Assembly: GCF_012933385.1 (NCBI RefSeq)
Contig: NZ_JABBPN010000012.1
Location: 62,001 to 126,000 of the forward strand
Source of the DNA: Paenibacillus lemnae
GTDB lineage: Bacteria; Bacillota; Bacilli; Paenibacillales; Paenibacillaceae
Direction of reading: 5' to 3'
Length of the DNA stretch: 64,000 bases
In this document: piece by piece, positions 1 through 64,000 of the stretch
Position numbering within the stretch: position 1 is the stretch's first letter
Layout of the letters: the number at the start of each line of letters is the position of its first letter
Notes under the pieces: generated by a model
Database searches by the model: none
What the model was told of the DNA's origin: nothing
Seen by the model: only the letters and a program-made list of their open reading frames with translations
Translations under genes and position numbers: made by a program

Positions 1-1
1 C

Positions 2-460
2 CGAGGATTTATGGTCGTCGCAGATGAGATTCGTCAGCTGGCAGACCAGTCCCGTCAATCCATTGATATGGTGAGTCAGATCACCGAGAAAATTATGACG
101 GAAATGAATGATACAGTACAGGTTCTGCTGGATGCGAACCCGCTGTTTAAAGCACAGATGGATTCCGTAAAAGAGACGAACGAAATATTCGTTTCCGTTC
201 AGCAGCAGATGATTGAATTTATTCAACGACTGGATTCGGTTACCGATTCCATTGATGGTCTCAATCAGTCCCAGGTTGTTCTCTCTGAAGCCATGGGGAA
301 TGTAAGCGCCGTGGCCGAGGAATCTTCTGCAACTTCAGAAGAAGTGGCATCCTTGAGCAGTGAACAGCAGAGTGTCAGCAATCAGCTGGTCAATCTGTCA
401 GACAAGCTGGAGAATGTGTCCAAGGAGCTTAAAGAAACACTGTCTCGCTTTACGCTTTAA
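2..460 (+). CDS. Methyl-accepting chemotaxis protein, C-terminal part (5' truncated by window)
   Basis: This is the signalling end of a chemoreceptor that passes ligand state to CheA and CheW. The frame is open from base 2 and reads RGFMVVADEIRQLADQS, which matches the conserved segment just after the hairpin tip of the MCP cytoplasmic domain (usual form GFAVVADEVRKLAEQS). The rest is a long heptad-rich, Ser/Thr/Glu/Gln-rich helix with EESSATSEEVAS, typical of the methylation-helix return strand. The Met at 11 is internal, not a start. The sensor, HAMP and hairpin-tip regions lie outside the window, so the ligand cannot be guessed. A strong terminator follows the stop directly, so this gene ends its transcript. 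Confidence 0.93.
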   Translation, partial: RGFMVVADEIRQLADQSRQSIDMVSQITEKIMTEMNDTVQVLLDANPLFKAQMDSVKETNEIFVSVQQQMIEFIQRLDSVTDSIDGLNQSQVVLSEAMGNVSAVAEESSATSEEVASLSSEQQSVSNQLVNLSDKLENVSKELKETLSRFTL

Positions 461-475
461 GAAAATGTTTATTAT

Positions 476-514
476 AGAGTCTGCTGCGGAGTCATCTGCA
501 GCAGACTCTTTTTT
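476..514 (+). terminator. Rho-independent terminator after the chemoreceptor gene
   Basis: A perfect 12-bp stem pairs AGAGTCTGCTGC (476-487) with GCAGCAGACTCT (498-509), with a 10-nt loop and six T residues. Confidence 0.93.
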
Positions 515-548
515 ACGGGCAGAGAAGCAGTCAGGTCTGTTTCAAGGT

Positions 549-591
549 AAAGGAGGAAAAGATGATGAAGTACGCTATAAAGAGTAAGTGA
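549..591 (+). other. Nine-codon mini-ORF with strong ribosome site upstream of the PBP gene
   Basis: AAAGGAGG at 549-556 is followed at normal spacing by ATG ATG (562, 565) and an ORF encoding MMKYAIKSK, with stop at 589-591. It sits 20 bases before the penicillin-binding-protein start. It could be a translated leader that affects the downstream gene or a remnant. No stalling motif is visible. Confidence 0.3.
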
Positions 592-611
592 GACCTTAAG
601 GAGGATTGAAC

Positions 612-2378
612 ATGCACAGGAGCCGACAGCACCGTATTTTTTACGGTTGGATGCTTCTTGCCATACTGCTGTTCCTTCTCATGGGACGGCTGGCGTGGAT
701 TCAATTGGTGATGAAACATCAACATATGCCCGGAACGAAACGCACACTGCTGGAGTCCTCTAAGCTTCAAAGAGAACGTGCTGTTGTACTCGACACGGGC
801 CGCGGTCATTTTTTGGATCGCAACGGCAGCGCATTAACCGGAAAACTGATCTGGACAGCGGTGCTGTTTCCAGTTCCTGAACGTTCAATGCTGTCAGAAG
901 ACAGCATTGAACGTACGGCAGAAATTTTGCAGAGTGACCCGAATGATTTGACCAAGATCTGGACTGGATTAAAAGAACCGAGGCTTTGGCATGGAAAGGA
1001 CGGTCGACTGCCCGTCCCGTTGAGCGAGCAGCAGCAGCAGGCACTTACTGCTTTACAGCTGCCGTATGTGAAGATTCTTCCATATGAGCAAAGATACGGA
1101 GACATGGAATCCGGCATGCAGTGGCTTGGTTTCATATCAGGTCAGCGGAAAGAGAATCAGTTTTTTGAACATTATCAGAATGTCATGGGTACCAGTGGTT
1201 TGGAAAAAACATTGGATCCTCTCCTGCAGGGTATTTCACCGACGATTATTTCTTTTACAGTGGACAGTAAAAACCGTCTTATACAAGAGTTTGATCCCAT
1301 GGTAAAGGCGGACAGCAATCCATACTATCCTTTAAGATTTACAACGACCGTCGACCGTACGATTCAAAAAGGGATCGAGAAGCTGATGTCAGAAGCAGGG
1401 GTAAAAGAAGGTGCAGTCGTCGTACAGGATGTTTCAAACGGAGATATCATTGCTATGGTCTCCCTGCCTTTTTATAATCCGGAGCGTGTTAACCCTGAAG
1501 AAGGCCAGTGGGAGAACAGGGCACTTCAAAGCACATCGCCAGGTTCTGTTTTCAAAATCATCACAGCAGCTGCCGCATTGGAAACCGGGGCCGTTTCTGC
1601 TAAGGATACGTTTCACTGCAGCGGACAATTTGGACATTACGGTCTGTCCTGCTGGAAGGAACACGGACACGGGACACTGGATCTTCGTGAAGGGTTCGCT
1701 CAATCATGTAATGTGGTTTTTGCAGAACTGGGAACGCGTTTGTCGGGTGCTCAAATTCAGGATACGGCAAATAAGCTGGGACTTGGGTATGAAGCAGGCT
1801 GGCAGGCGGCCCATGTTCTTGGCTTGAAGCTGTTCAAGCCGCTGGATCATGAAGAAAGAGGAATGGTCTTCGCGCAAGGCACGGACAGCAGGGATGAAGG
1901 AGTGAGAGTCCAGACAGCAATTGGCCAAAGAGATGTATCCATGACGCCGCTGCAGGCTTCAAACCTTATCGTCACACTGCTCAATGAGGGCAGAGGCTTT
2001 CGCCCAAGAATGATCAGCCGGATTTCGTATGCCAACGGTCAGGAGCTGCACTCGTTTCCTGTACTGCAAAACCGCTTATTCGATACGATTTCCAAAAAGA
2101 CAGCAAGGACTTTACTTGAGTGGATGCAGGATGTCGTTAATGAGGGGACAGGAAAGACATTGAAGAAAACAGCAGCTTGGCAGCTGGCAGGTAAATCCGG
2201 AACTGCTGAGGTTCTTAGTAAAGGTTCCCCTCGTAACAATCAGTGGTTTGTCGGTTACGGTCCTGTGAAGCAGCCGCGCTATGCCGTATCGGTTCTGGTC
2301 AAAAATATGAAACCTGGGTCCCGCCATCAGGCGACTGACCTATTCGGTGATATCATGAATTTGCTCGCCGGGACGTAG
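612..2378 (+). CDS. Class B penicillin-binding protein (transpeptidase), PbpI-like
   Basis: A membrane-anchored D,D-transpeptidase that cross-links peptidoglycan. The 588-residue protein has one N-terminal membrane segment (about 9-28), then a dimerisation/pedestal region, then the transpeptidase domain with all three active-site motifs: SVFK (Ser about 312), SCN (about 365) and KSGT (about 528). No PASTA repeats are present. Length and layout resemble Bacillus subtilis PbpI (YrrR) and other PBP2-type proteins, but a SpoVD-like role cannot be excluded. ATG 612 is chosen because AAGGAGG at 598-604 lies at ideal spacing; the in-frame TTG at 606 would almost touch the ribosome site. A nine-codon mini-ORF with its own ribosome site precedes the gene. 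Confidence 0.9.
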   Translation: MHRSRQHRIFYGWMLLAILLFLLMGRLAWIQLVMKHQHMPGTKRTLLESSKLQRERAVVLDTGRGHFLDRNGSALTGKLIWTAVLFPVPERSMLSEDSIERTAEILQSDPNDLTKIWTGLKEPRLWHGKDGRLPVPLSEQQQQALTALQLPYVKILPYEQRYGDMESGMQWLGFISGQRKENQFFEHYQNVMGTSGLEKTLDPLLQGISPTIISFTVDSKNRLIQEFDPMVKADSNPYYPLRFTTTVDRTIQKGIEKLMSEAGVKEGAVVVQDVSNGDIIAMVSLPFYNPERVNPEEGQWENRALQSTSPGSVFKIITAAAALETGAVSAKDTFHCSGQFGHYGLSCWKEHGHGTLDLREGFAQSCNVVFAELGTRLSGAQIQDTANKLGLGYEAGWQAAHVLGLKLFKPLDHEERGMVFAQGTDSRDEGVRVQTAIGQRDVSMTPLQASNLIVTLLNEGRGFRPRMISRISYANGQELHSFPVLQNRLFDTISKKTARTLLEWMQDVVNEGTGKTLKKTAAWQLAGKSGTAEVLSKGSPRNNQWFVGYGPVKQPRYAVSVLVKNMKPGSRHQATDLFGDIMNLLAGT

Positions 2379-2457
2379 ATAAACTAAATTGAATTACTTT
2401 TCTGGAGGCTGCGATGGCAGGGGTTCTTACGATCACTGCATCTGTCTCTGCAAATGA

Positions 2458-2497
2458 AAGACCTCCCCCGTTTCAGGCTCGGGGAAGGTCTTGTTTT
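2458..2497. terminator. Bidirectional terminator between convergent genes
   Basis: The stem AAGACCT plus CCCCG pairs with CGGGG plus AGGTCTT (2458-2492). It is followed by TTTT on the plus strand and by TTTC on the minus strand, so it can serve both the PBP gene and the facing transporter gene. Confidence 0.8.
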
Positions 2498-2510
2498 GTG
2501 TTTCGTAAAT

Positions 2511-3656
2511 TCATGAAGAAGTGTGATGATGAGGCTCATTGTTCTGAGATTTGGCTTCCAAAGGAGACACTTCAAACTCTTCTTTCGGCAGGCGAATCCA
2601 ACGCTGTAAATAACCCTGCTGAAGCAGTTCTTTCAGCAGAATGATCAGAATCGGTGTCATAATAAGACCGGCGATACCAAAGATAGACAATGAAATGATC
2701 ATAAAGGACAGCATCAGAAATGCAGAAGTCACACCGATCGACTGGCCTGCAATCTTGGGCTCAAGCAGCTGCCGGATTACCATGATCACCGCCAGCAGAA
2801 TAAGGAGGCCAACAGCCAAGCTGGTGTTCCCTACAACAAACAAATAAATGATCCATGGAATGAAAATGACGGGCACACCCAAAAGCGGTAAAAAGTCGAA
2901 TACGGCACAAATTAAAGCGATCGATAAGGCGTTACCAGTGCCCAGAATCAGCAGGCCGATATAAGCCAGAACAAAAGTAATGCTGATCAGCTTCAATTGT
3001 GCCTTTAAATAAGATCCAATCTTCGTGAAGACATGGTCTTTCAGAAACTGGACAGCTGATTTAATCGTCTTGGGTGTCTTTTCACTAGCAATGCTGCGCC
3101 AGCTCCCAATCTCTGTACTGAGAAAAAAGGCCAGAATGATTGCAATCCCGAAGTTAGCAATAAAGGTGGTGAAGGAGCCCATAAAACCAACGATATAAAG
3201 AAAAAATCCTTGAGCGGCATTTTTCGCAAAGTTGGTAATATCTTTGAAGTAGCCGTTCATATTGGAGCTGACATCCGGCGGCAGAGCAGCAAGTTTGGTC
3301 TGAAGAAAATTAGTGAGCGACTCGAACTGCTCTTGAATCATCGTGGTGTAGACAGGCAGGTTATTCTGCAGCTGCATGATTTGGGATACGATGATCGCTC
3401 CGGCGCCGAAGAGAAGGCCCAGGATGATGAGAAGAAAAATCAGCACAGCCAAGGCGGATGCAAAAGGCTTGCGAAGTCCCCGGCGATGAAAAAAACGTGC
3501 GATCGGCTCGATCATCCAAAATACGATAAATGATAAAAATACGGGAGCCGCTATGTTATAGAGTCTGCTGAATGCCAGCATGACCAGATAGACGGTGAGG
3601 ACAATCAACCCGATATCAAACGCAGTCCTCCAATATTTTTTGTACAGGGGAAGCAT
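2511..3656 (-). CDS. AI-2E family / YtvI-like integral membrane protein
   Basis: A polytopic membrane protein of 381 residues with about seven to eight hydrophobic segments. Near residues 305-320 it carries RQLLEPKIAGQSIGV, the conserved signature of the AI-2E exporter/PerM superfamily (PF01594). The family includes autoinducer-2 exporters, Na+/H+ antiporters and the sporulation protein YtvI of Bacillus; the substrate cannot be set from sequence. The start is the ATG at 3656. AAAGGAG lies 12 bases upstream, a long spacing, and no better start is in frame. The soluble segment around residues 90-150 is typical of the family. The gene is convergent with the PBP gene and divergent from the deacetylase gene. 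Confidence 0.85.
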   Translation of the reverse strand: MLPLYKKYWRTAFDIGLIVLTVYLVMLAFSRLYNIAAPVFLSFIVFWMIEPIARFFHRRGLRKPFASALAVLIFLLIILGLLFGAGAIIVSQIMQLQNNLPVYTTMIQEQFESLTNFLQTKLAALPPDVSSNMNGYFKDITNFAKNAAQGFFLYIVGFMGSFTTFIANFGIAIILAFFLSTEIGSWRSIASEKTPKTIKSAVQFLKDHVFTKIGSYLKAQLKLISITFVLAYIGLLILGTGNALSIALICAVFDFLPLLGVPVIFIPWIIYLFVVGNTSLAVGLLILLAVIMVIRQLLEPKIAGQSIGVTSAFLMLSFMIISLSIFGIAGLIMTPILIILLKELLQQGYLQRWIRLPKEEFEVSPLEAKSQNNEPHHHTSS

Positions 3657-3796
3657 GGTTACATAATCGCTCCTTTAATGTTTTAGGTATGAGTTCATTG
3701 TACCTGAATTATGAAAAAAACGCCTATTTCTTTTGGGGCTATGATAAAATAGTAAAAGTGTATTGTGCCAAAGAAAAAGAAAAGCGGGGAGTTGGC

Positions 3797-5182
3797 ATGC
3801 AGACATTACTGCTCTGGTTGTTTTATATTTCTTCTTTTTATGCATTTATACCGGGAATTATCACCCGTTTTTTTGGCTTTCGCGTATTTCGCAGAGGAAC
3901 CGTTGAGGGAACATTTGCCCTGACGTTTGACGATGGCCCAGATCCGGTGTACACCCCCCAGCTGTTGGATTTGTTGAAGCAGTATGGGATGAAGGGAACG
4001 TTTTTTATCGTGGGTTCTCATGCAGAGCGTCATCCTGAAATCGTCAAGCGTATTCATGATGAAGGGCATTTGATCGGGATTCATAACTATGTCCATAAAA
4101 GCAACTGGCTGATGAGGCCCAAATCCGTTCGCTCCCAGCTCAAACGTACGGATGATATTATTTACAAGATCACGGGTGAGAGACCGACATACTATCGTCC
4201 TCCCTGGGGAAGCCTGAATCTGTTTGACTTCGCCAAAAACAGCGGATACCGCATTGTCCTGTGGTCTTCCATGTTCGGAGATTGGAGAATCCGTACAGGT
4301 GCGGACACATTGACCCGGAGAATGAAGCTCAAGCTGAAAGCGGGAGAAGTGATGCTTCTTCATGACTGCGGCAATACGATGGGTGCCGACCCTGAAGCAC
4401 CAGAGCAAATGCTGATTGCCCTGCGGCGGGTGCTGGAGGAAGCGAAACATCAGGATTTAACAAGTATTCGCATCGATGAAATGATGACTCAGGAGAGGAG
4501 AGCTGCTTCGATGAAATTATCTTTCGGGAAACGTATCCTTGTCTCGCTTTGGTTGCTTTGGGAGAAGGCTTTTCACAAGGTATTCCGCCTGGAAACTGCC
4601 ACTCCTGAGGACCCTATGCTGCACTTTCGTCTAACCTCTTATCATGGCAAAATGATTGATCTTGCGGACGGGACCCAGCTGGAAAAAGGCGATCAGGTGC
4701 TGGAGCTTCATTTTGATAACAAGAAGCTGTTTGAAATCGGCAGCCGTTCCCGTTCAGAAATGCAAATTGCGATCCAAATGATCCGTGCAGTCCAGCATGA
4801 TCTGCCTGCAGTTGCCCAGATGGTACTGGACCGGCCTGAATTTCATAAAATCAAAGGATTATATGCTGTAACGATGATTACTAGGGGACCTGAGCAGTTC
4901 GGTTTTATACTTGAGGATCTGCCGCCAGGGCTATTCGCAAGCTCTACCCGGGTTTATCTAAAGCTGCTGCTCAGCGTCATTCATCCCAAGGGTCAATCAA
5001 GATTGAAAGAGGGCAGCCGGAGAATGGAACCGAAAACACTGGTAATGCCTATAGGTGTGCTGCTCAGCCGGTATGCGGTGAAAGACACGCGTCTTCACGA
5101 TGCCGCAGGCAGCCACCTGGAGGAAGATCTGGATTTAAATGAGCTGCCACTGGCTAACACGGCCAAAAGCCTCTCGTCATAA
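3797..5182 (+). CDS. NodB-type polysaccharide deacetylase with extra C-terminal domain
   Basis: A metal-dependent de-N-acetylase of carbohydrate esterase family 4, probably acting on peptidoglycan or another cell-surface polymer. An N-terminal membrane segment (about 4-25) is followed by the NodB domain (about 37-235) with TFDDGPD (catalytic base and metal Asp), HNYVH (metal histidines), RPPWG and LLHDCG. Residues about 270-455 form a second domain lacking NodB motifs; it resembles the YkoP-like domain found with some Bacillus deacetylases (tentative, from memory). ATG 3797 is preferred over the upstream ATG at 3689, because the earlier start would add 36 hydrophilic residues before the membrane anchor and sits in the divergent promoter region. 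The ribosome site for 3797 is weak (GGGGAG). Confidence 0.88.
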   Translation: MQTLLLWLFYISSFYAFIPGIITRFFGFRVFRRGTVEGTFALTFDDGPDPVYTPQLLDLLKQYGMKGTFFIVGSHAERHPEIVKRIHDEGHLIGIHNYVHKSNWLMRPKSVRSQLKRTDDIIYKITGERPTYYRPPWGSLNLFDFAKNSGYRIVLWSSMFGDWRIRTGADTLTRRMKLKLKAGEVMLLHDCGNTMGADPEAPEQMLIALRRVLEEAKHQDLTSIRIDEMMTQERRAASMKLSFGKRILVSLWLLWEKAFHKVFRLETATPEDPMLHFRLTSYHGKMIDLADGTQLEKGDQVLELHFDNKKLFEIGSRSRSEMQIAIQMIRAVQHDLPAVAQMVLDRPEFHKIKGLYAVTMITRGPEQFGFILEDLPPGLFASSTRVYLKLLLSVIHPKGQSRLKEGSRRMEPKTLVMPIGVLLSRYAVKDTRLHDAAGSHLEEDLDLNELPLANTAKSLSS

Positions 5183-5207
5183 ATAATGTGGAGTGCATGA
5201 ACTAAAT

Positions 5208-5250
5208 AAAGCAGGCCGCCTCGGGATAATCCCTTGGCGGCCTGCTTTTA
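5208..5250. terminator. Bidirectional terminator between deacetylase and ilvD
   Basis: A perfect 13-bp stem pairs AAAGCAGGCCGCC (5208-5220) with GGCGGCCTGCTTT (5236-5248), followed by TTTT on the plus strand. The genes on either side converge. Confidence 0.9.
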
Positions 5251-5264
5251 TAATCTTGCAGTAA

Positions 5265-6950
5265 TTAAATTTTCATAATACCGCCATTGCTGGCGTTGGT
5301 AACCAGTTTGGAGTAGCGTGCCAGGTAGCCTGTCTTCACTTTAGGCTCGAACTCTTTCCAGTTAGCACGTCTCTTGGCCATTTCTTCATCACTTACTTCC
5401 AGCTGGATGGTGCGTTTCTCTAAATCAAGTTCGATGATGTCGCCGTCCTCGACAAAGGCAATCGGTCCGCCTTCCGCTGCTTCAGGAGAAATGTGGCCGA
5501 TACTGATACCGCGGGAAGCTCCTGAGAATCGTCCATCGGTAATTAAGCCGACTTTCGCGCCGAGTCCCATACCGGCGATCATTGAAGTAGGCGTCAGCAT
5601 CTCCGGCATACCCGGTCCGCCTTTAGGTCCTTCATAACGGATAACGACAACCATGCCTTCCTTAACCTTGCCATTAGCGATTCCTTCGAGTGATTCTTCC
5701 TGGGAGTCGAAGCAGATGGCAGGCCCTTTATGATAACCGCCTACCGAAGGATCTACAGCACCTACCTTAATGATAGAGCCTTCCGGTGCAAGATTACCAT
5801 ATAGAACGGCCAATCCGCCGCGCTCGGAATAAGGCTCGTCGATCGGGTGAATGACATTCTTATCCTGAATTTCGCATCCGGCTACATTCTCAGCCAAGGT
5901 CTTACCGGAAACGGTAATACAATCCCCGAACAAGGCATCCGGCTTCTTCAGCAGCTCGTGTAGTACGGCACTGACTCCGCCAGCGATATGAACGTCCTCA
6001 ATGAAATAGTTGGACGCAGGGGCCAGCTTGGAGATATGAGGGACACGGTTAGCCACTTCATTGATACGCTCCAGCGGATATTCAATACCGGCTTCATGTG
6101 CGAGTGCCAGTGTATGAAGTACCGTGTTGGTGGAGCCGCCCATTGCCATATCCAGCGCGAAGGCGTTGTCGATCGCTTCGCGTGTAACGATATCCCGTGG
6201 TTTCAGGTCCATCTCAATTAATTGCATCAGCTGGCGGGCTGACTGCTTCACGAATTCTTTGCGTTCTTCCGCCACCGCCAGAATTGTTCCGTTACCAGGA
6301 AGTGCAAGTCCCAAAGCCTCGGAGAGACAGTTCATAGAGTTCGCTGTGAACATCCCGGAGCAGGAACCGCAGGTAGGGCATCCGAATTGTTCCAGTTCGA
6401 GCAATTCCGCGTCGTTAATCTTACCAATTTGATGAGCGCCTACACCTTCAAATACCGAAGTGAGGGACAGTTTGTTACCTTTGCTGTCTACGCCGGCTTT
6501 CATCGGTCCACCGCTGACTACAATCGTCGGAATATTGACGCGAAGTGCACCCATCAGCATGCCTGGCGTAATTTTGTCACAGTTAGGAATACAGATCATA
6601 CCGTCAAACCAGTGAGCCGATACGACGGTTTCCAGGGAATCCGCAATAATTTCACGGCTTGGAAGTGAATAACGCATGCCGATATGACCCATGGCGATGC
6701 CGTCATCTACACCGATCGTATTAAATTCGAACGGTACGCCGCCCGCTTCACGGATCGCTTCTTTTACAATTTTACCGAACTCCTGCAGATGCACATGTCC
6801 TGGAACAATGTCGATATAAGAGTTACATACTGCAATAAACGGTTTGCCGAAGTCCTCTTCCTTTACGCCGGCAGCACGCAGAAGACTGCGGTGCGGTGCA
6901 CGGTCGAATCCTTTTTTGATCATGTCTGAACGCATTTTTTTTGGTTTCAT
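5265..6950 (-). CDS. ilvD: Dihydroxy-acid dehydratase
   Basis: Catalyses the dehydration of 2,3-dihydroxy-3-methyl acids to 2-keto acids, the third shared step of valine, isoleucine and leucine synthesis; an iron-sulfur enzyme of the cytoplasm. The 561-residue protein is near-identical in layout to Bacillus Ilv[12 protein letters not shown] near the N terminus, [10 protein letters not shown] and [12 protein letters not shown] supply the cluster cysteines, and GRFSGASRG lies in the C-terminal part. ATG 6950 (MKPKKMRSD) is chosen because it aligns with the known family start and has GGGGGG upstream; the TTG at 6968 would add six unmatched residues. It is a single gene here, not in an ilv-leu operon. 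No T-box hallmark is visible in the short upstream region. Confidence 0.97.
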
Positions 6951-7131
6951 GATGCCTATTCCCCCCAAGTCTCCTTAATATTTATGAAAATAAGGCGCTT
7001 TAGCGCGATTTACCGGCAAAGCAGCCGGATCAACATATAAAACTTTCATCTAAAAGAGTCTATCATAAAAAGGCATGTTTTTCTACCCGCTCTTCTTTTG
7101 TGATAAGGCTTTTCGTCTGATAAAACAGCAC

Positions 7132-7169
7132 AAAAAAAGGGCCTCTCTGCTTTTTAAGAAGAGGTGCCC
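7132..7169 (-). terminator. Terminator of the KGG-repeat protein gene
   Basis: On the minus strand GGGCACCTCT pairs with AGAGGCCC, with a two-base bulge, followed by seven T residues (A-run 7132-7138 on the plus strand). Confidence 0.75.
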
Positions 7170-7186
7170 GGCAGCGTATGCTGCTA

Positions 7187-7435
7187 TTATTTTTTTCCGC
7201 CTTTGCGGCCGATTTCCTGATAAAATTCGCGATCATGATTACGAGAGGTCGCTACGCCGCCTTTTTGCCCGATATTTTGGTAAAATTCACGGCTGTGATT
7301 TTTGGACGTGGCTTTTCCGCCTTTTTTACCGATTTCCTGGTAGAATTCACGGTTATGTTTTTTAGCAGTCGCTTCCCCGCCTAATCGTCCGGCTTCTTCC
7401 CGAGTCATCTTCTGATCGTTAGGTTTCTTTGCCAT
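7187..7435 (-). CDS. Small KGG-repeat general stress protein (GsiB/YciG-like)
   Basis: An 82-residue, highly charged, glycine-rich hydrophilic protein. After MAKKPNDQKMTREEAG it has three tandem copies of a roughly 20-residue unit with the core HxREFYQxIGxKGG (x variable), which is the KGG stress-induced motif (PF10685) found in Bacillus GsiB and E. coli YciG. Family members are induced by starvation, heat or desiccation and resemble plant LEA proteins; the biochemical role is not settled. The start has a very strong ribosome site (GAGGAGG, seven bases before the ATG). The repeats are also visible in the DNA as near-identical units of about 60 bases, so copy number could change by slippage. 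It is a single-gene unit with its own terminator. Confidence 0.88.
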   Translation of the reverse strand: MAKKPNDQKMTREEAGRLGGEATAKKHNREFYQEIGKKGGKATSKNHSREFYQNIGQKGGVATSRNHDREFYQEIGRKGGKK

Positions 7436-7667
7436 TTTACTTCCTCCTCATCCAGAATCTATGATTTGCCTTGCTGCACCACCTACTTACCACGACCCAG
7501 TTGTAATGAATCATAAAAATCAACTAAAGATTGGAAAAAATCTATAGAAAAGTACTTTTAATTTCCTTCTATATCATTTAGAGAAAGAAAAATTGATCCA
7601 GCTCAAACGCAGGAGATTCAGCGTGTAAAATAGAAAGAGTATGATTGAGGAAAGGGAGGGCATAACA

Positions 7668-8435
7668 GTGACGGTGCTGGAAATCAAGGGACATTCCATT
7701 CCATGCAGGGGATTGCTGTTCGACAAGGATGGCACGCTGCTGCATTTTATGGCATTGTGGGGCGGCTGGGCAGATTATATACTGCGTGATATGGAGCAGC
7801 GGCTTGCCGTCATGGGGGCCGGATTTACCGTTCCCGTGGAAAAGGTGCTTGGAACCATACATAACCCGCAAGGCAGAGTGCGCTCCTATGATTTGAAGGG
7901 GCCGCTGGCCATGGCGACCGCAGAAGAAACAAACGGTCTGCTGGCATGGCAGCTGTACGCTGCTGGAGTGCCATGGAATGAAGCCATCCTTCAGGTTCAG
8001 CAAATTACGAACCAAGCGATGTTTGAAATCCGCAGCCAAAAACCTGCCTTTCCTATGCCTGGCCTGCAGAACCTGCTGGATGCCTGCCGGGATGGCGGAA
8101 TTCCGGTGGCTGTCGTCACTTCAGATACAACCGATTCAGCGAATGAACATTTGGATTGGATGGGCTTGTCTTCTTATTTTCATGCCGTGATCGGGCGCGA
8201 TGGGGTGAAGAACGGTAAGCCCCACCCTGAAATGGTGTTGCATGCGTGTGCAAAGATGGGTATACGTCCCGAAGAAGCTGTCGTCATTGGAGACAGCAAT
8301 GGAGACATGCAGATGGCGAAGCAGGCAGGCTGCCGCCTGGCGGTCGGACTGTACCAGGAGGAAGGGCCAGCGGAGCATCTTATAGATGCCGATCTTGTCA
8401 TCAGCGATTATAATGAAATTACGATAAAAGCATAG
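7668..8435 (+). CDS. HAD-superfamily phosphatase (phosphoglycolate phosphatase-like)
   Basis: A cytoplasmic phosphohydrolase of 255 residues with the four HAD motifs in order: LLFDKDGTLL (nucleophile Asp), VVTSDTTDS (motif II), the lysine in GVKNGKPHP (motif III) and VVIGDSNGDM (motif IV). A helical cap lies between motifs I and II, as in subfamily IA enzymes such as Gph, YhcW and beta-phosphoglucomutase. GTG 7668 is chosen because GGGAGGG is placed seven bases before it; ATG 7641 in the same frame has only a weak site and would add nine residues. The substrate is not known. The sirtuin gene follows after 38 bases with no terminator between, so the two are probably cotranscribed. Confidence 0.88.
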   Translation: MTVLEIKGHSIPCRGLLFDKDGTLLHFMALWGGWADYILRDMEQRLAVMGAGFTVPVEKVLGTIHNPQGRVRSYDLKGPLAMATAEETNGLLAWQLYAAGVPWNEAILQVQQITNQAMFEIRSQKPAFPMPGLQNLLDACRDGGIPVAVVTSDTTDSANEHLDWMGLSSYFHAVIGRDGVKNGKPHPEMVLHACAKMGIRPEEAVVIGDSNGDMQMAKQAGCRLAVGLYQEEGPAEHLIDADLVISDYNEITIKA

Positions 8436-8473
8436 CGGCCCAATATCAAGCGCTGTATGTGGGAGGTGCACAA

Positions 8474-9232
8474 GTGGATCACAAGGAAAAAATTGAAATG
8501 CTGGCAACCTGGATTGAAGCCAGCGACTATATTGTTTTTTTTGGCGGAGCAGGAACTTCCACGGAGAGCGGCATCCCCGATTTCCGGTCTGCGGCGGGAC
8601 TTTACCAAAGTGAACATCAATCTCCTTATCCGCCGGAGGTGATGCTGAGCCATACCTTTTTCCTAAAACATCCTGAGATTTTTTTTGATTTTTACCGCAG
8701 CAAAATGCTTCACCCGAACGCCCGGCCCAACAGCTGCCACAATCTGCTGGCAAGGCTCGAGCGTGCTGGCAAGCTGAAAGCCGTCATTACGCAAAATATA
8801 GACGGACTCCATCAAACAGCGGGCTGCGCCGAAGTGCTGGAGCTGCACGGATCTGTTCACAGAAATTACTGCATGGATTGTTCTCGTTTCTACTCGCTGG
8901 AGGAGATCATGGGCATTCAGGACATCGTCCCCCGCTGTATAGACTGCGGCGGTGTGATTAAACCGGATGTGGTACTTTACGAAGAGGAGCTTGACCAGCA
9001 GATTCTGATCAAGGCCGTTCGGGAGATCTCAACTGCAGACCTGCTGATTGTGGGAGGCACTTCTTTGACGGTTCATCCAGCCGCCGGCCTGGTTACCTAT
9101 TACCAGGGAAGCAAGACCGCTATATTGAACAATGACCCTACCCCGTATGATCATCGTGCAGGACTATTGTTAAATGATCGGATTGGAATGGTCATGAACG
9201 AAATTAATGCGATGCTTCGAGAGGATATGTAA
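8474..9232 (+). CDS. Sir2-family NAD-dependent protein deacylase (sirtuin)
   Basis: Removes acyl groups from lysine side chains, using NAD and releasing nicotinamide. The 252-residue protein shows GAGTSTESGIPDFRS (Rossmann NAD loop), QNIDGLH, LHGS with the catalytic histidine, two Cys-x-x-Cys pairs (CMDC and CIDC) that bind zinc, GGVIKPDVVLYEE, and GGTSLTVHPAAG. GTG 8474 is preferred: GGGAGG at 8461-8466 is seven bases upstream, whereas the in-frame GTG at 8459 would lie before that ribosome site. It is the likely counterpart of Bacillus SrtN and is apparently cotranscribed with the upstream phosphatase. Confidence 0.95.
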   Translation: MDHKEKIEMLATWIEASDYIVFFGGAGTSTESGIPDFRSAAGLYQSEHQSPYPPEVMLSHTFFLKHPEIFFDFYRSKMLHPNARPNSCHNLLARLERAGKLKAVITQNIDGLHQTAGCAEVLELHGSVHRNYCMDCSRFYSLEEIMGIQDIVPRCIDCGGVIKPDVVLYEEELDQQILIKAVREISTADLLIVGGTSLTVHPAAGLVTYYQGSKTAILNNDPTPYDHRAGLLLNDRIGMVMNEINAMLREDM

Positions 9233-9333
9233 TCGATTTCTTGCGGGGCCTGCTCATTCCCGTTAAGATTGGGTTAATCATATATAAGAGTCAGCCTGAT
9301 ACCATCGATCAATAGAGAGGCAGGGATATTATA

Positions 9334-10338
9334 ATGATGTATATAGCTAGTGAAGACCGCTATGAGAATATGAAATATAACCGCTGCGGGCGCTCCGGCC
9401 TGAAGCTGCCGGCCATTTCCCTCGGCTTATGGCATAACTTCGGCGGTATTGACACATATGAGAACGGGCGCAGTATGATTACCAGAGCCTTTGATCTGGG
9501 TATTACGCATTTTGATCTGGCTAACAATTACGGTCCTCCAGCCGGTTCGGCTGAAGAGACCTTTGGCAAGGTGCTTTCGAGCGATTTGAAACCCTACAGG
9601 GATGAGCTGATTATCTCGTCCAAGGCCGGGTATTATATGTGGCCTGGTCCTTATGGAGACTGGGGATCCCGTAAATATCTGGTATCCAGCCTGGATCAAA
9701 GCTTGAAGCGGATGGGATTGGATTATGTTGATATCTTTTATTCTCACCGTATGGATCCCGATACCCCGCTTGAAGAGACGATGATGGCACTGGATCATAT
9801 CGTTCGTTCTGGTAAAGCCCTGTATGTCGGTATTTCAAACTACAGCCCGGAGAAGACCCGTGAAGCGGCCGAGATTTTGAAAAGTCTGGGAACCCCGCTG
9901 CTGATTCATCAGCCGAGCTATTCCCTGCTGAACCGCTGGGTCGAGAACGGTCTGCTGGATGTTTTGGATGAGCAGGGTGTCGGCAGCATTGCCTTTACAC
10001 CGCTTGCCCAAGGGCTGCTCACTAATAAATATCTGAATGGTGTTCCCAATGATTCCCGTGCTGCGAGTGCTTCCATGTTCTTAAATGAAAGCAACATTAC
10101 ACCAGAAGTGCTGCGGAAAATCCGCGCATTGAATCAAATTGCCGCAGCCCGCGGTCAGAGCCTGGCGCAGTTTGCACTCTCCTGGGTACTTCGGGGCGGC
10201 CGTGTTACTTCAGCCTTGATCGGTGCAAGCAAAGTCAGCCAGATTGAAGATAACGTGAGCGCCTTAAACAATCTGGATTTCTCCAAGGAAGAACTGGACC
10301 GTGTCGAGGCTATTCTGAAGAAGGATAGCGAAGCGTAG
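9334..10338 (+). CDS. yghZ: Aldo-keto reductase, YghZ (L-glyceraldehyde 3-phosphate reductase) type
   Basis: An NADPH-dependent reductase of 334 residues with an (alpha/beta)8 barrel. The sequence closely matches what I recall of E. coli YghZ/Gpr across its length: GLWHNFGG, HFDLANNYGPPAGSAEE (Asp and the catalytic Tyr), SSKAGY (Lys), DIFYSHRMD (His), FTPLAQGLLTNKYLNG and LIGASKVSQIEDNVSALN (cofactor loop). YghZ acts on L-glyceraldehyde 3-phosphate and methylglyoxal; the same is inferred here. Two adjacent ATGs (9334, 9337) are possible starts and a third at 9373 cannot be excluded. It stands alone between the sirtuin gene and a strong terminator. Confidence 0.9.
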   Translation: MMYIASEDRYENMKYNRCGRSGLKLPAISLGLWHNFGGIDTYENGRSMITRAFDLGITHFDLANNYGPPAGSAEETFGKVLSSDLKPYRDELIISSKAGYYMWPGPYGDWGSRKYLVSSLDQSLKRMGLDYVDIFYSHRMDPDTPLEETMMALDHIVRSGKALYVGISNYSPEKTREAAEILKSLGTPLLIHQPSYSLLNRWVENGLLDVLDEQGVGSIAFTPLAQGLLTNKYLNGVPNDSRAASASMFLNESNITPEVLRKIRALNQIAAARGQSLAQFALSWVLRGGRVTSALIGASKVSQIEDNVSALNNLDFSKEELDRVEAILKKDSEA

Positions 10339-10377
10339 TCTATACATTTCTATTCCATATATACGACGTACCGCAAG

Positions 10378-10411
10378 GCCCGCTTTTCTTCCGAAGAAGA
10401 GCGGGCATTTT
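10378..10411 (+). terminator. Terminator after the aldo-keto reductase gene
   Basis: GCCCGCT (10378-10384) pairs with AGCGGGC (10400-10406). TTCTT/AAGAA extends the stem, and ATTTT follows. On the minus strand the hairpin lacks a T-run. Confidence 0.85.
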
Positions 10412-10422
10412 CATGCTTTAAA

Positions 10423-11277
10423 CTAAGTCCCGCCATTTTCTCTGCGGTAGCTGGTTGGGGACAAGCTGTAGAAGCGTTTGAACTGCCTGGAGAAGTAGAG
10501 CGAATCAGGCAGACCGACAGAGGCGGAAACCTGTTCCACGGACAGTTCGGGGCGCTCACGAAGCAGCCGTTTCGCCTGATCCATTCTCAGTTTCAGCAGA
10601 TAGGTTACAGGGGGCAGCCCTGTCTCTTTTTTGAAAATGCGAGAGAGGTAGGCGCGGTTATAGCCCAGACTGCTGCACATCTGTTCAATGGAAACCGGAT
10701 GAGCATACTGGGAAGACATGACGGAAATCATCTGCTTTACCGTCCGCTGAATTTGAGTTTCAGCCATGGAGGGCAAAACAGTCCGGTGTGTATGATTCAT
10801 CAGTTCAGCCCACAACAGGTGAAGGTATCCGGCAGCGGCGATATGTGCCTGATCCTGTTTGCGCCGGAAGCTTTCCTGGATGAGCCGGATATAACGCCCT
10901 GACCTGCGTGAGCCCGAATTGTAAACAACTGGCGAATCCGGGAGCATCCCGGCTGCTTCTACGAGTGTCCGGGCGTCCAATCCTGTAAACGCAACCCAGC
11001 GGTACAGCCAGGGCTCATCACCATGTGAAGCATAGCTGACAAGTTCTCCGGGATGAATCAGGAAGGCGTCCCCGGCGCCGAGTTCGAACACACCATGTTC
11101 GGTCTGGAAGTTACCTTTGCCCGATTCGATAACATGGAGCAGATAATGATCGTAAATTTTAGGTCCCAGCGCATGGTTGGGTTCCGTCTGACTTATCCCC
11201 GAAAAAAGCACAATAAGATGATCATTTATCGGGGTGACAGGATTGGATGACACAGAGTAAAAGTCCTTTTTGATCAT
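10423..11277 (-). CDS. AraC-family transcriptional regulator, probable activator of galKET
   Basis: A cytoplasmic one-component regulator of 284 residues. The N-terminal half (about 15-150) is a cupin-like sugar-sensing domain (LGAGDAFLIHPGELVSYASH). The C-terminal 100 residues hold two helix-turn-helix motifs of the AraC/XylS type (VSIEQMCSSLGYNRAYLSRIF and the second with SLYFSRQFKRFYSLSPTSYR). ATG 11277 has GCAGG at fair spacing. The gene is divergent from galK across 183 bases, which is the usual position for a local regulator, so control of galactose genes is a reasonable inference; a related MsmR/RafR-type regulator of an alpha-galactoside system is the alternative. Confidence 0.88.
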   Translation of the reverse strand: MIKKDFYSVSSNPVTPINDHLIVLFSGISQTEPNHALGPKIYDHYLLHVIESGKGNFQTEHGVFELGAGDAFLIHPGELVSYASHGDEPWLYRWVAFTGLDARTLVEAAGMLPDSPVVYNSGSRRSGRYIRLIQESFRRKQDQAHIAAAGYLHLLWAELMNHTHRTVLPSMAETQIQRTVKQMISVMSSQYAHPVSIEQMCSSLGYNRAYLSRIFKKETGLPPVTYLLKLRMDQAKRLLRERPELSVEQVSASVGLPDSLYFSRQFKRFYSLSPTSYRRENGGT

Positions 11278-11386
11278 ATTGTACCTGCTTTCTATTGTAG
11301 TAAAAACATATAGATCCTAGTAAATCTAACTCTTGTATTGTACTATTGAAAGTCACATATATCCATATGTATCACACAAGACTGCA

Positions 11387-11415
11387 TTAAAAGATATCCT
11401 GCTTTCTTCTATACT
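11387..11415 (+). promoter_or_regulatory. Candidate sigma-A promoter for galKET
   Basis: TTAAAA (11387-11392) and TATACT (11410-11415) are separated by 17 bases and lie 45 bases before the galK start. The weak -35 fits an activator-dependent promoter. Confidence 0.5.
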
Positions 11416-11460
11416 GAATGTAATCAAGTAATCCATATCGAACAGGATGGAGTGATCTAG

Positions 11461-12648
11461 TTGAACATGCAATCTTTCACACAAATCTTTACAGACAAAT
11501 TTGGACAGAGTTCATCTGCAATTCGTGTATTTAATGCTCCGGGCCGTGTCAATCTCATCGGTGAGCACTTGGACTATAATGGTGGTTATGTACTGCCAGC
11601 CGCACTGGAATTCGGAACAACACTGTGGATCAGAGAACGGGAGGATAACCTTATTTCTTTTGCTTCAACGAATCTTCCTTATGAAGCAACTGTAGATCCT
11701 GCGGACGGTTTTGGCGGTAAAAGCGGCGAGTGGACGGACTATCCAGTCGGCGTCATTTTGGAACTTGCTGAAATCGGCTGCCATCTCACCAAGGGTTATG
11801 ATCTGCTGTACCATGGTGATATTCCAAACGGTGCTGGTCTTTCCTCTTCCGCTTCGATCGAAGTGGTTACTGCGTTTGCCCTGATGTCCCTGGAGAACGC
11901 GGAGCGTGATACCGTTGAAATTGCGAAGCTTTCCCAGCGTGCAGAAAACCGGTTTGTCGGCGTAAACTCCGGAATTATGGATCAGTTCGCCGTGGCGAAC
12001 GGGCGTAAAGATCATGCAATTCTTCTGATGTGTGACACGCTTGAGTATGATCTGGTGCCTTTCGAGACCGGACTATACAAGATCGTGATTGCCAATACCA
12101 ATAAACGCCGCGGGCTCGTTGATTCCAAATATAATGAGCGCCGCGCGGAGTGTGATCAGGCTCTGGAGCTGCTGCAAACGAAAAAGCCGGAGCTTCAGTA
12201 TCTGGCACAGCTTACGCCGGATGAGTTCAGCAATCTTCAAGATGTAATTGAGGACGAGACCGTCCGTCGCCGCGCACAACATGTTGTGGAGGAAAACCAG
12301 CGCGTGCTGGATTCCGTTGAATCGCTGAAAAACAATGATTTGGAGGCCTTCGGCCGCTACATGAATGATTCCCATCATTCGCTCCGTCATCTGTACGAGG
12401 TAACTGGAGCTGAGCTGGACGCGATGGTGGAAGAGTTTCAGCGTCAGCCGGGAACACTCGGCGCACGTATGACTGGCGCAGGTTTTGGAGGATGTACCGT
12501 AGCGCTCGTACATGAGGATCATGTGGATGAGGTAATTACAGAAGTAGGAAGTCACTATGAAGCCAGAACCGGATTGAAACCTGATTTTTATGTATGTGGC
12601 GTCGGTCAGGGTGTTCATGAGCTGGATGAAAACAAGGGGGCGTTATAA
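11461..12648 (+). CDS. galK: Galactokinase
   Basis: Phosphorylates alpha-D-galactose at C1 with ATP, the entry step of the Leloir pathway. It is a 395-residue GHMP kinase with the galactokinase signature GRVNLIGEHLDYNGGYVLP near the N terminus, the ATP loop NGAGLSSSASIE (about 120-132), and the C-terminal GARMTGAGFGGCTVAL. The start is read as TTG 11461, eight bases after GGAG (11449-11452) and directly after a stop codon; the ATG at 11467 is in frame but is spaced 14 bases from that site. galE begins at the base after the galK stop, so the two are tightly coupled. Confidence 0.97.
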   Translation: MNMQSFTQIFTDKFGQSSSAIRVFNAPGRVNLIGEHLDYNGGYVLPAALEFGTTLWIREREDNLISFASTNLPYEATVDPADGFGGKSGEWTDYPVGVILELAEIGCHLTKGYDLLYHGDIPNGAGLSSSASIEVVTAFALMSLENAERDTVEIAKLSQRAENRFVGVNSGIMDQFAVANGRKDHAILLMCDTLEYDLVPFETGLYKIVIANTNKRRGLVDSKYNERRAECDQALELLQTKKPELQYLAQLTPDEFSNLQDVIEDETVRRRAQHVVEENQRVLDSVESLKNNDLEAFGRYMNDSHHSLRHLYEVTGAELDAMVEEFQRQPGTLGARMTGAGFGGCTVALVHEDHVDEVITEVGSHYEARTGLKPDFYVCGVGQGVHELDENKGAL

Positions 12649-13638
12649 ATGGCTGTACTTGTAACTGGAGGCGCAGGATATATCGGATCTCATACGGTAG
12701 CGGAGCTGCTTGAGCGGGGTGAAGAGGTTGTCGTTATCGACAGTCTGGAGACTGGGCATCGTGAGGCACTGCTTGGAGGAAAGCTGTACGAAGGCGATTT
12801 ACGGGACAAAGCCCTTCTGAAAACGTTGTTTGCAGAGAACGATATTGATGCTGTAATCCATTTTGCCGCAAATTCACTTGTGGGCGAAAGTATGAATAAT
12901 CCTGTTAAATACTATGACAACAATGTGTATGGAACACTTTGTCTTCTGGAAGCGATGAATGAAGCAGGGGTCAAGCGGATCGTGTTCTCATCTACAGCCG
13001 CAACCTATGGTGAGCCCGAGAAGGTGCCGATTGAAGAAAAAGACCGCACACAGCCTACAAATGTTTATGGAGAAACGAAATTGATGATGGAGAGAATGAT
13101 GTCCTGGTTCGATAAAGTACAAGGCATCAAGTACGTTTCCCTGCGCTACTTCAATGCAGCCGGCTCTCACGCCAGCGGCAAGATTGGTGAAGATCATCGG
13201 CCCGAGAGCCACCTCATTCCGCTTGTCCTCCAAACGGCTTTGAAGCAGCGTGATCACATCTCCGTTTTTGGGGAAGATTATCCGACCCCGGACGGTACAT
13301 GTGTGCGTGATTACATCCATGTCAGTGATCTGGCGGATGCCCATCTGCGGGCGGTCGAATACCTGCGGCGCGGAGAAGAGAGCAATATTTTCAATCTGGG
13401 CAACGGCCTCGGCTTTTCCGTGAAAGAAGTAATCGAAACGTCGAAGAAAGTAACCGGGCGTGACATTCCGGTAGTGTTGGAAGCCCGCCGTGCAGGGGAC
13501 CCTGCCGTGCTCATAGCATCTTCTGAAAAAGCCCGCACGCTGTTAGGCTGGATTCCTTCCCGTGTGCAGCTGGAGGATATTATTCAGGATGCGTGGAGAT
13601 GGCACGTCAGCCACCCGAATGGATACGACAGCAACTAA
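12649..13638 (+). CDS. galE: UDP-glucose 4-epimerase
   Basis: Interconverts UDP-galactose and UDP-glucose, an extended short-chain dehydrogenase with tightly bound NAD. The 329-residue protein has [10 protein letters not shown] at the N terminus (NAD loop), [13 protein letters not shown], the catalytic Ser-Thr run [11 protein letters not shown], and YGETK with the Tyr-Lys pair, followed by [17 protein letters not shown], typical of GalE. The ribosome site GGGGGCG lies in the end of galK and there is no intergenic space, so translation is likely coupled. It is the middle gene of galKET. Confidence 0.97.
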
Positions 13639-13650
13639 GGAGGGAGCATC

Positions 13651-15246
13651 ATGGAGAATGAAATGGTATCAACCGGCGCCTCTGAATCCCGTCAGGCGCT
13701 CCATGCGATAGAACAGCTGGTCACATTTGCCTATAACCATGGCTTGATTCAGGAAGCGGATATCGACTACAGCCGCAATCTGCTGCTGGAGGAGTTTGGA
13801 TTTGATGAACCGTTTCTGGAGGCGGTTGGAGATGAGGTTCCTGCCAGTCCGCAGCAGATGCTGGATGTGCTGATTGATTATGCGGCTGCCCATGAAATGA
13901 TTCAAGAAAACAGCGACACGTACAGAGATCTTCTGGATGCCAAAATTATGGGGCTGCTGATGGCTCGTCCATCGGAGGTTACGGCAGAGTTCATGAAGCG
14001 GAAGGATGCGCAGGGCATTCAGGCAGCTACGGACTACTTTTATAAATTGTGCATCGACAGCAATTATATTCGGATGGATCGTGTGGCGAAGAACGAATAT
14101 TGGAAGTACGAAAGTGTTTATGGAGATATCGAAATCACGATTAATCTGTCCAAACCGGAGAAAAGCCCGAAGGAAATCGCCTTAGCCAAGCTTTTACCGC
14201 CTCCGGTGTATCCCAAATGCCAGCTTTGCCGTGAAAATGTAGGTTATGCGGGCCGGGTGAACCATCCCGCACGCCAAAACTTAAGAGTGATTCCGCTGGA
14301 ACTGAACGGGGAAAAATGGTTTTTTCAATACTCCCCTTACGTGTACTACAACGAGCACAGTATTATTTTTCACCATGATCATGTTCCCATGAAGCTGACC
14401 AAGGATACACTGAAGCGCTTATTGGGTTTTGTCGAAGCCTACCCGCATTATTTTTTGGGCTCAAACGCAGATCTTCCCATCGTCGGTGGATCCATTCTCA
14501 CGCATGATCATTTCCAGGGGGGACGCCATACATTCCCTATTCAGAAGGCAGAAGTTACAGCTTCATTCACTCATAAGACACATCCTGACGTGTCATTGGG
14601 TATCGTTCACTGGCCAATGTCGGTTCTCCGGCTGCGTGCAGCCGATGCCGAGTCTCTGCTTGAATGTGCGAACGAAGTGTATGAGTCCTGGAAAGGCTAC
14701 AGTGATGCTGAGCTGGACATTGAGGCATGGAGCTGGATTGAAGGTGAGAAAGTTCGTCACAACACAGTCACGCCGATTGCCCGGCGCAGTGCAGATGGTG
14801 AGTATGAGATGGATTTGGTACTTCGAAACAACCGTACGAATGAGCAGCATCCGGAAGGCATCTTTCATCCGCATCGTGAAATGCACCACATCAAGAAAGA
14901 AAATATCGGCCTGATTGAGGTGATGGGACTTGCCATTCTGCCAGGGAGACTCAAGAGCGAGCTGGACCAGATTGCGGACATTCTGTCCGGACATTCAGAG
15001 CTGTATGAAGCTTCATTGATGGAAGGTCATCCTTTGGCGGTACACCGTGATTGGATCAGTGACCTGATGCAGGCCGAGGATGCCGGAAGCTTGACGAAAG
15101 AGGAAGCTGTAGAGAAAATTCAGTATCAGGTTGGAGGTATATTCACCACGATCCTGGAGCAGGCCGGGGTCTACAAGCATACGGAAGAAGGACAACGGGG
15201 CTTTCACCGTTTTCTTACCAGCATGGGATATACGCAGCATTCATAA
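13651..15246 (+). CDS. galT: Galactose-1-phosphate uridylyltransferase, Firmicutes type 2
   Basis: Transfers UMP from UDP-glucose to galactose 1-phosphate, completing the Leloir pathway. At 531 residues it is of the long Gram-positive GalT class (about 500 residues), not the 350-residue enterobacterial class. It shows CQLCRENVGYAGR, the region SIIFHHDHVPM, the signature GGSILTHDHFQGGRH with the His-x-His active-site pattern, and a C-terminal block RREMHHIKKENIGLIEVMG-like (here starting HREMHH). AAGGAGGG nine bases before ATG 13651 is a strong ribosome site. It lies 12 bases after galE and is followed by a strong terminator that closes the operon. Confidence 0.96.
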   Translation: MENEMVSTGASESRQALHAIEQLVTFAYNHGLIQEADIDYSRNLLLEEFGFDEPFLEAVGDEVPASPQQMLDVLIDYAAAHEMIQENSDTYRDLLDAKIMGLLMARPSEVTAEFMKRKDAQGIQAATDYFYKLCIDSNYIRMDRVAKNEYWKYESVYGDIEITINLSKPEKSPKEIALAKLLPPPVYPKCQLCRENVGYAGRVNHPARQNLRVIPLELNGEKWFFQYSPYVYYNEHSIIFHHDHVPMKLTKDTLKRLLGFVEAYPHYFLGSNADLPIVGGSILTHDHFQGGRHTFPIQKAEVTASFTHKTHPDVSLGIVHWPMSVLRLRAADAESLLECANEVYESWKGYSDAELDIEAWSWIEGEKVRHNTVTPIARRSADGEYEMDLVLRNNRTNEQHPEGIFHPHREMHHIKKENIGLIEVMGLAILPGRLKSELDQIADILSGHSELYEASLMEGHPLAVHRDWISDLMQAEDAGSLTKEEAVEKIQYQVGGIFTTILEQAGVYKHTEEGQRGFHRFLTSMGYTQHS

Positions 15247-15260
15247 AAGATGGTTCATGA

Positions 15261-15299
15261 ACAGACGGGTCAAGTGAAAACTTGATCCGTCTGTTTTTG
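15261..15299 (+). terminator. Terminator closing galKET
   Basis: ACAGACGG plus TCAAG pairs with CTTGA plus CCGTCTGT (15261-15294), interrupted by one G-T position and followed by TTTTT. Confidence 0.93.
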
Positions 15300-15338
15300 T
15301 GTTTACCGTGTGTTTACAGCACTTATCTTTTCCCCGTT

Positions 15339-15367
15339 TTGTATTCTCATATCCAGGGTAGTATAAT
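15339..15367 (+). promoter_or_regulatory. Sigma-A promoter for the alcohol dehydrogenase gene
   Basis: TTGTAT (15339-15344) and a consensus TATAAT (15362-15367) with a 17-base spacer lie 52 bases before the start codon. Confidence 0.7.
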
Positions 15368-15419
15368 GAGTGGCTGGAACCAATGTTCCCTATAATTTTA
15401 TGAAAATGGAGATGATCCC

Positions 15420-16583
15420 ATGGGTCCTTTTGAATTTTACAATCCGACGACCTTGATCTTCGGCAAAGGAAAGCTGAATGCTTTGACCTCTGAGGTCCAA
15501 AAATATGGTAAAAAGGTGCTTCTCGTTTACGGAGGAGGCAGCATCAAACGGAGCGGTCTTTATGACCGGACCCTTTCGCTATTGAATGAGGCTGGTGCAG
15601 AAGTGACAGAGCTTGCGGGTGTAGAGCCCAATCCACGTCTGTCCACCGTACACCGAGGGGTTGAGCTGTGCCGGGAACACAGCATTGAGCTGATCTTGGC
15701 TGTAGGCGGAGGCAGTGTGCTGGATTGTGCCAAGGCGATTGCAGTCGGTGCAAAGTATGAGGGGGATATGTGGGATTTCGTGGAGCGTAAAGCCGTGCCG
15801 CAGGCCGGACTTCCTCTTGGTACTGTGCTGACGATGGCGGCGACGGGCTCGGAAATGAACGGAGGTTCCGTCATTACCAACGAAGACACACAGGAAAAAA
15901 TGGGCTGGGGCAGCATCTATGCGTATCCGTCATTTTCTATTCTGGATCCGGAGCATACGTATTCTCTGCCAAAAGACCAGACCGTGTACGGAATGGTGGA
16001 CATGATGACCCATGTATTGGAGCATTATTTCCATCTGGATCCCAATACGCCGGTTCAGGACGGTTTCTGTGAAACTCTTCTTCGGACTGTCATTGAAGCA
16101 GCACCAAAGCTGATCGACGACCTGGAAAACTTCGAACTGCGGGAGACCATCATGTACTGCGGAACGATGGCGCTTAACGGCATGGTCAGCATGGGACTGC
16201 GCGGGGATTGGGCTACACATAATATCGAGCATGCGGTATCCGCCGTGTACGATATCCCGCATGGGGGCGGTCTTGCGATCCTGTTCCCGAACTGGATGAA
16301 ATACAATATTGACGTACAGCCGGAGCGTTTCAAACGTCTAGCCGTCAATGTATTTAATGTGGACCCGGCAGGCAAGAGCGACAAGGAGATCGGCTTGGAA
16401 GGGATTGAGGCCCTTCGTCATTTCTGGAGCTCCATCGGAGCGCCGAGCCGCTTGGCGGACTATGATATTGGAAGCCAGGACATTGAGGTCATGGCGGATA
16501 AATCGGTTCGTTTCGGACCGTTCGGCAACTTCCGCAAGCTGGAGCGCGAGGACGTTATCGAGATTTATAAAATGTCACTTTAA
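15420..16583 (+). CDS. Iron-containing (group III) alcohol dehydrogenase, YugJ/BdhA-like
   Basis: An NAD(P)H-dependent alcohol/aldehyde oxidoreductase of 387 residues, probably reducing butyraldehyde or similar aldehydes or detoxifying aldehydes. [12 protein letters not shown] starts the Rossmann half. [16 protein letters not shown] is the NAD-binding loop. The metal site follows as the Asp in [16 protein letters not shown] with its His residues, and a later His in [20 protein letters not shown]. Family and length match Bacillus YugJ/YugK and clostridial butanol dehydrogenases; the substrate is not fixed by sequence. GGAGATGATCCC before the ATG is a good ribosome site. It has its own promoter and terminator, so it is monocistronic. 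Confidence 0.92.
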
Positions 16584-16594
16584 TAATCAACAAG

Positions 16595-16637
16595 GACTGC
16601 ATGCCAACGTGAAATCGTTCGGGTGCAGTCTTTTTTT
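16595..16637 (+). terminator. Terminator after the alcohol dehydrogenase gene
   Basis: GACTGCA (16595-16601) pairs with TGCAGTC (16624-16630), followed by a run of eight T residues. Confidence 0.85.
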
Positions 16638-16659
16638 GTAAGATACATATACAAATTCT

Positions 16660-16685
16660 TGAAACGATGTTAACTTTTCTGCGTA
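16660..16685 (+). promoter_or_regulatory. Sigma-W promoter (envelope stress) for the nfeD-flotillin operon
   Basis: TGAAAC (16660-16665), a 16-base spacer, then CGTA (16682-16685) is an exact match to the Bacillus sigma-W consensus. It lies 48 bases before the nfeD start. The Bacillus homologues yuaF-yuaG are known sigma-W targets, which agrees with this reading. Confidence 0.82.
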
Positions 16686-16733
16686 AAAGGGAGTTATATA
16701 TACAGTAAGGTGATACTCGGGGAGGCAGTCATT

Positions 16734-17267
16734 ATGGAAGCACTGTTTTGGGGATGTTTGGTTGGCGGCATATTGTTCGCTGTCGTGACCGTATTATTGG
16801 GGGATATTCTGAGCGGAGCGATAGACGGTGTGCTTGATTTTTTGTCTGTCGATTTTCTCAATCCGATGGTTCTTGCCTCATTCATTACGGTGTTCGGCGG
16901 TGCAGGAATTATGCTTGGGAATTATACGGAGCTGACGTCATGGCTGCAGATAATTTTGGCTATGCTAGCAGCGCTGGTCATTTCTATTCTCCTTTATTTC
17001 GGGTATGTCCGCCCCATGGAAAACAGTGAGAATTCCACAGGCTTTTCCATCCAGGAGCTGGCGGGCCGTATAGGGGAAGTCACGATTCCGCTGCCGGCTC
17101 TGGGTTATGGTGAAGTGATGGTCAGAGTGGGTGCAAGTAACACCATGCACATTGCCTCAAGCTTTGATAAGCAGCCGATAGCCGCCGGGGTCCGCGTTGT
17201 GGTTGTGGAGGTGGCTGACGGTGTTCTCCGGGTATCCGAACTGGAAGAAAGAAAGGGAGAGATGTAG
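16734..17267 (+). CDS. NfeD-like membrane protein (YuaF type), partner of flotillin
   Basis: A membrane partner of flotillin that helps set membrane fluidity and microdomains. The 177-residue protein has an N-terminal membrane segment (about 5-22), two further hydrophobic helices (about 45-60 and 68-90), and a C-terminal soluble OB-fold-like domain (about 105-170, with GRIGEVTIPLPALGYGEVMVR). This is the short NfeD form without a ClpP-like protease domain. ATG 16734 follows GGGGAGG at eight bases; the GTG at 16710 would lie before that site. Flotillin begins three bases after the stop, and an exact sigma-W promoter lies upstream, as in Bacillus yuaF-yuaG-yuaI. Confidence 0.88.
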   Translation: MEALFWGCLVGGILFAVVTVLLGDILSGAIDGVLDFLSVDFLNPMVLASFITVFGGAGIMLGNYTELTSWLQIILAMLAALVISILLYFGYVRPMENSENSTGFSIQELAGRIGEVTIPLPALGYGEVMVRVGASNTMHIASSFDKQPIAAGVRVVVVEVADGVLRVSELEERKGEM

Positions 17268-17270
17268 CAC

Positions 17271-18806
17271 ATGCCAGAGTATTTAGTTATTCCGTCTATT
17301 GTTGTAGGAGTCATTATCGTATTGGGTCTCGCGTTTTGGGCCCGTTACAAAACCGTAAGCCCGGATGAGGCGATGATTGTGACTGGTTCGTTCCTTGGCA
17401 CCAAGAATATTTCAGAGGATGAATCGGGACGCAGAATCAAAATCGTCCGCGGCGGCGGCGCGTTTATCCTGCCGATCTTTCAGCAGTCTGAGTTTGTGTC
17501 GCTGTTGTCACATAAGCTTGATGTCATGACGCCTGAAGTGTACACAGAGCAGGGAGTACCGGTCATGGCAGACGGCGTGGCAATCATTAAAGTGGGAAGC
17601 TCGATAGAAGATGTGGCTACCGCTGCAGAGCAATTTATGGGCAAGCCCATCGAAGCGCTGAAAGGGGAGGCGCAGGAAGTGCTGGAAGGCCATCTGCGTG
17701 CCATTCTCGGTTCCATGACGGTTGAGGAAGTATACCGAAACCGCGACAAATTCGCCCAGGAAGTGCAGGGTGTGGCTGCCAGAGACCTGAAAAAGATGGG
17801 ACTGCAGATTGTATCCTTTACGATCAAAGATGTCCGCGACAAGCACGGTTATCTCGAAGCACTGGGTAAACCGCGGATTGCTACCGTAAAACGCGATGCT
17901 GAAATTGCTGAAGCCGAAGCAGTCCGGGATGCTAGAATCCAGAAAGCCCGTGCCGAAGAGGAAGGACAGAAGGCCGAGCTGGTCAGAGATACGAATATCG
18001 CTGAAGCTGCAAAGGAGAAAGAACTGAAGGTCGCCGCCTTTAAACGTGATCAGGATACGGCCAAAGCGGAGGCTGACCAGGCGTATCATATCCAGGAAGC
18101 CCGCGCAAAGCAGACCATGGTTGAAGAGCAAATGAAGGTAGAGCTTGTTCGGAAGGAACGGGAAATTGATCTTCAGGAAAAAGAAATCATGGTCCGTCAG
18201 AAGCAGTATGATGCGGAAGTGAAGAAAAAGGCCGATGCTGACCGCTATGCGGTGGAACAAGCGGCTGAAGCCGAGAAGGCCCGCAGAATGCGTGAAGCGG
18301 ATGCAGTGCAGTACTCCATTGAGACACAGGCCAAGGCATCAGCGGAGCAGAAACGTCTTGACGGTTTGGCGATTGCCGATGCGGAACGTGCAAAGGGTAC
18401 AGCGGAAGCAGAAGTAACGCGTCTGCGCGGTCTGGCGGATGCCGAAGCCAAGGAAAAGCTTGCCGAAGCGTTCTCCAAATTCGGAGAAGCAGCAGTACTC
18501 GATATTATTGTCAAAATGCTGCCTGAACTGGCGGGCAAAATCGCACAGCCAATCTCTTCGATTGATAAGCTGACTGTGGTAGACACGGGAAAAGGTGAAG
18601 GCGCTGCAAGGGTCAGCAACTATGTAACAGAACTTATGTCCACAGCACCTGAAATGCTGAAAAGCGTATCCGGCATCGACGTGGAACAGCTGATTCAGGG
18701 TTTGACGAAGAAGAAACTTCCGGATGCTGTTCCTGCTGTTAGACCCCCAGTACGTGAACCGGAACCTGCTGCCCTAGAAGTGGGTGCAGCACAGGAAAAG
18801 AAATGA
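17271..18806 (+). CDS. floT: Flotillin (FloT/YuaG)
   Basis: A membrane-microdomain scaffold protein of 511 residues. It has an N-terminal membrane-inserting segment (about 5-25), a SPFH/band-7 domain (about 30-200, with PVMADGVAIIKVG and EEVYRNRDKFAQEVQ), then a very long Ala-Glu-Lys-rich coiled coil (about 205-390) with repeats such as AEIAEAEAVRDARIQKA, then a C-terminal oligomerisation region (about 390-490) and a Pro-rich tail. Length and layout match Bacillus FloT. GGGAGAG before the start gives a good ribosome site. It is cotranscribed with the NfeD-like gene; no yuaI homologue follows. Confidence 0.95.
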   Translation: MPEYLVIPSIVVGVIIVLGLAFWARYKTVSPDEAMIVTGSFLGTKNISEDESGRRIKIVRGGGAFILPIFQQSEFVSLLSHKLDVMTPEVYTEQGVPVMADGVAIIKVGSSIEDVATAAEQFMGKPIEALKGEAQEVLEGHLRAILGSMTVEEVYRNRDKFAQEVQGVAARDLKKMGLQIVSFTIKDVRDKHGYLEALGKPRIATVKRDAEIAEAEAVRDARIQKARAEEEGQKAELVRDTNIAEAAKEKELKVAAFKRDQDTAKAEADQAYHIQEARAKQTMVEEQMKVELVRKEREIDLQEKEIMVRQKQYDAEVKKKADADRYAVEQAAEAEKARRMREADAVQYSIETQAKASAEQKRLDGLAIADAERAKGTAEAEVTRLRGLADAEAKEKLAEAFSKFGEAAVLDIIVKMLPELAGKIAQPISSIDKLTVVDTGKGEGAARVSNYVTELMSTAPEMLKSVSGIDVEQLIQGLTKKKLPDAVPAVRPPVREPEPAALEVGAAQEKK

Positions 18807-18838
18807 TCATATAAGTCATCTAACACAATCATCCGAAT

Positions 18839-18867
18839 GGGACCACGCTTGATGCGCGGTCCTTTTT
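18839..18867 (+). terminator. Terminator after flotillin
   Basis: GGACC-CGC pairs with GCG-GGTCC around a short loop (18840-18862), with one A-C mismatch and a TTTTT tail. Confidence 0.85.
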
Positions 18868-18977
18868 AATATGCAGCAGGAAAATTGGCGGTTCATTCCA
18901 TACGAATGTTCAGGACGGAGACTCCGGGTTGTTATATAATGATCGTTACAGATGTAGGAGACGGAGGAGATACGTAC

Positions 18978-20189
18978 ATGATTAACAACAAGCAGACGCC
19001 TTCATGGCGATCCCATAGATTAGATCGGCTGGGTTCCTCGATTTTCGCAGAAATTGCAGGATGGAAACAGGAAGCGCTAGAGCACGGGAAAACTTTGATC
19101 GACCTGAGTATCGGAAGTCCGGATCAAGCCCCGGCTTTGGAAATTAGAGAGGCTTTAAGCAGGATGGTACTTCGAGAAGATCAGTATGCGTACCCGTCAT
19201 CCCAAGGTACACCCGCTTTTCGGCAGGCAGCCACGGCCTGGTTAAAGCACCGATTTGGCGTGACGGCTGATCCCGATCACGAGATGCTTGCATTGATGGG
19301 ATCTCAGGATGGACTTGCGCACCTGGCTCAGGCTGTATGCAATCCGGGCGATATTGTGATGGTTCCTGATCCCGGCTATCCCATTTATGCCGGATCACTT
19401 GAACTTGCTGGTGTAGAGCCATGGCTGCTTCCCTTGAGAGAAGAGCATGAATTCTTACCGGATTTCACAGAAATTCCGGATGACATTTGGAAACGCACGA
19501 AATTTATGCTTGTGAATTTTCCCGGCAATCCGATTGCGGTACAGGCGGATATAACCTTTTTCAAGAATCTGATTGAGCTTGCGAAAAAGCACGGGGTTTT
19601 GATCGTACACGATCTGGCATATTCCGAGATGGGGTTTGATGATTACCGCCCCATCAGCATTCTTCAGGTGCCCGGGGCACTGGAAACAGCCGTTGAATTT
19701 CATTCATTTTCCAAAAGCTTTCATATGGCAGGCTGCCGTGTCGGATTTCTGGCAGGTAACCGCGAAGCGGTGTCCGCGCTGAGGGATTTAAAGAGCAACA
19801 TCGACTATGGTGTGTTTGAACCGATTCAGCATGCCGCCATTGCTGCACTGCAGCGAGCCATGTCCTGTGAGAATAAACGGGGAGTTGCGCAGATGTATGA
19901 AAGAAGACGGGATGTGTTTGTGGAGGCGCTCCGAACCGCTGGGTGGAGTGTGCCGTCACCCAAGGCTACGATGTTCATCTGGGCCAGGCTGCCAGAGGCT
20001 TCGGGACAAAGCTCCCCATGCTGGAACTCCAAAACCTTTGCCCGCGAGTTGTTAATCCAGACCGGGGTAGCCGTCGTTCCAGGGGATGCTTTCGGGTCAC
20101 AGGGAGAAGGGTTTGTCCGCATGGCTCTCGTCAAGGATGAAGAGACTTTGGCAGAGGCGGCAGCGCGAATCGGAGAGTTTTTGGCATAA
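18978..20189 (+). CDS. Class I/II PLP-dependent aminotransferase (DapL/PatA-like)
   Basis: A pyridoxal-phosphate aminotransferase of 403 residues. It shows SIGSPDQAP, YAYPSSQGTPAFRQA (cofactor phosphate region), DPGYPIYAGSLELAGV, a modified NFPGNPIAV (usually NYPNNPTG), HDLAYSEMGFD (Asp and Tyr contacts) and SFSKSFHMAGCRVGF, where the Lys is the Schiff-base residue. The pattern is closest to LL-diaminopimelate or alanine-type aminotransferases of the DapL/YugH/MalY-related group; the substrate is not certain. ATG 18978 is chosen because GGAGGAG sits eight bases upstream; ATG 18885 would lie next to the previous terminator. It appears monocistronic, since glcT follows after 53 bases. Confidence 0.88.
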   Translation: MINNKQTPSWRSHRLDRLGSSIFAEIAGWKQEALEHGKTLIDLSIGSPDQAPALEIREALSRMVLREDQYAYPSSQGTPAFRQAATAWLKHRFGVTADPDHEMLALMGSQDGLAHLAQAVCNPGDIVMVPDPGYPIYAGSLELAGVEPWLLPLREEHEFLPDFTEIPDDIWKRTKFMLVNFPGNPIAVQADITFFKNLIELAKKHGVLIVHDLAYSEMGFDDYRPISILQVPGALETAVEFHSFSKSFHMAGCRVGFLAGNREAVSALRDLKSNIDYGVFEPIQHAAIAALQRAMSCENKRGVAQMYERRRDVFVEALRTAGWSVPSPKATMFIWARLPEASGQSSPCWNSKTFARELLIQTGVAVVPGDAFGSQGEGFVRMALVKDEETLAEAAARIGEFLA

Positions 20190-20242
20190 AGCGTTTTTTT
20201 CTGATATATTAGCGGATATATGGTCTAGAATGAGGTGCAATT

Positions 20243-21094
20243 GTGGGCAGCTTACAAGTCGCCAAGGTGTTAAACAATAACGTAATTATCGCGTATCATC
20301 CCCAGCACGATGAAGTGGTCGTCATTGGCAAAGGAATCGGTTTTAACCGAAAACCGAAGGATATGATCCCGCTTTCCTCTGTGGAAAAATTGTTTATTTT
20401 AACGAAACCGGAGGAGCAGGAGCAATATAAGCAGCTCGTACCCCAAGTGGACGAACAGCTGATTGAAGCCATGAATGATATTATTCATCATGCTTCAAAT
20501 TTTGGTAGTGGAACACTCAATGAACATATTCATATCGCATTGACCGATCATATTGCATTTGCCATTAAGCGTCATGCTCAAGGCCTTCATATTCATAACC
20601 CGTTTTTGTATGAAACCCGTGAACTATATTCCGAAGAATATCGTATGGCAGAATATGCGGTAGGGACGATTCGGCAGCGGCTGGGCGTCGATCTGGGAGA
20701 AGAGGAAGTCGGCTTTATTGCTCTTCACTTTCACAGTGCACTGACCAATCAGCATATTTCGGAGGTGCGGAAATACTCCAAGCTGTTGTCTGATCTTGTG
20801 CAGGTCGTGGAGGAGAAGCTGGACTATGAGATTCCGAAGGACTCTCTGGATTACTCACGGTTAATCACGCATCTCCGGTTTGCGCTGGAACGAGTTCGCA
20901 GGGGAGAGACTGATTTCGGTGAGGGACCGCTGGATGATCTGCTGAAACGTGAATATCCGGAAATGTATGCGCTCGGGTGGACGCTGACCAAAATGATGGA
21001 AGTACGCCTCAAAAAAAAGGTGTATCCAGCCGAAGCGGGATACTTGACTATTCATCTTCAAAGGCTGGCCCAGCGAAAAGAGCAGGGCGAATAA
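20243..21094 (+). CDS. glcT: PTS-regulated transcription antiterminator (GlcT)
   Basis: An RNA-binding antiterminator that lets transcription pass the ptsG leader terminator when glucose is present. The 283-residue protein has an N-terminal co-antiterminator (RNA-binding) domain (about 1-60, VAKVLNNNVIIAYHP, GKGIGF) and two PTS regulation domains (about 70-170 and 175-283), with conserved histidines in the first (DHIAFAIKRH and ALHFHSA) and second (ITHLRFALER). The start is GTG 20243, with GAGG seven bases upstream. It lies directly before ptsG, whose leader carries a matching antiterminator hairpin. By analogy with Bacillus, EIIGlc would phosphorylate and inactivate it without glucose. Confidence 0.95.
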   Translation: MGSLQVAKVLNNNVIIAYHPQHDEVVVIGKGIGFNRKPKDMIPLSSVEKLFILTKPEEQEQYKQLVPQVDEQLIEAMNDIIHHASNFGSGTLNEHIHIALTDHIAFAIKRHAQGLHIHNPFLYETRELYSEEYRMAEYAVGTIRQRLGVDLGEEEVGFIALHFHSALTNQHISEVRKYSKLLSDLVQVVEEKLDYEIPKDSLDYSRLITHLRFALERVRRGETDFGEGPLDDLLKREYPEMYALGWTLTKMMEVRLKKKVYPAEAGYLTIHLQRLAQRKEQGE

Positions 21095-21123
21095 TAATTT
21101 TCAAGAAAAAGAAAGTGATACGC

Positions 21124-21152
21124 TTGCAACAAGCTGACATGGATGTTACAAT
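21124..21152 (+). promoter_or_regulatory. Sigma-A promoter of ptsGHI
   Basis: TTGCAA (21124-21129) and TACAAT (21147-21152) are separated by exactly 17 bases. The predicted start near 21159 gives a leader of about 200 nt that contains the antiterminator and terminator. Confidence 0.75.
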
Positions 21153-21183
21153 ACGGACTGTCATGAAATAAAGCAGCAAATCT

Positions 21184-21215
21184 ACGTGTAACTGATTCGA
21201 TCAGGCATGAGTATA
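21184..21215 (+). promoter_or_regulatory. RNA antiterminator (RAT) target of GlcT
   Basis: The segment has the GlcT-RAT layout: CTGAT (21192-21196) and ATCAG (21200-21204) pair around a TCG loop. CGTG (21185-21188) then pairs with CATG (21206-21209), leaving an internal loop. It overlaps the 5' arm of the terminator that begins at 21204, so the two folds exclude each other. Confidence 0.85.
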
Positions 21216-21306
21216 TAACAGGATTTTTGGTTGTTTCTATCCGTTTCAGGGTATCCTACGGTTAGAAGCAAGACATGAATTCTGCTGTATGCTTATGCCT
21301 TTTTTT
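21204..21306 (+). terminator. Conditional leader terminator before ptsG
   Basis: The left arm 21204-21223 (starts GGCATGAGTATA) pairs with the right arm 21280-21299 (ends GCTTATGCC) over 20 positions, with four G-U pairs and one mismatch. Seven T residues follow (21300-21306). The loop is about 56 nt. The left arm is shared with the GlcT target. Confidence 0.85.
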
Positions 21307-21364
21307 GTTGACATTTGCTGTTGATTCACCGCGTCTTGGTGAAATAAAAGAAAGGAGAATGACG

Positions 21365-23431
21365 ATGTTCAAACGTCTGTTTGGCGTTTTGCAAAGAGTA
21401 GGTAAGGCGCTTATGCTGCCTGTGGCAATTTTGCCGGCCGCTGGTTTGCTGCTCGGTTTGGGTAATATGCTGATCAACGACGATTTCCTTCAGTATGCCC
21501 CATGGTTAAATGCAGCCTGGGTTCAAGCAGTAGCTACGGTAATGATGAATGCCGGACAAATCGTCTTCACCAATCTGCCTCTGCTGTTTGCTGTCGGGGT
21601 CGCCGTCGGTTTGGCCGGGGGAGATGGTGTTGCTGGCTTGGCAGCGATTATCGGCTATCTTGTCATGAACGTGACGATGGGAACGGTCATCGGTGTAACC
21701 CCTGCGATGGTCGGTACGGATTATGCTTATGCCAGTGTTCTGGGTATTCCAACACTTGCGACCGGGGTATTCGGAGGGATTATCGTGGGCGTGCTGGCAG
21801 CCAGCATGTATAACCGGTTCTTCAAAATCGAACTGCCTTCGTATCTCGGATTTTTTGCCGGTAAGCGTTTTGTGCCGATCATGACTGCGGCTACAGCTGT
21901 GCTGCTGGGATTGCTGATGACCGTGATCTGGCCGCCGATCCAGGTGGGGCTCAACTCAGCATCTCATTTTATGCTGGAGCAAAACCGTACCCTGTCGGCA
22001 CTGGTGTTCGGGATCGTAGAGCGCGGATTGATTCCATTCGGACTGCATCATATTTTTTATTCGCCGTTCTGGTTCGAGTTCGGGGAATATGTCAATAGTG
22101 CAGGACAGCTTGTGCGGGGCGACCAAAATATCTTTATGGCCCAGCTTCGCGATGGCGTAGAATTCACCGCAGGAACGTTCATGACCGGTAAATTCCCGTT
22201 CATGATGTTCGGTCTGCCGGCAGCGGCGCTTGCGATTTACCATGAGGCTAAACCCGAGCATAAAAAATATGTGGCGGGTATTATGGGGTCTGCGGCCTTA
22301 ACTTCGTTCTTGACCGGGATCACGGAGCCGCTGGAATTCTCATTCCTGTTCGTCGCTCCATTGCTGTTCGTCGTTCATGTCATCTTTGCAGGCCTGTCCT
22401 TCATGACCATGCATATTCTGGGGACGAAGATCGGAATGACGTTCTCCGGAGGCTTGATTGACTATATGATCTTCGGTGTCATTCCTAACCGGACACCATG
22501 GTGGAATGTTATCATCGTCGGTCTGATAATGGCGGTCATATACTACTTCGGATTCCGGTTTGTTATTCGCAAGTTCAATCTGCGGACACCGGGGCGTGAA
22601 GAAGCGTCGGACAAACAGGGAGCAGGAGCTTCCTCCGGGGGCGGAAAAGATGAGCTGCCGCGCAATATTTTGACGGCATTGGGCGGTCAAGGCAATATCG
22701 CTCATCTGGATGCGTGTATTACCCGTTTACGCGTAGAGGTTAAAGATAAAGCGGATGTGGACAAGGACCGGCTTAAACAGCTGGGTGCTTCCGGCGTTCT
22801 GGAAGTGGGTAACAATGTGCAGGCAATCTTTGGAACCCGTTCGGACACGATTAAGTCCCAGATTCAAGACATCATGTCCGGCATTACACCAGAATCGGGA
22901 CCAGCGATACCTGCACCTGAAGCACCGAAAACTGCGGAAGTGGAGCAGCAGGCTGCACAGGACGGGGATGCGATCATTCTTGAAGATATCGTATCACCTG
23001 TCAACGGCGAGCTGATGGATATCTCCAATGTGCCGGATCCAGTGTTTTCCCAGCGGATGACGGGGGATGGATTTGCGGTGCTGCCTCATGATGGTACCAT
23101 TGCTTCTCCTGTTTACGGCAAAGTGTTTAATGTGTTCCCGAGCAAGCACGCAATTGGCATCATGTCAGATGGCGGTAAAGAAGTACTTGTCCATATTGGT
23201 GTCAATACCGTGAAACTCAAAGGTCAGGGATTCAAAGTTTTGGTACAGGAAGGAGACCTGGTATCGGCAGGACAGCCGATTATGGAGGTCGATCTCGATT
23301 ATGTGAAGGAGCATGCGCCTTCCATTATTTCACCGATCATCTTCTCCAATCTGCCTGAAGGAGCTTCAGTGAAGCTGAACAAAACGGGAAGTGTAACATC
23401 TGGAGAAGCGGATATTATCACAATTAAATAA
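21365..23431 (+). CDS. ptsG: Glucose PTS permease EIICBA
   Basis: Transports and phosphorylates glucose. The 688-residue protein has a hydrophobic EIIC domain (about 1-400, starting MFKRLFGVLQRVGKALMLPV), a linker, EIIB (about 430-510) with the phosphorylated Cys in HLDACITRLRV, and EIIA of the Crr type (about 535-688) with DPVFSQRMTGDGFAVLP and the His in EVLVHIGVNTV. The domain order C-B-A matches Gram-positive PtsG. ATG 21365 is chosen: AAAGGAG is spaced seven bases away, whereas ATG 21359 nearly touches it, and the longer frame from 21275 would lie inside the leader terminator. It is the first gene of ptsGHI. Confidence 0.96.
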   Translation: MFKRLFGVLQRVGKALMLPVAILPAAGLLLGLGNMLINDDFLQYAPWLNAAWVQAVATVMMNAGQIVFTNLPLLFAVGVAVGLAGGDGVAGLAAIIGYLVMNVTMGTVIGVTPAMVGTDYAYASVLGIPTLATGVFGGIIVGVLAASMYNRFFKIELPSYLGFFAGKRFVPIMTAATAVLLGLLMTVIWPPIQVGLNSASHFMLEQNRTLSALVFGIVERGLIPFGLHHIFYSPFWFEFGEYVNSAGQLVRGDQNIFMAQLRDGVEFTAGTFMTGKFPFMMFGLPAAALAIYHEAKPEHKKYVAGIMGSAALTSFLTGITEPLEFSFLFVAPLLFVVHVIFAGLSFMTMHILGTKIGMTFSGGLIDYMIFGVIPNRTPWWNVIIVGLIMAVIYYFGFRFVIRKFNLRTPGREEASDKQGAGASSGGGKDELPRNILTALGGQGNIAHLDACITRLRVEVKDKADVDKDRLKQLGASGVLEVGNNVQAIFGTRSDTIKSQIQDIMSGITPESGPAIPAPEAPKTAEVEQQAAQDGDAIILEDIVSPVNGELMDISNVPDPVFSQRMTGDGFAVLPHDGTIASPVYGKVFNVFPSKHAIGIMSDGGKEVLVHIGVNTVKLKGQGFKVLVQEGDLVSAGQPIMEVDLDYVKEHAPSIISPIIFSNLPEGASVKLNKTGSVTSGEADIITIK

Positions 23432-23478
23432 ATTTGGGTAAGTACATGATATAAACCATAGAAAGAGGGATGATGAAC

Positions 23479-23754
23479 ATGCAAAAAACATTCAGAATTA
23501 CAGACGAGGACGGTATCCACGCACGTCCGGCAACAGCACTGGTAAACACAGCAAACAAATTCAAGGACACCGAATCCTTCGCGGAAGCCGGCGGCAAGAA
23601 GGTAACGTTGAAATCGATCTTGGGCGTTCTGTCCCTCGGTTTGGAACAGGGTGATACTCTGACATTAATTTCGGAGGGCCCCAGTGAAAATGATGCATTG
23701 AACGCACTGGCTGATGTGATGGTGAACGAAGGGCTGGGGGAGCTCAATGAGTAG
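23479..23754 (+). CDS. ptsH: Phosphocarrier protein HPr
   Basis: Carries phosphate from enzyme I to sugar permeases; in Gram-positive bacteria, Ser46-phosphorylated HPr is the CcpA corepressor. It is a 91-residue protein with the active-site His in [14 protein letters not shown] (about residue 13) and the regulatory Ser region [13 protein letters not shown] (about residue 44). The C terminus is slightly longer than the usual 87-88 residues. Three ATGs lie in frame (23470, 23473, 23479); the last is chosen because the ribosome site GAGGG ends right before the first and is nine bases from the third. The stop overlaps the ptsI start by eight bases. Confidence 0.95.
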
Positions 23755-25462
23755 TATTAAGGGGATTGCAGCATCGGCAGGGATTGCCATTGCTAAAGCA
23801 TTCATCCTGGAGCATCCCGATTACACCGTAACACACCGGAAAATTGAAGATACCGACAGCGAAATCGCTAAACTGGAATCTTCACTGGATGCATCAAGAG
23901 CTGAGCTTGAGGAAATTAAAGCTCGTACACTCCAGGAGCTCGGGGAGAAGAAGGCTGAGATTTTCGAATCTCATCTTCTAATCCTGGACGATCCGGAGTT
24001 GATCAATCCGGTAAAAGATAAGATTAAAGAGGAATCGGTCTGTGCCGAATTTGCTTTAAATGAGACGGCATCTCAATTTATTGAGATGTTCCAAAATATG
24101 AAAAGCGCATATCTTCAGGAACGTGCTGCAGATATGCGTGATGTTACCAAGCGTGTACTGAAGCATTTGCTGGACCTGAATTATGTAAATCCTTCAGAAA
24201 TCAGCGAGGAAGTCATCGTCATCGCAGAAGATCTGACACCCTCGGATACAGCTCAGCTCAATCGTAATTATGTCAAAGGCTTTACAACCAACATTGGCGG
24301 AAGAACTTCACACTCGGCCATTATGGCACGTTCACTGGAGATTCCGGCAGTCGTCGGAACCCAGAATGTTCTCACAAGTGCAGCAAGCGGTGACTTGATC
24401 ATTGTGGATGGTCTGGAAGGTATGGTTCTGATCAATCCGGATGAACAAACCGTTGCTGAATATCGTAAGAAGCAGGAAAGTTATGCGGAGCAGGTTGAGG
24501 AGTGGAGAAAGCTTCGCAGCGAGCCGACTGTAACCAGTGATGGGGTTCATGTTGAACTGGCAGCCAATATCGGCACACCCAATGACGTGGCTGGTGTCCA
24601 AGACAATGGTGGAGAAGGCGTAGGTCTGTACCGTACAGAATTTTTGTATATGGGCCGTGACAAGCTGCCTTCCGAAGATGTCCAATTCCAGGCCTACAAA
24701 ACGGTATTGGAAAAAATGGAAGGAAAGCCGGTTGTAGTGCGTACACTCGACATTGGGGGAGATAAGGAACTGCCTTATCTGGATCTTCCTAAAGAAATGA
24801 ACCCGTTTCTCGGATTTCGTGCCGTACGCTTATGTCTAGAGCGCCAGGATATATTCAGAACCCAACTGCGGGCTCTGCTCCGGGCCAGCGTCCACGGGAA
24901 TCTTAGAATCATGTTCCCTATGATTGCTACCCTGGACGAATTTAGGCAAGCCAAAGCGCTGCTGGAAGAAGAGAAATCCAAGCTTATTTCCGAAGATATC
25001 GCGGTTTCTGAAGATATTCAGCTCGGCATCATGGTCGAAATTCCTTCGACGGCGGTGATGGCCGATCAATTCGCTAAAGAAGTAGACTTCTTCAGTATCG
25101 GGACCAACGATCTGATCCAGTATACGATGGCAGCGGATCGAATGAATGAGAGAGTATCGTATCTCTATCAGCCTTATAATCCAGCCATTCTGCGTTTGGT
25201 CAAAATGGTCATTGATGCTGCACACCGTGAAGGCCGCTGGGCCGGCATGTGCGGCGAGATGGCCGGGGATGCAACGGCTATTCCGCTGCTTTTGGGCCTC
25301 GGGCTGGATGAATTCAGTATGAGCGCCACTTCCATCCTGCCTGCACGCAGCCAGATTTCCAAGCTGTCCAAAACGGATATGCAGGAACTTGCTTTCAAAG
25401 CACTGAACCTGGGCACAGCAGAAGATGTAGTAGAGCTGGTCAATCAAGCCGTATCGAAATAG
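23747..25462 (+). CDS. ptsI: PTS enzyme I (phosphoenolpyruvate-protein phosphotransferase)
   Basis: Takes phosphate from phosphoenolpyruvate and passes it to HPr, the first step of all PTS transport. The 571-residue protein begins [15 protein letters not shown], carries the swivelling His domain with [22 protein letters not shown] (His about 190), and the PEP-binding barrel with FRTEFLYM-like (here [14 protein letters not shown]), [40 protein letters not shown] and the Cys region [10 protein letters not shown]. The length is standard. It overlaps ptsH by eight bases, so translation is coupled, and a strong terminator follows. Confidence 0.97.
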
Positions 25463-25507
25463 TCTGATTAATGTTTCTTCCGTTTTCAAGGTTGTTTCTA
25501 CATCATT

Positions 25508-25548
25508 AAGGTATTCCCGGCGAAGAACCGGGGATACCTTCTTTTTTT
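25508..25548 (+). terminator. Terminator closing ptsGHI
   Basis: A 13-bp stem pairs AAGGTATTCCCGG (25508-25520) with CCGGGGATACCTT (25528-25540), with one G-T pair, followed by C and seven T residues. Confidence 0.93.
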
Positions 25549-25623
25549 ATCAAAAAGCGGTCTGTTTCATCCGATAAAAGACGTATACCCGAACTCATAA
25601 GGCGCATAAGGCATAGACTGTAT

Positions 25624-28077
25624 TTGAAAACGATTTATATTCCGCAGGTCTGTCTTATGAATCAAGCGCCAATACTATTAAATGAATCTATTTTAAAAGT
25701 GACGGTGATTATGATGAATATGGACATGATCCAAGAAATAACTGATATGAAACTGGGTATCATCTACAGCCCGGAGTCCACAGGATTCCGCTTATGGGCT
25801 CCGGGTGCCGAAGCCGTGTCTTTGATGCTGTATGAAGATGAAGGAAAATATGATTCATCCGGGATGGTACAGGACCACCATGGTGGTATCGAAGTTACAA
25901 TGAACATGCAGGATCAGGGAGTCTGGAGTGCAGCCGTATCCGGTGATCTGTCCGGAAAGTTTTATATGTACAAGATTTACCGGGAAAATGGAAGGTTCAA
26001 CTATGCTGTAGATCCCTATGCTGCTGCAGTCAGCGCCAACGGATGCCGGGGAGCTATCGTCAATCCGGTGCTTTGTTGTCCGGAAGGGTGGGAAAACGAC
26101 CAGAGGCCTCCTTTTGTTCAACCTACTGATGCGGTTCTGTATGAACTGCATGTAAGAGATTTCTCGATTTCACCCGATTCAGGGATGCGATATAAAGGTA
26201 AATTCAAGGCTTTTACGGAATGTGGCTTGCGTGATGAGTTTGGCAACAGTCTGGGCATTGATCATCTGGTTGAGTTGGGAATCACCCATGTACATTTGCT
26301 GCCGATATTTGATTTTAAAACGGTCAATGAGCTGACGTCCTCTCCTGTCTGGGATGCTGAAGGGGAATACAACTGGGGATACGATCCTCAACATTATAAT
26401 GTGCCCGAGGGATCCTATGCGACAGACCCAAGGAAGCCGGAGGTCCGGATCACGGAGTGCAAAGAAATGATACAGGCCCTGCACCAAAAAGGAATACGGG
26501 TCATAATGGATGTGGTGTACAATCACACCTACACCGTGGAAGACGGACCATTTGAGCAGGTCGTGCCGGGGTATTTCTACAGGAGAGACAGCAGCGGCCG
26601 ATTGTCTAACGGCTCTGGTGTGGGTAACGAGCTGGCTTCAGAAAAACCGATGGTGCGTAAATATATCAAGGATTCCCTGCGATATTGGGCTGAAGAATAT
26701 CATATTGACGGGTTCCGCTTTGATCTCATGGCGCTCATTGATGTAGAGACGATCACAGAGATTGTCCAGGAGCTGCGATGTGAAGTCGATCCGGGTCTGC
26801 TGATTTATGGGGAGCCCTGGACAGGCGGAGATAGTCCGCTGCAGAACAAGACTTTTAAAGGGACGCAGCGCGGAAAAGGCTTTGCTGTCTTTAACGATCA
26901 TTTTCGTCATGCGATTAAAGGAGATAATGATGGCGGAGGTAAAGGCTTTGCCACAGGGGAGACCTGGTATGAAGGAGCCGTGGCAGAGGGGATGCTGGGA
27001 TCGATCCATGATTTCGCGCTTGAGGCGTCGGAGACGGTTAATTATGTGACGGTCCATGACAATCTGAATCTATGGGATAAGGTCATGATCTCGATGGGCA
27101 AATGGCATGAGGCAGGATTTATTCACATGGAAAACGGGCGTCCGGCAGATGGAGCTTACATTGTTGAAAAAGTGACAGCGGCAGACCCGTACAGAACAAT
27201 TCAGGTACAGGATGCCTTGGCATCTGAAGCAGTGAAGCGGTGTTTGCTCGCAAATGGAATCGTCCTGCTGTCTCAAGGCATTCCGCTAATTCATGCGGGC
27301 GATGAGTTTTTACGGAGTAAATTTGGAGACCATAACAGCTACCGCAGCGGGGATGCGGTCAATGCGATCCCGTGGAGCCTGAAGCAGCGCTTTAAGGAGG
27401 TTCATGCTTACTATTGTGGCTTGATCAGCCTCCGGCGAAATCACCCGGCATTCCGGATGAACAGCCGTGAACAAATCGAAAGACATATGGAGATCATTCG
27501 CTGCAGTGACCAGGTGGTGGCATACCGGTTGTCAGATTGTGCGAATGGGGATCCCTGGAAGCAGATCGTGGTCATCGTGAACGGGAATTTACAGGCTTCA
27601 AAGGTAGAGCTTCCGCCGACTCCCTACAGCTGGAATATTGTTGTCAATGAACGGTTAGCAGGTAATGAGATTATTTCAACGACGGATCATGCCGACGTAA
27701 CAGTACCGGGGCTTTCACTCATGGTCTTGTACGAAGATCATGATCGGCTGAAGCAAAACCTGGTCAAGGTCCAGGTTGAATATGAACGTACAGACCATCA
27801 GTACAGCGGCTGGAATTTATGGGTGTGGGGCACTGGAGTGAAGGACGGTCGGATTGATTTTACCCACATGGAGAAAGGACGTGCGCAAGCGGTTATTTAT
27901 GCTGCTGCCGATGTAGAAAAGATCGGCTGTATTGTCAGGCTTAATGATTGGGAAGCCAGAGAGTGGGAGCAGGACCGTTATATTATTGTGCCTGACCATC
28001 GACAGACCGTGCAGGTAAAGGTGTCCAGCGGCAAAGAATCTGCCTTGTCTGATGTGATCACGGGGAAGGCCAGCTGA
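25624..28077 (+). CDS. Type I pullulanase (GH13) with C-terminal CBM41-like domain
   Basis: Debranches pullulan, glycogen or limit dextrins by cutting alpha-1,6 links; no signal peptide is seen, so it is probably intracellular. Layout: CBM48 (about 45-130, TGFRLWAPGAEAVSLMLY), then a GH13 barrel with the pullulanase mark YNWGYDPQHYNVPEGSY, DVVYNHT, GFRFDLMAL (nucleophile Asp), YGEPWTG (acid/base Glu) and VTVHDN, then a beta domain (about 600-690). Residues about 705-800 (VKVQVEYERTDHQYSGWNLWVWG) resemble the CBM41/PUD module, which in most pullulanases is N-terminal. The start is uncertain: TTG 25624 is the first in frame but has no clear ribosome site; ATG 25711 or a later ATG are alternatives that keep all domains. 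Confidence 0.9.
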   Translation: MKTIYIPQVCLMNQAPILLNESILKVTVIMMNMDMIQEITDMKLGIIYSPESTGFRLWAPGAEAVSLMLYEDEGKYDSSGMVQDHHGGIEVTMNMQDQGVWSAAVSGDLSGKFYMYKIYRENGRFNYAVDPYAAAVSANGCRGAIVNPVLCCPEGWENDQRPPFVQPTDAVLYELHVRDFSISPDSGMRYKGKFKAFTECGLRDEFGNSLGIDHLVELGITHVHLLPIFDFKTVNELTSSPVWDAEGEYNWGYDPQHYNVPEGSYATDPRKPEVRITECKEMIQALHQKGIRVIMDVVYNHTYTVEDGPFEQVVPGYFYRRDSSGRLSNGSGVGNELASEKPMVRKYIKDSLRYWAEEYHIDGFRFDLMALIDVETITEIVQELRCEVDPGLLIYGEPWTGGDSPLQNKTFKGTQRGKGFAVFNDHFRHAIKGDNDGGGKGFATGETWYEGAVAEGMLGSIHDFALEASETVNYVTVHDNLNLWDKVMISMGKWHEAGFIHMENGRPADGAYIVEKVTAADPYRTIQVQDALASEAVKRCLLANGIVLLSQGIPLIHAGDEFLRSKFGDHNSYRSGDAVNAIPWSLKQRFKEVHAYYCGLISLRRNHPAFRMNSREQIERHMEIIRCSDQVVAYRLSDCANGDPWKQIVVIVNGNLQASKVELPPTPYSWNIVVNERLAGNEIISTTDHADVTVPGLSLMVLYEDHDRLKQNLVKVQVEYERTDHQYSGWNLWVWGTGVKDGRIDFTHMEKGRAQAVIYAAADVEKIGCIVRLNDWEAREWEQDRYIIVPDHRQTVQVKVSSGKESALSDVITGKAS

Positions 28078-28085
28078 AACGCCAT

Positions 28086-28131
28086 AAAAAAAATGCAGCT
28101 TTTGGAATCATTCCATAAGCTGCATTTTTTT
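28086..28131 (+). terminator. Terminator after pullulanase
   Basis: ATGCAGCTT (28093-28101) pairs with AAGCTGCAT (28117-28125), extended inside by TGGAAT/ATTCCA and outside by an A-run and T-run. Seven T residues follow. Confidence 0.92.
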
Positions 28132-28265
28132 ATATTAATAAGAGAGGGGTACATATCATTACCCCAAGACAGGCTGCTGAAACGCAAAACAAGTTAGATG
28201 ATTACCAAGCAAGGGAAAGGGGTAAAACATAGATAAGCTTGTTTCGTATAAGGAGGATGTTAATA

Positions 28266-28919
28266 ATGACGTCAAAGAGAAATAGTTTTCAATTAGAAGC
28301 TGAGGTTCGCAATGAATTCACACGTGCCTCCCGCCGCACGATTCGTGAAAGTGGCGGCGTACCGGGAGTCGTATATGGCGCAGGTACTGAAAGTATTCCT
28401 GTATCCGTCGATCTGAAAGACGCATCCAAGCTCTTTCATAAGGGACGTTCGGAATCTTTCAAACTGAACATCAAGGGCTCGGATTCTCTTCCGGTTCTAA
28501 TCAAAGACGTACAGCAGCGCGGCGGTAAATTCGTCCATGTTGATTTTCTCCACATCTCCATGAATAAACCGGTTCGTGTTACTATTCCAGTCAGCTATCA
28601 GGGTGAGGCTGTTGGAACGAAGAGCGGTGGTATTGTTCAGACACAAGTAACGGAGCTGGACGTAGAAGGTCTTCCAAATGATCTTCCTTCTGTCATTGAA
28701 GCCGATATCTCTTCTTTGGAGATTGGCGACCGGTTGACTGTGGCCGATCTGGAGCTTCCTAAAGGGATTACTCTTTACGCTGAGGATGAAGAGGTTCTTG
28801 CTTCTGTTATCGTTCCTCGCGTAGTGGAAGCGGCGGATACAGATGCTGAGAGTGACACTGAAGACGGCGCCGTGGCCGAAGACGGAAACCAGGAAGCAGA
28901 AGGAACAAAAGAGGACTAG
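28266..28919 (+). CDS. rplY: 50S ribosomal protein L25 / general stress protein Ctc
   Basis: Binds 5S rRNA in the large ribosomal subunit; in Bacillus the same family is called Ctc and is stress-induced. The 217-residue protein has an N-terminal L25 beta-barrel (about 5-95, RESGGVPGVVYGAG and IKDVQQRGGKFVHVDFLHI) and a C-terminal TL5-type domain (about 100-185, VSYQGEAVGTKSGGIVQ). Residues about 188-217 form a highly acidic Asp/Glu-rich tail. ATG 28266 is preceded by AAGGAGG at nine bases; the upstream start at 28239 would lie before that site. It is a monocistronic gene here, not next to pth or spoVC. Confidence 0.95.
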   Translation: MTSKRNSFQLEAEVRNEFTRASRRTIRESGGVPGVVYGAGTESIPVSVDLKDASKLFHKGRSESFKLNIKGSDSLPVLIKDVQQRGGKFVHVDFLHISMNKPVRVTIPVSYQGEAVGTKSGGIVQTQVTELDVEGLPNDLPSVIEADISSLEIGDRLTVADLELPKGITLYAEDEEVLASVIVPRVVEAADTDAESDTEDGAVAEDGNQEAEGTKED

Positions 28920-28940
28920 AACGCTTTATCATATAAACCG

Positions 28941-28979
28941 AGAGGGCCTTCCCTAAAGATCTTAGGGAAGGCCCTCTTT
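28941..28979. terminator. Bidirectional terminator between L25 and kduD
   Basis: A perfect 16-bp stem pairs AGAGGGCCTTCCCTAA (28941-28956) with TTAGGGAAGGCCCTCT (28962-28977), followed by a short T-run. The genes on either side converge. Confidence 0.92.
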
Positions 28980-29013
28980 GCTTTGATGCGATGCTGCAGT
29001 ATCAAAATACCTG

Positions 29014-29766
29014 TTAACGAGCCATCCAGCCGCCGTCAACACAAAGGACATGTCCGCTCAGGTAATCTGCCGCTGCGGAAGCGAGGAATACAGCAGGGCC
29101 GCCGATATCCTCAGGTTTGCCCCAGCGTCCGGCAGGAATGCGTTCTGTGATTGACCGGAAACGTTCCTCATCCTGACGAATCTGCTCTGTGTTGTCTGTC
29201 TCAATGTAGCCCGGAGCAATGCCGTTGACCTGTACACCGCTGGCAGCCCACTCATTGGCGAGCGCCTTGGTTAGACCAGCGATACCATGTTTGCTTGCCG
29301 TATAACCGGGTACGTTGATTCCCCCCTGATAGGAGAGCATGGAGCAAATATTAATAATTTTTCCGCTGCCTCTCTCGATCATATGTCGTCCTGCATGCTG
29401 TGACAGGAGAAACACGCTATTTAGATTCAAGTCGATGACATCGAGAAAGTCCTGCATGCTGTGATCCTTTGCCGGTGTACGGCGGATGATTCCGGCATTA
29501 TTGACCAGGATATCGACGCTGCCGGTCAGCTGAAGCGCTTGGTCAAACGTCTCCTGAAGCTTGGATGCATCACTGAGATCCACCTTGATTTCTGATGTTT
29601 TTCTGCCGAAAGAACGAATGATGTTCATCGTTTCTTCACTGGTGTTATATGATACGCATACGACGTCAGCTCCTGCTTCGGCTAAGGCAGCTGCAATGCC
29701 TTGGCCTAATCCACGGGCTGCACCGGTAACCATTGCGGTCTTGCCGCTTAAATCGAATTTGCTCAC
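29014..29766 (-). CDS. kduD: 2-dehydro-3-deoxy-D-gluconate 5-dehydrogenase
   Basis: Reduces 2,5-diketo-3-deoxygluconate to 2-keto-3-deoxygluconate in pectin (galacturonate oligomer) breakdown. It is a classical short-chain dehydrogenase of 250 residues with the NAD loop GAARGLGQG, NNAGIIRR, the catalytic Ser (NICSMLSYQGG) and YTASKHG, and the C-terminal GHVLCVDGGWMAR typical of KduD. The start is GTG 29766, with AAAGGAG about 12 bases upstream. It is the third gene of the kduI-regulator-kduD operon, 62 bases after the regulator stop. No kdgK or kdgA is in the window. Confidence 0.95.
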   Translation of the reverse strand: MSKFDLSGKTAMVTGAARGLGQGIAAALAEAGADVVCVSYNTSEETMNIIRSFGRKTSEIKVDLSDASKLQETFDQALQLTGSVDILVNNAGIIRRTPAKDHSMQDFLDVIDLNLNSVFLLSQHAGRHMIERGSGKIINICSMLSYQGGINVPGYTASKHGIAGLTKALANEWAASGVQVNGIAPGYIETDNTEQIRQDEERFRSITERIPAGRWGKPEDIGGPAVFLASAAADYLSGHVLCVDGGWMAR

Positions 29767-29828
29767 TGGCGCTCAGCGCTCCTTTCTTATGGAAAATATT
29801 CCGCCTGACTGCCCTTGATGGTCAATGG

Positions 29829-30587
29829 TCAGCGGGGCTTGATAATAGGTATTCCTGCCTTAACGTACATGTCTTCCGTCTCGTCAGGCAATCCGCGGTC
29901 TGTCAAAATGGCGGTCAGTTCCTGTAAGGATGCGAATGTCCGCAGAGCCGTCTGTCCGAATTTTTGATGATGTACCGCAGCATATACTTCCAGGGACGTA
30001 TTTACAAGCGCCTGCTTGAAATCAAGCAGGTCTCCGGTATAGATCGTTAATCCATGATCCGGATGAACACCTGTAGCCGATATGAAAGCTTTCTGTATGT
30101 TGAGCTGCCGTACATAAGCGGCGGAATCCGGTCCGGCAAGCACATTGCGTACCCGGTAGCCCCCCGGAACGACCAGACGGATTTCATCCTTGGCCGCAAG
30201 CTCACTGATGATATACACATCGTTGGTGACTACTGTAAGGGGCGCGTTCGGCAATCTCCGTGCGATTTCCAATGTCGTGCTGCCGCCGTCCAGAGCAATG
30301 ATATTACCCGGTTCAATGCGGGAGAGTGCCAGTTGTGCGATCTCGGCTTTTTCATCGCTGTGTTTTGACAAAGGCTCTCTGGCCGGAAGAATGCCGAACT
30401 GGTCGCTTTGTGCAAGAACCGCACCGCCGTGAACGCGGACAATCAATCCCTGTTCTTCCAGACGCGTCAGGTCCTCGCGGACCGTCTTCCCGGAAACCTG
30501 AAGCTGTTCGCTGAGCTCCGAGACGGTGACTTCCTTGCGTGTGAGCAGCAGCTCCATAATTTTTTCATATCGCCTGATCGGGTTCAT
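29829..30587 (-). CDS. DeoR/GlpR-family transcriptional regulator of the kdu operon
   Basis: A sugar-phosphate-responsive repressor of 252 residues. The N-terminal winged helix (about 1-57) has IMELLLTRKEVTVSELSEQLQVSGKTVREDL, matching the DeoR signature. The C-terminal sensor domain (about 75-240) carries IALDGGSTTLEIAR and the VVTNDVYI block, typical of the isomerase-like effector domain. ATG 30587 is preferred over the TTG at 30599, which lies too close to the GGAAGAG site. It is embedded between kduI and kduD, so it most likely regulates its own operon in response to a pectin-breakdown intermediate. A palindrome upstream of kduI is a candidate operator. Confidence 0.88.
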   Translation of the reverse strand: MNPIRRYEKIMELLLTRKEVTVSELSEQLQVSGKTVREDLTRLEEQGLIVRVHGGAVLAQSDQFGILPAREPLSKHSDEKAEIAQLALSRIEPGNIIALDGGSTTLEIARRLPNAPLTVVTNDVYIISELAAKDEIRLVVPGGYRVRNVLAGPDSAAYVRQLNIQKAFISATGVHPDHGLTIYTGDLLDFKQALVNTSLEVYAAVHHQKFGQTALRTFASLQELTAILTDRGLPDETEDMYVKAGIPIIKPR

Positions 30588-30627
30588 ATTGTAAATCAAC
30601 TCTTCCTTGGCAAATTGCGTGTTGTCT

Positions 30628-31464
30628 CTACTGTAGTTCTTTTATCGATACAGCGTCCATGTCGTCATAACGCTTGTTATCACCGGCCATACCCCAGATA
30701 AAGGTATAATTGCTTGTGCCTACGCCGCTGTGAATAGACCAGCTTGGCGAGATGACAGCCTGTTCATTGCGCATGACAATATGACGCGTTTCCGAAGGCT
30801 GTCCCATCAGATGGATGACCACGGCATCGTCTGGAAGGTCAAAGTACATATAGGCCTCCATACGGCGAGGATGGGTGTGCGCTGGCATGGTGTTCCACAT
30901 GTTGCCTTCCTTCAGCAGAGTCATACCCATGACCAGCTGTGCGCTCTCAATTCCTTTTTGATGGATAAAGCGGTAGATGACACGGTCATTAGAATTCTTG
31001 ATATCACCCAGAGCACTGGAGTCCGCCTCTTCAAGGGTTGCTTTGGCAGCCGGAAATTCCTTATGTGCGGGAGCAGAATTCAGGTAGAACTTGGCAGGAT
31101 TGGAGCTGTCGCTGCTTTTGAAGATGACTTCCTTGGTACCCATGCCGATATACAGGCATTCTTTGTGCGCAAGCTGGAATTCTTCGCCGTCCGCAGAAAC
31201 TACACCGGAACCTCCTACATTAATTACACCAAGTTCGCGGCGCTCCAGGAAAAATTCCACGCCAAGTTCTTTCATGTCCGTATCCAGCTTCACACTTTCT
31301 TTAACAGGGTAGGCTCCGCCAATAATCAAGCGGTCTTCATGCGACAGAACGAGCTCCAGCTGATCCGGAGTAAAAAGAGTCGGGATATGGAATTCCTTGC
31401 GCAGCCGTTCGGTATCAAATTGCTTAACTTCGTTAGGGTGTGATGCATATCTTCTTTCCATCAT
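30628..31464 (-). CDS. kduI: 5-dehydro-4-deoxy-D-glucuronate isomerase
   Basis: Converts 5-keto-4-deoxyuronate (from unsaturated galacturonate or glucuronate) to 2,5-diketo-3-deoxygluconate. The 278-residue cupin protein shows the N-terminal MERRYASHPNEVKQFDTERL, the KduI-type metal site PAHTHPRRMEAYMYFDL with His and Glu ligands, and ISPSWSIHSGVGTSNYTFIWGMAG near the C terminus. Two ATGs (31464 and 31461) fit AAGGGG upstream. It is the first gene of the kduI-regulator-kduD operon. It is divergent from an alpha/beta-hydrolase gene; the shared 140-base control region has a palindrome and a candidate cre site. Confidence 0.96.
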   Translation of the reverse strand: MMERRYASHPNEVKQFDTERLRKEFHIPTLFTPDQLELVLSHEDRLIIGGAYPVKESVKLDTDMKELGVEFFLERRELGVINVGGSGVVSADGEEFQLAHKECLYIGMGTKEVIFKSSDSSNPAKFYLNSAPAHKEFPAAKATLEEADSSALGDIKNSNDRVIYRFIHQKGIESAQLVMGMTLLKEGNMWNTMPAHTHPRRMEAYMYFDLPDDAVVIHLMGQPSETRHIVMRNEQAVISPSWSIHSGVGTSNYTFIWGMAGDNKRYDDMDAVSIKELQ

Positions 31465-31488
31465 TCATTTCCCCTTCACCGTGTATTC

Positions 31489-31506
31489 ATGAACAATAAG
31501 GTTCAT
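31489..31506. promoter_or_regulatory. Candidate operator palindrome upstream of kduI
   Basis: ATGAAC (31489-31494), six bases, GTTCAT (31501-31506) form a perfect inverted repeat just before kduI. A third half-site GTTCAT lies at 31531-31536. The ATGAAC/GTTCAT arms resemble the DeoR-class GlpR operator. Confidence 0.5.
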
Positions 31507-31538
31507 ATAAGTACAAACTACTCCATTTATGTTCATTT

Positions 31539-31552
31539 TGCAAGCGTTATCG
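31539..31552. promoter_or_regulatory. Candidate CcpA binding site (cre) in the kduI control region
   Basis: TGCAAGCGTTATCG matches the cre pattern TGNAANCGNWNNCW at 13 of 14 positions, with the AAGCGTTATC core intact. It lies between the divergent kduI and hydrolase genes. Confidence 0.55.
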
Positions 31553-31563
31553 TATAAAATGAA

Positions 31564-31572
31564 TGATATAAT
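31564..31572 (+). promoter_or_regulatory. Extended -10 promoter for the alpha/beta hydrolase gene
   Basis: TGATATAAT combines the TGn extension with a consensus TATAAT, 33 bases before ATG 31605. No good -35 is seen, which is usual for extended -10 promoters. Confidence 0.6.
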
Positions 31573-31604
31573 CAGGAATGCAATTGAGAAAGGGAGGGTT
31601 TAAG

Positions 31605-32630
31605 ATGTTTCAAGCAGATGCATGGATGGAGCAGCAGTACCGCAAAAATATGGAGAAGGTGGCACAACAAACACGGGAACAGTCCAAGGAACAAAGGCGG
31701 CGTGACCTTACGGATGTTATGCGCAAGCTCATCGGGGAGATTGAGACAGGTGAACTTCCGGCCCCAGTAATCACGGAACGTGTTTCTTGTCCCGGTTATA
31801 CTCGTGAGCGAGTCATTCTCTCGGCAGCAGAGGGCCTAGAGTTCGGCGCCTATATTTTGATTCCTGATAACTGCAGTGAGAAGGCGCTGCCGGCTGTGCT
31901 GGCCATTCATGGACACGGCTATGGCAGCCGTGAAATTGCCGGCATGCTGCCGGATGGGACGGCAGATGAAAGTCCGCCCGGAATCCATCAGCATTTTGCA
32001 GTACAGCTGGTGCGCCGCGGCGTCATTGTGATTGCTCCGGATGTTGTCGGATTTGGTGAACGACGCTTGAGATCAGATACGGAAAAGAACCCTGAAGCTG
32101 CCTCTTCCTGTTACAGAATGGCTGTGCAGCTGATGATGCTGGGAAAGACCCTTACCGGTCTGAGGATTGCGGAGCTGCGAAAGGCGGTCGATTATATTGT
32201 CAGCCGTCCGGAGGTGGATTCAGCAAAGATCGGCGTGATGGGATTCTCCGGCGGAGGTCTGCTTGCGTATACCGCCGCCGTACTGGATGAACGGTTAAAA
32301 GCGATTGTTCTCACGGGTTACACCAATACGTATAAGGATAGTATATTGGCTGTGCAGCATTGTCTCTGCAACTATACGCCCGGCATGCTGACTTATGCGG
32401 AGCTGCCGGAATGGATCGGATTACTATGTCCCCGTCCATTGTTTCTGGAATCAGGCCTTCATGATTTCATATTTCCAGAAGCCGGTTTCCGAAAAGCGGA
32501 AGCGGAGATTCAGCATATTTACAATCAGGCGGGGGCATCTGAACGTTTAACCGTCGATCTGTTTCCTGGTGGACATGAGATCAGCGGCAGAAAATCATAT
32601 GACTGGCTGTGTCAACAGCTTCGCAAGTAA
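31605..32630 (+). CDS. Alpha/beta hydrolase (dienelactone hydrolase / acetyl-xylan-esterase-like)
   Basis: A predicted cytoplasmic esterase of 341 residues. An amphipathic charged N-terminal helix (about 5-50) precedes the hydrolase core: LAIHGHGYGS (oxyanion region), IAPDVVGFGERR, nucleophile elbow MGFSGGGLLAY (Ser about 213), the acid in SGLHDFIFPEAG and the His in FPGGHEISG. The arrangement resembles the Abhydrolase_7/DLH group, often found near pectin and hemicellulose genes and thought to remove acetyl or other ester groups. ATG 31605 is preferred because GGGAGGG is six bases upstream. It is divergent from kduI, so it may act on esterified pectin or xylan fragments; the substrate is not certain. 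Confidence 0.8.
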   Translation: MFQADAWMEQQYRKNMEKVAQQTREQSKEQRRRDLTDVMRKLIGEIETGELPAPVITERVSCPGYTRERVILSAAEGLEFGAYILIPDNCSEKALPAVLAIHGHGYGSREIAGMLPDGTADESPPGIHQHFAVQLVRRGVIVIAPDVVGFGERRLRSDTEKNPEAASSCYRMAVQLMMLGKTLTGLRIAELRKAVDYIVSRPEVDSAKIGVMGFSGGGLLAYTAAVLDERLKAIVLTGYTNTYKDSILAVQHCLCNYTPGMLTYAELPEWIGLLCPRPLFLESGLHDFIFPEAGFRKAEAEIQHIYNQAGASERLTVDLFPGGHEISGRKSYDWLCQQLRK

Positions 32631-32650
32631 CTTAATCCGGGCAGAGTGCC

Positions 32651-33562
32651 TTATATCGTATCGTATATGACCCGTACAAGCAGATCCTGGCTGTAATTGC
32701 CGAAGTGCTTACCGAATATAGTCAAACCTCCTTTATTCTCGGACCGGTCATCCACAGCCATTCGAAAAGCAATAGAACTTCTGTAATCGAGTCCGATATG
32801 CTCCAGTGTTACATCAGAAATGCGGAAGCCATCAATAAAGCAGCCGTCGTTATTAATGCGGATCAGCTTCAGCATTCCGTACTGGTTCAACTGGGGCGGC
32901 CACCATTCGGGATTAAATGTACCACGTGAGTCACCAAAGTCACCCGGGCTTGTCCAGCTGCCGATCTCCGTGTTGTTAATATGAAACCGGATGTCTGAAG
33001 GATATTGATCACAATAACCCGGAGCCTCAGAGCCGAGTTCCATGGAGAATTGAATCTCACGAAGTTTCTGATAAGGCTTTAGATAGTTGGGAATGCGATA
33101 CTCCAAATATCCTTCAGAGAGCCAAATAATCTCGGCCTCCACACGTTTGGGGTCTGCAAAATAACGGGGATCGTCAAACTCACCTACGATCTGATCTTTA
33201 GTGGCTAATCCACAGGTAGGAGCTGCCCGATAATCACTGAAGTGTCCGACACGTATCTCCGTTTCGTACAGGTTGTCTTCATCTCTGCTGATCAGATCGA
33301 CCATCAGCTTCTCTTTTTTGAGGTAACAGATCTTTTGGATACCATGCTTTCCGCCGCTGGTCTGAATCTCGATCAAGCCGCTGTCCTCCAGCTTTTTGAT
33401 ATGCATCGTGATGGCTCCATTGCTGAGATTCAACCGTTTTGCCAAATCATTCAGATTTAAACTCTGGTTTTTAGCGAGCAGTTCGATGATTTGAATTCGG
33501 ATATCTGAACTGAGCGCTTTAAAAATATCGAGACCGCTCATCAAATGTTTGATATAGATCAT
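32651..33562 (-). CDS. ArsR-type winged-helix regulator with C-terminal beta-sandwich-like domain
   Basis: A 303-residue protein. Residues about 1-85 form an ArsR-type winged helix (FKALSSDIRIQIIELLAKN, LAKRLNLSNGAITMHIKKLEDSGLI). The remaining 210 residues are rich in aromatic residues and short beta-type stretches (LEYRIPNYLKPY, IRFHINNTEIGSWTSPGDF, NPEWWPPQLNQYG), which suggests a jelly-roll fold able to bind sugars; ArsR proteins normally end after about 100 residues and sense metals. The annotated start is ATG 33562, which has AGAAGG ten bases upstream; ATG 33604 lacks a ribosome site. It is divergent from abfA, so it probably controls arabinan use. The sugar-sensor role is inference. 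Confidence 0.75.
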   Translation of the reverse strand: MIYIKHLMSGLDIFKALSSDIRIQIIELLAKNQSLNLNDLAKRLNLSNGAITMHIKKLEDSGLIEIQTSGGKHGIQKICYLKKEKLMVDLISRDEDNLYETEIRVGHFSDYRAAPTCGLATKDQIVGEFDDPRYFADPKRVEAEIIWLSEGYLEYRIPNYLKPYQKLREIQFSMELGSEAPGYCDQYPSDIRFHINNTEIGSWTSPGDFGDSRGTFNPEWWPPQLNQYGMLKLIRINNDGCFIDGFRISDVTLEHIGLDYRSSIAFRMAVDDRSENKGGLTIFGKHFGNYSQDLLVRVIYDTI

Positions 33563-33702
33563 GGGCAAAGAACCTTCTTCCTCGGAACAATCATCCGGCA
33601 TCATTTTATTTCACATCATTATAAACGAAACGGCAAGGGAAAGAAAGTTACACGCCTTGGGTATAAATGCTGTCTTCGTACTGATCTATTAGTTTATATA
33701 AG

Positions 33703-33718
33703 TATAAATTAATTTATA
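33703..33718. promoter_or_regulatory. AT-only palindrome in the regulator-abfA control region
   Basis: TATAAATTAATTTATA is a perfect 16-bp palindrome inside an AT-rich tract (33690-33735). ArsR-family operators are often AT-rich inverted repeats, so it is a candidate operator of the divergent regulator. Confidence 0.45.
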
Positions 33719-33750
33719 TTTATATTTACAAAATAGATTTGATGTGTTAA

Positions 33751-35313
<1,563 letters not shown>

Positions 35314-35324
35314 TAACTTAATGT

Positions 35325-35373
35325 AAAAAAGAGAGAGTCCCGGGAAGTCATCTTCGCGGGACTCTCTTTTTTT
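35325..35373. terminator. Bidirectional terminator between abfA and the YitT-family gene
   Basis: AGAGAGTCCCG (35332-35342) pairs with CGGGACTCTCT (35357-35367), extended inside by GAAG/CTTC. An A-run lies on the left and a T-run on the right, so it can work in both directions for the convergent genes. Confidence 0.92.
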
Positions 35374-35388
35374 GCAGCTTACAGATTC

Positions 35389-36231
35389 TTATGCTGTGTC
35401 AGACGTACCCTCTGTCTGATTCTGTGCAAGATTATTGTTCCACCGTTTGATAGACAGAGAAGCCTGTGGATCGGCAGATCTGAGAAGAACTTTAAATCTG
35501 GCTATCTCCAGGACATGAACTTTAAAGTTCAATATCTGTCTCTGTTCAAGTGAAGCAGAAGGGACTGTGTTTTTATCCTGATCCTGATCTTGAATGGCAC
35601 TTACGCCAAGGAACTGTTCCAGCGCGTCTTGAACAAACTGGGAATGAGCAGTCTGTACGGATGCCTCGAAATGCAAAGAGAATCCTGATACGGCAAACCG
35701 AGCTGATTCCAGAGCCAGCAGACAAGCAACTGCAGAATATAAAGCCTGTTCCAAGCTCAGCAGTAACCCGGCCAACGACAGCAGCACAAGATTGACGATT
35801 ATGACGGTTCCCCGAAGCCGCAGGTGGTTCAAGGCAGCAAGCACGGCCCCAGGAAGGTTAAAGGACTGAAGCATATCCAGAACAGCGCCGTGGCGGATGC
35901 CGATGCCTATTCCTAAACCGAGCATTACCCCTCCTATTGCCGCAGCACCTGCAGAGGCTTCGAGCAATGCAGGTAGAGGATGAAACAGCAGTGAGCAGCC
36001 GCTGAACACAACAAGGCCTACAATGGCAACAGCATGCTGCTGCTGTTGTACGGTACGCTGCAGCAGAATCATAAGCGGCAAATTCAGCATCAAAAGGAAT
36101 AACCCGGTCTGGACACCCGTAATTTGCGATGCCAGAGCGGACACCCCGGTCATTCCTCCAGCGATAAAGCCGTTTGGAACGAGAAACATATCCAACCCGA
36201 AAGCGGCGATCATAGAACCAAGGACTGTCAT
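35389..36231 (-). CDS. YitT-family membrane protein (DUF161 plus DUF2179)
   Basis: A membrane protein of 280 residues from ATG 36231. It has four to five hydrophobic helices (about 1-175) beginning TVLGSMIAAFGLDMFLVPNGF with the family mark GGMTGVSALA, then a soluble C-terminal region (about 185-265) like DUF2179, here with an Asp/Gln-rich stretch IQDQDQDKN. Its function is unknown; family members occur widely in Firmicutes. The ATG start leaves almost no residues before the first helix and has no good ribosome site. An in-frame CTG at 36288 overlaps the khtU stop (CTGA) and has GAGG seven bases upstream; it would add 19 mostly basic residues. It is likely the last gene of the kht operon. Confidence 0.8.
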   Translation of the reverse strand: MTVLGSMIAAFGLDMFLVPNGFIAGGMTGVSALASQITGVQTGLFLLMLNLPLMILLQRTVQQQQHAVAIVGLVVFSGCSLLFHPLPALLEASAGAAAIGGVMLGLGIGIGIRHGAVLDMLQSFNLPGAVLAALNHLRLRGTVIIVNLVLLSLAGLLLSLEQALYSAVACLLALESARFAVSGFSLHFEASVQTAHSQFVQDALEQFLGVSAIQDQDQDKNTVPSASLEQRQILNFKVHVLEIARFKVLLRSADPQASLSIKRWNNNLAQNQTEGTSDTA

Positions 36232-36284
36232 GATCAGCCGCTTACGGTATGAACTGCTGCTTATGCGCAGAGGTGAGAAGATGA

Positions 36285-37526
36285 TCAGCTGTGATCCTCG
36301 TTGAGGATAATAGGGTCCGCTTTCTTCTTGCTTTTACTGTCTTTAAATTTGAAAATCCGATTGAGGAAATTATAAACATGCTTGGATTCTTTAGTTAATA
36401 AAGGTCCCAGGATAGCCAGGATGAGTACATATAGTGCCGCAAAAGGCTGGATGATGGTCATCAAGCCGCCGGCTTTACCGAGATTCGCGAGAATAATGGA
36501 GAACTCACCGCGAGAAACGATGGTCAAACCGATGTTCGACGATGCCTTGGAAGACAATCCTGCGCTTCGTCCGGCAAGCATTCCTGCCGTGTAGTTACCA
36601 ATCAAGGTAATGATGACCGCAATCAGGGACAGCCAGATCGCTCCGCCGAGTGCAAGCGGGTCAATGGTTAATCCGAAGCTGAAGAAGAATATAGCACCAA
36701 AGAAATCCCGGAATGGCAGAATCAGATGTTCAATCCGCTTGGCATGTTCCGTTTCCGCGAGAACCAAACCAAGCAGCAGTGCACCAATGGCTTCCGCTAC
36801 GTGAATCGTCTCCGAGAAACCGGCCAGCAGGAACAGTGCTCCAAATATAACGAGTGAAAACAATTCATTGGACCTGATATTCAGCAGCCGGTTCAGCAAT
36901 GGTACAGCCTGGCGTCCTACAATGAGCACAACCAGCATGAAGCCCAATGCGATAACAGCAGACAGCAGAACCCCTCCGATTGAGGACGAGCCGCTTAATA
37001 CGAGTCCGGACAGGATGGAGATATACACGGCCAGAAACACATCTTCAAACATAATGATTCCTAGAATCATCTCGGTTTCTGCATTGGCCGTACGCTTCAG
37101 ATCGACGAGCACCTTGGCAACAATAGCACTGGAGGATATCGTTGTAATACCCGCTATAACAAGCGTTTCAGCAGTAGGGTAACCAGCAAGAAATCCGAGC
37201 AGCAAACCTAAGGTGAAGTTGATTCCAATATAAATGGTGCCTCCGACGGCGATGGATCGCCCGGATTTGATTAGCCGGCCCACTGAAAATTCAAGACCGA
37301 GATAGAAGAGCAGGAACAGTACGCCGATTCGTCCCATGAATTCAATAAGGGGCGCGCTTTCGATGAATCGAAAGTCAAAATGCCACCACTGCATAGCATG
37401 AGGACCAACCGCCATACCGACTAGAATATAAAAAGGGATAACAGAGAAACGCAGCTTGGAAGAGATTAAACCTGCCGCTGCAATCAAAGCGATCGCAAGG
37501 CCTACTTCAAATACAAGATGGTTCAT
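36285..37526 (-). CDS. khtU: Potassium/proton antiporter subunit KhtU
   Basis: A CPA2-family cation/proton antiporter that exports potassium. The 413-residue protein has about twelve hydrophobic helices, with LFLLFYLGLEFSV, the TISSSAIVAKVL segment, MFEDVFLAVY and GEFSIILANLG characteristic of the YhaU/KefB group, and a Lys-rich C-terminal tail. In Bacillus, KhtU works with the cytosolic gating subunit KhtT and responds to pH and c-di-AMP. The start is taken at ATG 37526 (MNHLVFEVG, as in Bacillus YhaU), four bases after the khtT stop; the ATG at 37544 lies inside khtT without a ribosome site. No NAD-binding RCK domain is fused, since KhtT supplies the regulatory part. Confidence 0.92.
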   Translation of the reverse strand: MNHLVFEVGLAIALIAAAGLISSKLRFSVIPFYILVGMAVGPHAMQWWHFDFRFIESAPLIEFMGRIGVLFLLFYLGLEFSVGRLIKSGRSIAVGGTIYIGINFTLGLLLGFLAGYPTAETLVIAGITTISSSAIVAKVLVDLKRTANAETEMILGIIMFEDVFLAVYISILSGLVLSGSSSIGGVLLSAVIALGFMLVVLIVGRQAVPLLNRLLNIRSNELFSLVIFGALFLLAGFSETIHVAEAIGALLLGLVLAETEHAKRIEHLILPFRDFFGAIFFFSFGLTIDPLALGGAIWLSLIAVIITLIGNYTAGMLAGRSAGLSSKASSNIGLTIVSRGEFSIILANLGKAGGLMTIIQPFAALYVLILAILGPLLTKESKHVYNFLNRIFKFKDSKSKKKADPIILNEDHS

Positions 37527-37530
37527 GTAC

Positions 37531-38025
37531 TCAACCACTTCCATTCAGTAGAATTTGTTTGAATAACCGCTGCTGCTGGCGCTCTCCTGCAACCACGACC
37601 GTCGAGCCTGGTGTAATGATGACCCCTGGGCCTGGATTAATTTGTTTGCCTTGATTCTTCTCTACAACTGCAATAATGGTGGCGCCTGAGGTTTGCCGCA
37701 CATCAAGCTGACCGATGGATTTTCCAGCACCGTAGTAGTTCGGCTCGATATGATACCATTCGATGATCAGCTCATCAAGGGCGATATCGATAGTTTCCAG
37801 CGCTTTTGGTTTGTACGTCAGACCGCCGACAATGGCTGCTAGCTGCCTGGCTTCATCATCGTCCATCGAGATCATGGAGACGCTCTCTTCGGCATCATCG
37901 TAACTGAAGTGATAAATTTCGCGTCTACCATCATCGTGAATGATAACAACGGCTTTGTCTCCGCCACGAGTCTCAATGACAAACTTTTTACCGATTCCCG
38001 GCAGATCACTTTCTCTTACATGCAT
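37531..38025 (-). CDS. khtT: KhtT, regulatory RCK_C subunit of the K+/H+ antiporter
   Basis: The cytosolic regulator of the KhtU antiporter. The 164-residue protein has an N-terminal domain with VRESDLPGIGKKFVIETRGGDKAVVIIHDDGRREIYHF (seen as LPGIGKKF and HDDGRREIYHF), a central acidic segment, and a C-terminal RCK_C (TrkA_C) domain (about 75-155, LDVRQTSGATIIAVV, GPGVIITPGSTVVVAGE). In Bacillus this domain binds c-di-AMP and so couples potassium efflux to the second messenger. ATG 38025 is preceded by AGGAGG; the upstream ATG at 38049 is before that site. It sits four bases before khtU. Confidence 0.93.
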   Translation of the reverse strand: MHVRESDLPGIGKKFVIETRGGDKAVVIIHDDGRREIYHFSYDDAEESVSMISMDDDEARQLAAIVGGLTYKPKALETIDIALDELIIEWYHIEPNYYGAGKSIGQLDVRQTSGATIIAVVEKNQGKQINPGPGVIITPGSTVVVAGERQQQRLFKQILLNGSG

Positions 38026-38072
38026 AAATAAAATACCTCCTGGAGTCATCTGAGTTTCTGTATGATGTGATT

Positions 38073-38456
38073 TTAAATTGCGTTATTCAGTGGGGAGGAA
38101 CTGGAACGGCTCACAAAAAGAGAGGTGAACTTAATAGGGAACAGGCATTGAAGTTTTAGCTGCAGCAAGAAAATGGGTCGATATGAAAATCGGGGCTTTG
38201 GAACAAACAGTATAGCCGCCGCAGCTGTAAATAATATGAGTATCACAGATTTAATCGTTGAAAAAAGCTTGGAAGTGGAGTGTGATTTTTTCAGAAAAGC
38301 TGCTGCTTTTACATGTTTGGTAGATTCAGATAAGAATCGTTCCGAACTATTCTCGTAACCGTATGGATGATCAACAGGGATGTATAGGGAAAATGCCACG
38401 ATAATGAGCATAGCAACCGTTGTTAGTTTCCGAAAAAAGTTGTAAATCAGCTTCAA
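38073..38456 (-). CDS. Unrecognised small membrane protein at the head of the kht operon
   Basis: I do not recognise this 127-residue protein. It begins MKLIYNFFRKLTTVAMLIIVAFSL, a basic N terminus followed by a first hydrophobic helix (about 10-27). After a polar stretch (about 28-60) comes a second helix (SVILILFTAAAAILFVP, about 65-82) and a Phe/Leu/Ser-rich tail. A TTG start at 38456 is supported by AAGGGGGTGG seven bases upstream; a longer ATG start at 38483 lacks this spacing. A good promoter lies just before it and khtT follows 47 bases after its stop. In Bacillus the same place is held by khtS; homology to KhtS cannot be shown here. Confidence 0.6.
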   Translation of the reverse strand: MKLIYNFFRKLTTVAMLIIVAFSLYIPVDHPYGYENSSERFLSESTKHVKAAAFLKKSHSTSKLFSTIKSVILILFTAAAAILFVPKPRFSYRPIFLLQLKLQCLFPIKFTSLFVSRSSSSPLNNAI

Positions 38457-38495
38457 CGTGGTTCCACCCCCTTCATACTGCATTTCATTTGTTTC

Positions 38496-38523
38496 ATCAT
38501 AACATAAAATGAATCGTTCTCAA
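38496..38523 (-). promoter_or_regulatory. Sigma-A promoter of the kht operon (minus strand)
   Basis: On the minus strand, TTGAGA (38523-38518) and TATGAT (38501-38496) are separated by 16 bases, with a TGn extended -10. The predicted start lies about 30 bases before the TTG start of the first gene. Confidence 0.7.
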
Positions 38524-38535
38524 AACGAGAACGAT
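38513..38535. promoter_or_regulatory. Perfect 9-bp inverted repeat over the kht operon -35 box
   Basis: ATCGTTCTC (38513-38521), a five-base spacer, GAGAACGAT (38527-38535). It overlaps the -35 element, a typical repressor position. It has no T-run of its own for this strand and the loop is AAAAC. Confidence 0.55.
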
Positions 38536-38564
38536 AAAAAAACCTGGAGCTGTCAGCTCCAGGT
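38536..38564 (-). terminator. Terminator of the 70-residue acidic protein gene
   Basis: On the minus strand ACCTGGAGCTG pairs with CAGCTCCAGGT around a minimal loop, followed by seven T residues (A-run 38536-38542 on the plus strand). Confidence 0.88.
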
Positions 38565-38569
38565 CAAGT

Positions 38570-38782
38570 TTACTTCTCGTCAGGCAAGTTACCAGGTGAT
38601 CGATCCACGTTTTCATTGCTTGGGTTATGTTTTTGCTTCAGTTTCTCATCATCTTTGTTTTCCAAAATGCCGGTCACTACATCGTCAAGCATATCCGTTG
38701 ATGCGTGATCCTGACGGTCCGGCTCAGGGATGGGATCAACTCCCGGAAAACGATCTTCATGATCTGTTTTTTTCTTATCCAT
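38570..38782 (-). CDS. Small acidic hydrophilic protein of unknown function
   Basis: A 70-residue protein with a very polar composition (Asp, Glu, Lys, Asn, Pro) and no hydrophobic core or membrane helix: MDKKKTDHEDRFPGVDPIPE, then a central DMLDDVVTGILEN helix and a polar C terminus. It probably is real: AAAGGA lies about ten bases before the ATG, the frame ends at a strong terminator on the same strand, and composition resembles the small hypothetical proteins common in Paenibacillus. Disorder is likely. No function can be assigned. Confidence 0.6.
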   Translation of the reverse strand: MDKKKTDHEDRFPGVDPIPEPDRQDHASTDMLDDVVTGILENKDDEKLKQKHNPSNENVDRSPGNLPDEK

Positions 38783-38903
38783 ATGGTCTCATTCCTTTCC
38801 TATCTAGTTTGCAGCTTCAAGTCACGGTATATGTAACGAATAAACATGAAGAGGAGCTGTGAATCAGATTATAGACAGGAGCAGAGGTGTAAAGAAACCA
38901 GGT

Positions 38904-41219
38904 TTACCCGCTAGTCTCGCGATACTTACTGCGAAACTGCCCGGGCGTCATCCCTTCAAGTTTCCGAAAAGAACGAATAAAATTCTGTGAGTTGTTGTAG
39001 GTTAACTTTTCGGCAATATCTTTGACGGGCATGTCGGTCTCTCGAAGCCATTTTTTGGACATGTTTAAACGGTATTGGGTCAGGTACTCACTAAACGACA
39101 TGTTCGTTTCCTTCTTGAAGACACTGCTCAAATAGAAATTATTGTAGTGAAGCCGGGCTGCACATTCCTCCAGCGTAATGTTCCGGTCGTATTCGCTGCG
39201 TATGATTTCAATGATCTGCTCGGACAAGTTTTGATATTGAGAGTCCTGCCGGTCACGGAATACGCATATCATCGGCCTGATAATACGGGTTTTAAACCAG
39301 ATTTCAATATCTGCACTGACATACAGCTGGAGCAGTTCTTCAACGAGAGAACTGTCTCTAATATTAACCTGATCCAGAGAAATGCCAGTTTCCTGCATAA
39401 CAATCATAAGATCATTCAACAGGCGGACGAGAGAGATTTGATATTCCTGCGGCGTTCGTTCTTTTTGGAAAACTTCAGCCATCCACTGTTTGAGCAAATC
39501 CATTGCCCGATCCTCTTCAGCCAGCTTGATGGCGTCGATCAGCTCGTTCTCAAGCTGAGCAGGGTAAAAGTAGACACGGGTATGCTTGCCAAAGTTCAAG
39601 TTGTAGTACGGAATGACGACACCAGTACCCAGGATCAGGCGGTGCTTCAGGGCTTCGAGCCCCTCATGGTAGGCTCTTGAGGCATTGTGAATATGTTTGA
39701 ATGGAAGACTGATGCCAATGCTGACGTCCAAATCCAGGAAAGAATTGGTCGTACTCTGGATTTCTTCCGACAGCTTATAAAGGTAGTCATTGAATTCCTC
39801 TGGAGTGACATCGCCCCGTCCGACAAGGGTAATCTGAGTCTGATCCAGAATGACCGATGGCAGACGCTGCTCCGTGGGAATCATTTCTTCAATAATATTA
39901 TGGATCGCAAACAGCAGGAGTTCATGATCGCCAGAATCATAGCGGGTATCTTCCAGCATATCGATCTGAAGTGTAAACACGGCCATATGATTCCAGCCAG
40001 AAATTTGTTCAGCATAGCCCAGCAGCTCTATACGTTCCACAATCTCACCGGGCGGAATTTTGCCAAGCAGCAAATTGCTGAGAAAAAAAGTGCGTATCTG
40101 CCTGCTGCTTTGATGGAGCTCGTAGCTGAGCTTTTTGTTGGACGCGAACATATCACGGATATGTTCATCGATAATTTGCAGTTCATTTTTGTTATTGGCC
40201 GTGATCTCTGGAAGGCGGTCCGCAATATTCTGAAACATATCCCGGATGGGAGAGTACATTCTGCGGCTGCCGAGCCATACAAACATGACACCGACACCGA
40301 TAATAATCAGACAGACGTAAAAGGTGAACCAGCCGATGGATCGGGAATCCTTGGTGACTGCAGATACCTCTGTAAATGAAGCGTAAATCCAGCCGTTGAA
40401 TTCGGACTTTACATAGGTTATAGATATGGGTTCATTATCGATCTGGGTTTCAAACTGTCCGCTTCTCGCTTGAAAGCGATCCAAATCGCCGAGATTTACA
40501 AAACCGGACTCTGCTAGAGGCTGTCCCAGCTTGCTGTGGTCGGGGTGGGCTACAATTCGAAATTCCGAGTCCAGGATCATCGTATCACTGGAACTGGATG
40601 CATCCTTCAGCATCGCTCCCAGACTGCAGCTGGGGATCGTCGCTATAGCGGCTCCTCTTGCCGGAGCCCCTGACAAAGGCATTTTCTTCACCAAAGCAAC
40701 TGTAAATGGACAGGCGTAGCTCGTCGTATCACTGGAACCCAGTGACTCGGTCGGGATGAGGGTCCAGCTGGACATGGCAGCACCACTCATGATGTTAAGC
40801 ATCTCTTGTTTGGAAGCGTATTCATTAAAAGAGTACATCCCCCGGTTATTTATGATCCAATTTGATTCGGGATTGGCCAGAATGACATCGGTGACTTTCG
40901 TATCCGGAGATTGCAGAAGACTCACCTCATTACGAAGCTGGTTGTACAGTTCAAAATCATAAAATGTCAGAGGGCGGTAAAGAGCATCCTGCAGCATATT
41001 GGAATTGATGACATAATTTAAAGTATAGTCTACGGTTCGCAAAACCTGCTCCATCTTGCTGTTTATTTGATTCATGATCTGAATATTCCCGTTATTGACA
41101 TGCTGCTGCACAGCCGCTGAAGACTTCAGGAAAGAGAAGAATCCAAGGGCCAGAAGAGGGAGGATGCAAATCACACAACCGAACATAATCATTTTGGTGA
41201 AAAAACTATTTGTTTGCAA
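38904..41219 (-). CDS. Membrane-anchored AraC-family regulator with extracellular sensor domain
   Basis: A one-protein sensor and transcription factor of 771 residues. A first membrane helix (about 9-31), an extracellular region of about 265 residues that resembles a dCache sensor, a second helix (about 298-320, WFTFYVCLIIIGVGVMFVW), then a cytoplasmic linker and a C-terminal AraC HTH pair (about 670-765, ITLEECAARLHYNNFYLSSVF and AEKLTYNNSQNFIRSFRKLEGMTP). No histidine kinase or receiver domain is seen. Such proteins in Paenibacillus usually sit by LplABC-type importers. The start is a TTG at 41219 with AAGG at seven bases. It is divergent from a solute-binding lipoprotein, with a promoter and palindrome between. 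Confidence 0.92.
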   Translation of the reverse strand: MQTNSFFTKMIMFGCVICILPLLALGFFSFLKSSAAVQQHVNNGNIQIMNQINSKMEQVLRTVDYTLNYVINSNMLQDALYRPLTFYDFELYNQLRNEVSLLQSPDTKVTDVILANPESNWIINNRGMYSFNEYASKQEMLNIMSGAAMSSWTLIPTESLGSSDTTSYACPFTVALVKKMPLSGAPARGAAIATIPSCSLGAMLKDASSSSDTMILDSEFRIVAHPDHSKLGQPLAESGFVNLGDLDRFQARSGQFETQIDNEPISITYVKSEFNGWIYASFTEVSAVTKDSRSIGWFTFYVCLIIIGVGVMFVWLGSRRMYSPIRDMFQNIADRLPEITANNKNELQIIDEHIRDMFASNKKLSYELHQSSRQIRTFFLSNLLLGKIPPGEIVERIELLGYAEQISGWNHMAVFTLQIDMLEDTRYDSGDHELLLFAIHNIIEEMIPTEQRLPSVILDQTQITLVGRGDVTPEEFNDYLYKLSEEIQSTTNSFLDLDVSIGISLPFKHIHNASRAYHEGLEALKHRLILGTGVVIPYYNLNFGKHTRVYFYPAQLENELIDAIKLAEEDRAMDLLKQWMAEVFQKERTPQEYQISLVRLLNDLMIVMQETGISLDQVNIRDSSLVEELLQLYVSADIEIWFKTRIIRPMICVFRDRQDSQYQNLSEQIIEIIRSEYDRNITLEECAARLHYNNFYLSSVFKKETNMSFSEYLTQYRLNMSKKWLRETDMPVKDIAEKLTYNNSQNFIRSFRKLEGMTPGQFRSKYRETSG

Positions 41220-41254
41220 ATGTACACCTTCTTCTCTGATCTGTGTGTATAATC

Positions 41255-41283
41255 ATTCTATGAGCTGAGCTCTACTTGTTCAA
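41255..41283 (-). promoter_or_regulatory. Sigma-A promoter of the membrane AraC regulator gene (minus strand)
   Basis: On the minus strand TTGAAC (41283-41278) and TAGAAT (41260-41255) are separated by 17 bases, 36 bases before the TTG start. Confidence 0.65.
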
Positions 41284-41288
41284 TAATC

Positions 41289-41302
41289 ATTTCAATTGAA
41301 AT
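41289..41302. promoter_or_regulatory. Perfect 14-bp palindrome in the regulator/binding-protein control region
   Basis: ATTTCAATTGAAAT is self-complementary and lies just upstream of the minus-strand -35 box, between the divergent genes. It is a candidate binding site, although AraC proteins more often use direct repeats. Confidence 0.4.
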
Positions 41303-41365
41303 AATCCTGAGATAAGAATGTTTTATTAAACTGCTTAAAAAGCGTATAGATATGGGGGAACAAGA

Positions 41366-42883
41366 TTGAAGAGTACGTACCGTCTTTCTCGTATGATAAT
41401 CCTGTTTATTTTGTTTTCGCTTTCGATGGGCTGTAGTCCTGCAGCCAAAGACAGGATTGCGGACGATTCCTGGACAAGAATTTCCATGATGGCCAATCTG
41501 CATACAGCTCAGGTTCCGGCAGAGACGATCGAGCTGCTGCTGGAGGAGAAAACAAATACCCGTCTTGATATCCAATGGATTCCGGATGGAAGCTATGATG
41601 CGAAGATGTATGCTTCACTTGCCACCGGCACACTTCCGAAAGCGCTTTATTTGAAAAATGCAGCATCGTTCTCCTCTATGATTAGCGAAATACGCAGCGG
41701 TTTGTTCTGGGAGATCGGCCCTTACCTGGACTCATTTCCTAATTTGAGCCTGCTGAAGCAGGAAGTGCTTGATAATATCAGGGTAGACGGAAAGTTGTAT
41801 GCTCTGTACCAAGAGAGGGCCTTGGCCCGGCAGGGCGTGATTTATCGAAAGGATTGGGCGGATAAGCTGGGACTGGGACCTCCGGAAACACTGGAAGATC
41901 TGTATATGATGCTGAAAAAGTTTACCCTGGAAGATCCTGATGGCAACGGCAGAAACGATACCATCGGATTAACAGACAGGAGCGATCTCATATACGGTGC
42001 CTTTAAGAGTATCGCATCTTATCATGGGGTGCCTAATGAATGGGGCTTTGTGGAGGATGTCGGAACAATAAAACTGAAACCGGAATTTATGTTTCAGGAA
42101 TTTAAGGATACGCTTGATTTTTTCCGGCGTCTGCATGAAGAAGGCCTGATTAACAAGGATTTTCCGGTTACAAGCAAAGCCGACCAGCAGGAGCTGTTAA
42201 TTCAAGGGAAGGCGGGTGTATACATCGGAGCGATGGGAGACGTCGTTTCACTGGAAGCGAGGCTTCAGGAGGTAAATCCGGATGCATCCCTGGATGTGCA
42301 TAATCGTGTGAATGGTCCCAAGGGACCAAAGATTTGGGCTTCCTCAGGTTATGGAACCGTCGTTCTGTTTCCGAAGTCAGCCATTTCGACTGAAGAAGAG
42401 CTGCTGAAAATTCTGGAATTTTATGATCAGCTGATGTCCCCGGAAGCCGCGAACCTGATCTACTGGGGTTTGGAGGACACTCATTATAAGGTTGTGGATG
42501 GAAAGGCAGCAACGCTGGGAACTCATAATCAGAAGGATAAAGACGTTAAGCCTTATCAGGCGTTAATGGTTGGCGGCTTCAGCACGATACCGAATATGCT
42601 GGTCCCCTATTATAATCTGGAAGTCAAGGAGAAAGCAGAGCGCCTCATTGTGGACAATGAACAATTTCTTGTTTATGATCCCACCGTGTCACTGACTTCG
42701 GAAACCTTTAACATCAAGGGCAACCGAATCATGGAAAGCATTCACTCCGCTGTATACAAATATATTTTGGGCATGATTGACGAGGAGGGCTTTGACCGCG
42801 CTGTCGAGGTATGGCTTAAGGAAGGCGGACAGCAGATCATTCATGAATTTAATGCTTCTTATTTAAAAAAACAGGCACATTAA
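41366..42883 (+). CDS. Solute-binding lipoprotein of a sugar ABC importer (LplA/LipO type), stand-alone
   Basis: A surface lipoprotein that binds an oligosaccharide. The 505-residue protein has a signal peptide ending in the lipobox LSMGC (Cys about 23), then a two-lobe family 1 binding fold. It has DPDGNGRNDT (about 190-200), an EF-hand-like calcium loop common in this family, followed by IGLTDRSDLIYGAFK. It is clearly paralogous to the next binding protein (43103), sharing SIMANLHTA-type, DIQW and DFPVTSKADQQ-type blocks. The start is TTG 41366, with GGGGGA six bases upstream. A terminator follows, so it is transcribed separately from the permeases and is divergent from the membrane AraC regulator; it may feed that sensor as well as import. 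Confidence 0.9.
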   Translation: MKSTYRLSRMIILFILFSLSMGCSPAAKDRIADDSWTRISMMANLHTAQVPAETIELLLEEKTNTRLDIQWIPDGSYDAKMYASLATGTLPKALYLKNAASFSSMISEIRSGLFWEIGPYLDSFPNLSLLKQEVLDNIRVDGKLYALYQERALARQGVIYRKDWADKLGLGPPETLEDLYMMLKKFTLEDPDGNGRNDTIGLTDRSDLIYGAFKSIASYHGVPNEWGFVEDVGTIKLKPEFMFQEFKDTLDFFRRLHEEGLINKDFPVTSKADQQELLIQGKAGVYIGAMGDVVSLEARLQEVNPDASLDVHNRVNGPKGPKIWASSGYGTVVLFPKSAISTEEELLKILEFYDQLMSPEAANLIYWGLEDTHYKVVDGKAATLGTHNQKDKDVKPYQALMVGGFSTIPNMLVPYYNLEVKEKAERLIVDNEQFLVYDPTVSLTSETFNIKGNRIMESIHSAVYKYILGMIDEEGFDRAVEVWLKEGGQQIIHEFNASYLKKQAH

Positions 42884-42917
42884 AACCGGGATCCGCAGCA
42901 GCGGATCCCGGTTTTTT
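42882..42917 (+). terminator. Terminator after the first solute-binding lipoprotein
   Basis: ACCGGGATCCGC pairs with GCGGATCCCGGT (42885-42912) around a four-base loop, followed by six T residues. Confidence 0.94.
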
Positions 42918-43102
42918 GTCATCTGTTCCAGTATTTCTGAATACATCACAATCCTCAGATAAGATAGAGGCCGTTAAACATAGTAATACTGCGCCTTCTG
43001 GCGTCTCATCCAATCCCATGATTATGTACGTACCGGCATAAACTCGATTACGCTGAGCATGCAGTTAGCCATATCCATTAAAAAAAACGGAGGTCAGAAA
43101 TT

Positions 43103-44650
43103 ATGAAAAAAACAAAAGCCGGTTCCATACTGGCAGTTGTAACCGCATTCACGCTGCTGGCAGGCTGCGGCGGAAATGAAGCCGGAGGAACAACCGGAGG
43201 TTCAAACGGAGGTTCAGGATCAGAAAAACCGGCACAGGCTGCGGAGACGAACAAACCCACCAAAATTTCCATCATGGCAAACCTCCATACTGCTGAAGTT
43301 CCTTCTGACATGATCGAGAAAATGATTGAAGAAAAAACGAATACCGAACTTGATATCCAGTGGGTGCCGGACGGGACTTACGATGAGAAAGTAAACGCTT
43401 CTTTTGCAACAGGCACGCTGCCACAGGTAACTTATCTGAAAAATGCAGCCTCTCTGATCAACATGAGGGATGCGATCCGCAATGAGCAGTTTTGGGAAGT
43501 TGGACATCTTCTGAAAGATTATCCGAATCTGAACCGGCTGAAACCCGAAGTGCTGAAGAATACAGCGGTTGATGGTAAGATATATGCCGTTTACCGTGAG
43601 GTTCCTTTGTCCCGCCAGGGAATGATTTACCGTAAAGACTGGGCTGACAAGTTGGGCATAAAATCGCCGACTACTGTGGATGAGTTCTACGACATGCTGA
43701 AGCAGTTTAAAGAAAAGGATCCTGACGGAAATGGAAAAGATGACACGATGGGCCTGACAGACCGCAGCGATCTTGTATATGGTGCCTTTAAAACGGTCAG
43801 CTCCTGGTTCGGTACACCGAATAACTGGGGCGAACAGGACGGCAAGCTGATGCCGGAATTTATGTTCCCGGAATATATGGACACGATGAAGTTTTTTCAA
43901 AAGCTCCATAAGGAAGGTTTGATCAATCAGGACTTCCCGGTTACGAGCAAGACGGACCAGCAGAACCTGTTTACGACCGGCAAAGCCGGAGTTTACATCG
44001 GTTCCATGGCTGACGTCTCCAGTCTGGAGCCGAAGGTGCTAGAGGTAAATGCCGATGCAGTCCTTGATGTCCAGAATAAAGTGGTAAACGGTTCTGCTGA
44101 ATACGGTGTTTGGTCCGTTCCGGGTTACGGTTCGGTGACTCTGTTCCCGAAAAGCGCAATTAAAAATGAAGAAGAACTAAAAGGTGTCCTGAGCTTTATG
44201 GATCAGCTGATGAGCACGGAAATCGGGAACTTAATGTATTGGGGTGTGGAGGGACAGCATCATCAGATGGAAGAAGGAAAAGTTGTTCCGTCCACGGATA
44301 CTAAATTAACCGACCGTGAAGTGAAACCGTATCAGGCCATGCAGGTCGGCGGGCCGCTGACCATTGAAGGCTTCCTTGAGCCTAAGCATCTGTCTCCAGT
44401 AAAAGCGAAAGCAGAAGAAATGATCGTAGAAAATAATGATTATTTGATTGAAGATCCGACAGCGCCGCTGGAATCGGTCACGTTTAACCAAAAAGGGGTT
44501 CAGCTTCAGGAAATGATCAAGGACGCTACCTACAACTTTATGCTTGGAAAACTGGACGACGCAGGGTTTCAGGCAGCGGTGGATAACTGGCTGAGCAGCG
44601 GCGGACAGCAGATTATCGATGAGTATAATCAAGCGAAACAGGCTCAATAA
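43103..44650 (+). CDS. Solute-binding lipoprotein of the GH43-linked sugar ABC importer
   Basis: Binds an oligosaccharide and delivers it to the permease pair encoded next. The 515-residue protein has a signal peptide with lipobox LLAGC (Cys about 22), a Gly-rich linker, then the two-lobe binding fold. DPDGNGKDDT (about 204-214) is an EF-hand-like calcium loop. The sequence is closely similar along its length to the binding protein at 41366, so these are tandem paralogues. GGAGG before ATG 43103 is a good ribosome site. Stem-loops just after the stop separate it from the permease genes, as expected when more binding protein than permease is needed. The GH43 gene in the operon suggests a xylan- or arabinoxylan-derived ligand. 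Confidence 0.93.
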   Translation: MKKTKAGSILAVVTAFTLLAGCGGNEAGGTTGGSNGGSGSEKPAQAAETNKPTKISIMANLHTAEVPSDMIEKMIEEKTNTELDIQWVPDGTYDEKVNASFATGTLPQVTYLKNAASLINMRDAIRNEQFWEVGHLLKDYPNLNRLKPEVLKNTAVDGKIYAVYREVPLSRQGMIYRKDWADKLGIKSPTTVDEFYDMLKQFKEKDPDGNGKDDTMGLTDRSDLVYGAFKTVSSWFGTPNNWGEQDGKLMPEFMFPEYMDTMKFFQKLHKEGLINQDFPVTSKTDQQNLFTTGKAGVYIGSMADVSSLEPKVLEVNADAVLDVQNKVVNGSAEYGVWSVPGYGSVTLFPKSAIKNEEELKGVLSFMDQLMSTEIGNLMYWGVEGQHHQMEEGKVVPSTDTKLTDREVKPYQAMQVGGPLTIEGFLEPKHLSPVKAKAEEMIVENNDYLIEDPTAPLESVTFNQKGVQLQEMIKDATYNFMLGKLDDAGFQAAVDNWLSSGGQQIIDEYNQAKQAQ

Positions 44651-44652
44651 CA

Positions 44653-44731
44653 GCATGGTGTTCCATGCCCGTTCCGGGAGGGAGCTACAGGCAAGAAGGG
44701 CTGCTATGAGAGCAGCTCTTCTGTCTTCCCG
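44653..44731 (+). other. Intercistronic stem-loops between binding-protein and permease genes
   Basis: A first hairpin pairs GCATGG with CCATGC (44653-44668). A second pairs AGAAGGGCTGCT (44694-44705) with AGCAGCTCTTCT (44711-44722), and an outer CCGGGA/TCCCGG arm encloses it. No T-run follows, so RNA processing or stability is more likely than full termination. Confidence 0.65.
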
Positions 44732-44757
44732 GGTATTGTCAGAAAGGAAGTGTGGAT

Positions 44758-45720
44758 ATGAGTGAAACCGTAATAAAGGCTGCGCCGAATCCTGAAACGA
44801 AAAAAAAATCCCAGGAATCAGGGCTCCTCAAAAGAATGATTAAAAACCGGTCGATCTATTTCATGATCCTGCCGGGTCTGCTCTATTTTGTGATTTTCAA
44901 GTACATCCCGATGTCCGGTCTCGTCATTGCTTTCCAAAACTATCAGCCTTACCTCGGTATCATGGGCAGTCCTTGGGTAGGACTGGAGCATTTTCAACGA
45001 TTGTTTTCCGAACCGCTGTTTTTCAACATACTCAGCAATACGCTGATCCTGTTCTTTATAAACCTTCTTTTTTACTTCCCTGTTCCTATTATTCTTGCAC
45101 TGATGTTGAATGAAGTCCGAATCAATTTCTTCAAAAGATTTGTTCAAACCCTGGTTTATGTTCCGCATTTTATGTCATGGGTTATTATCGTCTCCATTAC
45201 ATTCGTGATGTTATCCATGGACCGCGGTATCATTAATGAACTGTTTGTTATGATGGGCTTTGAGAAAATCAATTTTCTGATGAGTACGGAATGGTTTCGT
45301 CCCATGTATGTGCTTCAAGTCATCTGGCGGGAAGCGGGATGGGGTACCATTATATACCTTGCTGCCATGGCAGCCATCGATCCCGGTCTGTATGAAGCCT
45401 CACGGATTGACGGTGCAAGCCGGATGCGGCAGATCTGGCATATTACGCTTCCATCCATCCGCAGTGTCATTGTGGTACTGCTGATATTGAAGATCGGAGA
45501 TGTGCTGGAGCTTGGATTCGAACATATTTATCTTCTGCTCAATTCCATGAACCGGGAAGTGGCGGAGATTTTCGATACGTATGTCTACACAGCAGGGCTG
45601 AAGCAGGGACAATTCAGTTTCAGTACGGCTGTAGGATTTTTCAAATCGGTAATTGGTCTCATTCTTGTCATGCTCGCCAACTGGTTATCTAAAAAGGCCG
45701 GAGAAGAGGGTATTTATTAA
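44758..45720 (+). CDS. ABC sugar permease, LplB type (first of pair)
   Basis: One of two membrane subunits of an oligosaccharide importer. The 320-residue protein has a charged N terminus and six membrane helices (first about 32-52, with YFMILPGLLYFVIFKYIPM). The EAA loop that contacts the ATPase reads YEASRIDGASRMRQIWHITLP (seen as DGASRMRQIWHITLP). ATG 44758 is chosen because AAAGGAAG is eight bases away; the GTG at 44752 is too close to it. It sits between the binding protein and the second permease, and no ATPase gene is present; the shared MsmX-type ATPase is expected elsewhere. Confidence 0.94.
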   Translation: MSETVIKAAPNPETKKKSQESGLLKRMIKNRSIYFMILPGLLYFVIFKYIPMSGLVIAFQNYQPYLGIMGSPWVGLEHFQRLFSEPLFFNILSNTLILFFINLLFYFPVPIILALMLNEVRINFFKRFVQTLVYVPHFMSWVIIVSITFVMLSMDRGIINELFVMMGFEKINFLMSTEWFRPMYVLQVIWREAGWGTIIYLAAMAAIDPGLYEASRIDGASRMRQIWHITLPSIRSVIVVLLILKIGDVLELGFEHIYLLLNSMNREVAEIFDTYVYTAGLKQGQFSFSTAVGFFKSVIGLILVMLANWLSKKAGEEGIY

Positions 45721-45744
45721 TCATTAGAAAGGTGGAGCAAGTAT

Positions 45745-46623
45745 ATGGTACAAGATAGAACGCTCTCCAGCCGATTATTCGATATAGTAAACAGCACGCT
45801 GCTGATCATCATTGCTCTCGTGACCATTCTTCCCTTCCTGCATGTTATTGCCGGGTCTTTTACGACTGTCACAGAGCTTGCCCAAAAGCAGTTTGTGCTG
45901 TTTCCGACCGTATGGTCGCTGGATGCGTACAAATATATATTTTCGACCAACACGATATTTAAAGCGCTCGGTGTCTCGATTGGCGTCACCTTCTTTGGAA
46001 CATTGTTCAGCATGGTCGTTACGGCTTTGATGGCGTACGGACTTTCACGTAAGGATCTGGATGGACGAAATCTGATTATGTTTGCCGTCGTTTTTACCAT
46101 GCTGTTCAGCGGTGGAATGATTCCGACTTTCCTGGTTGTGAAGTCGATGGGATTGATTGACAGTTATGGAGCATTAATCATTCCTTCCGCGATCAATGCC
46201 TTTAATCTTATTATTATGCGGAACTTTTTTCAAAACCTTCCAGAGGGGCTTGAGGAGTCTGCGAAGATCGACGGAGCCGGAGATTGGAAAATCTTATTCC
46301 GTATTGTGATTCCGCTGTCTATGCCGGCGATTGCGACGATTTCATTGTTCTATGCCGTGACTTATTGGAATACGTATATGCAGGCTATCCTGTATATGAA
46401 TGATGCAGATAAATGGCCGATTCAAGTCATTCTACGGCAAATTGTCATTCTCGCCAGCGGGCTTGCAGCAGATACATCGGGCATGGAAGACTTTGTACGT
46501 CCGCCGGAGCAGACGGTAAAAATGGCGGTTATTGTCGTTGCGACACTGCCAATTCTTTGTGTGTATCCGTTCCTGCAAAAGCATTTTGCTAAGGGAGCAC
46601 TGCTGGGGTCTATTAAAGGCTGA
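45745..46623 (+). CDS. ABC sugar permease, LplC type (second of pair)
   Basis: The second membrane subunit of the importer, 292 residues with six helices. VFTMLFSGGMIPTFLVVKSMGL and the EAA loop EESAKIDGAGDWKILFRIVIPLS (core DGAGDWKILFRIVIPLS) place it in the CUT1 LplC/YtcP group. AAAGGTGGAG gives a strong ribosome site, and it begins 24 bases after the LplB stop. GH43 follows after 23 bases, so one transcript probably covers both. The C terminus YPFLQKHFAKGALLGSIKG is typical of this group. Confidence 0.94.
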   Translation: MVQDRTLSSRLFDIVNSTLLIIIALVTILPFLHVIAGSFTTVTELAQKQFVLFPTVWSLDAYKYIFSTNTIFKALGVSIGVTFFGTLFSMVVTALMAYGLSRKDLDGRNLIMFAVVFTMLFSGGMIPTFLVVKSMGLIDSYGALIIPSAINAFNLIIMRNFFQNLPEGLEESAKIDGAGDWKILFRIVIPLSMPAIATISLFYAVTYWNTYMQAILYMNDADKWPIQVILRQIVILASGLAADTSGMEDFVRPPEQTVKMAVIVVATLPILCVYPFLQKHFAKGALLGSIKG

Positions 46624-46646
46624 GGTTTGATGAAAGGGGGATGCAA

Positions 46647-48050
46647 ATGACATCGTTAAACATCACAGCGCCGGTTATACCAGGGAACTATGCCGATCCA
46701 TCAGTGGTTGTAGTCGGCGAGGATTATTACATGACACACTCTTCTTACAAACTGACGCCCGGGCTGATCATCTGGCATTCCAGGGATCTCAGGAACTGGA
46801 AACGGATAGGAGCAGCCTTAACAGAGTATGCGGGAGACGTATGGGCTCCAGATCTGGTTCATTATAAAGACCTGTACTATATCTATTACCCGGCAAATCG
46901 CTCCAATTGGGTCGTAACCGCTAAAGACCCTGCAGGCCCATGGAGCAAACCGATTAATCTCGGGATCAAGGGCATCGATCCTGGACATATCGCCACTCCG
47001 GACGGAAAGCGTTATCTCCATATGTCCGGAGGCCATTTCTGTCCATTGTCTGATGACGGACTTTCGGTTACCGGAGAAGTGAAGCATGTGTATGACGGAT
47101 GGAAATATCCCGATGACTGGATTGTGGAAGCATACAGTCTGGAAGGCCCGAAAGTGACTTATCGTGATGGATACTATTACTTAACAGTAGCTGTAGGAGG
47201 CACAGCAGGACCTCCGACCAGCCATATGGTGGTGTCATCCAGATCGCGAACGCCAGAGGGACCATGGGAACACTCGCCATACAATCCCATTGTCCGGACG
47301 GCTTCCGCTGAAGAGCCCTGGTGGTCAAAGGGCCACGGTTCATTGATTGAGACGCCGGACGGCCAATGGTGGATGGCGTATCATGCTTATCGAAGCGGTT
47401 TTCATACATTAGGCAGGCAGACTCTGATGGAGCCAGTGGAGTGGACGGAAGACGGCTGGTATAGAACAACTCCATACCACGGTTGGTCCAAGTCTCCGTC
47501 CGCCTCTATTGTCGATGATTTTAAGAAGGAAAATCTGAATCTTCACTGGCAGTGTGAGGGAGCTGCGCCATCCGTAAGATTTACTACAGACGAAAGAGGA
47601 TTAATTGTACAGGGGGAAAGTGGAGACTCGGTCTCTCCGCTTCTGTTTATGGCTGCTGATGAAAGTTATGAGACCATCGTTGAAGTGACTGTACAGGGCA
47701 ATGCCGAGGGGCAGTTATTGTTATTTTACAACCAGGAAGCCTATTTCGGGATCGGAGTCAACCGGGAAGGTGTGCGCCATTTCCGTTCCTTTAAAAACTA
47801 TGGGCGGGTACCTGGGGAGGGAAGTTCCAATGTTCATCTGAAAGTAGTCAATGACCGGCATATCGTGTCGTTCTACTACAGCTTTGATGGCGTAATCTGG
47901 CGCCGTTATGACAAAACATTGGAGACTTCCGGCTTCCATCATAATACGCTCGGCGGATTCCAGAGCCTCCGGATCGGGCTGGATGCTGCAGGAGAAGGAG
48001 AGGTGATCTTTCACAGCTTCTCTTACCGGACTTTAGAACACGGACTTTAG
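46647..48050 (+). CDS. GH43-family glycosidase (beta-xylosidase / arabinofuranosidase-like)
   Basis: A five-bladed beta-propeller glycosidase of 467 residues without a signal peptide, so it acts on imported oligomers. The three acidic residues expected for GH43 are visible: Asp in GNYADPSVVV (base), Asp in KGIDPGHIA (pKa modulator) and Glu in SLEGPKVTYRDG (acid). Residues about 300-467 form a C-terminal beta-sandwich (GH43_C2/concanavalin-like, SIVDDFKKENLNLHWQ). Beta-xylosidase, alpha-L-arabinofuranosidase or related activity cannot be separated by sequence alone. ATG 46647 is used because AAAGGGGG ends just before the ATG at 46641. It is in the permease operon. Confidence 0.92.
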   Translation: MTSLNITAPVIPGNYADPSVVVVGEDYYMTHSSYKLTPGLIIWHSRDLRNWKRIGAALTEYAGDVWAPDLVHYKDLYYIYYPANRSNWVVTAKDPAGPWSKPINLGIKGIDPGHIATPDGKRYLHMSGGHFCPLSDDGLSVTGEVKHVYDGWKYPDDWIVEAYSLEGPKVTYRDGYYYLTVAVGGTAGPPTSHMVVSSRSRTPEGPWEHSPYNPIVRTASAEEPWWSKGHGSLIETPDGQWWMAYHAYRSGFHTLGRQTLMEPVEWTEDGWYRTTPYHGWSKSPSASIVDDFKKENLNLHWQCEGAAPSVRFTTDERGLIVQGESGDSVSPLLFMAADESYETIVEVTVQGNAEGQLLLFYNQEAYFGIGVNREGVRHFRSFKNYGRVPGEGSSNVHLKVVNDRHIVSFYYSFDGVIWRRYDKTLETSGFHHNTLGGFQSLRIGLDAAGEGEVIFHSFSYRTLEHGL

Positions 48051-48073
48051 AATACGGGGAAGAAGGGATATAG

Positions 48074-49183
48074 ATGGGCACTGGTTTAACATCCGTATTA
48101 CAGGAGGGCGATCAATTATTTAACGGTTTTTATGGTTGGCTTTCCGGACAGTTTGACAGTGACAGCGGCGGTTTTTATTATGCAGCAAGTTCGCGTTCCG
48201 CTCAGCTTGGTCCGGATATTGAATCCACTTCCCAGGCATTAAATATAATGGAACGCTGCGGAGCGGCAGACATGATGGGGAATCACATGAAACAGCAGAT
48301 CATTTCCTTCTATCAATCCAGGCAGGATCCGAAGAGTGGGTACTTCTACGACCGGCACCCGGATATGCCTTGTGACGAGGTGATGGTCGGACGTGCCTTG
48401 GGTTACAGCCAGAACTCGCTCCGAAAACTGGGAGCATCTCCACTGCATCCTGTTCCGGATCATGAGGACCTCATGCCGGGGTACTGCCAGTCTCCGGCAA
48501 AGTATGCGGAGTGGCTCCGCTCTATAAGCTTAATCAACAGCTGGAGGGGGTGTGACCGGCTGTGCAACTCGGCACCCTACCTTGCCAGAATGCCGGTTGA
48601 GAAGAAGACACTGTTTCTTGACGAAGCATGGTCCTATTTTGATGAAATTCAGGATGTGGACAGCGGTTTATGGGGTGAAGGAAGTCCTTATGTCCGGATA
48701 TCCGGCACCTTTAAGCTGCTAACCTATTATAAGCGGTTTGGGAGGCCGCTGCCTGGTACGGCAGCAATTTATACGTCACTCCTTTATGCACTGAGAAATG
48801 AGAAGGCGGTGGATATGTGCTATATCCGAAATCCAATCAGTCTGCTCTCTGCGATGGAAGCAGCGATACCCCAAGCTGATTTGGAGGAGATCACTACAAT
48901 CACCCTGACGAACATGTCGAAACTGAAGAGGTCTGATGGAGGCTTTTCCCGGGAAATGAATCATTCTCCTGCCGCCCCGAACGTGGCTCAAGTGAAGCCG
49001 GGAGAATATTATCCAGACATGCCTGCTCCCGTTCCAATCGGTCAAGGCTTGGCAGAAGGAGATATGAACGCTGGAACCCAAGCCGTATTGATCCGCTATT
49101 CGCTTCGTAAGCTTGCAGAACTGCCTGATCAGGATTTGCCGCAGTCCAAGCTGCCGTTTACCGTTTTCCTGGATGAGAAATAA
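48074..49183 (+). CDS. Unrecognised protein in the GH43 operon, possibly an (alpha/alpha) barrel enzyme
   Basis: I do not recognise this 369-residue cytoplasmic protein. It has no signal peptide or membrane helix. The repeated pattern of short helices ending in aromatic-glycine motifs (FDSDSGGFYYAASS, DPKSGYFYDRHPDM, VDSGLWGEGSPYVR, KRSDGGFSREMNH) is typical of alpha/alpha toroid enzymes, such as glycoside hydrolases of the unsaturated glucuronyl or cellobiose-epimerase type or terpene-cyclase-like folds. Conserved-looking Asp residues lie in these loops. It lies 23 bases after GH43 and 16 bases before an MFS gene, so a role in metabolism of the imported sugar is likely. The function is unknown. 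Confidence 0.7.
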   Translation: MGTGLTSVLQEGDQLFNGFYGWLSGQFDSDSGGFYYAASSRSAQLGPDIESTSQALNIMERCGAADMMGNHMKQQIISFYQSRQDPKSGYFYDRHPDMPCDEVMVGRALGYSQNSLRKLGASPLHPVPDHEDLMPGYCQSPAKYAEWLRSISLINSWRGCDRLCNSAPYLARMPVEKKTLFLDEAWSYFDEIQDVDSGLWGEGSPYVRISGTFKLLTYYKRFGRPLPGTAAIYTSLLYALRNEKAVDMCYIRNPISLLSAMEAAIPQADLEEITTITLTNMSKLKRSDGGFSREMNHSPAAPNVAQVKPGEYYPDMPAPVPIGQGLAEGDMNAGTQAVLIRYSLRKLAELPDQDLPQSKLPFTVFLDEK

Positions 49184-49199
49184 AATCGGAAGCGGCAGC

Positions 49200-50441
49200 A
49201 TGAATTCTAGCAGTGTGAGGCTTTCCCGGGAAGCCTCCATCACCTTATCCAATCATGGTATCTACCAGTTCGGGAATGCACTTGCTGCCATCCTGGTGAA
49301 CCTTTACCTCTGGCGGCTGACTAATGATGTGTGGGTTAATGGCATGTACAACTTACTTACACTGGCTTCTGCTCCTGCAGCCACCCTGCTTGTCGGCAAG
49401 CTGGCCAAAGTCAAAGACCGATTATTGGTGTATCGGCTTGGCATCGTACTGACGGCCTTTTTTTATCTGCTGATTCTCGTGGCGGGTGAGATGTTAGTGA
49501 ACTATTATGTTGCCTTTGCGGTATTGAAAGGTGTATCGACCTCGTTTTACTGGCTGGGACACTTCACCATGATTCAGGATGTCAGTAATGAAGAGAACCG
49601 TCACCGGTATCTGGGCCTTAATCTGATCATCACGAATGCGGCGATGCTCGCAGGTCCAGCGGTCGCAGGCCTGCTTGTAGATATGTTTGGAGGACTCCGC
49701 GGTTATATGGCGGTGTATCTGCTATCTTTTGTCATGTTCGCTTATGCATCGATCAACAGCTGGAAGATGAGCAGGAAGCCGTCACCGCATAAAACTTACT
49801 ACATCAAATATTCATGGCAGATGAGCCGAAAGTATCCGGCCTTCGGACGCGCGCTGGCAGGATGGTTTGTATTTGGACTTCCGCAGGGCGTGCTGGCTTA
49901 TATTCCGGCAATTTTACTGTATGAGGCGGTTCCGAGTGAATCTTTCGTCAACTATATGAATGTGCTTTTTCTAGGTGTGACTATGGCGGCAGGCTTTATG
50001 TTAGCCAGGTGGGGAAGCAGCCGTCACAACTATCAGTATTTAAGAATGGCGGCAGTCGGTTTTATTGCAGGGACCATTCCGTTGTTTTTTGGAATCAGCC
50101 TTTGGCCGGTAGTCTTGTTTATGCTCTTGTATTCATGTGTCAAGCCGCTGCAGAACAACGCATATACGGCGTATTATTATGACCTCAGCGCACGTCTGCC
50201 GCTTGGAGAGCACTTTCGTGTGGAAGCGGTTGTACTCCGTGAGGTATGCACGAACGCAGGCCGCAGCGCAGGGGTAATCATTCTAATGTTTCTTTCGGCA
50301 GATATGCAGCAGGGAGCGCTTGCAGGAATGCTGATGTTTGCTGCGGTGTCTCAGCTGCTGATTGGCTGGCTGGCATCTCCGGCCTATCCGTCTTTTCGGT
50401 TACCGAGACACAGCAGTGACATAAACATGAGAAGAACATGA
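49200..50441 (+). CDS. Major facilitator superfamily transporter
   Basis: A 413-residue integral membrane protein with about twelve helices and a central polar loop (about 195-220). The first half carries ASAPAATLLVGKLAKVKDRLL and VSTSFYWLGHFTMIQDV; the pattern fits the MFS superfamily, without the sugar-symporter or drug-efflux signatures I could name. ATG 49200 is chosen: GGAAGCGG lies before it, and the upstream starts at 49113 or 49173 would overlap the previous gene. It is the last gene of the importer operon, 16 bases after the unknown gene. It could export a product or import a monomer; the direction cannot be told. Confidence 0.85.
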   Translation: MNSSSVRLSREASITLSNHGIYQFGNALAAILVNLYLWRLTNDVWVNGMYNLLTLASAPAATLLVGKLAKVKDRLLVYRLGIVLTAFFYLLILVAGEMLVNYYVAFAVLKGVSTSFYWLGHFTMIQDVSNEENRHRYLGLNLIITNAAMLAGPAVAGLLVDMFGGLRGYMAVYLLSFVMFAYASINSWKMSRKPSPHKTYYIKYSWQMSRKYPAFGRALAGWFVFGLPQGVLAYIPAILLYEAVPSESFVNYMNVLFLGVTMAAGFMLARWGSSRHNYQYLRMAAVGFIAGTIPLFFGISLWPVVLFMLLYSCVKPLQNNAYTAYYYDLSARLPLGEHFRVEAVVLREVCTNAGRSAGVIILMFLSADMQQGALAGMLMFAAVSQLLIGWLASPAYPSFRLPRHSSDINMRRT

Positions 50442-50757
50442 GAAGCTGACAATCAGAATGCACGTCGGGACTTACAGGCGTCTGATGCATGATTTTATGG
50501 GTTGACGATTTAACCGCGATCAGAGAAGATCTGATTATAAGATGAATTAAAGACAAACCCTTCTATAGCGGAGATGACAAGTGATTCTGGAGAAGCGTCA
50601 GCGTCCGCCTTTGTCTCCAAAATGCTACCTTAGATTATAATTCCAAGCATTTTGGAGGCAACAGCGGTCGTAAGAACACTTGCCATCGCAGCCACCAAGA
50701 ACGGTAACTCTTAACTTGATTCTATATAGAAGAAAAAGGAAGAGGTGAGCCATTCAA
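50442..50757. repeat. 316-base gene-free region with an interlocked inverted-repeat structure
   Basis: CTCCAAAATGC (50615-50625) pairs with GCATTTTGGAG (50647-50657), an 11-bp perfect match with a 21-base spacer. The same CTCC also fits an upstream GGAGA-ACAA arm (50570-50580) that pairs with TTGTCTCC (50611-50618), so two folds compete. No T-run follows either fold. GATTATAA occurs twice (about 50533 and 50633). The element may be a dispersed repeat; no gene is seen here. Confidence 0.45.
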
Positions 50758-51567
50758 ATGAAATTGTGGGAACAGCATGCGCCGGGATCCGAGTTCGAGG
50801 AACAGGATACCCACCAGCCCTACATAACCCCCTATGTAATCGACTCGGATCAAACGCACGCAGCCGTAATCGTCTTTCCTGGCGGCGGTTATGTGAATCG
50901 GGCCGAGCATGAGGGAGAACCTATTGCCCTTTGGCTTAACAGCCTGGGATTGTCTGCTTTTGTTGTGCATTACCGGGTCGCTCCGGTCAAACATCCGTAT
51001 CCATTGATGGACGGTATGCGTGCGGTAAGACAAGTGCGATACCGAGCAGCAGAGTGGAACATTGATCCGGAAAAAATCGGAGTTCTGGGATTCTCAGCCG
51101 GCGGCCATCTGGCTGCCACAGTCTGTACTCATGCTGAGCCTGGCTGGCCGGATCCTGATGACCCTGTCGAGCATGTAAGCTCCCGGCCTGATTTTGCCGT
51201 TCTGTGCTACCCGGTCATTTCATTCTCCCAGCACAGGCATGAAGGGTCCATGATCAGTTTGCTGGGAGAGCGTCCTTCAGAAGAAATGATCAAGCTGATG
51301 TCGGGCGAGCTGCAGGTAACATCAGAGACGCCGCCGACCTTTTTGTGGCATACGGCCGACGATGGAGCTGTACCGGTAGAGAACAGCTTGATGTATGCAA
51401 GCGCTCTTTCCGCAAAAGGAGTTCCATTTGAACTTCATGTATTTCCAGCTGGACGACACGGCTTAGGCCTGGCGCATGATGAGCCGCATGTCGCCCAGTG
51501 GACCCATCTATGTGCTGGATGGCTGCGTACCAGCGGGATTATCCATGGAGAAAATGGAACCGTATAG
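50758..51567 (+). CDS. Alpha/beta hydrolase, acetyl-xylan-esterase / carbohydrate esterase-like
   Basis: A cytoplasmic esterase of 269 residues. It has IVFPGGGYVNRAEHEGEP (HGG-type oxyanion region), the nucleophile elbow LGFSAGGHLAAT (Ser about 118), the acid Asp in WHTADDGAVPVEN, and the His in GRHGLGLAHDEP. The layout matches the acetyl-xylan or feruloyl esterase group often found beside hemicellulose genes (for example bifunctional acetyl/feruloyl esterases). AAGAGGTGAG before ATG 50758 is a strong ribosome site. It has its own terminator and probably its own promoter. Removal of acetyl groups from imported xylo-oligomers is a reasonable but unproven role. Confidence 0.85.
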   Translation: MKLWEQHAPGSEFEEQDTHQPYITPYVIDSDQTHAAVIVFPGGGYVNRAEHEGEPIALWLNSLGLSAFVVHYRVAPVKHPYPLMDGMRAVRQVRYRAAEWNIDPEKIGVLGFSAGGHLAATVCTHAEPGWPDPDDPVEHVSSRPDFAVLCYPVISFSQHRHEGSMISLLGERPSEEMIKLMSGELQVTSETPPTFLWHTADDGAVPVENSLMYASALSAKGVPFELHVFPAGRHGLGLAHDEPHVAQWTHLCAGWLRTSGIIHGENGTV

Positions 51568-51597
51568 TATAGGGCAGGATACATATGCACGATAACG

Positions 51598-51643
51598 AAC
51601 AGAGTTCTCCAAGGCGAACCAGCTCAAGGAGGACTCTGTTTGA
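51598..51643 (+). terminator. Likely terminator after the esterase gene
   Basis: AACAGAGTTCTCC (51598-51610) pairs with GGAGGACTCTGTT (51628-51640), with one G-T pair. Only three T residues follow, so its strength is uncertain. Confidence 0.7.
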
Positions 51644-51749
51644 CGTCTTTTCAAAGTTAATATTATTTCTGACATCAAAATTACATTTCCCTCCAAAAAT
51701 ACCCAAAAGTATAGTATGATGTTGACTAATCTTTAAGGGGAAGGTGACT

Positions 51750-53264
51750 GTGGTGAGCAGAATAACAAATCGATGGATTTCGACTTTTTTTGCAACCGCT
51801 TTCTTTATTTGTGCCAGCTGCAGTGCTCCAGAAGGGGTGACAATGGAAAGGAATCCGCCCCAAGCCTCGATAAGCATTGTCATATCAAGCCTTGGGATGA
51901 CTTTTCCGGCTGGTATGGATGAGAATGACAACCGCTATTTGAATTACATTAGGGAGCAGACGGGAATCGACATTCAGGTTACTACACCACCTGCCGAGGT
52001 GTACGATGAGAAGCTGGACGTCATTATGTCTTCCGGCAGCCTGCCGGATATGCTTCATGCCTATGAACCGGTATGGTTCGGCAATTATGCAAAACAGGGG
52101 GCCTTCATGCCCCTTGATGATCTGATTAACACCTATGGCCCCAATCTAAAGAAGAAAATACCGGATCGGATTTGGGATAGAGTCCGATATGGCGGGAAAA
52201 TTTATGCTGTCCCCAGCCTGAACGAAGTCAGCGGAATTGAGCTCATGTATGTCCGTAAGGACTGGCTCGACCGTCTTGAAATGAAGCCGCCGCAAACGCT
52301 CGAAGAGTACACGGAAGTCATCAGGGCGTTTACACGGCGGGATCCGGACAGGAACGGTGAAGATGATACGATTGGACTTCCCCTGACGGTCAATCTCGGA
52401 CGGTCTTCTCCTATATTCGGCGCATTCGGTACACAGCTGGATACCTGGTTTGATGTAGACGGCAGACTCGTGAACGGAAGCATTATGCCGCAGACCAAGC
52501 AGGCGCTGGGTTATTTGGCTGAATTGTATCGTGAGGGCCTTCTGGACCGGGAATTTCCGCTCAATCTGCAGAATAATTTATATGAAAAAATTGAAAGTGG
52601 AAGAGTCGGATTATTTTCCGCGACCTGGTACGATACACGCGGTCCTATTGCTGCGAGCAAATTGAAGGACCCGAAGGCCGAATGGATTGCGCTGGAGTAT
52701 CTTGCCGGACCACAAGGGCAGAAGGGAGTTTACGGAACCAATGAAATTCGCGGATATAATGTCATCCCAGCAGGTTCAGAGCATGCTGCAGATGTGATTC
52801 GTATGCTGGATTTTATTGTGAGCGATTATAGAAACCTCAAACTCGGTTTTGAGAATGAAATCTGGCGAATGGAGAATGGGGTGATGGTCACTGATTTTCA
52901 GCAGCATGATGAGCATCTCTACAGGGGGATGTATCAGTCTTTGGTGGATGTACCAGACCCGGAGCTGTTTAAGAATCGGCTGGATTCCCTGGGGGATTTT
53001 CATTTATATGACAATCTGGAACGCATACGGGAGCATGTGATGAAGGATGCATTTTACGGGATTCCTACTCCATCCATGAGCAAATATGATAAGAAGCTGG
53101 ATGAACTGCAGGGTGTGTTTACAAGCATTATTCTAGGAGTCGAGCCTTTGGATGCATTCGATCACTTTGTAGCCCAGTGGAAACAATACGGCGGTGATGA
53201 AATCACCAAGGAAGTCAATGCCTGGTATGCGGCTCAAAGGGATAAACCGGCGGAGGAATTCTAA
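51750..53264 (+). CDS. Solute-binding lipoprotein cotranscribed with a sensor kinase
   Basis: A surface lipoprotein of 504 residues that probably binds an oligosaccharide and reports it to the kinase encoded next. A signal peptide ends in a lipobox-like CASC (Cys about 25), less regular than usual. DPDRNGEDDT (about 200-210) is an EF-hand-like calcium loop as in the other binding proteins here. The two-lobe CUT1 binding fold is recognisable (ADVIRMLDFIVSDY, KIYAVPSLNEVSGIELMYVRKDW). GTG 51750 or 51753 fits AAGGGGAAGG; the GTG at 51744 is too close. The stop lies one base before the kinase ATG, and permeases are absent from this operon. Confidence 0.88.
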   Translation: MVSRITNRWISTFFATAFFICASCSAPEGVTMERNPPQASISIVISSLGMTFPAGMDENDNRYLNYIREQTGIDIQVTTPPAEVYDEKLDVIMSSGSLPDMLHAYEPVWFGNYAKQGAFMPLDDLINTYGPNLKKKIPDRIWDRVRYGGKIYAVPSLNEVSGIELMYVRKDWLDRLEMKPPQTLEEYTEVIRAFTRRDPDRNGEDDTIGLPLTVNLGRSSPIFGAFGTQLDTWFDVDGRLVNGSIMPQTKQALGYLAELYREGLLDREFPLNLQNNLYEKIESGRVGLFSATWYDTRGPIAASKLKDPKAEWIALEYLAGPQGQKGVYGTNEIRGYNVIPAGSEHAADVIRMLDFIVSDYRNLKLGFENEIWRMENGVMVTDFQQHDEHLYRGMYQSLVDVPDPELFKNRLDSLGDFHLYDNLERIREHVMKDAFYGIPTPSMSKYDKKLDELQGVFTSIILGVEPLDAFDHFVAQWKQYGGDEITKEVNAWYAAQRDKPAEEF

Positions 53265-53265
53265 G

Positions 53266-55113
53266 ATGAATAGAATTATACATCTTGTCCGTGAACGATT
53301 CTCCAGACATATTCAGACCCGGCTGACCGCTTATTTTCTGCTGATTCTGCTTCCGCTTGTCGTCATCAGCCTGTTTGCCGTGGAGCGGTCGCGGGGAATC
53401 TTGTATGACCAGGCTGTGGAAAGAACGGAAATGGCCCTAGCCTCGGCTATGAACCATTATGATCTGGCCCTGCAGAATGTAGAAGAAATCTCCACACTGA
53501 TTGCAGCCGATCCGACGCTAAATGAACTGCTTAATCAAAACAGTACCGGTTTTTCCCCAGCTTCCATCCTGGATTTCTCCTATGTTCTGCAGCAGCTGTC
53601 CAACTCCGTGTCGGTCAATCGATTTATTTCCCAAATCTCGGTGTATCATCAAGCTTCCCAAATGATGATCTCCACCCATTTTGGCGGACGGAAGCTGAAC
53701 TCGGAGCCGGAGCAGGCCTGGCTGGTGGAAGCAGCACGCAGGAACGGAACCGGCATTTCGTATGTTACAGCGACTTCCCCGGTCACAGAGATGCGGAGCT
53801 TCGGTAGATTGATCGGTACGGACAGTGTTTCCTTGATCCGGTCTATGGACCTGTATAACAGCGACCGGCAGTCGAATCTCCTTGTGGTGACCTATAATCA
53901 AAGCAAGCTGTTGAATATCCTGAAGACACTGCTGCCGTCAGACAACAGCAAGGTATTCCTGATGAATGACAAGGGAGAAATCATTGCCCAGCTCGGAGCT
54001 GGAAGACAACCAGGAATGAGCGTTTCACAGAATGCTCCAGCAGGGCAGATGATGGAGGTGACACAGACTTCCGGATATTCCGGATGGAGACTGTCGCTGG
54101 TACAGCCCAAAGACGAGCTGTACCTTGAAACGGACCAGCTTCGCTTGTTTACGTTTGGCATTATCGTACTCAGCATCTTATTGGCATTTATCATTTCATG
54201 GGTTGTATACAGCGGCATTGCATCCCCGGTGCTCAAGCTTTCTAGGGGGATCAAGCGCTTGAGCAGCGGAGATATGAGCGTACAGGTGGACAACCGCCGG
54301 AAAGATGAATTCGGATTCCTGATCCAGTCCTTTAACCGGATGGTGACCGTTCAGAAGCATCTCATTGAAGACCATTACGAACAGCAGCTCAGGCTGACCA
54401 CAACCGAGCTCAAGTTCCTGCAATCCCAGATCAATCCCCATTTTCTATACAATACCCTCGACTCCATCTACTGGTCGGCCAAAAACTACGAGGCGGAGGA
54501 GATCAGTGAAATGGTCATGAATCTTTCCCGTTTCTTTCGGCTCAGTCTCGATAAAGGAAGGCAGCTGTTTACCCTTGAGGAAAGCATTCAGCATCTGCAC
54601 TATTATCTCCGCATTCAGCAGCTCAGGTTTCTGGACAGCTTTGAAGTGGAGTATGACATCCATGAAGATACCCGGGCGCTTCACATTTTAAAGCTGCTTC
54701 TTCAGCCCCTGGTGGAAAACGCAATTCTCCATGGCATGGAAGGAAGGACAGAGGGGGGGCGCCTGGTCATTTCCAGCGAAATTATAGAGGAACTGCTTGT
54801 CATCAAGGTATGGGATAACGGACCAGGAATCGGGGAAGATCGTCTAAGCTATATCAAGAATGAGCTGGAACGGATGGAGAACCGCAGCCTCTCCTCCCTC
54901 TCTCTGGATCAGGAGCATGCCAATGATTTGTTTGGCCTGCGAAACGTCTACACGAGAATCCGCCTGTATTACGGGGAACGTGCAGGCCTTGAAATTTACA
55001 GTCATTCGGCTGAGGGGGCTGGCACCACGGCAGTCATCTCGCTTCCGCTTGAGGTCTGTTATCACGGAATTCAGCAAGAGCAGAAAGAGAACCGGGGAGG
55101 ATTGGTGTTATGA
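53266..55113 (+). CDS. YesM-type sensor histidine kinase
   Basis: A membrane sensor kinase of 615 residues. Membrane helix one (about 20-40), an extracellular sensor region (about 42-285, dCache-like), helix two (about 290-312), HAMP (about 312-365, ASPVLKLSRGIKRLSSGDM) and a HisKA_7TM-like/His_kinase domain with LQSQINPHFLYNTLDSI (phosphorylated His), LLQPLVENAILHG (N box) and DNGPGIG (G box). This is the B. subtilis YesM class. ATG 53266 directly follows the binding-protein stop, with GGAGG upstream; the longer start at 53194 would overlap the previous gene by 70 bases. The response regulator overlaps it by four bases. Confidence 0.95.
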   Translation: MNRIIHLVRERFSRHIQTRLTAYFLLILLPLVVISLFAVERSRGILYDQAVERTEMALASAMNHYDLALQNVEEISTLIAADPTLNELLNQNSTGFSPASILDFSYVLQQLSNSVSVNRFISQISVYHQASQMMISTHFGGRKLNSEPEQAWLVEAARRNGTGISYVTATSPVTEMRSFGRLIGTDSVSLIRSMDLYNSDRQSNLLVVTYNQSKLLNILKTLLPSDNSKVFLMNDKGEIIAQLGAGRQPGMSVSQNAPAGQMMEVTQTSGYSGWRLSLVQPKDELYLETDQLRLFTFGIIVLSILLAFIISWVVYSGIASPVLKLSRGIKRLSSGDMSVQVDNRRKDEFGFLIQSFNRMVTVQKHLIEDHYEQQLRLTTTELKFLQSQINPHFLYNTLDSIYWSAKNYEAEEISEMVMNLSRFFRLSLDKGRQLFTLEESIQHLHYYLRIQQLRFLDSFEVEYDIHEDTRALHILKLLLQPLVENAILHGMEGRTEGGRLVISSEIIEELLVIKVWDNGPGIGEDRLSYIKNELERMENRSLSSLSLDQEHANDLFGLRNVYTRIRLYYGERAGLEIYSHSAEGAGTTAVISLPLEVCYHGIQQEQKENRGGLVL

Positions 55114-56726
55114 AGCTGTTTATTGTGGAGGATGAACCACGTCTCAGAAATGCTATGGCCCATCATATTCCATGGGAGGATCATGGCATTGAGGTGGTAG
55201 GATTGGCTGCCAATGGGCTTGAGGCGCTGAAGATGACGGAGCGCAGGATGCCGGATCTCCTGCTGCTCGACATTCAGATGCCGGAGATGGATGGCCTGAC
55301 CTTGATCCGGAGGCTGAAGGAGCAGCAGAAGCAGAGGACGGCGTTCACCAAAATGATTATTTTAAGCGGTCATGATAATTTCGCATACGCACAGGAGGCC
55401 TTGAAGTACGGGGTATCCCGATATCTGCTGAAACCGGCGGGAGAGGAAGAGATTCTGCAGGCCGTTCTGGATGCAAGAAGCTGTTTAAGAGAAGAGCTGG
55501 AACGCTGGCGCAGGACGATGGAACTGGAGAAGAAATGGACGGAGCATATGCCGAGTCTGCAGACTCAATTTATGTGGGATTGGGTGGGTGGTCGGCTGAG
55601 TGAACGTGAGCTGCTGGACCGCGGACAGCAGCTGCAGCTCAGCTTTACGGAACAAGACAGCTTTGCAGCTGTAGTCATTGGTCTAGATCCATTACTTGAG
55701 GAAGAGTGCAGGTTCAGTAGAGATGACGCAGAGCTGCTGCAGTTCACCATTGGCTGTCTGGCCAAGGAACTGCTTCCGGCCGCCTCGGTATGGGTATGCA
55801 AGGCTCCCGAAGATGACCTGCTGCTGATTATGAAGGCTGAAGAAGGGCAGCGCGGCAAGGATTTTATGTTTCATGTCCAAACGGCGGCTGTCCGTCTGCT
55901 GTCCCATACGAGGGAAATTCTGAAAGTGACAGCGAGTGCCGGGATCTGCGGAGGACCCGGTCAACTGGATCAAATGCCCCGTCTGTATGCCGAGGCTTGC
56001 CAGGCGCTGCAGGAAAGAGTCATCTACGGACCGGATATTGCGATTCCTTATAAAGAAATGAGGATGAGGGAGCGTTCCGCGTGGACGGGTCATCATCGGC
56101 TGGAGCGGCTGCTGGAGACCGCCTTGGAAACTGGAAACGATAGTGGTGTGCGCGAGGCTGTGGATGGAATCTGGATGCAGATGATTGAGCCTGCCTCCAG
56201 CGCGCATCAGTTCCAGGAGTCCTTTCTGTACATTATCAGCTTGTTAACACGCATTGTGGTGAAGCAAGGCTGGAGTGTGTGCGAAGTCGCAGAAGAGGAA
56301 TGGGCCTATTTTCAAAATATACATCTGCTGCACACCCGCGACCAGGCCCGTACCTGGCTGGAGCGTACCGCGCTGCGGATTGCGGAATACAGCAGGAATC
56401 AGCGGAGTAACAGCAGCCATCAGCTGGTTTCACAGATGCAGGAGATGATATCAAAAGAAATACATCAGGATCTCACCCTGCATACCATTTCGGACCGGCT
56501 GTATGTCAACTCCTCCTATCTCAGCCGCTTGTTCAAGCAGGAGGCAGGAATGTCGTTTTCGTCCTATGTCACTGCTCAAAAAATGGAAAGAGCCAAAGCC
56601 GCTCTTCAACAGGGACATAAAGTGTATCATGCTGCCAGGATAACGGGTTACCGGGATGTCAGCTACTTTACCAAAGTGTTCCGTAAATACTGGGGGGTAA
56701 CTCCAGGCGGAATCAAGCCGCTTTAA
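55110..56726 (+). CDS. YesN-type response regulator with AraC output domain
   Basis: A DNA-binding response regulator of 538 residues. The receiver (about 1-120) has VEDEP acidic residues, the phosphorylated Asp in LLLLDIQMPEMDG (about 54), IILSGH and the Lys in YLLKPA. A central linker of about 290 residues follows; the C-terminal 100 residues hold the AraC HTH pair (LTLHTISDRLYVNSSYLSRLF and AARITGYRDVSYFTKVFRKYW). The start overlaps the kinase stop (ATGA), so translation is coupled. The terminator downstream closes the binding-protein/kinase/regulator operon. Its probable target is the following permease operon. Confidence 0.95.
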   Translation: MKLFIVEDEPRLRNAMAHHIPWEDHGIEVVGLAANGLEALKMTERRMPDLLLLDIQMPEMDGLTLIRRLKEQQKQRTAFTKMIILSGHDNFAYAQEALKYGVSRYLLKPAGEEEILQAVLDARSCLREELERWRRTMELEKKWTEHMPSLQTQFMWDWVGGRLSERELLDRGQQLQLSFTEQDSFAAVVIGLDPLLEEECRFSRDDAELLQFTIGCLAKELLPAASVWVCKAPEDDLLLIMKAEEGQRGKDFMFHVQTAAVRLLSHTREILKVTASAGICGGPGQLDQMPRLYAEACQALQERVIYGPDIAIPYKEMRMRERSAWTGHHRLERLLETALETGNDSGVREAVDGIWMQMIEPASSAHQFQESFLYIISLLTRIVVKQGWSVCEVAEEEWAYFQNIHLLHTRDQARTWLERTALRIAEYSRNQRSNSSHQLVSQMQEMISKEIHQDLTLHTISDRLYVNSSYLSRLFKQEAGMSFSSYVTAQKMERAKAALQQGHKVYHAARITGYRDVSYFTKVFRKYWGVTPGGIKPL

Positions 56727-56731
56727 CACGG

Positions 56732-56764
56732 AATCCCGGAGCGTAGGGCGCTTCGGGATTTTTG
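56732..56764 (+). terminator. Terminator closing the binding-protein/YesM/YesN operon
   Basis: AATCCCGGAGCG (56732-56743) pairs with CGCTTCGGGATT (56749-56760), with one G-U pair and a TTTT tail. Confidence 0.85.
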
Positions 56765-56800
56765 TTCTTCGCCTAAAGAGGCATGAAACTACCAGAAAAG

Positions 56801-56845
56801 GTCATGACTGTCACCTATTCTGCTTCAGGTCACCCCACTTACAAT
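56801..56845 (+). promoter_or_regulatory. Candidate activator-dependent promoter of the second importer operon
   Basis: GTCACC occurs twice as a direct repeat (56810-56815 and 56829-56834, 19 bases apart), with GTCATG at 56801. TACAAT (56840-56845) is a good -10 with no matching -35, the layout expected when an AraC-type activator binds next to the -35 region. Confidence 0.4.
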
Positions 56846-56877
56846 GGATTATACATCAAGCACAAGGGGGGAGATCG

Positions 56878-57834
56878 ATGAAGCCGGAGAAGGATAAGCC
56901 GCAAGCTGGGACTGGCAAGAAGGCATACATGCCAACGCTGGCCAGAGACATACGTAAGGAATGGGATTTGTATCTGCTGCTGATCCCGGGGATTCTGTTC
57001 ATTTTGCTGTTCAAGTACACCCCCATGTACGGCATTATTATTGCGTTTAAAGATTTCAATATTTTCACAGGCTTCGCGGACAGTCCATGGGTAGGCTGGA
57101 AGCATTTCGAGAAGCTGTTCACTTCGCCCGATTTCTCCAGAGTGTTTCAAAATACAGTCATCATCAGTCTACTGAAAATTATCATCCTGTTTCCGCTGCC
57201 GATTGTCATTGCACTTATGCTGAATGAAATGAAAAATATGATGTTTAAACGGTCGGTTCAGACCGTCATTTACCTTCCTCACTTTCTGTCCTGGGTGATC
57301 GTGAGCGGTTTATTTATTGATCTGCTGTCTGTTAACGGCGGCCTGGTGAACAAATTGCTGAATTCTATGGGGATGGAATCGGTCGCCTTCTTCCTCGATA
57401 ACAGTGTCTTTCGAAGTGTGCTGGTGACCTCGGCGGGCTGGAAGGAGACGGGATGGAGCACCATTGTATACCTGGCTGCCTTTTCCATGATTGACCCGGC
57501 GCTTTATGAAGCAGCAAAAATCGACGGTGCGAGCAAGTGGAAGCAGCTGTGGCATATCACGCTACCTGGCATTGCGCCCATCATCATCCTGATGTTCATT
57601 CTCAGGCTGGGAAATATTTTGGAGGCCGGCACGGAGCAGATTCTCGTCATGTACAATCCCGTTGTCTACAAAGTATCGGATGTCATCGGCACTTATGTAT
57701 ACAGGCAGGGTCTTGGCAATCAGGATTACAGCTTTACCACAGCGGTAGGTCTATTCGAAGCCGTTATTTCGTTCACACTGGTCGTAGTTGGCAATTCACT
57801 CAGCAAAAAATACCTGCAGCGTGGAATCTGGTAA
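56878..57834 (+). CDS. ABC sugar permease, LplB type (second system)
   Basis: A membrane subunit of an oligosaccharide importer, 318 residues with six helices (first about 30-50, LYLLLIPGILFILLFKYTPMYG). The EAA loop is YEAAKIDGASKWKQLWHITLPG (core DGASKWKQLWHITLP). GGGGGGAGATCG is a strong ribosome site before ATG 56878. It starts a three-gene operon (LplB, LplC, binding protein) after the terminator of the sensor operon and shows clear similarity to the permease at 44758. No ATPase is encoded here. Confidence 0.95.
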   Translation: MKPEKDKPQAGTGKKAYMPTLARDIRKEWDLYLLLIPGILFILLFKYTPMYGIIIAFKDFNIFTGFADSPWVGWKHFEKLFTSPDFSRVFQNTVIISLLKIIILFPLPIVIALMLNEMKNMMFKRSVQTVIYLPHFLSWVIVSGLFIDLLSVNGGLVNKLLNSMGMESVAFFLDNSVFRSVLVTSAGWKETGWSTIVYLAAFSMIDPALYEAAKIDGASKWKQLWHITLPGIAPIIILMFILRLGNILEAGTEQILVMYNPVVYKVSDVIGTYVYRQGLGNQDYSFTTAVGLFEAVISFTLVVVGNSLSKKYLQRGIW

Positions 57835-57850
57835 GGAAGGAGATGTGTTT

Positions 57851-58783
57851 ATGCAGTTGATGAAGCAGGACCTCGATTTGAAAAAGATCACTGCCGGAGC
57901 AGGAGGAAATGCGATAAAATCCTCCCCCGGTGAGAAGCTGTTTGCTGCATTCAATTACGCTTTCTTTATCTTGATGGGCATGACGACGATGCTGCCGTTC
58001 ATCAATCTGCTGGCCAAGTCGTTAAGCAGTGAGCAGGCGGTAGTGTCGGGACGTGTAGGCTTGTTCCCGATCGGCATCCAGTTTGAAACGTATTATTATG
58101 TGCTCCAGGATTCCATGTTTCTTACTTCACTTCGAACCTCGGTGCTTCTAACCGTCATCGGCACGGCGCTTAGTCTGTTCATGACGACAATCACCGCTTA
58201 TCCGCTGTCCAAAACCCGGCTCCGGGGAAGGAAGTGGCTGCTGCTCATGTTCGTGTTCACGATGCTGTTCAGCGGAGGGCTGATTCCGACTTATCTGCTG
58301 ATGCAAAATCTGAACTTGGTCAATACGCTGCCGGTGCTCTTCCTGCCGGCTATGGTCAACGTGTTTAACATGCTGATTATAAAAAATTATTTTGAAGGGC
58401 TGCCGGAGTCGCTGGAGGAGTCAGCCAAGCTCGACGGCGCAGGAAATATCCGAATCCTAATCCATATTATCCTCCCACTGTCCCTGCCCGTGCTGGCAAC
58501 GATCGCTTTGTTCTTCGCCGTAGCCTTCTGGAATGATTACTTTGCTGCCATGATCTACATAACCAATCCGGAGCTCAAGCCGCTGCAGCTGTATCTCAAG
58601 GAATTGATCGTATCCTCGGGGGGAGAGTTTTTGAAAAACAATGTAGATGCCGCCATCAATATGACACCTCAGTCGATTCAGGCTTCTTCTATATTATTGG
58701 CCACAATCCCTATTCTGCTGGTCTACCCGTTTCTGCAAAAGTATTTCGTTAAAGGGGTGCTGGTCGGCTCCGTCAAGGGGTAA
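57851..58783 (+). CDS. ABC sugar permease, LplC type (second system)
   Basis: A membrane subunit of 310 residues with six helices. It shows FVFTMLFSGGLIPTYLLMQNL and the EAA loop EESAKLDGAGNIRILIHIILPLS (core DGAGNIRILIHIILPLS). ATG 57851 is used because AAGGAAGGAG lies about ten bases upstream; the longer start at 57788 would overlap the LplB gene. It is in tandem with the LplB-type gene, 16 bases after its stop. The binding protein follows after 88 bases. Confidence 0.94.
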   Translation: MQLMKQDLDLKKITAGAGGNAIKSSPGEKLFAAFNYAFFILMGMTTMLPFINLLAKSLSSEQAVVSGRVGLFPIGIQFETYYYVLQDSMFLTSLRTSVLLTVIGTALSLFMTTITAYPLSKTRLRGRKWLLLMFVFTMLFSGGLIPTYLLMQNLNLVNTLPVLFLPAMVNVFNMLIIKNYFEGLPESLEESAKLDGAGNIRILIHIILPLSLPVLATIALFFAVAFWNDYFAAMIYITNPELKPLQLYLKELIVSSGGEFLKNNVDAAINMTPQSIQASSILLATIPILLVYPFLQKYFVKGVLVGSVKG

Positions 58784-58871
58784 GCCGATATTCTTTAAAG
58801 GCGGTGATGCCGGGATCAATCGTGGATAGACGGAGAATCTTCACATTTCATCAATCCAGGGAGGTTATCGT

Positions 58872-60383
58872 ATGGCAAAAAAATCAACCCTTCTCACCTT
58901 GCTGCTCGGCGTAAGCCTGGCACTGTCAGGATGCGGCGGAGGCGCAGAGACTCCCGCGTCACCGGGAGCGGATCCAGCTCCACAGCCTTCAGGTACACCA
59001 TCGGAGCCGAAAGAAGAGGCTAAGCCGGAAATCCGCATGATCATGCAGTACGGCCTGTTTGATCCGGCCAAAGAATTCACGAGCAAGTATATTACGGAGA
59101 AAACAGGGTATCCCGTTCAATATGAAATGCTGCCAGCGGAAAATGCCGATGAGAAGCTGAACCTGCTCGTGGCAAACAAGGAAAACTTTGATGTGATGAA
59201 GCTTAATGCGGCCCAGTTCTATAATTTGGCTACCTCAGGAGCTCTAGAACCAATGGATGAGCTGCTGGAAGCTCACGGCAATCATATTAATCAGGCGATC
59301 AAACCGGAATCATGGGAAAGCGCCACAATTGACGGCAAGAAATATGCTATCCCGGAGACCGGTTCAGGAGTAAGTATTGGGGAGGAACTGATCATCCGCC
59401 AGGATTGGCTGGATGAGCTGGGCTTAAGCGTCCCGACTAATGCTGACGAGCTTTACAATGTCCTGAAAACGATCAAGGAGAAGAAAAATGTAATTCCGCT
59501 GACGGGCAGCAAGGACTCTATTTATGGAGACATTGCAACCACGTTCGGAGTACTTACAGACTGGAAGGAAGTAGACGGCAAGCTGGTGCATAAAGCGGAG
59601 CAGCCGGAGATGAAAGAATTTCTTGGCTATATGAATAAGCTGTATGCAGAGGGCCTGCTGGATACCGAAATGCCGATCAATACGGCACAGAAGGCGATCG
59701 AGAAATTCGCCAGCGGCAAGGCAGCGGCATACAAGCTGGCCTGGTGGAATGCGGGAAGCACAATAGCTGCGCTGAATGAAAGCAATCCGGATGCAAAAGT
59801 GAGCGTCATTCCTTATCTGAAAGGTAAAGATGGCAAGGCGGTCGTTGGAGCCAATGCCAATACGACATGGTTTATTGCCATTCCGAAAGCTTCCAAGCAT
59901 AAAGAAGATGCGGTGAAGTTTCTGAATGCCAAGCTGGAGCCTGAAACCTTTAAAGGTCTGGCGATCGGTGAAGAGGGCGTGCATCACGAGGTGAAGGACG
60001 GCAAGTATTATCCGATCCTGCCGAAATTTAATGATGATCTGAACAATGCCAGTGCTTTTATGACAGGCGTGGATGAAGAGAAATATCCGATCTATTGGCA
60101 GGCACGTGTCCGCAAGGATCCGGTGCTGCAGAATTATTTCGAGACCTTCCAGAAGAATGCAGAAGGACTGGTCGTAGTCGATCCGATGTCTACGGCACCG
60201 CCGATCGATGCTGTATCGAGAAACACATTGAAGCTCAGAACCCTGCTGGATGATAATGCATTAAAATTTATTACCGGTTCCGAACCGCTGGAAAGTTACG
60301 ATACCTTCCTGGCACAGTGGCGGGCCGAGGGAGGAGAGGATATGGTCAAGGCAGCGAATGAGTGGTACCAGTCTGCCCAATAA
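58872..60383 (+). CDS. Solute-binding lipoprotein of the second sugar importer
   Basis: A surface lipoprotein of 503 residues with the lipobox LALSGC (Cys about 21) and a Pro-rich linker, then a CUT1-type binding fold (YAIPETGSGVSIGEELIIRQDW, ADELYNVLKTIKEKK). Unlike the other three binding proteins in this window, the EF-hand-like DPDxNG loop is absent at the matching position (KEKKNVIPLTG). This suggests a separate subgroup, probably with a different ligand. GGGAGG is a good ribosome site. It is the last gene of the LplB-LplC-binding-protein operon, followed by a terminator. Confidence 0.92.
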   Translation: MAKKSTLLTLLLGVSLALSGCGGGAETPASPGADPAPQPSGTPSEPKEEAKPEIRMIMQYGLFDPAKEFTSKYITEKTGYPVQYEMLPAENADEKLNLLVANKENFDVMKLNAAQFYNLATSGALEPMDELLEAHGNHINQAIKPESWESATIDGKKYAIPETGSGVSIGEELIIRQDWLDELGLSVPTNADELYNVLKTIKEKKNVIPLTGSKDSIYGDIATTFGVLTDWKEVDGKLVHKAEQPEMKEFLGYMNKLYAEGLLDTEMPINTAQKAIEKFASGKAAAYKLAWWNAGSTIAALNESNPDAKVSVIPYLKGKDGKAVVGANANTTWFIAIPKASKHKEDAVKFLNAKLEPETFKGLAIGEEGVHHEVKDGKYYPILPKFNDDLNNASAFMTGVDEEKYPIYWQARVRKDPVLQNYFETFQKNAEGLVVVDPMSTAPPIDAVSRNTLKLRTLLDDNALKFITGSEPLESYDTFLAQWRAEGGEDMVKAANEWYQSAQ

Positions 60384-60397
60384 CGATGTATGGAAAC

Positions 60398-60428
60398 AAG
60401 CAGTCGGCATGTGTTGCGGCTGCTTTTT
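60398..60428 (+). terminator. Terminator after the second importer operon
   Basis: AAGCAGTCG (60398-60406) pairs with CGGCTGCTT (60417-60425), with one G-U pair, followed by a run of T residues ending at 60428. Confidence 0.8.
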
Positions 60429-60499
60429 CCTCCCTATTCAAGGCTTGAGAAATCGTCTCATGGAGCCTATCCCCTTATTCGAAAGGTGGTCTGAATGTA

Positions 60500-63400
60500 A
60501 TGAACAAGATTTTGCGGAGGCGGCTGGCCTCCATGCTGAGTGCTGCTCTTATGATCTCATCTGCTGTATTCGGTTTTGGAACTTCAGGGTTTGCGGCTGA
60601 GCGCCCTGAGGGAGGAGAAATGGCATCTGCGGCGGACTCTTCGAGCCCTCATGATTCCTACATGCTGGTATCACAGCAGGATGGCTTCAGCCTGTCCTTT
60701 ACGGACATCAACCCTCCAGAAGAGGAACTGCAGCAAAAGGAAGGTTATCTGGCGGTATTTAGTCATGGCGCCAGGGTAACCGATGATGTCTATGATAACG
60801 ATGTGCTGGTTCGTGAGCAGGAAGTGGCCATTATCGTGGATTCGGGTGGTATGGTGAGCCAAAAGCACGGCCCTGCCGATGAGGAGGGAAGTGTCTGGAA
60901 TCCGGCTGCCACGGTTCCCATTCCGGAGGGCGGCTATATCGTCCTGGCTAAAGATGCAGCCTGGGACGATCAAGGATATCGGAAGCCGCTGCATGATCAT
61001 TTTGCTGCAGGAAGTACCGTTAAGCTAATGTATAACGGAACGGAAATCCTGCCTGGAGAGCTGCCGCCGGGGAACCCGAGCACAGAACCAGGGCCACCGC
61101 CGGATTCTGAGCCTGAGCCTCAGCCCGAGCCGGATCCCGAGCTGCCGCCTGAATTGATTTTGAACACGCCGCCGGATTCGGTCGTATACATCCCGCTGCT
61201 GGAGGTGTCCGGCTATGTTAACAATGTTACGGAGGATCAAGATATGCGAATTACAATCGATAATACAGAAGTGAATATTAGCGCCAGCGGCAGCTTCAGG
61301 CAGAACGTTTACCTCAACCCGGGTCTCAATACCGTTGTCGTTAAGCTGTGGGAAGGACAGAACGAGCTGGCCGTTGTGCAGTTGAATGCCGTATACGATG
61401 CTGAAGGAGCCGGAGCTGATTATATTGAAGTGGAGGCGGCTCCACTGGATATTACGATCGGCGTAGAAGGGCCCCGCAAGAAATTGGATGTCATCGATCA
61501 GGATGTGACGGGCATTTCTAACATCATTGCTCTCTTCTCACGAGATTACGGGGAAAGCCTCATTGTGCCTCAATTTAATGTAGCGGCAGCTGTCGATGCA
61601 AGCAGCCGGGTTACCCAGGTCGTGAATCCGTCTATTAATGGTAAGCCGCCTGTATGGACTGGACCGACTGAGCTCGAAATTCCTGAAGACGGTTATGTGC
61701 TGATGGCCCATGACAACAGCTATGCCGGCAATGATATCAAACGTTTTCTCGCGGAGAAATTTAAAGTCGGTGATTTCATCAAGCTGCGGAAAAATGGCGA
61801 GGTTGTTCCTGTGAGAGAGCTTCAAAGCGGGAATGGTGCGGTAGCAAGACTTAAGCTGGACAATGCGTCCATGTACACAGTGACAGAGCCCCAAACTGTG
61901 GTAACAGGACTCATCGAAAATATGGATGACCCTGCTGCCTATACGCTAAAGGTGAACGATGTGGAAGTTCTCTTTAATGAGGACGGAAGATTCAGCTATA
62001 CGCTCATGCTGCAGCCGGGAATCAACTATGGTGATGCCATCATACAAAAGCGGGGAGTGGAGCAGGACCGTCAGAGTCTGGCTGTCTTTTACCAGCAGGG
62101 GCTATCCTCCGGCAAAGACGTAATTCTGTGGGTAGACCAGGCGGCCAATGCCCGCAAATTCCAGAGCAGCGAGGATGTAAAGAATTTTCTGGATCAGGCT
62201 AAGGCAGCGGGAGTGACTTCCGTGATTCTGGATGTGAAGGGTGTGGAGGGGTTTGTTTCTTATAAGAAGAATGATCTGACCGGACGTCCATACGTCAGTG
62301 AAATCAAAGCACCTCAAAAAGCCGGCGCAAGCCCGGATCTGGATCTGCTGGAGGAGTTCATCACGCACGGTCATGCACTGGGGTTAAGCATACATGCCTC
62401 CATCAATGATTTTGCAGAAGGGTCTATCGCTCACCAGGAATTTGCGGTGCTGAATGACCACCTCGATTGGGAGGAACGGGTGTATTTTGCCGAGAATAAC
62501 GGGGAAATCAAACGTCTGCGTGAAAATGCGAAACAGGGCTTGGTCGCTTTCGTGAATCCAGCGAATGACGAGGTCAGGGATTATCAGCTCAAAACCTTTG
62601 AAGAGATTATTAAAAATTATGATGTGGACGGCGTCGTGCATGATCGGGGACGCTATGATAACGAAGGCGCTGATTTCAGTGAAGAAACACGTGTGAAGTT
62701 TGAACAGTTCCTGGCAGCAAGAGACAAGCAGCTGGTGAATTGGCCGGAGGTTGTGTTTTACTACGACCAATCTGTTCGCGTATACGGGCCTTTGATTCAG
62801 GATTGGTGGGAGTTCCGCTCAAAGACGATCCAGAGCTTTTTTGCCGAAGTAAAAGATCTGGTGGACGGCTATGAGACGGTCAAAGGTAGAAACATTCAGG
62901 TCTCTTCTTATGTAGGTTCATGGTATGAAACGTACTATTTAAACGGCGTGAACTGGGGTAGTAAGAACTTCCGCTTTGATCAGCGTCTGAATCTCCCGGA
63001 TGAATCCATATATACGCCCGAATATTACGAAACAGGATATATTGAATACCTGGACTTCCTGATGATCGGCGCTTATCAGACCACGAGCAGTGAAGTGAAG
63101 AAATATATTACGCTTGGCAATATTGTCACGAACGGAGAACTTCCGCTTTATGCGGGAATTGCTTTAAACAATGTCCAGACACCGGCCATGCAGCGCGAGG
63201 TGTTCCAGGCAGGCCTGAGCAGCACGAACGGGTTGATGCTGTTTGATGCATCCCAGGTTAACTGGCCGATTATTACCGCAGCCCTGCAGGATAAAGAGTG
63301 GGTGAAGGACTATCAGCTGGGCATGAGTCTGCCGGGCAAGCCGGAACAATTTATGGAAGGTGATTTCCACAATGTGAACCGGGTGGAGGGCAATATCAAT

Positions 63401-64000
63401 GTCATGACCGATTCATTCGGCTACTCCACGGGCAGCAACCGGTTTGGCGTTGAAGTGGTGGTGAATGCAGCAGGACAGGTAGAAGATGTCGTGAACCGGG
63501 ATCAGGCGATCCGCTGGAGCTGGGGAGCACCGGAGGAAAATAACAGCGTTATTCCTCAGGACGGGTTCGTTATTTCGGCGCTTGATCCTTCAGGAACAAG
63601 GACGAAAAGGCAGCAGGTTGCTAACGCTTATAACGATGGGGATCAGGTACGGGCATCTTTGCTGAGCGGACTTCTGGATGATGAAGGCAAGCAGGTTGCT
63701 GCTAACCGAGTGACCGTCGAAGGTCATGTGGAGGTTCTGGGTGCAGGAACGAATGTACAGGTTCGATTCAATGGACAGCCGGCACAGGTTCAGGCTGATG
63801 GTGATTTTGCAGGCGAAATCAAGCTATCGCCAGGAGCCAACAGCATTATGATCGATGTGTATGTGGATGAGATGAAAACAAACAGCAGGCTGATCGAAAT
63901 GACACGGACTACCGGAGACGGGGGAGGCGACCCGGGGCACGGTAATCCAGGCAACCCAGGCAACCCAGGGAATCCCGGCAATCCGGGTAACCCCGGCAAC
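60500..64000 (+). CDS. Secreted modular protein with a GHL10-like TIM-barrel core (3' truncated by window)
   Basis: Open reading frame continuous to the window edge: 1167 residues. A signal peptide (about 1-35, ending near GFAA) is followed by repeated modules: type A (about 78-187, 338-440, 967-1056; IPEGGYIVLA, IPEDGYVLMA and IPQDGFVISA) and type B, Ig/glucodextranase-like (about 225-301, 464-532, 1070-1135; a NPGLNT-, QPGINY- or SPGANS-type turn). Between the second and third pairs lies the core (about 538-940) with VILWVDQAANARKF, VTSVILDVKG, VAFVNPANDEVRDYQ and VDGVVHDRGRYDN, resembling the glycosyl-hydrolase-like 10 family (YngK/DigH type). A Gly-Asn-Pro repeat follows. AAAGGTGG lies ten bases before the ATG. 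The substrate is unknown; a cell-wall or hemicellulose role is plausible. Confidence 0.82.
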   Translation, partial: MNKILRRRLASMLSAALMISSAVFGFGTSGFAAERPEGGEMASAADSSSPHDSYMLVSQQDGFSLSFTDINPPEEELQQKEGYLAVFSHGARVTDDVYDNDVLVREQEVAIIVDSGGMVSQKHGPADEEGSVWNPAATVPIPEGGYIVLAKDAAWDDQGYRKPLHDHFAAGSTVKLMYNGTEILPGELPPGNPSTEPGPPPDSEPEPQPEPDPELPPELILNTPPDSVVYIPLLEVSGYVNNVTEDQDMRITIDNTEVNISASGSFRQNVYLNPGLNTVVVKLWEGQNELAVVQLNAVYDAEGAGADYIEVEAAPLDITIGVEGPRKKLDVIDQDVTGISNIIALFSRDYGESLIVPQFNVAAAVDASSRVTQVVNPSINGKPPVWTGPTELEIPEDGYVLMAHDNSYAGNDIKRFLAEKFKVGDFIKLRKNGEVVPVRELQSGNGAVARLKLDNASMYTVTEPQTVVTGLIENMDDPAAYTLKVNDVEVLFNEDGRFSYTLMLQPGINYGDAIIQKRGVEQDRQSLAVFYQQGLSSGKDVILWVDQAANARKFQSSEDVKNFLDQAKAAGVTSVILDVKGVEGFVSYKKNDLTGRPYVSEIKAPQKAGASPDLDLLEEFITHGHALGLSIHASINDFAEGSIAHQEFAVLNDHLDWEERVYFAENNGEIKRLRENAKQGLVAFVNPANDEVRDYQLKTFEEIIKNYDVDGVVHDRGRYDNEGADFSEETRVKFEQFLAARDKQLVNWPEVVFYYDQSVRVYGPLIQDWWEFRSKTIQSFFAEVKDLVDGYETVKGRNIQVSSYVGSWYETYYLNGVNWGSKNFRFDQRLNLPDESIYTPEYYETGYIEYLDFLMIGAYQTTSSEVKKYITLGNIVTNGELPLYAGIALNNVQTPAMQREVFQAGLSSTNGLMLFDASQVNWPIITAALQDKEWVKDYQLGMSLPGKPEQFMEGDFHNVNRVEGNINVMTDSFGYSTGSNRFGVEVVVNAAGQVEDVVNRDQAIRWSWGAPEENNSVIPQDGFVISALDPSGTRTKRQQVANAYNDGDQVRASLLSGLLDDEGKQVAANRVTVEGHVEVLGAGTNVQVRFNGQPAQVQADGDFAGEIKLSPGANSIMIDVYVDEMKTNSRLIEMTRTTGDGGGDPGHGNPGNPGNPGNPGNPGNPGN
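63941..64000 (+). repeat. Gly-Asn-Pro triplet repeat (9-base units) at the window edge
   Basis: Six complete nine-base units coding Gly-Asn-Pro, plus part of a seventh, run to the end of the window with silent third-base changes. It is probably a flexible linker to a further domain outside the window; slippage could vary its length. Confidence 0.85.

Follow-up and report, generated by a model that had tools for sequence, protein, structure and literature searches.

An SLH-domain protein with a GHL10-type core and three A-B module pairs, encoded behind an ABC importer in Paenibacillus lemnae

Results and discussion

A probable surface glycosidase

A protein encoded at the end of the analysed window (the whole stretch of 64,000 nucleotides from Paenibacillus lemnae) is probably a surface glycosidase, which would cut a complex glycan outside the cell and hand the products to a dedicated importer. 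The layout of this protein, the homologies of its parts and the neighbourhood of its gene were established here. In the mechanism that we propose, three SLH domains would anchor a secreted glycoside hydrolase to the cell wall. Its TIM barrel, a GHL10-type core that forms a subfamily of its own, may cut the glycan, and the A and B modules around this core may hold or position it. Products would enter through the ABC importer encoded directly upstream, the imported molecule presumably being the product, and control of the system may lie with the sensor kinase and the AraC-type regulator encoded next to it.

The open frame starts at 60500 on the + strand, on which all features given below also lie, and is unbroken up to the window edge (64000), where the gene is cut; its stop lies at the equivalent of window position 65248 (L002:501-5249), for a product of 1,582 aa. 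Behind a signal-like start, the first two module pairs (A1-B1-A2-B2) precede the GHL10-type TIM barrel; the third pair (A3-B3) follows it, and the C-terminal part consists of an unnamed region and three SLH domains. Signal peptides were judged solely by a Kyte-Doolittle hydrophobicity window, both for the N-terminus of this protein (about residues 1-32, 60500-60595) and for the surveyed loci. Profiles of orthologues delimit module A1 (residues about 60-190, 60677-61069), which is followed by a Pro/Glu-rich linker, variable among orthologues (about 191-215, 61070-61144), and by the Glucodextran_B-like module B1 (residues about 216-300, 61145-61399; Pfam and profiles). Module A2 (residues 310-446, 61427-61837), placed by profiles and structure prediction, and module B2, again Glucodextran_B-like (residues about 446-535, 61838-62104; Pfam and profiles), precede the GHL10-type TIM-barrel core with its DUF4985 region (538-945, 62111-63334), located by Pfam and by sequence and fold comparison. 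Then come module A3 (residues about 946-1056, 63335-63667; profile and predicted fold), module B3 (residues about 1055-1140, 63668-63919), which is the best-scoring Glucodextran_B stretch (Pfam and profiles), and a linker of Gly-Asn-Pro repeats running from 63926 to the window edge at 64000. Past the edge lie a region without a Pfam match (residues 1169-1392) and the three SLH domains (residues 1395-1582; Pfam).

The Pfam scan of the protein returned Glucodextran_B three times, GHL10, and SLH three times, with DUF4985 below its cut-off; an NCBIfam scan of the 1,166 aa encoded in the window returned no family up to E 1. Both marks of SLH anchoring that were looked for are present: the protein has its three SLH domains, and the genome contains a pyruvyltransferase-family gene (PF04230). 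The original prediction, made from the letters of the window, had described three A-B pairs with a GHL10-like core between pairs two and three. The module envelopes from orthologue profiles agree with its ranges, the core passes the Pfam GHL10 cut-off and has a Cwp19-like predicted fold, and the 3' end of the gene, where SLH domains were to be looked for, encodes three of them.

Homology among the module copies

Alignments of single module sequences were scored against 500 shuffles each. The pairs A1-A2 and A2-A3 scored 120 (shuffled 29±5) and 74 (shuffled 28±5), with 0 of 500 shuffles as high in either case; A1-A3 scored only 37, a value reached by 38 of 500 shuffles and not significant alone. 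Among the B modules, B1-B2 and B1-B3 both scored 63 (0/500 shuffles as high) and B2-B3 scored 42 (6/500). Nine A-versus-B control pairs ranged from 22 to 41, the two highest being matched by 14 and 15 of 500 shuffles. With profiles of 11-13 orthologues, the probabilities were 99.7% for A1-A2, 97.0% for A2-A3 and 95.9% for A1-A3, and 98.8% for B1-B2, 98.3% for B1-B3 and 97.0% for B2-B3, against 0.1-3.0% in four A-against-B controls. By these profile probabilities, all three A copies are homologous to one another, and likewise the three B copies. A profile built from A1 and A2 only matched in 18 of 197 genomes searched; in 10 of these it had a third match, located where A3 lies (E 2e-8 to 2e-6), and in the other 8 no third one was among the matches listed.

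Module B had been supposed to be Ig- or glucodextranase-B-like, and it corresponds to Pfam Glucodextran_B (PF09136), which matches in three stretches above the cut-off (54.9 bits compared to 27). The likeness to glucodextranase domain B consists in these three stretches, whereas the catalytic domain of that enzyme differs from the one found here. A B-like nature of module A was ruled out by the negative A-B profile controls. A common fold of the A copies was compared on the predictions of A2 and A3: their strands and helices follow one another in much the same order, apart from one strand and one helix that differ.

Module A and the phosphodiester glycosidases

The original prediction had left module A without a name. 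Single copies (sets of 11 and 18) had no consistent match in Pfam at E up to 10, and the idea of a Pfam family was dropped. The A3 profile found six non-orthologous matches in 299 genomes, and the four of these that were scanned with Pfam all carry NAGPA. Compared by hhalign with the beta module associated with NAGPA, in segments that the A3 profile itself had picked, A3 reached 97.1%, pooled A 95.0%, A1 63.0% and A2 16.2%, and two B controls stayed below 1%. A Foldseek search with the predicted A3 (pLDDT 75, six NAGPA rows in the alignment of the model) returned 6ozd (two chains) and 5h3k as the top three rows at probability 1.00, the next row having only 0.44; the E-values of the top hits were weak (0.013-0.020), and their VIA Z scores were 7.4 and 6.5, which is under 8, with 4.3 for the next. 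A3, the copy closest to the NAGPA-associated module, thus appears related to the beta module preceding the NAGPA catalytic core, with a profile probability of 97% and weaker agreement of the predicted fold; A1 and A2 would be tied to it only through their homology to A3. Module A has therefore gained a relative, strong only for A3, and no Pfam family.

In the phosphodiester glycosidases (NAGPA, PF09992; solved structures 5h3k and 6ozd), it is the beta module before the core that resembles A3, and three of the four bacterial examples checked have SLH domains. They differ from our protein in their catalytic core, which was matched here neither by the whole protein (E up to 0.1) nor by any A copy scanned singly (E up to 10), and in that module A is here repeated and paired with B. 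Module A may be a relative of the module before the NAGPA core that is used three times without that core. A literature search for 'GHL10' and 'phosphodiester glycosidase' found no paper naming both.

Possible history of the modules

In the original prediction, an A-B unit had first been duplicated, and the catalytic domain had been inserted afterwards. We compared the best 80 of 86 relatives, which correspond to 78 distinct loci in named genomes; they were found through two core peptide patterns, so that this sample favours close relatives. A-B-core-A-B is the most frequent layout, with 37 of 78 loci; A-B-core, with 4 of 78, is the smallest one. In an unrooted tree of A modules, A1 nests inside A2 (support 98/97), and a 97/99 branch puts A1 and A2 on one side and A3, together with the modules of NAGPA and P0002, on the other. 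The tree rows were a subset, covering 16 of the 78 loci for A and 15 for B; 18 of 24 A1 and A2 copies entered the alignment named A2, and 11 of 13 A3 copies entered the alignment named A1. Because of this nesting and the A3 split, A1 seems to have arisen late, as a copy of A2 beside an already flanked core. The layouts and the A tree thus do not support the proposed order of events. The B tree (15 of 78 loci) did not place B1 inside B2; as it disagrees with the A tree, it was discarded as support for duplication of the pair.

The protein P0002 (L104:4232-7567) resembles ours in its signal-like start and in A modules N-terminal to a GHL10 domain, and it adjoins an importer and a stand-alone core. 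It differs by four A copies, the absence of B and a Cadherin-like C-terminus, and its GHL10 domain lacks equivalents of E640 and R716 (see below). The genome of Paenibacillus sp. NAIST15-1 holds an orthologue (L129); identity with CmoA of that strain was rejected, CmoA being described as a vWFA/TIG protein (PMC5072692).

The GHL10-type core compared to Cwp19

The core scores 32.5 bits with GHL10 (PF02638; cut-off 27.9), and its predicted fold is nearest to Cwp19 (Z 26.7 over 292 residues, rmsd 3.1), which is also the closest solved relative by sequence (E 1.2e-5). A Foldseek search with an 831-residue model had GH66 dextranases in its first seven rows, at rmsd >22; these were read as multi-domain alignments and set aside. 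The orthologue L055 has a GH66 match below the Pfam cut-off (17.9 bits compared to 23.7). The short form L090 has no GHL10 match at E 0.001, yet passes DUF4985.

Cwp19 of Clostridioides difficile (structure 5OQ2) shares the TIM-barrel fold and the Pfam family of our core. It is a characterised GHL10 enzyme, reported as a lytic transglycosylase acting on peptidoglycan and, like our protein, as a surface protein with wall-binding repeats (PMC6016235); Bradshaw et al. (PMC5765458) report no significant change with 11 other carbohydrates. Its repeats are CWB2, whereas our protein has SLH domains, A and B modules and a link to an importer. Our protein could in turn be a peptidoglycan enzyme of the Cwp19/DigH kind, which would act in wall turnover as a lytic transglycosylase or muramidase bound to the wall, the importer recovering wall fragments. 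The closeness to Cwp19 would suit such a role, as would the SLH domains, which put the protein on the wall. DigH of Escherichia coli, presumably a GHL10 member too, fits the same picture. The DigH paper (PMC12288456) reports degradation of denuded peptidoglycan glycans and does not use the term GHL10. The fold is not confined to peptidoglycan, because a Deinococcus GHL10 enzyme is reported to be active on starch (PMC9967864).

The active site was mapped with one sequence alignment (27.7 bits), using the Cwp19 residues named by Bradshaw et al. (PMC5765458) and leaving out those beyond the aligned stretch (Trp36, Ser250, Gln295, Tyr297, Gly328, Phe367 and Ser368). Gln77 aligns with D578, Arg132 with A639, Trp127 with S634 (A in the 12 other cores), Asp196 with R716 (R in 13/13 cores) and Tyr197 with G717 (G, S, T or A across cores); the buried Asp195 is the only named residue kept within the aligned stretch. 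The core is therefore predicted to keep the Cwp19 fold but not the alignable Cwp19 active-site residues, which argues against a peptidoglycan enzyme; we consider that role unlikely.

The loss of these residues, the modest Pfam scores of the core and the six surrounding modules without known catalysis would also suit a non-enzymatic surface scaffold or glycan-capture protein, whose barrel has lost catalysis and only binds glycan for the importer. However, E640, D715, D852 and D916 are invariant in 20/20 modular and stand-alone cores, four of them stand-alone, and identity to the core of the window stays at 65-87% across orthologues, so that a mere scaffold seems unlikely. The same 20 cores share 46 invariant positions in all, and modular and stand-alone cores have in common E640 of an F-A/S-E-G motif (62417-62419) and D715-R716-x-R718 (DRxR, 62642-62653), whose R716 stands at the position of Cwp19 Asp196. 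This comparison outlines a GHL10-type TIM barrel of an apparently distinct subfamily with its own invariant motif. If the protein is a glycosidase, as we favour, E640 and D715 would be its candidate catalytic residues.

The importer operon

Upstream of the gene lie a sensor kinase (53194-55113), an AraC-type response regulator (55110-56726) and the importer permeases PermA (56878-57834) and PermB (57848-58783), all named from their form and not by Pfam scan, followed by an extracellular solute-binding lipoprotein (58872-60383). The nearest solved relatives of the latter are listed as extracellular solute-binding protein family 1 and as AlgQ1/AlgQ2. A downstream gene encodes 610 aa. The original prediction had connected the importer with the protein by adjacency. 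PermA, PermB and the binding protein are directly upstream on the same strand at this locus and at 11 of 14 further loci, one of which, L037, has its PermA divided between two frames. In the 78-locus survey (best 80 of 86 relatives), which shares genomes with the 14-locus survey (for example P. faecalis, G030), an importer was found within 10 kb at 60 loci, 53 with a window-type importer (best BLAST hits to PermA, PermB and binding protein, E 1e-20 or better, any strand) and 7 with a second type. The three genes are immediately upstream at only 26 of the 78 loci, 19 of which are among the 32 SLH forms, and at 0 of 36 secreted forms without SLH, where they are often on the other strand. No complete importer lies within 10 kb at 18 of the 78 loci, including 10 of 32 SLH-type loci, some contigs being short. 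The link to the importer is real.

L090 and L091 encode A-B-core forms with clear ribosome-binding sites directly behind the same importer. As they have no signal-like start and no SLH, they are not expected to reach the wall, which also speaks against the peptidoglycan enzyme. In the 78-locus survey, the same importer is directly upstream of three of the four A-B-core loci (L186-L188). The eight loci classed there as 'signal-less' are mixed: four are A-B-core forms (L186-L188 and L191), L124 and L153 are of uncertain start, and L144 and L146, which share their genomes with L041 and L042, may be 5'-truncated. Genes for GH29 and GH35 downstream of L090 were dropped as a substrate hint, relatives being found at 0/78 loci elsewhere.

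Sister operons and the nature of the glycan

NanE (PF04131) and a ROK kinase occur in sister operons of four genomes (G030, G604, G010 and G157), and RpiR regulators are found in sister operons as well. In G157, a single same-strand run comprises the modular protein, RpiR, importer, DUF4127, FAD oxidoreductase, stand-alone core, NanE, ROK kinase and GH20. Four Bacillaceae loci (L165, L180, L183 and L184) unite the modular protein, NanE, RpiR, FAD oxidoreductase, a window-type importer and a stand-alone core. This ManNAc-6-phosphate epimerase in some Bacillaceae operons is hinting at an amino-sugar glycan. The substrate could then contain N-acetylmannosamine (ManNAc), fed into metabolism by NanE and the ROK kinase; we put this forward tentatively, as a refinement of the glycosidase reading whose likelihood is not exclusive of the others. 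Sialic acid is less likely and was counted out, because no sialate-lyase-family gene (PF00701) lies inside the four sister operons; all four genomes hold such genes elsewhere. Matches of the FAD oxidoreductase to solved structures were too weak for its identification, and the literature search found no paper on DUF4127.

Several observations argue against a ManNAc substrate. Of the 78 loci taken from the best 80 of 86 relatives, only 5 have NanE within 10 kb, and none of the 32 SLH-type loci has a relative of NanE, ROK or RpiR within that distance; the pairing of NanE with a sugar kinase in one operon is seen in sister operons. RpiR and NanE would suit amino-sugar recovery by a peptidoglycan enzyme too, and their absence at SLH-type loci counts against that alternative as well. 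The binding protein of the four bridging Bacillaceae loci is only 27-33% identical to that of the window, so its ligand may differ. In the P. lemnae genome itself, no GHL10 core or FAD gene lies beside the NanE and DUF4127 genes; an RpiR-type regulator (29%) adjoins NanE, and both stretches contain other sugar permeases. Short-form locus L090 has GH29 and GH35 instead.

A more specific idea, which we think improbable, is that the SLH domains dock on a pyruvylated, ManNAc-containing secondary wall polymer and that the enzyme cuts polymer of this very class, whether from its own cell or from a neighbour. ManNAc-containing pieces would then be recovered by the importer and its relatives. If true, the polymer to which surface proteins are anchored would be recycled or foraged by this route, and module A would be a glycan-binding unit common to GHL10 enzymes and phosphodiester glycosidases.

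A repeated module without a Pfam match can now be related to part of another enzyme family. The GHL10 subfamily combines an invariant motif with a dedicated importer and occurs in surface-anchored, secreted and apparently intracellular forms; a single binding protein and an isolated barrel would therefore suffice to put the question of its substrate to a direct test. For wall polymers made of amino sugars, the subfamily offers candidate enzymes.

Domain layout and repeated modules

The window covers bases 62001-126000 of one contig in a draft genome of 4.6 Mb. Read beyond its edge, the gene starting at window position 60500 (+) encodes 1582 residues (stop at window-equivalent 65248). Pfam found three SLH domains at its 3' end, where a check had been proposed, three Glucodextran_B stretches, a GHL10 domain (residues 604-820, 32.5 bits for a cut-off of 27.9) and, under its cut-off, DUF4985 (residues 838-920); the GHL10-like core and glucodextranase-B-like module B of the original prediction were thereby recovered. 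A scan of the whole protein gave no Pfam match for module A, nor for about 225 residues (L002:4005-4676) that separate the Gly-Asn-Pro linker from the SLH domains, a region weakly conserved across orthologues. The next gene 3' (L002:5654-7486, window-equivalent 65653-67485) encodes 610 aa with two similar halves, starting like TWVWQTELIRDG and TYIWRAEEVIHN; its sole Pfam match is a weak ParB_C (E 0.03).

The module repeats are real. Single-sequence scores, compared with 500 shuffles, were significant for A1-A2, A2-A3 and all three B pairs, and not for A1-A3 (38 of 500 shuffles equally high). Profile-profile comparison with 11-13 orthologues gave 95.9-99.7% among the three A copies and 97.0-98.8% among the three B copies, with 0.1-3.0% for four A-versus-B controls, and each module does occur three times, as had been claimed. 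When built from A1 and A2 copies only, a profile gave a third match at the A3 position in 10 of 18 matching genomes (197 searched). Structure prediction, suggested for all the A regions, was run for A2 and A3 (831-residue model, pLDDT 71.6), which have broadly the same predicted strand and helix order.

A relative of module A in NAGPA enzymes

Among 299 class-level genomes, the A3 profile had matches in nine: the own genome, two orthologues and six other proteins (open frames of about 750-850 residues, E 1.5e-4 to 8.6e-4). Four of these six were submitted to Pfam; all four are phosphodiester glycosidases (NAGPA), and three of them carry SLH domains. The other two are closely similar in sequence to two of these four. 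In the cases with coordinates compared, the A3-like stretch precedes the PF09992 match and overlaps its start. Profile-profile comparison of this segment gave 97.1% with A3, 95.0% with the pooled copies, 63.0% with A1, 16.2% with A2 and <1% with two B controls. These profiles argue firmly that module A, through A3, is related to an unnamed part of NAGPA enzymes.

Likeness by fold is suggested less firmly. For predicted A3 (pLDDT 75, pTM 0.71; six NAGPA segments were in its input alignment), the top Foldseek rows were two chains of 6ozd and 5h3k (E 0.013, 0.019 and 0.020; probability 1.00, next 0.44). VIA gave Z 7.4 (5h3k, 352-487) and 6.5 (6ozd, 243-414), next 4.3, all below 8 and from a model with NAGPA segments in its alignment. 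By sequence, 5h3k and 6ozd match a NAGPA protein mostly further along, at chain positions 448-586 and 446-521; the border of their A-like part is approximate because the two tools number residues differently.

Module A has a second context in P0002 (G010, L104:4232-7567), a protein of 1111 residues with a signal-like start, encoded directly ahead of a stand-alone core gene (GHL10 core without A or B modules). The A1, A2, A3 and NAGPA-segment profiles mark the same four places N-terminal to its GHL10 domain (E 3e-29); several single matches are very weak (A3 profile against the first copy, <0 bits), and the positions agree. The four copies stand in tandem, and the C-terminal end is Cadherin-like.

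Core and active site

Cwp19 is the nearest solved relative of the core (sequence E 1.2e-5), ahead of PgaB and GH42 in the fold comparison. Its TIM-barrel fold is shared by the predicted core (Z 26.7), whereas most of its residues that are named in PMC5765458 and fall in the aligned stretch are replaced in the sequence alignment: Gln77 by D578, Trp127 by S634 (A in 12 other cores), Arg132 by A639, Asp196 by R716 and Tyr197 by G717 (G, S, T or A across cores). Asp195 is kept (D715). In place of Asp196, for which that paper suggests a catalytic or stabilising role, R stands in 13 of 13 cores. Forty-six positions are invariant in 20 modular and stand-alone cores, including E640, D715, R716, R718, D852 and D916; P0002 has V and Y at the positions of E640 and R716. 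We read the core as a GHL10 subfamily with a putative active site of its own, E640 and D715 being candidate catalytic residues. Published GHL10 activities differ: Cwp19 acts on peptidoglycan as a lytic transglycosylase (PMC6016235), and 11 carbohydrates tried with it caused no significant change (PMC5765458), while starch hydrolysis is reported for a Deinococcus enzyme (PMC9967864).

History of the layout

Insertion of the core into a ready-made A-B array, as originally proposed, is not supported, because of the layout counts and the A and B trees. Layouts were compared at 78 loci of named genomes (mostly Paenibacillus, some Bacillaceae, one Lachnospiraceae MAG), from the best 80 of 86 relatives: 37 were A2-B2-core-A3-B3, 28 the full SLH form, 4 A2-B2-core and 9 partial or variant. 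In the unrooted A tree (16 of the 78 loci), A1 nests in A2 (98/97), and a 97/99 branch separates A1 and A2 from A3, NAGPA and P0002 modules, the P0002 rows being long branches. B1 lies nearer B3 than B2 in the B tree (15 of the 78 loci; short alignment).

Importer neighbourhood

The link of the gene with an importer is well supported. PermA, PermB and the binding protein lie directly upstream in the own locus (window 56878-60383) and 11 of 14 other loci. A PF12831-type FAD oxidoreductase (a family assignment made on the copies in L090 and L106) is downstream in 11 of the 14 and absent from the own locus; the own genome has a copy (66%) elsewhere. Among the 78 loci, an importer was within 10 kb in 60 (window type in 53) and immediately upstream in 26; no complete one was found within 10 kb in 18. 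A FAD-gene relative occurred in 54. By form, importers were present, and immediately upstream, in 22 and 19 of 32 SLH forms, 30 and 0 of 36 secreted forms without SLH, and 7 and 6 of 8 forms without a signal-like start; one of two loci cut by contig ends had an importer. These surveys have genomes in common and are not independent. A second importer of similar form (about 43.1-46.6 kb of the window) lies ahead of a cluster (46641-51567) of GH43 enzyme, 369-aa protein without Pfam match and BD-FAE-type esterase.

Possible substrates

An amino sugar is hinted at by sister operons in G010, G030 and G604, where a stand-alone core accompanies importer, FAD oxidoreductase, RpiR, NanE and ROK kinase. 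A DUF4127-like gene is present in those of G010 and G604 and was not seen in G030's; G604 also has GH84. In G157 the modular protein is followed by RpiR, importer, DUF4127, FAD gene, stand-alone core, NanE, ROK and GH20. A literature search found no paper on DUF4127. At four loci from Bacillaceae the modular protein occurs together with NanE, RpiR, a window-type importer and a stand-alone core; their binding protein is only 27-33% identical to the window's. Overlapping stretches L055 and L115 of one contig hold a long same-strand run of modular GHL10, RpiR, importer, DUF4127, FAD oxidoreductase, stand-alone core, NanE, ROK, esterase, GH20 and GDSL-type genes.

Sialic acid is disfavoured because none of the four sister operons (G010, G030, G604 and G157) contains a PF00701 gene, such genes being located elsewhere. 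Against the amino-sugar reading, NanE was nearby in 5 of the 78 loci and 0 of 32 SLH-type loci. In the own genome, neither the NanE gene nor the DUF4127 gene has a GHL10 core or a FAD gene as neighbour; NanE is next to an RpiR-type regulator (29%), and both stretches hold other sugar permeases. SLH trimers are anchored through an epitope of wall polymers, pyruvylated ManNAc (PMC10435577; PMC6081394 treats SLH-polymer binding); a bold reading built on this is that the enzyme may act on the same polymer class that anchors it.

Two A2-B2-core proteins (L090 and L091; 657 and 747 residues) have clear ribosome-binding sites, no hydrophobic N-terminus and an importer just ahead; of the four A-B-core loci in the set of 78, three likewise stand behind an importer. 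L041 and L042 may be 5'-truncated. Behind the short-form locus of L090, and convergent to it, one strand of L090:9355-14448 carries genes for a FAD oxidoreductase, GH35 and GH29. In L041:10982-14645 a FAD oxidoreductase lies between GFO/IDH/MocA and xylose-isomerase-like genes, also on one strand, a set that resembles oxidative glycoside pathways. If the short forms are intracellular, the substrate of the barrel should be the importer's cargo, and no other hint speaks as strongly against a role confined to the wall.
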